DNA from: a virus
IMG/VR virus record: IMGVR_UViG_3300044941_000421
Span: 1-32,448 of that record
Length of the DNA: 32,448 nt
Strand: one strand, 5' to 3'
The notes below the pieces were generated by a model that worked only from the letters and a program-made list of their open reading frames with translations, ran no database searches and had not been told where the DNA came from. The translations under genes and the position numbers were made by a program. This document shows, in pieces, positions 1 to 32,448 of the stretch (position 1 is its first letter; the number at the start of each line of letters is the position of its first letter).

Positions 1-10
1 GGAGATTTAA

Positions 11-1357
11 ATGCCTAATTTTTTAGTTGAAAATAATTTTTATCAGGGCACGAGTCAGGCTTGTATTACAGACCTGACTCCACCTACTTTTGCAGGTATT
101 AACTTTTTAGATGTTGAGTCGAGGGGGCAAATTCGAGTAAAGTGGCTTGCAGCAACGGACCCAACACCGCCAATTAGGTATGAAGTGTACATAAAAGCAA
201 ATAACAACGTAAACCTATTTAACACCGCAAATATCGTTGCTATAACAGATAAGCTCCAGTATGATATTTTTACTCTACCCGACGGCTCTTTCTTACAAAA
301 TGGAACTACTTATCATGTGGGAGTTAGAGCAATAGACGGTGTTAATAATAGAGACAACAATACAGTAAGCCAAAGCGTCATCTCTACTGGTATTCTTACA
401 TCTATTGATACTTACACTGTAGAAGGCTCTTTCGCAGTCAATGGAAGTAATCAATTCATATTAAAAGCATGGGGGAACAAAAACGGAAGTCTGGCTATTT
501 CCCCGGGTGCTGTTATGGGAGCCGCGAGTTATCAAGTTTATGATGGCGCAGGTAACGCTGTGTCGGGCATGGCTGGCACTGACCCAGCACCAAACTCGCA
601 AGGTGAGTATGTTTTTCCTGCCGTATCTAACACCTTAGATAGAATTAATAATACTTATAGCATCAAAATAACTATTGATATTGACGGCGAAGATAGGGTG
701 AATTTTATCCCAATTCCCGCTTTAGAAAAAATTTACAAAATTAATGGTGCTATTGATATAAATAATTCTAACCAATTAACAGGTTCTTTCTGGATTACCA
801 GAAAGGGTAATTTGATGACAGCAAGTTTAGGAACTTGTTCATATGTGATGTATGATGCTCAGGGTAACTCACTGTCTATTTCTGAGTCGGGCATTACTGC
901 TGATGCTAATGGGTTTTTTGTAATAACACCAACAACGTTCACAGGCTATGATTCAACAAAAGCATATGTGGCTAAGGTGACTATCATAGCCGATGGAACA
1001 CAAATTACCGAAGATATAGTTATCGGAAATGAACCTGAAGTTTTTGACAACAAAGCTGTATTCTCTATAAACGCTTCAAATCAGTTGAGAGCAACATTCT
1101 GGGCTACTAAAAATAATCAATTACTTAGTGGCTCTATTTTGGGTACTGCAAGTTACCAGATATATGATGCTAGTGGAAACCCTGTTGCTGGTTTAACGCA
1201 GTCTGGTATAACTGCCGATGCTAACGGTTATTTCCATATAACACCCGTTCTTGCAACTCTTATTACAGATTTAACTCACTATACAGCTAAAATTACAATT
1301 TCAGTAGCTGGGTTGAATAGAGTTTCAACTAGAGCGTTTACATTATTGGGGACTTAA
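11..1357 (+). CDS. Virion-associated protein: fibronectin-III-like domain plus three repeats
   Basis: The 448-residue product starts at an ATG six bases after a GGAG ribosome site at the window edge. Residues about 21-127 look like a fibronectin type III domain (DLTPPTFAG start, RYEVYIKA strand, TTYHVGVRAIDG near the end). Three divergent repeats of about 100 residues follow, beginning near 135, 243 and 348; each has an SNQ(F/L) strand, an aromatic-W core, a G-x-x-SYQ(V/I)YDA-like strand and a conserved NG(Y/F)F(V/H)I-P segment. Such beta-rich modular proteins are common virion decorations or adhesins. The location before scaffold and capsid genes, and the one-base TAATG overlap with the next gene, argue for a virion or surface protein. 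The exact site on the particle is not known. No enzyme motif was seen. Confidence 0.6.
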   Translation: MPNFLVENNFYQGTSQACITDLTPPTFAGINFLDVESRGQIRVKWLAATDPTPPIRYEVYIKANNNVNLFNTANIVAITDKLQYDIFTLPDGSFLQNGTTYHVGVRAIDGVNNRDNNTVSQSVISTGILTSIDTYTVEGSFAVNGSNQFILKAWGNKNGSLAISPGAVMGAASYQVYDGAGNAVSGMAGTDPAPNSQGEYVFPAVSNTLDRINNTYSIKITIDIDGEDRVNFIPIPALEKIYKINGAIDINNSNQLTGSFWITRKGNLMTASLGTCSYVMYDAQGNSLSISESGITADANGFFVITPTTFTGYDSTKAYVAKVTIIADGTQITEDIVIGNEPEVFDNKAVFSINASNQLRATFWATKNNQLLSGSILGTASYQIYDASGNPVAGLTQSGITADANGYFHITPVLATLITDLTHYTAKITISVAGLNRVSTRAFTLLGT

Positions 1358-1911
1358 TGCCTGTATCTAGGAAGCTTATAGCGCACGACAACAATCAAGA
1401 TGCTCAATGGTTAAAAATTGATCATCCAAGTCGCTATGTTGAAAATCATAGCAAGGAGTGGCAATTTCTTTTTAATTTGGATTCTAGTCTAAATACAAGT
1501 ACGCAAGTTTTAAAATTGGGAGCAGAGTTTAATACTCAAACACTTGATAAGATAAGAGTAGTAGCTTATTTATACAACCCAATAACAGGAAACGTAGATA
1601 ACGCATCATCTTGTACATTTAAGATTTATAAAGTGGAGGATTTGGTAAGTCCGAGGTGGAATGATAATCTTGTTTATACTGTTTCTGGTATTCAACAGCC
1701 AAATCAATATTTTTTTCAAGAAATCAATTTAACAAATATTCCATCCGTTAGTTTAGATGGAGAAAATACTATTTTACTAGAAGCTGTTGTGACAAGACTA
1801 AATACAACCTACCGAGATCGTTTATATATTAATCATTTGGGTGTTTACTCAAGTATTGTTAGACTTCGTCAAGATGTTGAATTTTTGGATATTACAAAAT
1901 TGGACGAATAG
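1357..1911 (+). CDS. Uncharacterised beta-rich phage protein
   Basis: This 184-residue protein has its ATG overlapping the previous stop by one base (TAATG), so the two genes are translationally coupled. It is rich in alternating hydrophobic/polar strands and aromatic residues, with a central SKEWQFLFNLD segment and a C-terminal LYINHLGVYSS segment, which fits a beta-sandwich. It has no signal peptide, membrane segment or catalytic motif that I recognise. Because it lies between the fibronectin/repeat gene and a probable fibre-associated helper, I infer a minor virion protein acting with the upstream product. The assignment is positional only. Confidence 0.5.
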   Translation: MPVSRKLIAHDNNQDAQWLKIDHPSRYVENHSKEWQFLFNLDSSLNTSTQVLKLGAEFNTQTLDKIRVVAYLYNPITGNVDNASSCTFKIYKVEDLVSPRWNDNLVYTVSGIQQPNQYFFQEINLTNIPSVSLDGENTILLEAVVTRLNTTYRDRLYINHLGVYSSIVRLRQDVEFLDITKLDE

Positions 1912-1919
1912 GAGAGTTT

Positions 1920-2384
1920 ATGGCATTGCATGCTTTTTTAAAAGATAATGTGGTGGTTCGAGTTGATGATATTGCTAATGAAGAGCAGTATTTTCAAGAA
2001 ATGTTAAAAGGTTATCAAAATATTATTAATGTTAGTAATCTTTTGGTTTCTCCGGAAGTTGGTTGGATTTTGCAAGGTAATCAAATTGTTCCGTCTTCTT
2101 CTCAACAAATTTCAGTTCAAAAAATGGTTGAAAGTCGAATTAAATACTATCAATCTCTAGCTCCTCAAATTTTAGTTGATTTATACGTTCAAAATACTCT
2201 TTTGGGTATAACAGCAGCTCAATCTCATGCGATGTTCGTGGCTTATTCGGATGTTCTTTTGGCTATAAGAGAGGGAGCCTTCCCAACTGCATTGTATGCT
2301 TTACAACAAAAACAACCAGACGGATTCGTTACACAAGAAATGATTGACAGTTGGATTCAAATTTTACAATCGAAAATGATATGA
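1920..2384 (+). CDS. Putative fibre/adhesin-associated helper (related to 11432-12145 product)
   Basis: The 154-residue protein starts at an ATG placed behind a TAGGAGAG ribosome site. The N-terminal 60 residues (FLKDNVVVRVDDI, then a VGWILQGNQIV segment) resemble the opening of phage tail-fibre assembly proteins. The C-terminal 80 residues are helical and match the C-terminus of the protein at 11432-12145: both have an L-x-I-T/E start, an aLR/IR-x-G-x-xPT motif, a PDG motif and a final Q-x-L helix. Since the second copy directly follows the giant fibre gene, I infer that both serve as assembly chaperones or fibre-attachment proteins, this one for the 11-1911 products. The stop overlaps the next gene's start as ATGA. 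Confidence 0.5.
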   Translation: MALHAFLKDNVVVRVDDIANEEQYFQEMLKGYQNIINVSNLLVSPEVGWILQGNQIVPSSSQQISVQKMVESRIKYYQSLAPQILVDLYVQNTLLGITAAQSHAMFVAYSDVLLAIREGAFPTALYALQQKQPDGFVTQEMIDSWIQILQSKMI

Positions 2385-2869
2385 GAAAAATTAAATTCGG
2401 ATTTTCATATTCAACAAAAAGGTTTGCAATTTTTTCCGTTGCTATTCGATTGTGGGATCGCACAAAATACTCTCATTGCTATATCGAATTTGAAAATAGA
2501 AGGTTCCCTCACATCCCCTTAATCTACCAAGCCAGTCATGATATGATGAATTTTATGACTAAACAGGTATTTTTGCAAAATAATCACATTACCAACGAGT
2601 TTGAATTAGAGATCAGTGAAGAGCAACACGATCGGTTATTAGAACATGCCATGAAAATGGTTGGAAAACCTTATAGTGTACGACAAATTTTCGGTATTGT
2701 GCTTGCAGATATTTTTAAATTAGAAAAAAATCCTTTCACAAAAGACGAAGAATCCTTTATTTGTTCGGAATGGTGTGGCATTGCCTTAGAAATTTTAGGA
2801 TTTCAGCTAAAAAAAGACCGAAATTTACTCAAGCCTAAAGATATTTTTAAAGCTCTATCCAATAAATAA
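2381..2869 (+). CDS. Permuted papain-like (NlpC/P60-superfamily, YiiX-like) putative peptidase/amidase
   Basis: Reading from the ATG at 2381, which overlaps the previous stop as ATGA, gives 162 residues; an upstream TTG at 2351 is in frame but less likely. The opening KIKFGFSYS and TKYSHCYIEF segment supplies a candidate catalytic His32, GKPYS lies at 95-99, and FICSEWCGIALEILG supplies a candidate Cys128. His before Cys is the circularly permuted order of the DUF830/YiiX branch of the NlpC/P60 superfamily, known as thiol hydrolases acting on peptide or lipid substrates. There is no signal peptide or membrane segment. It could be a particle-borne or lysis hydrolase, or a proteolytic maturation factor; the substrate is unknown. 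It lies between virion genes and just upstream of the scaffold. Confidence 0.65.
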   Translation: MRKIKFGFSYSTKRFAIFSVAIRLWDRTKYSHCYIEFENRRFPHIPLIYQASHDMMNFMTKQVFLQNNHITNEFELEISEEQHDRLLEHAMKMVGKPYSVRQIFGIVLADIFKLEKNPFTKDEESFICSEWCGIALEILGFQLKKDRNLLKPKDIFKALSNK

Positions 2870-2876
2870 TTGAAAT

Positions 2877-2886
2877 TTAACAACTA
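2877..2886 (+). promoter_or_regulatory. TTAACAACTA intergenic element, copy 1 (before scaffold)
   Basis: The 10-base element lies nine bases after the stop of the putative hydrolase gene and 73 bases before the scaffold start, preceded by an AT-rich run. The same element occurs at four other plus-strand gene borders in this window. It could be a phage late promoter or an RNA-processing site; neither is demonstrated. Confidence 0.35.
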
Positions 2887-2893
2887 AACAATG

Positions 2894-2949
2894 AATTCCT
2901 ATCCAATTTCGGACGGAATAACTTAATTCTACCCCATTTCGGGATGAAA
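2894..2949 (+). repeat. Imperfect direct repeat in the scaffold leader
   Basis: Two similar units of about 25 bases, at 2894-2918 and 2925-2949, each start AATTC and contain an (A/C)CC-(A/C)ATTTCGG-A core. They occupy most of the gap between the TTAACAACTA element and the scaffold ribosome site. They could be a protein- or RNA-binding site controlling scaffold expression, or a simple local duplication. Confidence 0.4.
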
Positions 2950-2959
2950 AAGGAATATT

Positions 2960-3934
2960 ATGTCAGAAGTAAACACCGGAGCTGCTGCTCCAGCTAGTCA
3001 GTCTAGCTCCCAAACCCCAGAATCAACAGAAAATTCTCTTCAATCCGCTGAAAGTCAAGAATCAGGGTCTGTGGAATTACCAACAGAAGCATCGATTGAT
3101 GCTGATCCTAACCTCACTAAAGCGGAAAAGAAGGAAGCTAAGCGTCTTTTAAAGGAGCTTGAGCTAAAATACAACGGAAAAGTGACTAAAGAAAAGCTCC
3201 CCTTTGAAATTCCAGAAGAACACGCTGACTGGATGCGTCGTCAAATGCAATTAGCCAAAATGTCACAAGTTAAAGCCCAAGAACAAGCGGCTCTTGAGCG
3301 TGATGTTGTTGCTTTTTTCAATGAATTGCGTGAAAATCCAAAAAAAGCTTTATCAAATCCGAATATTGGGGTGGATGTTAAGAAGCTAGTGGCTGAAATT
3401 CTCGAAGAAGAACTAGAAAATGCCCAAAAAACTCCTGAACAATTGGCTTTGGAAGAAAAAGAACGTCAAATTAAAGAATTGATGGAGCGTGAAAGACAAC
3501 GTGAAGAGGAGTTGCGTCGCATTCAAGAGGAAAAAATCATAGAACAAGCGGCTCAGGAGTTCGATATTCAAATGTCTGAGACTTTGGATAAGTTCAACAT
3601 TCCTCGTACCCCATTAGCAATTAAAAAGATGGCTGAATACATGAGTTTGGCAATTGAAAACATGGAACAGCCTGACATGGATCTTATTGGTCAAATTGTC
3701 GAAGAAGAGTTAATGAACGATTATCGTCAACATCTTCACTCTCTCCCACCTGAGCGTATTGTTCAGTTGTTGGGTGAAGAAGTTTTTGAAAAGGTTCGTA
3801 AAGATCGAGTGTCAAAAATGAAGAAAGCTCAACCGACAGTTAAAGCCATCAGCAAAGATACGGCACAAACTAAGCCGAAAGAAGAACCAAAGCCAGTAAA
3901 AAAGCAATCTTTTAAAGACTTTTTTGGTGTATAA
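2960..3934 (+). CDS. Capsid assembly scaffolding protein
   Basis: The 324-residue protein lies directly upstream of the major capsid gene, the standard scaffold position. The first 55 residues are low-complexity (S, Q, E, A, T), residues about 60-110 form a charged helical segment, and about 150-190 is a strongly charged coiled coil (repeated E, K, R, Q). The C-terminus is short and basic (KPKEEPKPVKKQ, then SFKDFFGV), a usual scaffold coat-binding tail. It has no enzyme motif. Family knowledge: scaffolds guide procapsid assembly and are lost or cleaved on maturation. The start has an AAAAGGAATATT ribosome site. The call rests on composition and position rather than on a specific sequence signature. 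Confidence 0.8.
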   Translation: MSEVNTGAAAPASQSSSQTPESTENSLQSAESQESGSVELPTEASIDADPNLTKAEKKEAKRLLKELELKYNGKVTKEKLPFEIPEEHADWMRRQMQLAKMSQVKAQEQAALERDVVAFFNELRENPKKALSNPNIGVDVKKLVAEILEEELENAQKTPEQLALEEKERQIKELMERERQREEELRRIQEEKIIEQAAQEFDIQMSETLDKFNIPRTPLAIKKMAEYMSLAIENMEQPDMDLIGQIVEEELMNDYRQHLHSLPPERIVQLLGEEVFEKVRKDRVSKMKKAQPTVKAISKDTAQTKPKEEPKPVKKQSFKDFFGV

Positions 3935-3950
3935 CTACTGAATATTATTG

Positions 3951-3987
3951 GGATCTTTAATAAATTATTAAAGATCCTTATAATTTT
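3951..3987 (+). terminator. Perfect 11-bp hairpin after scaffold, candidate weak terminator
   Basis: The arms GGATCTTTAAT (3951-3961) and ATTAAAGATCC (3967-3977) pair perfectly around a five-base AAATT loop, 17 bases after the scaffold stop. The following TTATAATTTT is T-rich but not a pure T run, so it may be a weak terminator or an mRNA 3'-end stabiliser separating scaffold from capsid transcripts. Confidence 0.5.
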
Positions 3988-3995
3988 AACAACTT
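3986..3995 (+). promoter_or_regulatory. TTAACAACTT intergenic element, copy 2 (before major capsid)
   Basis: This copy differs from the others in its last base. It lies just after the scaffold-end hairpin and 142 bases upstream of the capsid start, followed by TATAGTGTTATAAAC, which contains a TATAAA-like block. A promoter placed after a terminator would give the capsid gene its own transcript. Confidence 0.35.
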
Positions 3996-4031
3996 ATAGT
4001 GTTATAAACTTCATTTGCTTCCAGGCATGAC

Positions 4032-4069
4032 TTGTCTTTACCCTCCAGAAAGACAATATCTAAATGGAG
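4032..4069 (+). other. Structured capsid-gene leader: hairpin with possible pseudoknot
   Basis: Arms TTGTCTTT (4032-4039) and AAAGACAA (4049-4056) pair perfectly around a nine-base loop. The loop contains CTCCA (4043-4047), complementary to TGGAG at 4065-4069, allowing an H-type pseudoknot. It sits about 70 bases upstream of the capsid start in an otherwise empty 203-base gap, so it could act on capsid mRNA stability or translation. This is a paper-and-pencil fold only. Confidence 0.4.
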
Positions 4070-4137
4070 AGCGGTGTGAGTGATTAACAAAACTATTTTA
4101 TTATAAACTATTTTTTTTAAAAGTAAAGGAAATTTTT

Positions 4138-5391
4138 ATGGCCGCTGAAAACAAGTTTTCGACCTCGGACAACCTCGTTGGTAATCTCAACGGTTTGTTC
4201 AAGCAAGTTTATGCTGATAAACTACAAGACCTTATCCCTGATGGTGTAAAACTTTTGAATATGATCAAGTTTTCCGCCAAGGATAAAACCGGTGACAAGT
4301 ATAATCAACCTGTGATTCTCGGAATGGAACACGGTGTAACTTTTGCTGCTTCTGACGAAGACGCATTTACTCTATCTGCTGCCGTTGCTGGTCAAATTAA
4401 AAACGCTGAAGTTCGTGGTAACGCTCTCGTTCTGCGTTCAATCATCGGTTACAAAGCCATTTCTGCCTCTGTTGGCTCTGACGCTGCTTTCCAAGAAGCA
4501 ACCAAGTTTCTTGTTGCTAATATGCTTCGTTCTGTAACAAAGAAACTTGAAATTGAAATGCTTTATGGACGTGCTGGCTATGCTGCTGTCGCAACCGTAC
4601 CAACATCAACAACTTTCACTGTGGCTGTTGCTGAGTGGGCACCTGGCATTTGGGCTGGTGCCGAGGGCATGCCAATTCAAATTCGTAACGCTGGTGGTAA
4701 CACTGTTCGTGGTTCATACACTGTTCAATCCGTTAACTTTTCAACCAGAACAATCACAATTGCCTCTGGTAACTTGACAACTGACGGTGTTGTAGCAGGT
4801 GACGTTGTTTGGCACGGCGGAGCTTACAACAAAGAGTTTATCGGAATTCACAAAATCCTTCAAGAGCAAACCGGTACACTTTTCAACATTGACCGTTCTA
4901 CCTTCCAGCTTTTCCGTGGTAACGTTTATGATGTTGGTAACAACGAACTTTCTTTCGATCACTTGAACCGCGCTATTGCTCGTGCTGTTGAGAAGGGCTT
5001 GGATAGCAAAGTTGTTTGCTTGGTTAACCCTCGTACATGGGCTGATCTTTTGACTGAGCAAGCTGCTCTTCGTAAGTACGACAGTTCTTACAGTGCTGGT
5101 AAGCTTGAGCAAGGTTCTAAGGGTCTTCTGTTCCACAGCCAAAACGGCGAAATCGAAATCATCCCTTCAATCTATGTGAAAGAAGGTTATGCCTATCTGC
5201 TTGAGCCATCAAGCTGGATGCGCGTAGGCTCTCAGGATGTATCCTTCAAGCGTCCTGGCTTCGGTGACGATTTCTTCCGTGAGCTAGAAAACGCCGCTGG
5301 ATTTGAGCTTCGCTGCTATACAGACCAAGCCTTGTTCACTTCTATGCCTTCACACAACGTACTGATCACAGGTATCGTTAACAACACCTAA
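4138..5391 (+). CDS. Major capsid protein (HK97-fold type)
   Basis: The 417-residue protein follows the scaffold gene and has a good TAAAGGA ribosome site. Length, position and features fit a HK97-fold major capsid protein: an N-terminal helical arm with VYADKLQDLIPDG, an extended loop region (YNQPVILGMEHGVTF), an internal beta-rich insertion around 150-225 (GSYTVQSVNFSTRTITI), a long spine-helix-like stretch (FDHLNRAIARAVEKGLDSKV) and a C-terminal domain ending in the RCYTDQALFTSMPSHNVLI region common among podovirus/myovirus-type coat proteins. Codon choice differs from the neighbours, with many C-ending codons and CGT for arginine, as expected for the most abundant virion protein. It is framed by its own leader and a strong terminator, so it may be expressed as a separate transcript. 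Confidence 0.88.
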   Translation: MAAENKFSTSDNLVGNLNGLFKQVYADKLQDLIPDGVKLLNMIKFSAKDKTGDKYNQPVILGMEHGVTFAASDEDAFTLSAAVAGQIKNAEVRGNALVLRSIIGYKAISASVGSDAAFQEATKFLVANMLRSVTKKLEIEMLYGRAGYAAVATVPTSTTFTVAVAEWAPGIWAGAEGMPIQIRNAGGNTVRGSYTVQSVNFSTRTITIASGNLTTDGVVAGDVVWHGGAYNKEFIGIHKILQEQTGTLFNIDRSTFQLFRGNVYDVGNNELSFDHLNRAIARAVEKGLDSKVVCLVNPRTWADLLTEQAALRKYDSSYSAGKLEQGSKGLLFHSQNGEIEIIPSIYVKEGYAYLLEPSSWMRVGSQDVSFKRPGFGDDFFRELENAAGFELRCYTDQALFTSMPSHNVLITGIVNNT

Positions 5392-5414
5392 TTCCTGAAA
5401 AACATTAAGTTTTT

Positions 5415-5443
5415 GGCCCGGTGCAATGCCGGGCCTTTTTTTT
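5415..5443 (+). terminator. Strong intrinsic terminator after major capsid gene
   Basis: GGCCCGG (5415-5421) and CCGGGCC (5429-5435) form a perfect seven-pair GC stem with a seven-base loop, directly followed by eight T residues (5436-5443). It starts 24 bases after the capsid stop. This is a textbook Rho-independent terminator. Confidence 0.9.
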
Positions 5444-5457
5444 ATTTTAGTATGTTG

Positions 5458-5479
5458 TATTTTCAACAAGATGAAAATA
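5458..5479 (+). repeat. 8-bp inverted repeat downstream of the capsid terminator
   Basis: TATTTTCA (5458-5465) and TGAAAATA (5472-5479) are perfect inverted copies with a six-base loop. An overlapping TGTTG/CAACA pairing is possible. It could be an operator-like site or a second weak hairpin in this 153-base gap. Confidence 0.3.
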
Positions 5480-5502
5480 ACTTTCAATAGTTAGGGCATT
5501 TT

Positions 5503-5512
5503 TTAACAACTA
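5503..5512 (+). promoter_or_regulatory. TTAACAACTA intergenic element, copy 3
   Basis: The element lies 32 bases before the start at 5545 and after the capsid terminator, so the downstream fibre operon needs a new promoter or read-through. It is preceded by a T run and followed by CATTGATAAAG. Confidence 0.4.
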
Positions 5513-5544
5513 ACATTGATAAAGTCTGCTTATCAAGGGCAAAC

Positions 5545-6048
5545 ATGGCAATTAAACTAACTATTCAAGGTACCCCTGTTGAACTTCCGGAAAGTGGGGC
5601 TTCTCCGAATTGGGCACCCGGAGTTATTGATGCAATTAAAACTCTAACCGTGGCAATCAACGGCGTTGCCGGCACATACGATGTTGCTCCTCAAGTACAA
5701 AACATTGATGCCAATAATCCTTCAACGAATGTAACCATCAATAATCTAGTTTTTCCCTCAAATGAAGTAAGAGGGGCTACTATTTTTTATACGGTTTATC
5801 GAAAAACGGTCAACTCGGGTCCACCGGATGGTGTTGAATTGGCTGAGTGTGGAACTCTTCAAATTGTTTTTAACAATGCCAATCCAGTCAATAATAAATG
5901 GGAAATACAAAGAGACTACGTTGGAGATGCCAAAATTACTTTTTCCATTACAGATTTAGGACAAATTCGTTTTACAACAGAATTGGTGACTGGTATCAAT
6001 CACACTGGTCTTTTATCCTATCGAGCTATTGCTATTTTGAATGAATAA
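5545..6048 (+). CDS. Small beta-rich virion protein preceding the fibre
   Basis: This 167-residue protein starts at the ATG at 5545; the ribosome site (AAGGGC) is weak. The sequence predicts mostly beta structure: strand-like IFYTVYRKT, a CGTLQIVFNN segment, KWEIQRDYVGDAKITFSIT, then GQIRFTTELVTG and a terminal LLSYRAIAIL. The last two segments resemble a module I know from phage fibre and minor virion proteins, but I cannot name a family. The gene lies 13 bases before the giant fibre gene, so I infer a fibre-associated or capsid-decorating protein. No membrane, signal or catalytic motif is present. Confidence 0.5.
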   Translation: MAIKLTIQGTPVELPESGASPNWAPGVIDAIKTLTVAINGVAGTYDVAPQVQNIDANNPSTNVTINNLVFPSNEVRGATIFYTVYRKTVNSGPPDGVELAECGTLQIVFNNANPVNNKWEIQRDYVGDAKITFSITDLGQIRFTTELVTGINHTGLLSYRAIAILNE

Positions 6049-6061
6049 TAGGAGTTAAGAA

Positions 6062-9000
6062 GTGCTAGGTATTAAAAAATTTTTTAAAGGTCTTGGACTT
6101 GTACCAAAAACTTCATCCGAAGCCGATGCTAAGGGTGAATTAGAAGTTTTGGATGGTGACGGTAAACTGCGTTATCATAATGGAACTTCAGTTTCCCCCA
6201 TTGTTACTGAAGCGCACTCCGCAACGCTCACAAACAAAACAATTGATGCTGACCAAAATACTATTACTAATATTAAAAATGCTGATATTAAAGCAGCTGC
6301 TGGAATTGTTGAATCAAAACTCTCTCTTGATTATTCAACCTCCAGTTTGAATAGTGCTATCCAAAACCACATCAACGACACTACAGACGCTCACGATGCT
6401 TCAGCTATTTCATACGATAATACAAGTTCTAACTTAACTGCAACTGATGTACAAGCTGCTATCGACGAAGTTGAATCTCGATTAGATACTGCTGAAACAA
6501 ATATCACAACAAATGCATCTAACCTAACAAACCATTTAAATGACACAACTGATGCACATGATGCTTCAGCTATCTCTAACGTACCAGCTGGAACTATTTC
6601 TTCCACTGACGTACAAGCTGCAATAAATGAACTTGACGGTGATATTCAAGGTCATATTAACGATACGTCAGATGCCCACGATGCTTCAGCCATCTCCAAT
6701 GTTCCGGCTGGAACTATCTCTGCCACAGATGTCCAAGCAGCCATTAACGAACTTGATGGTGATATTCAAGGTCATGTGACCGCCACACAAAACGTTCATG
6801 GAATTGGTGCTGGTAATTCAGTTGTTGGAACTGGAACAACTCAAACTTTAACAAATAAAACTCTTCAAGGTGCAAACATTCAAACACCTGTTCGTTCTGA
6901 TGTAAAACAGGATACAAAAGCCAACCTCCAAACATATGCAGCTTCAGCAACCAATGGTCAATTGGTTTTTGCTACAGACACTAAAGAAATGTTTCAGATT
7001 GTTGATAACAATCTCGTTTCTGTCGGTTCTGGCGGAGAAGGCGATGTTGACACTCTGTTAGTTCAAAACTTTGATACGGCTGCCTTGAGTGATTTTACTC
7101 AAACCGGATTAATTTTAACTCAAACTGGCACTATTCGTGGAGCCGTTTCCGCCAAACTTGTTCATCAATCAGGAGTTGATCAATCATTTAAACAAACTAT
7201 TCCGGTTGATTTGAAATTCAGAGGTCGTCCAATGACGGTTTCTTTGGCAGCCAAGTCTACTGCTGCATCCGGTAACTTAATTATTCAATTCCGTGACGAA
7301 ACAAACAATATTGATTTACAAGAGTCGCAACAAATTATTGCGACAAGTGATGTTGAAACATTCCAATTTGGTGTAAAAATACCAGATAACTGTTCAAGCT
7401 TCTCTTATAAAATCACAGCACTTCCACAATCAGGAAACCCAGAAAGTATTATTGATGACATTGTTATCCGTAATTACTGGATAGGAACTGCTAATTTAGG
7501 TCAAACTGAATATCAATTTGAAGTGCCCGTTGTTACTGAATGGGTTGATGCTGGACCAATACAAATTGGAGCCACGGGAACCCCACCTACGAAAGGAACA
7601 ACATCCGAAGATTCGGTAAGGTGGAGACAGGTCGGAGAAGATTACGAAGTTGAATATAAGTTTAGACAGACGAGCGCGGGCGCAAATGGTTCGGGTGATT
7701 ATCTTGTTTCTCTTCCATCGGGAGTTGAATTTGATTCAACTATTCCAAGCTTCACAGGAACCTTTGTTGCGACGCAAACTATTAAAGATATGTCAATAAT
7801 AAGCATAGAAGGCCAGTTTACAAACCAAACAAGTAGTGTTAATGGACTTGGATATGCAATTAAATGGTCCGACAATTCATTTAGATACATAACAAACTCT
7901 TTACCATGGTCAAGTACTGGTGCTCAGTTGGGATTGGCGGATGTTTCAGTGAACTTTAAACTTAAGTTTAAAGGGAAAAATCTAAAAGCAACCGAACTTA
8001 AAAAAGTTGTTTCCACAGACCTTGTTCCAGCCAAAGCATTAACCGGTAATTCTAGCTTTGAAGTGCCTGTTGTTACTGAATGGGTTGATGCTGGTCCAAT
8101 TACTATTACAGCAACTACCACAAACCCAACCAAGGGAACTACAACGGTCGACCGAGTACTTTGGAGACGCTCCGGTGATTCTGCTGAAATCCGCATGGAA
8201 TATGTTCAAACAGGTGCCGGAACAGCTGGTTCAGGTGATTATCTTTTCGCGATTCCATCGAGTATTGGTCAAATTGATTTAACAAAAACCAGCACATATA
8301 CCGCAAATATAAACTCCAATACCCAAAGACCCACTGCGGTTGTTGGTTCTTTCCAAGCTGGTGGAACTGCGATGTTGGATGGTGTGGCAACCGTTTATTC
8401 TAGTAATCAAATTAGATTAATCGGTGGAGTACATGCGTTTAGTGCAGGAAATACGATAACTAACTCAATTGGAAGTTCTTCCACAAACATATCTTTAAAT
8501 AACAGTCCTGTATCATATGGTATAACTTTTACTGTTCCTATTCAAGGATGGGAAGCAACCAAAACTGAAACAATTGGACTTGCACAGAGTGCATTAATAA
8601 AAGAAAGCGATAGCTATCTTAGAATTACCGATTTCACACCAGCTCTTGGAACAACCAACACTCGTATTTTCACATTAATTAGTGGTACTGTTAGAGATAA
8701 TATTGGAACAGATATTCAATATCTCGACGATGCTGCTTTAGGTGCTAGATTTATAATTCAAAGTGATGGTATTTACACATTTAACTTTTCTCAAGACCTT
8801 GGTACATCAGCTGCTGGCGTTGGATTTTCTGTAAACTCGACACAGTTATCAACAAACTTTTCAAGTATTAATGGTGTTAACAAGTTAACCAGTGGATATG
8901 ATACAGGGACTAACAATATAGCTAATGTGTCAGCAACAGCCTTTTTAAAAGAAGGGGATGTTGTACGTTTACATAGCGAAAGTACAGTTGGTAACGTCGG

Positions 9001-11422
9001 GGCAGGGTTTGCAGCATTAACAATCACCAAACAAGGCTCCCTCAAACAAATCAATATCAACCCTAATCAAAAAATTACAATTCCTACATCAGAATTACGT
9101 ATGGAGGGAGCATCTACTAGAGGTACAACTGCAACAGCTATTGTGAGATTTGATAACATAGCTAAGCTTCGCGGTGATGCATTTGAAGTATTAAGTGACG
9201 CCGCACTCGGTACTAGAATTATAATGAAGAAAAAAGGTAGATTAAGTATTTCCTCTACTGTGATCTTATCCTCAGCAGGTTTTTCGTTAGCAATAACAAA
9301 AAATCAAACCTTACTTACTGCATTTCCAAGTTCTGCCTCTGAAATTTTGGGTTTTTCTACTGCGGCTACAAACTATGGGGTCAATGTATCTGAGGTAACT
9401 GACGTAAATATTGGAGATGTTTTAAGAGTGTGCTCGCCTGTAACTATTGCAAGCGACGCTAGAAACTCACTCAATCTATCATTCCAAGAACAAGACATAT
9501 CCGTATCAGTAACCAATACATTACCTCAATTCAGTGAAAGCGATAGTTCAGTGCGCGTGGATACTGCGAATGGTTATGGCTCCTCAGCTACTAGAATACG
9601 TCGATTTAGCAATGTTAGGGATAATATTGGTAATGATATTGAGTATGTATCAAGCTCTGTGAATGGTGATAGTTTTGTTGTGAAGAGTGCCGGTGTCTAT
9701 AGCATAAGTTACTCAGAACAAGTTCCACCTAATGTTAATATGGGAATAACTAAAAATGCAACCGGAACAGAACTTTCTACGAATATAATAACTCTTGCTG
9801 GGTCCCCCACTACTACATCACTAGTTTTGGATTCTGCTGGCAATGCATCTGCTGGAACTCTGTCTTGTAGTTGGCAGGGAGTACTGCAAGCTGGAGATAT
9901 AATTCGAGCACATACTGACGGATTTGTTTCTGTTGATAATGACAACTGTCGTTTCACAATCACCAAAGTCGGCAAGCCTAATGTAACAGGTGTTGATGTT
10001 ACTCCATTTGTGAATATTCCACAACCTGAAGTTGAAACCTATGTTGCGAGTCTGAATGCTTCAATTCAACCATCTATCGTAAGACGGGCGACAAACTCCA
10101 AGTTATTTAGAGTTTCTACACCCACGGCGGGGAGAATTAGATTTACCGCATTAAAAAATATAAATATAAATGCTAGTGGGTCAATATCTTTTATTGGTTC
10201 GGCCCCGGGGGCATCCGCCGTGTGGTACTTAAATGGTAACGTACCAGTTAAGTCTAATAGTAACTATGCTTCCGCAAGCTTAATTACTATTGGTACAGAA
10301 AGCTCAATAGAAATATCATTGGTAACAGGAGAATTTATAGAGTTTTTAGGGGGCGTGTATGTTGGGGGGACTTTTTCCCACGCTGATGTTTCAGTGCTGG
10401 CGACGGCACTTTCTGATCAAATCCTAACAGCACCAGAGACATTCTCAACAGATACAGCTCGTTTAGTTTACGCACCATCCTCTCAATACACTTTAACTAC
10501 ATTGGCTGACGCTCCTGTTGGAACATTCATTACCTTCACTTATGCTGCAAACAGCAATACTCGCACACAAACTACAACAGCTCCCACACAATCCACAAGT
10601 GATATGAATGTGAATGGTATACAGATATTTGCCAGAGCATATAATGCAGCAAGTACAGCAGCTCAACCAGCCGCAATTGCGATACAAATCGGTAAGGGGT
10701 TAAAGGGTAAGACATTGGATTTGTATAAAAACACTGGTAAATCTATTTCTGGTAGTTTGGATTTTTATACAATATCTACTTTCAATACTGGAATGCATAT
10801 CAAAGATTATAACGAAGCTACGGGAATTTTAATCCTAGATTCCGGTTTTTCAGCTAATGCTTCTGTTACTACTAGTAATTTTGTCTTTAGCGATACAACA
10901 ACACAAACCAATGGATATATCGTAATAAACGCTAGTAAAAATCCAGCATTAACCGGACTGAACTTAGTTCAGCCTAGAATTGCATATGTACAGAGATTTG
11001 TACCTCCTGCAACTAGTGGTGGAACCTCAGTTGCCGGAGCGTGGAATACCGTACCACTTTCACAACTAAATGACCCGACTGGTATTGGGATTAGTGTTTC
11101 ATCTAACCAAATCACAATTCCAGCCGGTAGCTATGATATAACCGGATTTTCAAGTTTAAGAACCAGCGATAATCAGCTTAGATTGAGAAATATAACAGAC
11201 GGCACAACAACATTGCTCGGATTTAACGTTTACGGGGGCAATATTTCAGATGGTGCACTTATGCCAGCTTCATGTTCGGGAATTGTAACAATCTCTTCAA
11301 CAAAGGTTTTTGAGTTACAGTATCGAGTCGCGGTGGGTGACACTTTTGGTCTAGGTGGTGCATCTACAAACTTCGGTGAAGATATATTAACCGCATCCGT
11401 CAAAATTCAAAAATTGAAATAA
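6062..11422 (+). CDS. Giant modular tail fibre / receptor-binding protein
   Basis: A GTG start seven bases after AGGAG gives 1786 residues. In order: an anchor region (about 1-100, with LTNKTIDADQNTITNIK); fibre-shaft repeats with DAHDASAIS at 109, 164 and 204 and a decayed fourth copy at 238; a DVKQDTKANLQTYA linker (about 280-320); a carbohydrate-binding-like beta-sandwich (about 335-475); two 180-residue modules opening with FEVPVVTEWVDAGP at 486 and 666; three C1q/TNF-like jelly-roll-like modules (about 845-995, 1009-1150, 1158-1305); a variant module (to about 1455); a long beta domain with TRTQTTTAPTQS (about 1460-1640); and a C1q-like tip (about 1645-1786). Fibres of this type bind the host surface. 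Domain names for the globular parts are my inference from strand patterns. Confidence 0.82.
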   Translation: MLGIKKFFKGLGLVPKTSSEADAKGELEVLDGDGKLRYHNGTSVSPIVTEAHSATLTNKTIDADQNTITNIKNADIKAAAGIVESKLSLDYSTSSLNSAIQNHINDTTDAHDASAISYDNTSSNLTATDVQAAIDEVESRLDTAETNITTNASNLTNHLNDTTDAHDASAISNVPAGTISSTDVQAAINELDGDIQGHINDTSDAHDASAISNVPAGTISATDVQAAINELDGDIQGHVTATQNVHGIGAGNSVVGTGTTQTLTNKTLQGANIQTPVRSDVKQDTKANLQTYAASATNGQLVFATDTKEMFQIVDNNLVSVGSGGEGDVDTLLVQNFDTAALSDFTQTGLILTQTGTIRGAVSAKLVHQSGVDQSFKQTIPVDLKFRGRPMTVSLAAKSTAASGNLIIQFRDETNNIDLQESQQIIATSDVETFQFGVKIPDNCSSFSYKITALPQSGNPESIIDDIVIRNYWIGTANLGQTEYQFEVPVVTEWVDAGPIQIGATGTPPTKGTTSEDSVRWRQVGEDYEVEYKFRQTSAGANGSGDYLVSLPSGVEFDSTIPSFTGTFVATQTIKDMSIISIEGQFTNQTSSVNGLGYAIKWSDNSFRYITNSLPWSSTGAQLGLADVSVNFKLKFKGKNLKATELKKVVSTDLVPAKALTGNSSFEVPVVTEWVDAGPITITATTTNPTKGTTTVDRVLWRRSGDSAEIRMEYVQTGAGTAGSGDYLFAIPSSIGQIDLTKTSTYTANINSNTQRPTAVVGSFQAGGTAMLDGVATVYSSNQIRLIGGVHAFSAGNTITNSIGSSSTNISLNNSPVSYGITFTVPIQGWEATKTETIGLAQSALIKESDSYLRITDFTPALGTTNTRIFTLISGTVRDNIGTDIQYLDDAALGARFIIQSDGIYTFNFSQDLGTSAAGVGFSVNSTQLSTNFSSINGVNKLTSGYDTGTNNIANVSATAFLKEGDVVRLHSESTVGNVGAGFAALTITKQGSLKQININPNQKITIPTSELRMEGASTRGTTATAIVRFDNIAKLRGDAFEVLSDAALGTRIIMKKKGRLSISSTVILSSAGFSLAITKNQTLLTAFPSSASEILGFSTAATNYGVNVSEVTDVNIGDVLRVCSPVTIASDARNSLNLSFQEQDISVSVTNTLPQFSESDSSVRVDTANGYGSSATRIRRFSNVRDNIGNDIEYVSSSVNGDSFVVKSAGVYSISYSEQVPPNVNMGITKNATGTELSTNIITLAGSPTTTSLVLDSAGNASAGTLSCSWQGVLQAGDIIRAHTDGFVSVDNDNCRFTITKVGKPNVTGVDVTPFVNIPQPEVETYVASLNASIQPSIVRRATNSKLFRVSTPTAGRIRFTALKNININASGSISFIGSAPGASAVWYLNGNVPVKSNSNYASASLITIGTESSIEISLVTGEFIEFLGGVYVGGTFSHADVSVLATALSDQILTAPETFSTDTARLVYAPSSQYTLTTLADAPVGTFITFTYAANSNTRTQTTTAPTQSTSDMNVNGIQIFARAYNAASTAAQPAAIAIQIGKGLKGKTLDLYKNTGKSISGSLDFYTISTFNTGMHIKDYNEATGILILDSGFSANASVTTSNFVFSDTTTQTNGYIVINASKNPALTGLNLVQPRIAYVQRFVPPATSGGTSVAGAWNTVPLSQLNDPTGIGISVSSNQITIPAGSYDITGFSSLRTSDNQLRLRNITDGTTTLLGFNVYGGNISDGALMPASCSGIVTISSTKVFELQYRVAVGDTFGLGGASTNFGEDILTASVKIQKLK
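6533..6772 (+). repeat. Two adjacent 120-bp repeats inside the fibre gene
   Basis: Units 6533-6652 and 6653-6772 are exactly 120 bases each (40 residues) and encode nearly identical H(L/I)NDT-DAHDASAIS...TDVQAAINELDGDIQG segments. A related earlier copy at 6368 contains an insertion and a decayed copy starts at 6773. The in-frame length suggests shaft lengthening by recombination. Confidence 0.8.
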
Positions 11423-11431
11423 GGAGAAACT

Positions 11432-12145
11432 ATGCTCATACAAAAACTATCACAACTAGGATTTATTGAAGGCGTAGATTACTCAATCGTTGATGGAGAA
11501 ATTGTACCAATTGCTAAAGTGCGACTTATTGAACAAGAAATTGACTATCCTGCTGTTCCGGAAGAATTAGATGAGGAAGGCAATGTTATTGTTCCAGCTC
11601 GTGAAGCATATACGGAAATTATTCCTGTTGAAGAAACATATTACGAAAAAGTTCCTTCCATGGCAGAAGTTAAACGTTTATGTCTACTTGATCATGACGT
11701 TGCTTTGTTAGTTGGTGAATATCTCAAAGACAAGCCTGTTACTGAAAATGATAGCTTGAATATTGATTTGTTTCTGGCTGGAGGGGACGGTTGGCGATTT
11801 GCTAATGTGCCAGCCCCTACGATGGATCAATTGTTTGATTTGATTGCTCCTGTTCAAAATGCAATGCAAATAGAGGCAGAAAAACAAGCTAAATTACAAG
11901 CCGGAGCTGCGGCTCGTAAGGCTTGTCAGGATGTGCTTGATTTTATTGCTGGATCAAATTTGGAAAAAAATCTATCAATTGAGCAAATAACACAATTACA
12001 ATCTCTGTTTTCGGCACCGGAAGCAGCGTTGCGTGCTGGTCGTCCAACCTTAGCTAAGCAACTAATAAGTGCTATTACTCCGGATGGCGTGTTAATTACA
12101 GAGGAAGATAAAGAAATAGCATTACAGCTATTGGCACAATACTAA
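11432..12145 (+). CDS. Probable fibre assembly/chaperone-like protein
   Basis: The 237-residue protein starts 7 bases after an AAGGAG site and immediately follows the giant fibre gene, the classical place for a fibre chaperone. The N-terminus is beta/acidic (GVDYSIVDGEIVPIAKV, then a run rich in E, P and V). The middle has an acidic loop and GGDGWRFANVPAPTMDQLFDL. The last 85 residues are helical (AARKACQDVLDFIAG, SIEQITQLQSLF, LRAGRPTLAKQLI, PDGVLITEED) and match the C-terminus of the 1920-2384 product. I infer a role in trimerisation or attachment of the fibre. It lacks the characteristic domain of the T4/lambda fibre chaperones, so the call is by position and paralogy. Confidence 0.55.
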   Translation: MLIQKLSQLGFIEGVDYSIVDGEIVPIAKVRLIEQEIDYPAVPEELDEEGNVIVPAREAYTEIIPVEETYYEKVPSMAEVKRLCLLDHDVALLVGEYLKDKPVTENDSLNIDLFLAGGDGWRFANVPAPTMDQLFDLIAPVQNAMQIEAEKQAKLQAGAAARKACQDVLDFIAGSNLEKNLSIEQITQLQSLFSAPEAALRAGRPTLAKQLISAITPDGVLITEEDKEIALQLLAQY

Positions 12146-12154
12146 GGAAAGAAT

Positions 12155-12361
12155 ATGAGTAAAACTAGTAAAGGACGTTCAGAATTACAGGGAATGAAAG
12201 TTCTCCAAACGGTTTTTAATGAGAGCGATGCTTCATTTACAACTTTATTGCAAGCTCAAATTGATGCGCTAGAAGATGATGTTAATGATTTGCAAACTCA
12301 TTCTCAAACATTCACAACGGCAACTTGGACTGGGTCAGGTCAGGACAATATTCAATTTTAA
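12155..12361 (+). CDS. Small uncharacterised protein with a short coiled coil
   Basis: This 68-residue product is preceded by AAGGAAAG and lies nine bases after the previous stop. The middle (LQAQIDALEDDVNDLQTH) is a short heptad-like amphipathic helix; the tail is Thr/Gln-rich. The size and coiled coil suggest a trimerising small virion or fibre-linked protein, but nothing specific is recognised. Its TAA stop forms part of the downstream TTAACAACTA element. Confidence 0.5.
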   Translation: MSKTSKGRSELQGMKVLQTVFNESDASFTTLLQAQIDALEDDVNDLQTHSQTFTTATWTGSGQDNIQF

Positions 12362-12367
12362 CAACTA
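12358..12367 (+). promoter_or_regulatory. TTAACAACTA intergenic element, copy 4
   Basis: The element embeds the stop codon of the 68-residue gene and lies 34 bases before the start at 12402, with AT-rich sequence on both sides (AAAGTATATTAATATC downstream). Confidence 0.35.
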
Positions 12368-12401
12368 AAGTATATTAATATCAACTAATTAGGAGTATAA
12401 A

Positions 12402-12788
12402 ATGTTGAAAAATGGTAGAAAAATGTCCCCAATGGAAGCTAAGGCGAAACTCGCCACACTAAAGTCTCTTATGAAAGAGATGGATGACATGATGTTTGAT
12501 AGCATGAAAAATGCCAAGGGAATGAAGGTTTCAATTATGTCGGATTCTCCAGAAGGATTAAAAGAGGGAATTGAAAAGGCTGAAGAACTCCTTGAGAAAA
12601 AAAGCGAACTTGGCTTCGATTCTCATAAGCTTAGCAAAATGACAGAAAAAGAGGATGAAGAAGAAAAAGAGGGAGAAGAAGAGATATCCAATGATGAGGA
12701 AGAGGAGTCAGCAGAAGATTTGGATGCTAAGATCGCTGAGCTTCTCACTAAAAAGAAACGCAAAGAAAGTCAATTGAAAGTTAAATAA
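12402..12788 (+). CDS. Highly acidic small protein before the adaptor
   Basis: The 128-residue product has a good TTAGGAG site. Residues 1-45 are a Met/Lys-rich helix (KLATLKSLMKEMDDMMFDS), 46-85 are helical and charged, 86-110 are almost entirely Glu/Asp with a few Ser and Lys, and the tail is Lys/Arg-rich (LTKKKRKESQ). It has no known fold or motif. The acid patch followed by a basic tail could mimic nucleic acid or bind a basic partner. Position between the fibre-accessory genes and the head-tail adaptor suggests an assembly or packaging helper; that is inference. Confidence 0.55.
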   Translation: MLKNGRKMSPMEAKAKLATLKSLMKEMDDMMFDSMKNAKGMKVSIMSDSPEGLKEGIEKAEELLEKKSELGFDSHKLSKMTEKEDEEEKEGEEEISNDEEEESAEDLDAKIAELLTKKKRKESQLKVK

Positions 12789-12799
12789 AGGTGTAATCA

Positions 12800-14008
12800 A
12801 TGGGTAAAAAACCCTACTACACTTCAAGTGAGCTGATTGAGGCTGTTAAACGTAAAATATCCATGCCTGTTGCGCAGGTGACGTTTAATGAAGAAGACAT
12901 CCTCAATTTTGCCAATGAAGAAATGTTCTTGTCTCAAATTCCAACTCTTCTTCAATACCATGAAGAATACTTGGTTTATCGTCATAAAGTTGATCTTTTA
13001 GAGGATGTTCAGAAATACGAAATCCCAGAGAGAGCTATCGGAATGAAACTCAGGGATTTGTTTTTTGTGGATAATCAAGGTAATATTTATGAAATGACGA
13101 ACGTCGGTGCTGGAAATCAAGATGTATTTCAACAAAACTCATTTGGAACTCATGCTCATAAATCATTTTATCTTGAAAACAATCACATTGTTTTGCCAAC
13201 TAAAGTAGGTAGTGCTCCCGCGGGTTCACTAGAAATGATTTATTTTCTTCGTCCTAATTCACTCGTGTCTAATGAACGTGCTGCTATTTGTACTGGATTT
13301 GTTAAAGAAGTAACAATTAATAACACGAACCTCACGGCTGGGAAAATTTTAAGTATTGGTGAACATAATTTTGTAGCAAACACGGATTTTACAATTGGTG
13401 TTTCATCAACTGCAACAGCGACCAATTTAGCTTCAGCGATTAATGCTAGTCAACTTGATGGAATAACAGCAAGTTCAAGTGGTGCCGTTGTGAAAATTGT
13501 TTACGAGGAAAGAAATACAGAAATTACAAGCAATACAACTGGAATGATTGTTGGTGATAGGACTGGAATTCAAGCCACCGTTCCAGCTCATTTTGAGGAT
13601 AGGATGTATGTTGATTTTTTACAAACATCCGGTGGTCATAGAACTTATTCGTTTGATGTGCGGATTCCCTCGAATGGTGTAAGTTCCGATGCTGTATTTT
13701 TTCCAGATGATAAAATTCCATCAGATTTTAAATTAGGTGATTATATTTGTCAACAACACGAATGCATCATTCCTCAAATTCCTAGTGATTTACATAATCT
13801 CTTGGCTGAAAGAACTTGTGCTCGGATATTGGAGGCTTTGGGTGATCAAGCTGGATTACAAACAGCCAATTCAAAAATTGCTGAACTAGAACAGAAACAA
13901 TCAACGTTAATTAATAATAGGGTTGAAGGCTCTCCTAAGAAAATATTTGCTAAACACGGTTTATTAAGATATGGTAAATTTCGTGGTTCAAGAGGCCGAT
14001 ATCCATAA
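12800..14008 (+). CDS. Head-tail adaptor (tail-tube A-like) with an inserted beta module
   Basis: The 402-residue protein starts after AAAGGTG. Its opening (SSELIEAVKRKI, FNEEDILNFANEEM, LLQYHEEYLVYRHKV) and its C-terminal helices (DLHNLLAERTCARILEAL, SKIAELEQKQSTL) follow the helical pattern of podovirus head-to-tail adaptor or gatekeeper proteins that join the portal to the tail nozzle. Residues about 166-260 are an inserted beta/alpha module (ILSIGEHNFVANTDF, SSTATATNLASAINAS, GAVVKIVYEE) also seen in the following nozzle protein. The C-terminus is basic and Arg/Gly-rich (YGKFRGSRGRYP). Twelve bases separate it from the nozzle gene, matching the T7-like order adaptor then nozzle. Confidence 0.7.
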   Translation: MGKKPYYTSSELIEAVKRKISMPVAQVTFNEEDILNFANEEMFLSQIPTLLQYHEEYLVYRHKVDLLEDVQKYEIPERAIGMKLRDLFFVDNQGNIYEMTNVGAGNQDVFQQNSFGTHAHKSFYLENNHIVLPTKVGSAPAGSLEMIYFLRPNSLVSNERAAICTGFVKEVTINNTNLTAGKILSIGEHNFVANTDFTIGVSSTATATNLASAINASQLDGITASSSGAVVKIVYEERNTEITSNTTGMIVGDRTGIQATVPAHFEDRMYVDFLQTSGGHRTYSFDVRIPSNGVSSDAVFFPDDKIPSDFKLGDYICQQHECIIPQIPSDLHNLLAERTCARILEALGDQAGLQTANSKIAELEQKQSTLINNRVEGSPKKIFAKHGLLRYGKFRGSRGRYP

Positions 14009-14020
14009 GGGAACTAAACA

Positions 14021-17000
14021 ATGGCATCAACTGTTATTGTCGCAGCCTCTGGTTTAGTTACATCTCCAAATGAACTAAACCGCCCAGAGGGATCATTAAC
14101 TGAAGCAAAAAATGTTGTTATCAAAAGAGACGGAATCATCGAGCAGCGTCGAGGATTTAAGCTCTATGGTGATCGTCTTCCTTTAAATACACAACGAGTT
14201 AAACAAATGAAATTTTATCGAAACCGACTTATTCGCCACTATGCCAATAAGTTACAGTATGATTCTAATGGTCTCGGTAAAATGGTTGATTTTTCCGGTA
14301 TAGTCGAAGAAGCAGAGACTAACAATAGATTAAAATTTGTTGAATCAAATGGAAATTTATATTTTACAACAAAAGATGGAATTAAAAAGATTTCCGCCAA
14401 ATTAGCCGCAGATTTAGGGTTGGCGGAAATTGAATCATCTGGTGCACCCAAGGCTTTAGATATAAAGGCAGAATTGGTTATTACCGATAATCTTCAGACA
14501 GGGTTTTTGCCGCAAGATTCAACGATTGCGTATCGAGTTGTTTGGAATAAAAAAGATCGAAATGATAATCTTCTAACTGGCTCCCCCTCTCAACGCGGTA
14601 TTGTTATTTTTCCAATGGCTCAGGTGATTGTTCGAGATACAATGAGAGTATTGAGCACTTTGGATAGTCTTCAAAATACCCCATTAACGGCAGCAAGAAT
14701 CAATGACAAAAACTATATCGATACACTAAAGCTTACCTTAGCTTCAACACCAACACAAATTAGAACGAATTTAATTGCGTTGGCTGCTAAAATAGATAAT
14801 GATATTTTTATAGCCGACCAAGCTTCAGTAGCTCCTTTGCAAATTGTTTCAGCTTCAATTACTAGCGGTATCTGTACTATTACTTTTACTGGTGGAACAG
14901 TTACAGACTATTTGAGTGTAGGTAAAATAATTGATCTAAAGGGATTTAATTTAACCCCAAGTGGTACTTTGGATGGAAAACAGGTTGTTGTAACTGCAAC
15001 TGCAACACAAATAACTTTCAATACGACTCAAACCGGAACAGTGACTCTTGTTTCTCCGGAAATTCGTTATAGAGAGTACAGAGAAATACCGAATCCCGTA
15101 ACTCCTTCAGTCCCAGCTTCGCATTTGGATTTAGAATCGCTTCAAGAATATCTTGACACAATTATTCAAAAACTTCAGTCTGAGCCAACAAGTATCATTT
15201 CAACTGCTGACCAGACTCTTATAGATGATTTGGATTTAACAACCACAGCAACCACAAAAATCACCTTTGCCATACCACGAGGTATTACAACCGAACATTT
15301 CTATCAGGTATATCGTTCCACAATTGCTCAAGCGACGGGAACTGCGGTTTTAGATGATCTTAGTCCTAATGATGAGCTTCAATTGGTGATGGAAGGCTAT
15401 CCAACTTCCCAACAGATTGATGATGGAAAGATTACACTAGACGATATTACACCAGAGGCTTTTCGTGGCGAAAACTTATACACCAATGCATCTAGTGGAG
15501 CTGGGATTCTTCAAGCCAACGATCAGCCTCCTTTTGCTAAGGATGTTGCTAAATATAAAGGGTCGGTATTTTTTGCTAATACAAGAACCAAACAACGTCT
15601 TGAATTAAATTTGCTTGGTGTTCAGCAAATGATTAACGATTTTGATAATAATTCAATCACACCTAAAATAACCATAACCAATGGCACCACAACGAATACT
15701 TATAATTTTGTAACTGGTCAACAGGAAATAACTTCAGTTACTACTGTGGCTGATGTTTCTAATAGTTTAAATGGTAAATCATTTAAGCTAAATACAGCAA
15801 AAGGAAAAAAATATCGCATTTATTTTGAAACAACCACTGCATCTGATCCATCAGGACCAGGAGAAACTGGTGTTAAAGTAAAAATTGCAACAAATGCAAC
15901 AGCAACGGTAGTAGCTAAGGCTCTATCCAATAAAATTTCCACACTATTAGATGATTTTAGTTCTTCATACACAGGAGCTGTTGTTGAAATTGTTGATTTA
16001 AATTTTGGGGAAGTAATTGATTCTGTTGATGTGGACTCTGGATTTACAATTAACGTTACACAACAGGGAAGTGGTGAAAAAATTCAATCCCAGGTTACAG
16101 AGTTCACATTGGTAGCCGGAGCTAATTACGTCAACTCTGGTACATCGGATTATGTCACCATAAATACACCCGGAGATCAAAACCGATTTGTTATTGCTTT
16201 TAAGAGAACCGGTTCGACTTTACCAAACATTCCTAATAAAACTCTTCTTCAAGTGAACGTAACTGGTACAGAAACTGCTGCTCAAATGGCAACAAAATTT
16301 GCTGATATTCTTCCATCGAATCTATTTGAAACCGAGGTTGCGGGCAATGTGGTGACTGTCACAAATAAGCAATTTGGTCAATGCACCAATGCAACAGAAG
16401 TTGTTGCGGATTCCGGGTTTTTAGTTTCAACGGAAGTTGTCGGAGGAATCGATATACTTCTATCAACGGCTCCATCTCCGGCTCAAGCGGTGGATAATAC
16501 AGCTCGATCATTGGTTGAAGTTATTAATAGAAATAAAGGCGAAATAGTTTATGCTTACTATTTATCCGGAGCTTTTGATGTTCCTGGTAAAATGTTTTTA
16601 GAGGCTCGATCTTTAAATGATCTTGATCCATTTTATGTTTCTTCCAATAATGATGTAACTGGTCTTTCATTTAGCCCTGAAATTGGTCCAGATGTACTAA
16701 TTTCAACCATCAGTACTGGTACCTCTACTGTGACCATCACAACAGCTACAGCTCACGGTTTGGAGACAGGAGATGAAATAGTTATTTCTTCCAGTAACTC
16801 TTCTCCGTCGATTGATGGAATTTATAGGGTTAATGTCACGAACTCTACAACTTTTACTATATCGGCTTATGTCGGTGTAGCAGGAAATATTGGATCGATT
16901 GTGCGTAAATCAGTTGCTTTAAAATCTGAGAATGAACAAAAGGTTAATAGAATTTACTACTCAAAAGCAGATCAACCTGAAGCTGTGCCAATTGTTAATT

Positions 17001-18661
17001 ATTTCGATTTGGGTTCTTCAGATAGGGCTATTTTAAGAATTTTTGCCCTACGAGATTCTTTGTTTGTTTTTAAAGAAGATGGTCTTTATCGGGTTTCTGG
17101 TGAAGGTGCTCCATTTCAATCTAGTTTGTTTGATAACTCATTTATTCTTCTTGCTCCAGATTCTGTGGGAGTTTGTCAGAACGTTATTTACGCTTGGACG
17201 ACTCAAGGGATTCAGTCCTTGACGGAAGGTGGAGCATCGGTTATTTCTCGACCAATTGACAACATTATTTTAAAAACACAGTCAGCATCATTCCCGCATT
17301 TTAAAACGGCAACTTGGGGAATCGGCTACGAATCCGACAACTCTTACTTGGTATTTACTGTGAAAAATCCAGCCGATGTCAATTCAACAATTGCATATCG
17401 TTATTCTACATTAACTAATACTTGGACGGTTTACGATAAGGCAAGTATTTGTGGTGCTATTGGAACTTTAGATGATAAATTATATTTGGGTGCTCAAGAC
17501 GTTGCTTATACTGAAATTGAAAGAAAGGATTTCTCCAGACTTGATTATGCCGATCGTGAATATATAACTACTTTAAGCAATAATAAAATTCTAGGTAAGA
17601 AAATTATTGTACCGAGTGTAACAAATTTTGAAATTGGTGACGTTATTGTCCAAGATCAAACAGTTACTATATATAAATATAATCAACTTCTTGAAAAACT
17701 AGACCTTGATCCCGGGCCAGCAGATAATAACTATTTAAACACACTAAAAGCCAGTCAGGGAAATAATTTGCGTACAAAACTAGAGCTTTTAGCGACTAAA
17801 TTAGATAACGATGCAAATATTGTCGCCAATAATTTCTCAAGTTTAATTGGAACCAAAAGTGGAACAGCAACCTTCATCGACGACGGAGAACCGACTGTAA
17901 TTACTTCAAATAACCACGGATTGATTACAGGAAGAATTGTAAAAATTACGGATAGTGATTCGCAGCCAATCATTGATGGTACTTATGCAGTGACGGTAAT
18001 TAATGCTAACCAATTTAGTATTCCACTATTTGTCAATGTTGAAGGTACTACGGCAGATTGGGAAACGGTTGATGATGATTTTGATGATCTTAAAACGTGC
18101 TTTAACAAAATTGTGTCAGTTTTAAATGACGATACCGGTGTAAGTTTTAGTAACTATAGCTTAATAACCGAAAATACAATTCAAGAAGCCATTATTACAA
18201 ATATAAACAAAATAACCAAAGAGTTGACAGTTAATTTGACTTTGGATTTTATTGTTGGGGAAGCTACTGTTTTTAAAGCGATTAAATCAAGTATCACTTA
18301 TTCTCCCAGTACTTTTGGTGATCCATTGAATTTAAAACACATAAGAGAAGCGACTTTGATGTTTGAAACTCGAAATTTAACTTCCGGAGAATTGGCTTTT
18401 GCTACCGATCTGCTTCCTGAATTTATTAAAATTCCTTTTAAATTAGATGGAAATGGCGTATTTGGTCATAATGAATTCGGAGAAGGATTTTTTGGGGGGC
18501 TATCTAATGCGGCTCCTCTTAGAACATATATTCCTCGTCAATGTCAAAGATGCCGCTTTATTATTGGAAAATTTAGTCACACTGTGGCTAGGGAAAACTG
18601 GAGACTACTTGGTATGACTTTGACAGGTGAAATTGGACAATCAACAAGGGCATTTAGATAA
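14021..18661 (+). CDS. Tail nozzle / packaged-DNA stabilisation-type protein, greatly enlarged
   Basis: At 1546 residues this is about twice the size of T7 gp12 and three times that of P22 gp10. The N-terminus (GLVTSPNELNRPEGSL, EAKNVVIKRDGIIEQRRGF) and C-terminus (LKHIREATLMFETRNLTSGE, FGHNEFGEGFFGG, RCRFIIGKFSHTVARENW) carry the hallmark pattern of podovirus nozzle proteins, predicted beta-propellers forming the distal tail tube. The extra length comes from inserted modules: a helix-beta-helix unit at about 213-385 repeated at about 1223-1390, another beta unit at about 895-963, and two alpha/beta units near 620-690 and 745-815. The beta units with HGL-tGd, IdG-Y-V and F-I strands resemble an E1-type FCCH domain. 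The start is ATG at 14021 after AAGGGAAC. Confidence 0.75.
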   Translation: MASTVIVAASGLVTSPNELNRPEGSLTEAKNVVIKRDGIIEQRRGFKLYGDRLPLNTQRVKQMKFYRNRLIRHYANKLQYDSNGLGKMVDFSGIVEEAETNNRLKFVESNGNLYFTTKDGIKKISAKLAADLGLAEIESSGAPKALDIKAELVITDNLQTGFLPQDSTIAYRVVWNKKDRNDNLLTGSPSQRGIVIFPMAQVIVRDTMRVLSTLDSLQNTPLTAARINDKNYIDTLKLTLASTPTQIRTNLIALAAKIDNDIFIADQASVAPLQIVSASITSGICTITFTGGTVTDYLSVGKIIDLKGFNLTPSGTLDGKQVVVTATATQITFNTTQTGTVTLVSPEIRYREYREIPNPVTPSVPASHLDLESLQEYLDTIIQKLQSEPTSIISTADQTLIDDLDLTTTATTKITFAIPRGITTEHFYQVYRSTIAQATGTAVLDDLSPNDELQLVMEGYPTSQQIDDGKITLDDITPEAFRGENLYTNASSGAGILQANDQPPFAKDVAKYKGSVFFANTRTKQRLELNLLGVQQMINDFDNNSITPKITITNGTTTNTYNFVTGQQEITSVTTVADVSNSLNGKSFKLNTAKGKKYRIYFETTTASDPSGPGETGVKVKIATNATATVVAKALSNKISTLLDDFSSSYTGAVVEIVDLNFGEVIDSVDVDSGFTINVTQQGSGEKIQSQVTEFTLVAGANYVNSGTSDYVTINTPGDQNRFVIAFKRTGSTLPNIPNKTLLQVNVTGTETAAQMATKFADILPSNLFETEVAGNVVTVTNKQFGQCTNATEVVADSGFLVSTEVVGGIDILLSTAPSPAQAVDNTARSLVEVINRNKGEIVYAYYLSGAFDVPGKMFLEARSLNDLDPFYVSSNNDVTGLSFSPEIGPDVLISTISTGTSTVTITTATAHGLETGDEIVISSSNSSPSIDGIYRVNVTNSTTFTISAYVGVAGNIGSIVRKSVALKSENEQKVNRIYYSKADQPEAVPIVNYFDLGSSDRAILRIFALRDSLFVFKEDGLYRVSGEGAPFQSSLFDNSFILLAPDSVGVCQNVIYAWTTQGIQSLTEGGASVISRPIDNIILKTQSASFPHFKTATWGIGYESDNSYLVFTVKNPADVNSTIAYRYSTLTNTWTVYDKASICGAIGTLDDKLYLGAQDVAYTEIERKDFSRLDYADREYITTLSNNKILGKKIIVPSVTNFEIGDVIVQDQTVTIYKYNQLLEKLDLDPGPADNNYLNTLKASQGNNLRTKLELLATKLDNDANIVANNFSSLIGTKSGTATFIDDGEPTVITSNNHGLITGRIVKITDSDSQPIIDGTYAVTVINANQFSIPLFVNVEGTTADWETVDDDFDDLKTCFNKIVSVLNDDTGVSFSNYSLITENTIQEAIITNINKITKELTVNLTLDFIVGEATVFKAIKSSITYSPSTFGDPLNLKHIREATLMFETRNLTSGELAFATDLLPEFIKIPFKLDGNGVFGHNEFGEGFFGGLSNAAPLRTYIPRQCQRCRFIIGKFSHTVARENWRLLGMTLTGEIGQSTRAFR

Positions 18662-19074
18662 TGAGATTACCTAGTTATCGAAGAATAATGACTCAAGATT
18701 ACCCCGATGAAAATAAGGAGCTTATTGAAAAGCTTAGCAGGGTTGTTAATGATTCTTTTGAATCTCTTTATGAGGCTTTAAACAAGCGTTTAAGTTTTAG
18801 TGATAATATTGCCTGTACGGTTCGAGATGTGGACGTTATTGTTGATTCTAACGGGGATGTGATAGGTCAAGTGGGGTTTCCGACAGATTTACCAACCACC
18901 AATGTAACTGGTTGTATTTGCGTAAGAGCACAAAACCTAACAAATTCAAGTATTTATCCGACAGGCACTCCATTTATTAATTTTATTCAATTAAATGATT
19001 TTGTTAGGATTTTAAATGTGTCTAATCTTCAGGCTAATAATCGCTATAGGCTTAGAATTATTGCATTAAATTAA
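18661..19074 (+). CDS. Small conserved-type tail protein following the nozzle
   Basis: The 137-residue product has its ATG overlapping the nozzle stop by one base (TAATG). The pattern is an N-terminal helical segment (DENKELIEKLSRVVNDSFESLYEALN), then a compact beta domain with VDSNGDVIGQVGF and a final LQANNRYRLRIIAL strand. Similar small proteins commonly sit directly after the nozzle gene in large podoviruses, where they may attach fibres or plug the nozzle. I recall the pattern but no proven function. No membrane or signal segment is present. Confidence 0.55.
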   Translation: MRLPSYRRIMTQDYPDENKELIEKLSRVVNDSFESLYEALNKRLSFSDNIACTVRDVDVIVDSNGDVIGQVGFPTDLPTTNVTGCICVRAQNLTNSSIYPTGTPFINFIQLNDFVRILNVSNLQANNRYRLRIIALN

Positions 19075-19080
19075 CAACTA
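19071..19080 (+). promoter_or_regulatory. TTAACAACTA intergenic element, copy 5
   Basis: The element embeds the stop codon of the 137-residue gene and is 21 bases from the start of the Hint-domain protein, with AGAGGATTAATTAAA between. The short spacing leaves little untranslated leader if transcription begins within or just after it. Confidence 0.35.
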
Positions 19081-19101
19081 TTTAACAGAGGATTAATTAA
19101 A

Positions 19102-21381
19102 ATGCTTCCACCAAACAATAGAAATCTCAAAGGCAGCGGGTTTGTAAATTTAAATCGAGTGCTTCAAGCCAATCGAGGAAATAAATTAGGCGAGACTGTA
19201 GCTAGTGGTGTTCAACAAGTTGGACAAAATATTAGACAACAAACACAACAAGCGCAACAGTCCTTTCAGACAGAAGCTGAAAAAAATCGTCTCGATAGTG
19301 AACAAAGCAAACAGGAAAGAGCTAATATTTTAGGTCGTTTTAATTCTCAAACAAATCAACAGGAAAATTCAGATTTAAATAGACCTCGAGCAACAGTTGG
19401 AGTGGCTCAGAGCGGAGTCGACCGCACCACTCAAACTCCTGTGTCTGGTAATCAAGCAAATAATACACAAACTCCAGTATCTGGTGTTCAGGTTAATACT
19501 GCACAGCCCCAATCTGGGTTTACGCCGGTTTCAGATGAAGAAGTCAATAAATTCGCTAGATTTCGATCCGGAGCATATTCAGGTCCACGTGAATTACAAG
19601 ATATTGATCAATTAGCCGGCCAAGCCATGGATGCCGAGCAAGTCGGTCAGCTTACTCGATCAACTGGCGGTCGTCAAGAGCTTTTGAGAAGATTTGTTGG
19701 CGGACAAGATTATAATCAAGGTAAGCAAATGTTGGATACTGCCTTGTTGGGGTTAACAGGTCAAAAGGGATTAGCACAAGCTCGTCGAGAAACTAGAGGG
19801 CTTAGTGAGGAACTTGCTCGAGCTAATGAGTCAGCTAGTCAGTATGCGCAGGAGTTAGCAAATAGAGCAAATATTTTCGGACAAGAAACAAGGGAACAGT
19901 TACAGCAAACACGCAACCCGATAATGAGTGGAATTGAAGATCGAGTAAAAACAGTTCAGGAGCAAGAGGCGCAAAAACAAGAAAGATTCCAAAGAGTTCA
20001 GGATATTATTTCTGGAAAAGGGGATTTTGCAAACATTCCACAAGAACAACGCGCTATTTTGGGTTTGAATGCCGCAGCTGAAGCTAATTTGCTTTCACAA
20101 GATGATGTTCAAGCTCTTGTGGGGCAAGGAGCTTTGCTTCAAAGAGGTTTAAACGTTGGGGCAGATATTGCTTCATTGGTTGGTGAGAGATTAAGATTTA
20201 ATCAAGCTCAAAATTTAAATAAAGCCGGATTGGCTACTGATGAGGAAAGAGCCAAGCTAATGGCTTTAAATCGTCTGTCGGGCGGTTTGGATTCAGATTT
20301 TGAATTTGCCGGTCAAGACGGTAGATTTCAAGCTGGAGCCTCTCGCTTTGATTATGATTCATTAAATCGAGAAATTCAGAGACTAGAGGATGAAAAAGCT
20401 CGAAATGATGCTGCTTATCGAGCTAAGTTAGAAGAAGAAAGAAAGGAGCGAGAAAAGTTTTTTAACCGGATGGTTACTGGGTATGGTCAAGGGATTTCTT
20501 CCGGCTTTGACTACGCAGGTGGAGCACTTCAACCTATTTTAAGTCCAGGTGAATTTTTATCCAATCCAATTGGAAACGCTGCGGAAACTGGACGTAAAGG
20601 AATTGAGGCAATAGAAGGGTTTGCGAAAGCTGGAATTAATCAGCCATTAGCCTTGCAAGAGGGGCTTTTAAAATTAAATATTGGTGGTAAATCTTTGGCT
20701 GATACAGAAGTTGGTAAAGCATTATTAAAAATGAACGAAGGGTATGGTAATTTAGTAAATAAAAATTTAGATTACGGTTTTGATGTGGCAAAACAATTCC
20801 TCAATAAACCAATCGATGCCACTGGGCGAGTGGTTGGTGATGTTGGTAGAACAATTGGCGGTATTGGGCAAAGTATAGGCGGTGCTGTGTCTAGTGTTGG
20901 AAAAAAATTTAAAAAATGGTTTTGTTTTGGTCCCAATACTCAAGTGTTGATGGCTAATGGAAAATATAAGAAAATTAAAGATGTTTTTGTTGGTGAAGAG
21001 GTTGCGTTGGGGGGGAAAGTCATTTCAAACGGAGAAGCCCTCGCTACTGATTTATATCAATATGGTGATGTAAAAGTTACTGGCGGTCATGCTGTTTTTG
21101 AAAATGGAAAATGGAAGCGAGTTTCGGATTCTCAAAAATCATATCCAATAGGCACTGATGAATCAGTGGTTTATCCTATAGTCACTGAAAATCACCTAAT
21201 TGTAACTAAAAATCAAGTGTGGGCGGATGCTTTTGAAACTGATAATTTTAAAACTCCGGATGAATATAGTTTAGAGGTTTTGAATCAAAATAAGCCAAGA
21301 AATCGTAAATTGCAGCGATTTGTCGAGGAATATTTTGGTAAAGATCCAAATCAATTTGAAAAAATTAAAACACCATTTTAA
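19102..21381 (+). CDS. Internal/tail virion protein ending in a Hint (intein-like) domain
   Basis: The 759-residue protein has a Gln-rich disordered N-terminus (to about 150), a segment FRSGAYSGPRELQDIDQLA with a later YNQGKQMLDTALLGL that I associate with large phage tail or internal proteins, and coiled coils (about 220-310 and 425-450). Residues 608-759 are a Hint domain: Cys608 in CFGPNTQVLMANGKYKKI (block A), VGEEVALGGKV, Thr660-Gly-Gly-His663 (block B TxxH) and a C-terminal NHLIVTKNQVWAD (697-709). Hint domains perform an N-S acyl shift at the first Cys and cleave or splice; here no C-terminal extein or terminal Asn follows, so C-terminal release rather than splicing is expected. It heads the ejection-protein-like block. 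Confidence 0.75.
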   Translation: MLPPNNRNLKGSGFVNLNRVLQANRGNKLGETVASGVQQVGQNIRQQTQQAQQSFQTEAEKNRLDSEQSKQERANILGRFNSQTNQQENSDLNRPRATVGVAQSGVDRTTQTPVSGNQANNTQTPVSGVQVNTAQPQSGFTPVSDEEVNKFARFRSGAYSGPRELQDIDQLAGQAMDAEQVGQLTRSTGGRQELLRRFVGGQDYNQGKQMLDTALLGLTGQKGLAQARRETRGLSEELARANESASQYAQELANRANIFGQETREQLQQTRNPIMSGIEDRVKTVQEQEAQKQERFQRVQDIISGKGDFANIPQEQRAILGLNAAAEANLLSQDDVQALVGQGALLQRGLNVGADIASLVGERLRFNQAQNLNKAGLATDEERAKLMALNRLSGGLDSDFEFAGQDGRFQAGASRFDYDSLNREIQRLEDEKARNDAAYRAKLEEERKEREKFFNRMVTGYGQGISSGFDYAGGALQPILSPGEFLSNPIGNAAETGRKGIEAIEGFAKAGINQPLALQEGLLKLNIGGKSLADTEVGKALLKMNEGYGNLVNKNLDYGFDVAKQFLNKPIDATGRVVGDVGRTIGGIGQSIGGAVSSVGKKFKKWFCFGPNTQVLMANGKYKKIKDVFVGEEVALGGKVISNGEALATDLYQYGDVKVTGGHAVFENGKWKRVSDSQKSYPIGTDESVVYPIVTENHLIVTKNQVWADAFETDNFKTPDEYSLEVLNQNKPRNRKLQRFVEEYFGKDPNQFEKIKTPF

Positions 21382-21396
21382 GTAGGAGAAATATAA

Positions 21397-22422
21397 GTGG
21401 AACCAATGACAATGATGGCTGTGGCTTCGGTTGCGGCTCCGGTTATAGGAGGATTAGTTGGAAATATAATGGGTGCTGGTGATCGTCGGCGCGCTCGAAG
21501 AATGATGGCAGCAGCACTTAGAGAACTACAATCAGTAGGACTTCCGCCTGATTTATCCAAAGAAATTATTTATCAGCAATTTCAGAGTGCTGGTATCCTA
21601 ACCCCTGAATTAGAACAAGATATTGAAGTTGCCGAATCTAGTGTTGCTAAATTAGAGGAGGATGAAGGACTTCGATCAGCTCAAAAGGAAGCTCTTAATA
21701 TCTTCCGTCAGCAAGGTAAGACTGGGTTTGGTCCAGAAGAAAGAGCGGCTTTCAACCAACTTCGTCAAGCCAATCAACAAGATATTGAAGCTAAAAGACA
21801 GCAAATTTTGGCTGACGCTAGACGTACTGGAATGGCTGGTTCCGGAGCTTCTTTGGTTGCTCAGCTTCAGGCTGCTCAGGCTGGAGCAGATCGAGCCTCT
21901 TCGGAGGGCGATCGTTTAGCTGCAATGATGGCTGAGCGCATTCGCTCAAGTGCTTCTGGGATGGCAGATGTTGCTTCTAGTGTGCGGGGTCAGGATTTCC
22001 AAGCTGAGATGGCAAGAAGGCAGGCTGAAGATGCTCGCAATATGTTCTTGGCTCAAAATTCAATAGCTCGTCAACGCGGTAACATTGACCGCTTAAATCA
22101 AGCACAACAAATGAATTTGTCGGAAAAACAACGAATTGCGGATGCTAATATACAAATGGCTAACGCCGAAAAACTTCGCCAAGTTCAAGCTCAGCGTGAT
22201 TACTGGCAGGATCGTTTAAGTTATGCTCAATCATTGGCGAATGCTCGATTGGGTCAAGCATCTCAGTATCAGAGCAGAGCGGCTGAAACAGCTGGAATGT
22301 TCCAAGGAATTGGTAGTGCCATTGGTGGTGGTATAAATGCTTATGCTAATATGCAAAATCAAAACCGAATGATGAGTTTGTTGGAAAAACAATATGGAGC
22401 ACAGCAACAGCAAAAACCTTAG
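21397..22422 (+). CDS. Internal virion protein with N-terminal membrane-like helix
   Basis: A GTG start is placed seven bases after AGGAGA; an ATG three codons in is too far from that site. The 341-residue protein has a hydrophobic Gly/Ala-rich helix (about 7-27), a basic patch (DRRRARR), then the segment VGLPPDLSKEII...AGILTPELEQD, and a long Ala/Gln/Arg-rich helical region (about 125-300) ending in another Gly-rich turn (GSAIGGGINAY). This composition is typical of podovirus internal proteins such as T7 gp14, which enter the host envelope on infection. I place it in the ejection set by architecture and position. Confidence 0.6.
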   Translation: MEPMTMMAVASVAAPVIGGLVGNIMGAGDRRRARRMMAAALRELQSVGLPPDLSKEIIYQQFQSAGILTPELEQDIEVAESSVAKLEEDEGLRSAQKEALNIFRQQGKTGFGPEERAAFNQLRQANQQDIEAKRQQILADARRTGMAGSGASLVAQLQAAQAGADRASSEGDRLAAMMAERIRSSASGMADVASSVRGQDFQAEMARRQAEDARNMFLAQNSIARQRGNIDRLNQAQQMNLSEKQRIADANIQMANAEKLRQVQAQRDYWQDRLSYAQSLANARLGQASQYQSRAAETAGMFQGIGSAIGGGINAYANMQNQNRMMSLLEKQYGAQQQQKP

Positions 22423-22463
22423 ACTTATAATTATACTGGAAATTCCAATATTCGAGGAATAGC

Positions 22464-23012
22464 ATGACGCAAGAAGAAAAATTACAAGCTCTCATGGAAC
22501 TTCTTGAGCAATCAAAGCAAGAATCACAAGCTCTTGAACCCACTGCTTTAATTCCCGATAAGATTGAAGGCAGCCCTAATATGACAAATAAAGTCAAACA
22601 GTTTGATGAAATAGCCGATGATTTAGCTCGGACATTAGGCGACGACGTTGTTGAAACTACTGTTTCTCAACCCAACAAGGAACTAGCTAAAAAGTATTTG
22701 ACGGAAGCTCGTACTCGAGCTATGTTTAAGAATGCTAATCCAGAAATGTATGGTAAATTGGGTCGGGAAGCTCTGGATAATGCTAAAAAAACATTGGGGG
22801 TTTTGAGTAATAAAGCAGTTAAAACTGGAGCTAAGGCTCTTTCTGGTATTGGTATGTTAATGGAACCTTTTGATGCAGAAGCTGCTGGTCCCATAGCTGG
22901 TTCTGATTCAGAAATTATTGAAAATCCACAATATCCATTGGAGCTGCGTCAAGCCGCTATGAAGCGCATGAAAGACAAATATCTAAAACCAAAAGAGGAA
23001 TTAGATGAGTAA
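22464..23012 (+). CDS. Putative internal virion protein, small
   Basis: The 182-residue product starts behind GAGGAATAGC. It is helical and charged at the N-terminus (EEKLQALMELLEQSKQES), with a short hydrophobic segment near 127-145 (ALSGIGMLMEPFDAEAAG) and a basic/acidic tail. The hydrophobic segment resembles ones in the next gene and in the 26866 gene. It overlaps the next gene by eight bases, so the two are probably co-translated. The function is unknown; an envelope-entering ejection component is the likeliest role given the context. Confidence 0.5.
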   Translation: MTQEEKLQALMELLEQSKQESQALEPTALIPDKIEGSPNMTNKVKQFDEIADDLARTLGDDVVETTVSQPNKELAKKYLTEARTRAMFKNANPEMYGKLGREALDNAKKTLGVLSNKAVKTGAKALSGIGMLMEPFDAEAAGPIAGSDSEIIENPQYPLELRQAAMKRMKDKYLKPKEELDE

Positions 23013-24543
23013 AACAAAGATAATTAAAGAAGCCATTGAGGAATCACCGGAATTGGTGCGGAAAATTATTAGGAGCCTTAAGGGTGGGGCGGACGATGCC
23101 ACAGCTAAGCTTGGTTCTGGGAAAAATTTAGACGCTTTAAAGGGAATGCAGGGGGGTTTGGCTGACGACATAATTGAAACCAGTGTTAAGAAAACTCCCA
23201 GAGGAGTTGCATCTAAAGCTCCGGCTAAAAGCCTAGCTGAAACAGCGGAATCTTTGAAGGGTTCGATTGATGACGTTTTGAAGCCCGGAATGAGTAAGTC
23301 TCAAAAACTAATGGTCGGCGGAGGGTTGCTCGGTCTAGGGGCTGCTGGTTTGTCTATGCTTCCAGAAGAAAATGTTCAAGTACCTCTTCTTCCCGGTGAG
23401 AAACCAATTCCTAAAGCCGAAACCCCTGAAGAGGCTCCAAAAATGACAGAGGAGGTTGATTCAGATAAAAAAGCGGTTACTGATATGTTGAATAAAGCCG
23501 CTAAAGCTCCCAAACCTCAAAAAGAGGAGCAAAAAGAAGAGGCTGAACTTGATTTAATGAAAGCATTAATTGAGGCTCAAAGAGCCGACAATCAATCCCA
23601 GTTTCTTAATGATCTTCTTCGGGTTGGGATTCAGGCAGGTTCGGCAATTAGTAGAACAAAACCAGATTACGAAGTCGCCAATGCTTTGGCTAAGGGAAGT
23701 CGTGCTGTTGCTGGAGTTCAACAATTAGCTGAAATGAGAGCGACTGAAAATAAATTAGAAAAGGCCAAGCGTGAATTAGAAGATGATAAAAAAATGCGCG
23801 ATCCTAATTCAGAGCTTTCAAAACAATTGCGAGCTATTCTCACTAAGGCTGGGTATCCTGTAAATGAAAAGGTTTCAGCTCAAAATATTAAAGATATGGG
23901 CGTTAATGCTTATAATCTTCTTTCGCAAAAACAAGTTATTGATTCTCGTCAAAAAGCCGACTTACTAAGAGATCAAAAAAATCAACAAGCTTTTATTGAT
24001 GGTGCAAGAAAGACACTACTAAAGCCATTTCAAGAATTTCAAAAAATTGATACTGCTTTTCAATCAGTTGAGCAATTTGTTAATAGTAAACCCAGTGGTC
24101 CAAAAGATGTTGCCTTGTTATATAACTTTATTAGAACTCTTGATCCAGGGTCAGTTGTTAAAGAAGGTGAAATTGCGCTCTCTCGAAAGGGTATGTCGTT
24201 ATTTGAAGATTTGGGTGTTAAGGCAAAAAGAATTACAAGTGGTCAGCTTTTGAGTGATGATTTCCGTCGTGGTGTTTTAGAAATTGGTCGCCAACAGCGA
24301 GATTTGGCAGAAAAAAATTATCGAGAGATCGCTCAGCCTTTTATTACTAATGCTGCTGGTATGGGTATGGGTGAGAAAGAAATGAATAAATTTGATTATA
24401 TGAGTGCAAAAAAAGAAACTAAGAAAGAAGAAGCAAAGCCTGAAACTGTTAGAGTACAAAGACTTAGTGATGGTGCTGTCCGCTTAGTTCCGCGCTCAAG
24501 TACTGTCAATATGGATAAAAATAAATATAAGATTCTGGATTAA
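23005..24543 (+). CDS. Putative internal/ejection virion protein
   Basis: The 512-residue product starts at an ATG inside the end of the previous gene. The N-terminus is helical, residues about 100-117 are a Gly/Leu-rich hydrophobic helix (GGGLLGLGAAGLSML), followed by a Pro/Glu/Lys-rich spacer and long charged helices. A segment NFIRTLDPGSVVKEGEIALS (about 374-393) is a pattern I know from internal and tape-like proteins of many tailed phages; its role is not established. No peptidoglycan hydrolase motif is visible. Position and architecture fit the ejection protein block. Confidence 0.6.
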   Translation: MSKTKIIKEAIEESPELVRKIIRSLKGGADDATAKLGSGKNLDALKGMQGGLADDIIETSVKKTPRGVASKAPAKSLAETAESLKGSIDDVLKPGMSKSQKLMVGGGLLGLGAAGLSMLPEENVQVPLLPGEKPIPKAETPEEAPKMTEEVDSDKKAVTDMLNKAAKAPKPQKEEQKEEAELDLMKALIEAQRADNQSQFLNDLLRVGIQAGSAISRTKPDYEVANALAKGSRAVAGVQQLAEMRATENKLEKAKRELEDDKKMRDPNSELSKQLRAILTKAGYPVNEKVSAQNIKDMGVNAYNLLSQKQVIDSRQKADLLRDQKNQQAFIDGARKTLLKPFQEFQKIDTAFQSVEQFVNSKPSGPKDVALLYNFIRTLDPGSVVKEGEIALSRKGMSLFEDLGVKAKRITSGQLLSDDFRRGVLEIGRQQRDLAEKNYREIAQPFITNAAGMGMGEKEMNKFDYMSAKKETKKEEAKPETVRVQRLSDGAVRLVPRSSTVNMDKNKYKILD

Positions 24544-24545
24544 TC

Positions 24546-26480
24546 ATGAAAGATTTTGATAAAATATTTGATGAATCCCCAAGTGCTGAGCAATTTGATC
24601 AGATGTTTGATCAATTTGAACTTGACCAAGCTCCTAAATCAAGCAAATTGGCTCAGATCAAAGAGCTTGCCGGCGACGCATTACAAAACTTATCAGATGC
24701 CTCATTGGGTGCGGCACAAGGTTTGACTTTTGGTTTTGCTGATGAATTGGCAGCGGGAGCCAATAAGCTACTCGATCCTTTGATTAGTAAGTTGTCGGGA
24801 GAGGAAGCAACTGACGCTGCATTGAGGGCGCAGGGGTTTGATGTACAGAATATTGAACCATCTTACGAGCAAGAACTAGCTCGCACTAGAGATATGTTTA
24901 AAGAAGCCGAAGAGCGTAGTCCTTGGCTATATGGAGGGGCTGATTTTGCAGCAAGCATACCGTCTGGTCAGGTTCTTGGTGGATTACTCGGTGTTGGTAA
25001 AGCCGCTCAAGGAGCGGGCAAACTGGCTCGTATTGGCACGGAAGCAGCTAAAGCGGCTCCTGGCGTTGCTTTGGAGGCGTTGGGACGTTCCGAGGGTTCA
25101 TTGTTGGGCGATGATGCTCAACAAGAACAAGCGTTGGGTGACACTTTGATGGGAGCTGGAATAGGAGCGGCTATTGGCGGGGGGTTACAAGCTGTTAAAG
25201 ACGTTGTTGCTCCTGCGGCTAAAAAAGCAATTGAACCAGTAAAAGAATGGATTTCCGAAACCGTTGAAGAGCTTCCATTCGCAAGACAAATGAAAAAGTC
25301 TTTTGAATATGGAACTAAAGGTATTAATCCGGTTTCAGAAAAGTCCCTTCTTGAAACGGGATTAGATAAACAATCTCTTTCAACTATTGATACTGAAAGA
25401 GCACAAAAGATAATGGATGAAATTCTTCAAGCTGACAAGATTATCGGTAAGCAAGTTGGTGATAGTCTTGTTGAGGCAACTGAAAGAGGTGTAAAAATTG
25501 ATGCATATCCAGTTCTTCAGAAATCCCTTAAATCGTTAAATATCGCATATGATTTAATGGAGGAAATGCAATTAAATCCGAGGGGTCGTTATATCCTTGG
25601 TAAAATTGCCGATGCAACAGACAAAGCTTTAACCCCGAATGAAGCTAAATCTTTGATTGATGATGTGGATACTTTCATCAGTAAATTTAGCAGAACTGTT
25701 AATCCAACTGAAGTTGAGAATGCTATTGTTCGCAATCTAAATGCTTTCCGTAAAAATCTCTCCATGGAAATGAAAAATCAAATTCCAGCTTACAAAGCAG
25801 CAGCTGAGCGATTTGAAAATTTCCGTCGTTTGGTTCCAGAGAGTATTGTCGCTGGTGATCTACCTCAAGAGATTGCAGATATTTATTTTGGTGATTTAAA
25901 AAACCCAAATCAAAAACTACTTACAAAACTAAGAGCACTAATTAAGGGTGCTACTCAAGGTGGAGCAACAGCTGGACCGACCAAAGAAGCTTTTGTCAAT
26001 ACTATTCGAGGAATGCGTCAATTTGAAAAAACTGAAGCCGCTAGGGGATTAAAAAGTGCTCTGCCTCGCTCAGCGGATGAATACGCTAAACTTATTAAAG
26101 AATATGCCGATGATGCAGCTGTTCGCCGACAAATGTCCAATGTTGAAGAAATGGCTTCTATTCAACGAAATATCCCAGCTATTATTATGGATACTGGTAG
26201 TACTTGGAGAGCTGCTGCTTTAACAGGAGCCAACATGGCTGGTCGAGCTAAAACAGCACTTACTAATCCAATTAAACTTCTATATAATGCCCCAAAAGAA
26301 GATTTACTTAAATTTTCCGATAAACTAATGGAAAATAAATCACTTTCTGCTATTGGACAAACATTAAAAGAAGCTGTGCAGAATGATGATGTTTATAAGA
26401 GAAATGCAGCATTATTTACTATATCTCAAAACCCAAATGCTAAGCTTTTATTGGGTGACTTGTTAAAAGAGGGGCAATAA
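24546..26480 (+). CDS. Putative internal/ejection virion protein, Gly/Ala-rich
   Basis: The 644-residue product has an acidic N-terminus (DFDKIFDESPSAEQFDQMFD), then a segment LGAAQGLTFGFADELAAG (about 56-73), a pattern I associate with phage internal proteins. Hydrophobic Gly/Ala-rich helices lie near 130-175 and 200-220 (LMGAGIGAAIGGGLQAV). The remaining two-thirds is charged helix. The start at 24546 has only a weak GGA upstream and follows the previous stop by two bases, so it is probably coupled. It is the last large gene before the holin. It could help form the channel that delivers DNA, but nothing in the sequence proves that. Confidence 0.55.
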   Translation: MKDFDKIFDESPSAEQFDQMFDQFELDQAPKSSKLAQIKELAGDALQNLSDASLGAAQGLTFGFADELAAGANKLLDPLISKLSGEEATDAALRAQGFDVQNIEPSYEQELARTRDMFKEAEERSPWLYGGADFAASIPSGQVLGGLLGVGKAAQGAGKLARIGTEAAKAAPGVALEALGRSEGSLLGDDAQQEQALGDTLMGAGIGAAIGGGLQAVKDVVAPAAKKAIEPVKEWISETVEELPFARQMKKSFEYGTKGINPVSEKSLLETGLDKQSLSTIDTERAQKIMDEILQADKIIGKQVGDSLVEATERGVKIDAYPVLQKSLKSLNIAYDLMEEMQLNPRGRYILGKIADATDKALTPNEAKSLIDDVDTFISKFSRTVNPTEVENAIVRNLNAFRKNLSMEMKNQIPAYKAAAERFENFRRLVPESIVAGDLPQEIADIYFGDLKNPNQKLLTKLRALIKGATQGGATAGPTKEAFVNTIRGMRQFEKTEAARGLKSALPRSADEYAKLIKEYADDAAVRRQMSNVEEMASIQRNIPAIIMDTGSTWRAAALTGANMAGRAKTALTNPIKLLYNAPKEDLLKFSDKLMENKSLSAIGQTLKEAVQNDDVYKRNAALFTISQNPNAKLLLGDLLKEGQ

Positions 26481-26860
26481 TGGACTTTTTAAAAAATTTA
26501 ATAGTAGTATTGCTCGCCGTGTTTGCTCCAATAAAGGCAATGATTATCGTCACTGTGGTTTTAGTTATTGCCGATTTAATCACGGGTGTGTTGGCTGCCC
26601 GAAAGAAAGGACAGGCCATTACTTCAGCTGGATTGCGTCGAACTGTCACAAAAATAGGTGTTTATTTTACAGCAATTTGTCTTAGCTTTCTTGTGGAAAT
26701 ATTCATGATTGAATCAATTCTTCCAATTAGTAAAATTATTTCAGGTCTTATAGGCGTGGTTGAATTGAAATCACTTATGGAAAATTTGAATTATATTCAT
26801 GGCTCTGATATTTTTAAGACTATTATTGATAAACTTGGCTCCATAAACGATAAAAGGTAA
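26480..26860 (+). CDS. Phage holin, phi29/Cph1-type (holin_4) family
   Basis: The 126-residue protein overlaps the previous stop by one base and has an AGAGGGG ribosome site. It has hydrophobic segments at about 5-22, 22-40 and 62-92. The core VLVIADLITGVLAARKKGQAITSAGLRRTVTKIGVYF carries the D-LITG(V)-AA-KKG...S-GLRR-T-KI pattern of the bacteriophage holin_4_1 family. Holins open the inner membrane at a set time and release or activate endolysin. It closes the structural gene block, as in T7-like phages. No endolysin is adjacent; the papain-like gene at 2381 or one outside the window could serve. Confidence 0.8.
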   Translation: MDFLKNLIVVLLAVFAPIKAMIIVTVVLVIADLITGVLAARKKGQAITSAGLRRTVTKIGVYFTAICLSFLVEIFMIESILPISKIISGLIGVVELKSLMENLNYIHGSDIFKTIIDKLGSINDKR

Positions 26861-26865
26861 TATTT

Positions 26866-27189
26866 ATGAAATCTAAAATGGTAAAAGAGCTGGCAAAAAA
26901 ATTATTGACAGGGGCTGGGGTTGGAACGATGGCTTTGGGTCCCGTTGCTTTGATTGCGGAAAAACCAGAAGAAAAGAAAAAAATTGAGCCGATTCCAGAA
27001 AAACCAGAACTGCTTATTGGTGGTTTGGGTGAGGATAGTATGGATGAAGATATTGAGCAAGAAGTTCCGGTTGAGGCACTAGAAGCTGCTTTAAAACAAA
27101 AAAAGACATCCCCAGATGTCCCAGAAGTTAATGAGAATGATATAAAAGAAGAACAAATCCGTCAAATTTTAAAAGGCTTGATGAAATAA
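26866..27189 (+). CDS. Small protein with hydrophobic N-terminal helix
   Basis: The 107-residue product starts behind AAAGGTAA, five bases after the holin stop. Residues 1-30 form a positively charged start and a Gly/Ala-rich hydrophobic helix (KKLLTGAGVGTMALGPVALIA), followed by a Pro/Glu/Lys-rich acidic spacer and a C-terminal helix. It could be a membrane-anchored lysis accessory or a small virion component; it resembles the hydrophobic part of the 23005 product. No family is recognised. Confidence 0.5.
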   Translation: MKSKMVKELAKKLLTGAGVGTMALGPVALIAEKPEEKKKIEPIPEKPELLIGGLGEDSMDEDIEQEVPVEALEAALKQKKTSPDVPEVNENDIKEEQIRQILKGLMK

Positions 27190-27190
27190 T

Positions 27191-27388
27191 ATGAAGCATT
27201 TGTTTAAATTATTTCAACCCGATTTAAGAGAAAAACAAGCTGAGGTTGAAAGACAAGCTTTATTAAATTATCAAAAATCCCCAGCTGGAATAGCAGCTGG
27301 TTATGGACAAGAGGATGATTTGATTGATGAGGCTGAAATAGATCGGCAATATCAATTAGAAGCATTGCGAAGATTGCGCGGCCAATAA
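27191..27388 (+). CDS. Small charged uncharacterised protein
   Basis: The 65-residue product starts one base after the previous stop with only a weak upstream ribosome site. It is helical and charged (DLREKQAEVERQALLNYQKSP, then AEIDRQYQLEALRRLRGQ). Its stop is immediately adjacent to the stop of the opposing gene. Nothing further can be said about its role; it is the final gene of the plus-strand block. Confidence 0.5.
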   Translation: MKHLFKLFQPDLREKQAEVERQALLNYQKSPAGIAAGYGQEDDLIDEAEIDRQYQLEALRRLRGQ

Positions 27389-27790
27389 TTATTTTTTTTC
27401 CAAATCTTCTAGCCTTTCATAAAAAACTAATTTACCCTGTGCCTTTTCTCTCGTCAATATACAACGATTTCTGGCATTATTTTTATTATAAATTCTTTTT
27501 TTATCTTCTCTGCTCTTGTTGAGCTTTGGTCCATTGTGATTGAAATTAGCGTTATTTTCTTCTTCCATGAAAGCATTCATCCATGCTTTTTCTTCTGGAC
27601 TAAGTTTATGAAAATAGCTTCTCACATCATCTATTTCTTCTTGGCGAGTTTTTAAATTGAGTCCTGGTTCTAGAGCTGGATATAGGGTTAAACTACGCTT
27701 TGACTTTTTTCGGCAATCTTTTTCTGAAGATTTTTCTGTTTTTTGGTGGCTTTGAATATATTTTTTCAATTTCTTTGTATTTTTTGACAT
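27389..27790 (-). CDS. Basic uncharacterised protein overlapping its upstream gene
   Basis: I choose the ATG at 27790, which has an AAAGGTGA site nine bases upstream; a GTG at 27802 is also in frame. The 133-residue product is Lys/Arg-rich with a first 30 residues that are almost all charged, a middle segment with an EEIDDVRSYFHKLSPEEKAW pattern and a basic Asn-rich tail. It could be a nucleic-acid-binding protein. It overlaps the 27693-28409 gene for 98 bases in another frame, unusually long for a start/stop overlap. No family is recognised. Confidence 0.5.
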   Translation of the reverse strand: MSKNTKKLKKYIQSHQKTEKSSEKDCRKKSKRSLTLYPALEPGLNLKTRQEEIDDVRSYFHKLSPEEKAWMNAFMEEENNANFNHNGPKLNKSREDKKRIYNKNNARNRCILTREKAQGKLVFYERLEDLEKK

Positions 27791-28409
27791 GATATAAATC
27801 ACCTTTATTATTAACTAAATAAGACTCTCCATATTGGGTTGTGGTTTTTGGCCACAATCTATCCCCAACGATAAAAAAATTACTTTTAGCAACTGGCTTT
27901 CTTTTAACTTTATCGCAATATTCGCGATAAATATGATATATGACATAGCAAGGAACAGGTACAGGTCCTTGCTTGATACCACTATGTTCTAAGAAAGATA
28001 TAATATTTTTAGTAAAAGATTCTGTGGTTAACGGTATCCTCCTTTTCCTGTTTAAATACTTTTCCAAATTAGCTTGAATTTGGAATGATGATTTATTGAT
28101 ATAAACCATATTATCTATAATACGAAAATACATGCGCAATCTATTGGCTAACACAGCTTGTTTTATTCTTCTGTCTGTGGTTGTTTTGCGATATAGTAGG
28201 GTGATTGCTCGAATTGGAACTGGATGTTTTCCGGGTTTTAAATCAAAGCGGTGGATGAAATCGAGAAGCGGGGTTTGAATGATCTGAACCTGTTGCAACG
28301 CACCAATATCAGTCGATTCGGCTTCTTCGAGCTGAGCCAGTAGTTCTTCTTCTGTAAGTTCTGATATATGCTTAATTTTCTTGTTACTTAACAAGCTGCT
28401 TTGCCCCAT
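27693..28409 (-). CDS. Putative DNA-binding protein with two winged-helix-like segments
   Basis: The 238-residue protein contains two similar segments, about 59-106 and 147-202. Each runs K-(P/Q)-G-x-x-PVP, then (L/I)YR, a Lys/Arg-rich stretch and a strand ending Y(I/L)-N-K. This looks like a winged helix repeated, and the second copy (CYVIYHIYREYC... ESYLVNNK) resembles the C-terminal DNA-binding part of D5-like phage primases. The C-terminus is very basic (PPKNRKIFRKRLPKKVK). There is no Walker or nuclease motif, so it is not a primase itself. A regulator, replication-origin binder or small-terminase-like role is possible. The start at 28409 lies within the end of the preceding gene, with AGGA nine bases before it. 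Confidence 0.5.
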   Translation of the reverse strand: MGQSSLLSNKKIKHISELTEEELLAQLEEAESTDIGALQQVQIIQTPLLDFIHRFDLKPGKHPVPIRAITLLYRKTTTDRRIKQAVLANRLRMYFRIIDNMVYINKSSFQIQANLEKYLNRKRRIPLTTESFTKNIISFLEHSGIKQGPVPVPCYVIYHIYREYCDKVKRKPVAKSNFFIVGDRLWPKTTTQYGESYLVNNKGDLYHVKKYKEIEKIYSKPPKNRKIFRKRLPKKVKA

Positions 28410-28782
28410 AAATTGATAATCCTGTGGCTAAAACTCCAAGTCCAAACCAGAGATGACGCTCCCATTTTGTTCTTTCAATTTGATTCATTAACTTATTATT
28501 TTGCTCCGACAATAAGCGTACTTGGGTTCTTTGGTTTTTAATAATCTTCGCTTGATCATCATTAACTTCCAATAAAGCTTTGTTAAAAATCGCAAATTGA
28601 TCTTTTTCAATTAACTCAATACGAACTTGTTCGGCTTTTTTTGTTGATAACAAAATACCATTGAAGGGGGCTTGATCCCCCTTATTCATTGGAATGGCAT
28701 CTTTTGCAAATGAAATATGGCTAATCAGGCTTACGATTATTAAAAAAATCAGCCAATTCCTGCTGAGTTTTAATTTTTTCAC
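28384..28782 (-). CDS. Membrane/coiled-coil protein, spanin-like partner
   Basis: A GTG start seven bases after GAGGAG gives 132 residues. The N-terminus is a signal sequence or anchor (NWLIFLIIVSLISHISFA, cleavage likely before KD), the middle has KGDQAPFNGILLS then a coiled coil (about 50-105), and the C-terminus has a second membrane helix (LWFGLGVLATGLSIYGAKQL). No lipobox Cys is present, so it is not a standard outer-membrane o-spanin. Its start is nested 62 bases inside the end of the upstream gene, as in Rz/Rz1 pairs. An envelope lysis role is likely but not shown; similar proteins accompany holins and spanins in other phages. Confidence 0.6.
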   Translation of the reverse strand: MKKLKLSRNWLIFLIIVSLISHISFAKDAIPMNKGDQAPFNGILLSTKKAEQVRIELIEKDQFAIFNKALLEVNDDQAKIIKNQRTQVRLLSEQNNKLMNQIERTKWERHLWFGLGVLATGLSIYGAKQLVK

Positions 28783-28996
28783 GTTTTTTCTCCTCTAAAT
28801 CGTTTATTCGATCAAGGGCTTCTTGAAGAGTGTTTCTGGCTTTTTGTTCCAGCTCACTGTTTTCTTTTTCTAATTGTTTAACTTCAACCATTACTTTTGA
28901 ATTATTATCACTGGGCGATGGTTTCAGCAAGCGAAACAAAACAATAGCAGCAGCCGCCCCTAAAAATCCCACCAATATCTCAATTAATGTCTCCAT
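28721..28996 (-). CDS. Rz-like (i-spanin-like) membrane coiled-coil protein
   Basis: The ATG at 28996 is preferred: it lies five bases after GTGGAG, while the upstream TTG at 29014 has no site. The 91-residue product has one N-terminal membrane helix (about 4-25, ILVGFLGAAAAIVLFRLL) then a heptad-rich coiled coil (about 40-85). This is the architecture of Rz-type inner-membrane spanin subunits that span the periplasm at lysis. The 3' end overlaps the next gene by 62 bases. The family cannot be confirmed because Rz proteins share little sequence; a coiled-coil membrane protein of another role remains possible. Confidence 0.55.
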   Translation of the reverse strand: METLIEILVGFLGAAAAIVLFRLLKPSPSDNNSKVMVEVKQLEKENSELEQKARNTLQEALDRINDLEEKKREKIKTQQELADFFNNRKPD

Positions 28997-29010
28997 AATA
29001 CTCCACTTTA

Positions 29011-29289
29011 TCAAATTTTTTTGTTTTTGTCCATGTTTTTTTCTAAGATTTTACAAATTATTTCACCATAAACAACGTATTCGTCCCAGGATAACCTGGA
29101 GGCATAATGTTTTTCGTACATTCTTTTCGTGTTACATATTTCAGGTCTGGATTCATATATAGCACAATCTCCATTTTTTAGCAAGTTAATACATACCCCA
29201 TCCCCTCGATCAAATGCTTTCAATTCATCCACCTTATTACAAGCTCTGCAACAGGCAGTACATTTCCAACAATTAAATGGTTTATCCAT
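29011..29289 (-). CDS. YkgJ-like CxxCxxCC metal-cluster protein
   Basis: The 92-residue protein starts behind AAGGAAGAAA. It contains the family core: Cys7, Cys10, Cys13-Cys14 (CWKCTACC) with an extra Cys17, then DRGDGVCINL (Cys33), GDCAIYESRPEICN (Cys42, Cys52). This matches the YkgJ/UPF0153 zinc or iron-sulphur family, whose reaction is unknown. Phages often carry short copies. It lies between thymidylate synthase and the spanin-like pair on the same strand, so it may belong to the nucleotide or the lysis side of this operon. Conserved Cys spacing makes the family call good; the function is not inferable. Confidence 0.78.
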   Translation of the reverse strand: MDKPFNCWKCTACCRACNKVDELKAFDRGDGVCINLLKNGDCAIYESRPEICNTKRMYEKHYASRLSWDEYVVYGEIICKILEKNMDKNKKI

Positions 29290-29297
29290 TTTCTTCC

Positions 29298-30116
29298 TTA
29301 AACAGCAACGTTGGCTTTAATTAATGGATGTGACACATAATCAACCAATCGGATGGCTTTTTCAATTTCGTTCCAAGACATTTCATCACAGTTTTCCGCA
29401 AACAAAATGGGATTATCAATATTAATTTCTATTTTAGGTGAATGGTATGGAAGTCTGGTTAGTTGAAGTTGAGCAGCTTCCAAATGGTTGTTATACAAAT
29501 GAAGATCGCCAAAAGTATGAATAAATTCATACGCTTGCAAACCACAATGTTTTGCTATCATATGAGTTAGTAGGGCGTATGATGCTATATTAAAAGGAAC
29601 TCCTAGAAAAATATCAGCACTTCTCTGATACAATTGACAGCTTAATTTATCCCCATAAACTTTAAATTGAAACATCGTGTGACAAGGCATTAATGCCATT
29701 TGATCAATTTGGTCTGCATTCCATGCGTTAACAATGAGCCTTCGACAATCCGGATTTGTTTTAATCCGCTCAATGACTTTTTTCAATTGATCACCGCCCC
29801 ATTTACGCCATTGATACCCATAAATTGGACCCAATTCACCATTCTTCCCTTGCCATTCATCCCAAATAGTAATTCCATGTTTATGGAGAAAAGAAGTATT
29901 GGTTTCCCCTCGAATAAACCACAATAACTCGATGACTATAGCTTTCCAATGGACTTTTTTAGTTGTCAAAAGAGGAATTTTATTATCTGTTAAATCAAAT
30001 CGCACTTGGCGGCCAAAGACTGATCTAGTGCCCACGCGGGTTCTGTCATTGGTTGAAACACCATTCTGGATAACATCAGTTAGAAGATTCTGATAGGTTA
30101 TATCGGCATTATTCAT
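29298..30116 (-). CDS. thyA: Thymidylate synthase ThyA
   Basis: The 272-residue protein matches ThyA over its full length (usual bacterial size about 264). It methylates dUMP to dTMP with methylene-tetrahydrofolate. Visible family features are the phosphate-binding loop [12 protein letters not shown] (24-35), the helix [11 protein letters not shown], the catalytic Cys145 in [11 protein letters not shown] (ALxPCH in most ThyAs), [20 protein letters not shown] (174-193 region) with the substrate Asn176, and GDLHLYNNH. No truncation is seen. The start ATG at 30116 has GTGAGA upstream. It lies nine bases after the HNH gene stop, so the two are co-transcribed. Phage ThyA boosts dTTP supply for DNA replication. 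Confidence 0.95.
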
Positions 30117-30125
30117 CGGGATTTC

Positions 30126-30494
30126 TCACTTTTCATTCTTTTTTCTTTTTTTATTAAAATGCTCACGCATAGCATCCTCTCGCAAAGTTTTTGACTCGTG
30201 GCATGATTTACAAATACCTTGTAGCTTTTCTGGCTCTACGAACAAACGCATAATGTAATCATCCCAAGTAGTAAACCCTAAACGAATATCGATTACTGGC
30301 TCAACATGGTCTATTTGAATTTCTCCACGTTTAAATATTTCTTTACATTCCTCACAGCGATACTGACCACGATCGACCTTAATCCTTTTAAATACAGATT
30401 CTCTTGCCCACCATCTTAAAGAAGCAGAGCGTAAGGTTGCTTTTACAAAAGAATGTAAATTTTGTTTTTTGGCTTTTTTTTCTCCATTGTCCAT
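30126..30494 (-). CDS. HNH endonuclease
   Basis: The 122-residue protein carries an HNH/Zn-ribbon nuclease core: Cys47 and Cys50 (YRCEECKEIF), the IDHVEPV motif with catalytic-type Asp62-His63, and KLQGICKSCHESKT with Cys95, Cys98 and His99. Such stand-alone phage HNH proteins nick or cut DNA, for homing or in packaging and replication. There is no homing-specific C-terminal binding domain visible beyond a basic tail (NKKRKKNEK). The ATG at 30494 has a GGAA site. It directly precedes thyA, a locus that often hosts homing nucleases in other phages, but the thyA gene is uninterrupted here. Confidence 0.8.
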   Translation of the reverse strand: MDNGEKKAKKQNLHSFVKATLRSASLRWWARESVFKRIKVDRGQYRCEECKEIFKRGEIQIDHVEPVIDIRLGFTTWDDYIMRLFVEPEKLQGICKSCHESKTLREDAMREHFNKKRKKNEK

Positions 30495-30548
30495 TTTGAA
30501 TTTCCAATTTGTACTTGTTTGCTTTTGCTAGTCATTGTCATTTTCGGA

Positions 30549-30827
30549 CTACCATTCCTTTTTTGTCAATCCCATCTTTTCATTTCTTTTATCTAATTCT
30601 AAATAATAAAGCTTATTTGCGCAAGATATATCCTTAAAAAGCCCCCTATGTTTGTACTTTAACTGAAAAAGAAAGCCAAAAGGGTTATCTAGCTGCTTGA
30701 TATAATTACGCAAATGATAATTTTTAAGCTTTTTCCATCCTGTATTATTGATTTTAGCTCTTCCCTTAGCCTGAAGTTCATAGTCAATTCTTTTTTTAAG
30801 CCAAGATTCTATGTATTCTTTAATCAA
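30549..30827 (-). CDS. Uncharacterised small basic protein
   Basis: The 92-residue product overlaps the stop of its upstream gene as ATGA (30824-30827), so it is coupled to it. It is helical and Lys/Arg-rich with aromatic residues (KEYIESWLKKRIDYELQAKGR, NPFGFLFQLKYKHRGLFKD). No family or motif is recognised. Its place in the exonuclease operon suggests a role in DNA metabolism, as inference. Confidence 0.55.
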   Translation of the reverse strand: MIKEYIESWLKKRIDYELQAKGRAKINNTGWKKLKNYHLRNYIKQLDNPFGFLFQLKYKHRGLFKDISCANKLYYLELDKRNEKMGLTKKEW

Positions 30828-31318
30828 GCCCTAATCTCCTTCAAATGTCTATCCAAATCATGCTGATAAGAAAAAAACCTATCTGGTTCTATACAACAAA
30901 AAGCAAATTCATTACTGAAAATTTTAACATGAAAGTCATTAAAATTAACCGGCATGATCAGATTGTTTGGCATCATGACTAAATGTGTTGGCTCCCCAAA
31001 TCTGTCAACATAATCTAAAAGAATCTGCTCAACGCTTTTAGCTTTGCCCTTCATTTTGACGTTACTTTTGATATCCTCAGTTATTCCCTGCTCAATATCA
31101 CCAATTACTTCAAATTTACGGACTGTTGGCTCTATTTTAACAAAACTGTCGTTTTTTAAAGTTTCTAGTCCATCAGTCGTGCGATGGACAATCGTTCCAT
31201 GGCTAATTCTTTGAAGATAACTAAAATCACCATAAATCAACGGTCGCACTTGTAGATTTTTAACAAAAAAATCCAAGTCAACAATTTGTACATAACCAAA
31301 CCGAGTAACCAAATTCAT
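30824..31318 (-). CDS. Uncharacterised protein of the exonuclease operon
   Basis: The 164-residue product overlaps both neighbours by four bases (ATGA type), so it is translated in a chain exonuclease - this protein - 30549 gene. It has an alpha/beta look with strand-rich segments (FGYVQIVDLDFFV, HGTIVHRTTDG, THLVMMPNNLIMPVNF, FHVKIFSNEFAFCCIEP). There is no membrane segment or known catalytic motif. The tight coupling to a DEDDh exonuclease suggests a partner in phage DNA or RNA processing, but no family is recognised. Confidence 0.6.
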   Translation of the reverse strand: MNLVTRFGYVQIVDLDFFVKNLQVRPLIYGDFSYLQRISHGTIVHRTTDGLETLKNDSFVKIEPTVRKFEVIGDIEQGITEDIKSNVKMKGKAKSVEQILLDYVDRFGEPTHLVMMPNNLIMPVNFNDFHVKIFSNEFAFCCIEPDRFFSYQHDLDRHLKEIRA

Positions 31319-31890
31319 ACTTTAACTCCCAACTTATGCCTAATGGCATATACCACATCCATGGCATCGTCCAAAGCATCATGGCTTACTGGCTTTCTTC
31401 CTGTTAATTCATTAATCTTACTTAGGCTAACATTCTCTTTAAATACATCAAAATAGAGAGATCCAACGTCGATTGTTTTATGGTGACAAAGGTCGTTAAA
31501 AATACCATCATCACCCTGTTTGGCAGCCATTTGGCGAATCAGAGGAATATCAAAAGAGGCAACATTTTTTCCAGCAAAAACAATTTTATCTTTTTTGTCT
31601 TTTGTGCATTTCATCATGAAATCAATAACATGGCCAATTGCATATTCGTTATAAATCCAATCGTCTCCGAGATTACCGTACCCCTTTGACATTTCCTGAA
31701 TCAATTTAGCATTCATCATGAGAGCGTATGGTTCGGCATGTGAGAAAGATTCGTAAAAAATCTTTTTGTTAAATGTTGGTAGCTGATCGATTGGCGTTTT
31801 AAGGTCATCATAGACCATAGCAATCTGAAGTATTTGTGATTTTGGGTTTAGGCCTGTTGTTTCAATGTCAAGGCTAATGTATGGTTTCAT
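31315..31890 (-). CDS. DEDDh-family 3'-5' exonuclease (DnaQ-like)
   Basis: From the ATG at 31890, eight bases after GTGGAG (a TTG at 31893 is also in frame), the product is 191 residues. The three exonuclease motifs are clear: ExoI LDIETTG with Asp8 and Glu10, ExoII NVASFDIPLIRQ with Asp114, and ExoIII SHDALDDAMD with His170 and Asp175. The His marks the DEDDh type. Single-domain enzymes of this type digest single-stranded DNA or RNA 3'-5', as proofreading subunits, oligoribonucleases or RNase T-like enzymes; I cannot choose among these from sequence. It is coupled by an ATGA overlap to the next gene. Confidence 0.88.
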   Translation of the reverse strand: MKPYISLDIETTGLNPKSQILQIAMVYDDLKTPIDQLPTFNKKIFYESFSHAEPYALMMNAKLIQEMSKGYGNLGDDWIYNEYAIGHVIDFMMKCTKDKKDKIVFAGKNVASFDIPLIRQMAAKQGDDGIFNDLCHHKTIDVGSLYFDVFKENVSLSKINELTGRKPVSHDALDDAMDVVYAIRHKLGVKV

Positions 31891-31978
31891 CAATAATCTC
31901 CACTTTTGTATTTGGGTTTTCTATCTTTATTCTTTTATACAACCGTTCGCCGTTTAAGTCAATCTCAAAACAAATCAT
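31874..31978 (-). CDS. Candidate 34-residue ORF ahead of the exonuclease
   Basis: An ATG at 31978 lies eight bases after GGGAG and is followed by 34 codons ending in TAG at 31874, overlapping the exonuclease start by 17 bases (another ATG two codons upstream at 31984 would give 36). The translation is balanced and charged (EIDLNGERLYKRIKIENP). The ribosome site sits in the 3' arm of the IS-like hairpin on this strand. It may be a real leader peptide-like gene or chance. Confidence 0.4.
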   Translation of the reverse strand: MICFEIDLNGERLYKRIKIENPNTKVEIIDETIH

Positions 31979-31981
31979 TGA

Positions 31982-32010
31982 CATACTCCCACGACTAAAG
32001 CCGTGGGCTT
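31982..32010. mobile_element. Isolated hairpin resembling an IS200/IS605-type element end
   Basis: The plus strand reads CATACTCCCACG, eight-base loop ACTAAAGC (31994-32001), CGTGGGCTT; the six-pair stem is 31988-31993 with 32002-32007. This matches my memory of the terminal hairpin of many IS200/IS605/TnpB elements, including TTGAC just before it as a possible insertion target (31978-31982). No tnpA, tnpB or second end is seen, so this is at most a remnant or a domesticated structure. Confidence 0.4.
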
Positions 32011-32036
32011 TCTTTTGGTTTTATCGTAATATTTCA

Positions 32037-32363
32037 TTATTCCTCCCACCTATTAACTTGAAACTCATGTTCATCTAAAAAATCTTGGTCAAAACCCGTA
32101 TTTGAGAAATCTTCAGGCAAAGCTCTAGTCAAAGGGGGTAGCATGCCGAGATCAGTAAAAACCTCAATGGCATTCAACACCTGATCTGTATTAACAAAAA
32201 CAGTATTTTTTGGACTCTTTAAGACCTTTTCCGCAAATTCTTCTTTAGTCATTTTTCTGCCCCTCTTTCCATTTAATCTGACAGCTCCCAAGCCTAAAGG
32301 CATTGGGTTTTTGATTCTATCATAAAAGCCATTAATCAACTCCAAAGAATCTAACGCTGCCAT
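32037..32363 (-). CDS. Uncharacterised phage protein (start uncertain)
   Basis: The full frame from the ATG at 32363 gives 108 residues but has no clear ribosome site and overlaps the preceding gene by 32 bases. An internal ATG at 32252 has AGAGGGG eight bases upstream and would give 71 residues (start TKEEFAEKVLKSP). The sequence is soluble, mixed alpha/beta, with an acidic C-terminus (DFLDEHEFQVNRWEE). No family is recognised. Confidence 0.5.
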   Translation of the reverse strand: MAALDSLELINGFYDRIKNPMPLGLGAVRLNGKRGRKMTKEEFAEKVLKSPKNTVFVNTDQVLNAIEVFTDLGMLPPLTRALPEDFSNTGFDQDFLDEHEFQVNRWEE

Positions 32364-32448
32364 TAGGGTAGAATTGTAGGGTATTTTCAGAGGGGTTGTT
32401 AAGGTCTATCCCGTTTAAAGATTTGGCTATTTCTAGCAATGTACCATT
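32332..32448 (-). CDS. C-terminal fragment of a gene entering from the right edge
   Basis: An open frame enters at the window end and runs 38 codons to TAA at 32332. The last residues (LQFYPNGSVRFFGVD) look like real coding sequence. Its end overlaps the start of the next gene by 32 bases, supporting a translational overlap or a later start for that gene. The fragment is too short to identify. Confidence 0.5.
   Translation of the reverse strand, partial: NGTLLEIAKSLNGIDLNNPSENTLQFYPNGSVRFFGVD

Follow-up and report, generated by a model that had tools for sequence, protein, structure and literature searches.

A conserved element at virion gene borders as a putative late promoter in a family of uncultured bacterial viruses

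A short element recurs in front of virion genes in a viral DNA fragment, and the question it raises is whether it starts late transcription, marks a place where a long late transcript is processed, or recurs there by chance. In the window (the whole stretch of 32,448 nucleotides analyzed here), TTAACAACTA is present at positions 2877, 5503, 12358 and 19071 and TTAACAACTT at position 3986, all on the plus strand, exactly where a preliminary description of this DNA had placed them. These five plus-strand copies of TTAACAACT(A/T) are each located at a border of a virion gene; the next start codons are at 2960, 4138, 5545, 12402 and 19102, so that the distance of 21-142 bases between element and virion gene given in that description is correct, as is the overlap of two copies (12358 and 19071) with the TAA stop codon of the upstream gene. 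The description had also noticed no copies inside genes or on the minus-strand block. This holds for exact copies, of which there are none within genes or on the minus strand, but not for copies with one mismatch, which are present in both (1729, 6848, 11059 and 15236; 24152 and 29960 on the minus strand). In 300 dinucleotide shuffles of the window, the exact sequence TTAACAACTW, seen five times on the actual plus strand, occurred 0.24 times on average and three times at most. When scored with a position matrix trained on relatives, the five sites reach 16.0-19.3 bits and the best-scoring other site of the window, which is within a gene on the opposite strand, reaches 9.7 bits. The features of the window discussed below are listed in Table 1.

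Table 1. Putative late promoters, terminators and candidate regulator genes of the window
Feature	Positions	Strand	Remarks
Putative late promoter of scaffold-like gene 2960-3934	2877-2893	+	Predicted transcription start 2892-2893; matrix score 17.7; element before orthologue in 11/18 genomes
Putative late promoter of capsid gene 4138-5391	3986-4001	+	Predicted start 4001; matrix score 19.3; element before capsid gene in 5/18 genomes
Putative late promoter of gene 5545-6048 (cluster 6)	5503-5518	+	Predicted start 5518; matrix score 18.9; 15/18 genomes
Putative late promoter of acidic gene 12402-12788	12358-12374	+	Overlaps stop of 12155-12361; predicted start 12373-12374; matrix score 17.5; 8/17 genomes
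Putative late promoter of Hint-containing gene 19102-21381	19071-19087	+	Overlaps stop of 18661-19074; predicted start 19086-19087; matrix score 16.0; 14/17 genomes
Terminator-like hairpin 3' of scaffold gene, 5' of promoter 3986	3950-3978	+	
Intrinsic terminator 3' of capsid gene, 5' of promoter 5503	5415-5435	+	
c23, candidate partner, predicted small all-helical protein	27389-27802	-	Overlaps and lies downstream of c19; adjoins late block
c19, candidate late regulator, predicted tandem winged-helix protein	27693-28409	-	End of early (minus-strand) block

A search of 50,697 phage records with the capsid protein of the window gives a single match, to a Silvanigrella phage at 28% identity; the same protein retrieves 71 related viral contigs, several of them 70-90 kb long. 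The family that carries the element is a large group of almost entirely uncultured bacterial viruses; the contigs are metagenomic and of unstated completeness, and their ORFs were called mechanically. Host assignment by way of genome contigs led to two MAGs from different phyla, which are probably misbinned phage contigs. In the capsid-related contigs, whose relatedness inflates all counts and makes the events non-independent, TTAACAACT is found 188 times on the capsid strand vs 12 times on the opposite one (16 and 19 times in the reversed controls). According to the preliminary description, its reading would be refuted by abundant copies within coding sequence at the frequency expected by chance; in the 11 genomes examined for this, 97 of 120 copies are located in noncoding DNA, which constitutes 8.1% of the sequence, vs 6 of 44 in the reversed control. 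When words in the gaps 5' of plus-strand genes were counted de novo for each genome separately, some form of the element was among the top words in all 18 genomes, of which 17 are long contigs and one is the window. The form is TTAACAACT in 11 genomes, including the window, TTAACAAAT in six, and the drifted TTATCAAGT in one (G021). The core is near-invariant upon refinement that did not force it, the flanks differ between copies, and the element is conserved down to approximately 40-50% capsid identity while its form drifts, by lineage, at one base.

From genome to genome, it is the same orthologues that have the element in front of them, and the five sites of the window are positions conserved at the orthologous borders of relatives. 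It is also found before a small gene (cluster 22) present in many relatives (11/11 genomes) and before the portal gene (7/17 genomes), and it is absent, across genomes, in front of operon-internal genes (adaptor-like, 1546-aa, 137-aa and terminase terL). Several of the few copies in minus-strand gaps of G018 and G004 are located 5-14 bases before minus-strand genes, and in G006 and G016, where the M15 endolysin gene is inverted, an imperfect copy with a TAACAACT core, read by eye, is present close upstream on the gene's own strand. The closest cultured relative, the Silvanigrella phage, lacks the element. We found no description of it in searches of the open-access literature, though it may be described elsewhere, and no credible match in Rfam. 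A short and AT-rich sequence can recur by chance or be spread as a repeat by recombination, and yet the probability of this is negligible here: five copies are seen where a fraction of one is expected, conservation extends to distant capsids with lineage-wise drift, the flanks differ, and the strand bias, the orthologous placement and the concentration in noncoding DNA already refute it.

Two genes deserve separate mention. The M15-type peptidase gene, likely encoding the endolysin, is on opposite strands in G006, G010, G014, G016, G017, G019 and G021 vs G001, G002, G003, G004, G005 and G015, and for some of the inverted copies a late element or a near-match is present on the gene's own strand. 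The product of 19102-21381 is a 759-aa protein of the virion region in which a Hint domain of the kind associated with homing endonucleases is matched weakly, below the cutoff, near residues 608-634; since the orthologues of relatives have a median length of only 540 aa, the copy in the window may carry an insertion.

The two readings offered in the preliminary description were a late promoter specific to the phage and a site of RNA processing; the spacing to start codons, an initiator, the order of terminators and the own-strand location of minus-strand copies all favor the promoter. Among ORFs of at least 60 codons, start codons are found at offsets 15, 16 and 17, counted from the element's first T, in 13, 6 and 8 cases, respectively (ATG at 15-17 in 27 cases), at offsets of 18-20 in three cases, and are spread from 21 on; there is no peak in the reversed control. 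At TTAACAAAT sites (n=43), position 14 is a T in 93% and position 15 is a purine in 96%; at TTAACAACT sites (n=182) the preference is weaker (62% and 80%), and it persists after sites with an ATG there are dropped. The pile-up of start codons and the T/purine initiator together point to a transcription start at about offset 15, a distance from the element that would then be fixed, with the nearby genes being leaderless. A Shine-Dalgarno-like sequence precedes 1 of the 22 leaderless genes, 27 of the 48 with a short leader and 108 of the 122 with a longer one.

Of the 225 elements, 21 have a same-strand intrinsic terminator that ends 6-67 bases upstream, and none has one within 90 bases downstream; there are none in shuffled upstream sequence and none on the opposite strand. 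In the window, promoter 3986 begins 8 bases past a terminator-like hairpin and promoter 5503 is 68 bases past a strong terminator. A site of RNA processing or RNA binding in a long late transcript would not require such an order, and although the location of the element between co-directional genes and the conserved hairpins in some downstream leaders would suit it, we consider it very unlikely given terminators that are upstream and never downstream, the fixed start-codon offset and the missing Shine-Dalgarno sequence. The element is confined to late/virion genes, in gaps and on the correct strand, and the case that it is a promoter of late genes rather than a processing site is, as far as sequence can tell, a strong one. 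The layout that we infer is TTAACAA(C/A)TA from -15 to -6, an AT-rich stretch, T at -1 and a purine at +1; a -35 box is absent. A sigma70-like promoter with TTAACA as its -35 element was also considered and rejected, as the -10 box that it would need at 16-18 bases is not consistently present.

The leaders themselves contain some structure. Between the putative late promoter and the capsid gene (4001-4137) there is a hairpin (TTGTCTTT...AAAGACAA) that recurs in relatives with both sides changed at 3 of 7 pairs, and similar TTTCGG hairpins are present in the scaffold leader (2893-2959). Translational control by these hairpins is possible.

The gaps before early and late genes are of two classes. 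Gaps 5' of minus-strand genes contain 30 strong sigma70-type promoters (TTGACA-N16-18-TATAAT, at least 11 of 12 matches) vs 2.3 expected, and gaps 5' of plus-strand genes contain six vs 1.2 expected together with 110 copies of TTAACAA vs 9.5 expected. The minus-strand block is likely early because of its replication and nucleotide genes; the two classes of gaps thus suggest that early transcription is carried out by host sigma70-type polymerase and is followed by a switch to a phage-specific signal. The early block of the window also encodes a small HNH protein (30126-30494) that is conserved in 15 of 18 genomes. Four relatives contain promoters of the flagellar sigma28 (FliA) type, TAAAGTTT-N11-GCCGATAA, most of which are located on the minus (early) strand: 14 sites match at 15 or more of the 16 positions, three of them perfectly, and the reversed control has no such site (L087-L091 in G019, L106-L110 in G007, L146-L149 in G012 and L142-L145 in G017). 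At this level of matching the window has none. These sites suggest that some relatives tie their early genes to the motile state of the host.

Which enzyme reads the late element? A search of 21 long relatives did not find the phage-encoded RNA polymerase or known sigma factor proposed in the preliminary description. The single-subunit RNA polymerase profile PF00940 has no match at E<=1 in these relatives (the controls gave E 1e-109 for T7 RNAP, E 1e-14 for N4 RNAP2 and a weak match for N4 vRNAP); the β' profile PF00623 is absent at E<=1 from 21 relatives with 14 of 14 controls positive; sigma70 region 2 (PF04542) is absent at E<=1 from 22 relatives with 11 of 14 controls positive; and the T4 gp55 families phrog_234 and phrog_12791 are absent at E<=1 from 21 relatives with a positive T4 control. 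Profile searches of this kind could miss a polymerase or sigma that has diverged very far, but with no known one found, the simplest reading is that the host core polymerase works with an unrecognized factor.

A highly diverged phage polymerase, single-subunit or multisubunit, is improbable but has some attractions. The layout as we read it resembles that of single-subunit promoters such as those of T7 and N4, where one continuous element runs to the start site, and an uninterrupted element of this kind, running from -15 to +1 and AT-rich around the start, would likewise fit a T7-type enzyme. The late promoters of jumbo phage AR9, AACA-N6-T(A/G), are read by a phage multisubunit polymerase (PMC5312081, PMC9209446) and are likewise built of AACA followed by T(-1) and a purine (+1) in front of late genes. 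The spacing here is, however, AACA-N8-T(A/G), and AACA is additionally preceded by a conserved TT and followed by a conserved A(C/A)TA. We regard the resemblance to the AR9 promoter (PMC5312081), striking as it is, as convergent or coincidental. The negative profile searches with positive controls set these viruses apart both from T7 and N4 and from AR9 and phiKZ, and the conserved large early proteins resemble primase-helicase and DNA polymerase by sequence.

Host polymerase with host sigma70 and an activator, similar to T4 MotA or N4 SSB, for which the element would mainly be a binding site, is rather unlikely too, though less so. Activators are common in phages, and c19, a product of the early block, resembles a DNA-binding protein. 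The element is, however, located at -15 to -6, a region that sigma factors, and not activators, normally read; a TATAAT-like box is not found where one would be expected, the upstream sequence shows no site beyond AT-richness, and sigma70-like matches are rare in late gaps.

Among known systems, the late promoters of T4, which depend on gp55/gp33/gp45 (review PMC2988020), are similar in that a single -10-type element with no -35 precedes virion genes and is read by host polymerase, as it would be here. They differ in carrying TATAAATA at -13 to -6, where TTAACAA(C/A)TA is located in our viruses, and in relying on gp55, of whose family no member was found in 21 relatives. In the leaderless -10-only promoters of Deinococcus-Thermus, the TANNNT motif is the ordinary -10 region of the host (PMC12340547). 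They share with the element described here a -10 position directly 5' of start codons, which is predicted to give leaderless mRNA; the motif in these viruses is instead phage-specific and limited to late genes.

The genes c19 and c23 are, by synteny and co-occurrence, the best candidates for the late factor, and we put them forward tentatively. Homologues of c19 are found by profile in 16 of 18 genomes, with one further weak match (E 0.0017) in the same slot, and c23 is present in 18 of 18. An AlphaFold model of c19 contains two winged helices (pLDDT 75, pTM 0.41); Foldseek gives RFX with a probability of 0.98 but E 0.25, and there is a weak resemblance to Pox_D5, with the best E, 2.8e-7, coming from a single member. 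The model of c23 is helical and of low confidence, with no PDB match in a structure search. A tblastn search of the 50,697 phage records finds no match to either protein, and neither profile matches gp55. In G021, c19 is not detectable by profile and the element is the drifted form, which counts against a link between the two. The idea that the number of winged-helix domains in c19 sets the CT or AT form of the element fits the first genomes but is broken by G020 and G031, where the CT form occurs with a one-domain c19.

Taken together, we think it probable, if by no means certain, that a phage factor, most likely c19 and/or c23, redirects host RNA polymerase to the element as a late core promoter. 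Early genes would be transcribed by host RNA polymerase from ordinary sigma70-type promoters; the specificity factor would be a product of the last genes of the early block, with the predicted winged-helix protein c19 and/or the neighboring c23 as the likeliest candidates, and would steer host RNA polymerase to the late elements, with the TTAACAACTA core at about -15 to -6; and transcription would restart past the terminators, ahead of each virion operon. The more specific proposal that c19 and/or c23 constitute a new, non-homologous promoter-specificity factor with no sigma70 or gp55 ancestry, which directs host RNA polymerase to TTAACAA(C/A)TA and leaves some late mRNAs leaderless, is speculative and more doubtful than not.

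The finding provides a transcription map, with sigma70-type promoters for early genes and a phage element for late ones, of a large group of phages that is almost without cultured members, and start sites and leaderless genes become annotatable from sequence. It narrows the search for the promoter-specificity factor to two neighboring genes. Because one base of the element differs from lineage to lineage, exchanging factors and promoters could show which of them belong together.
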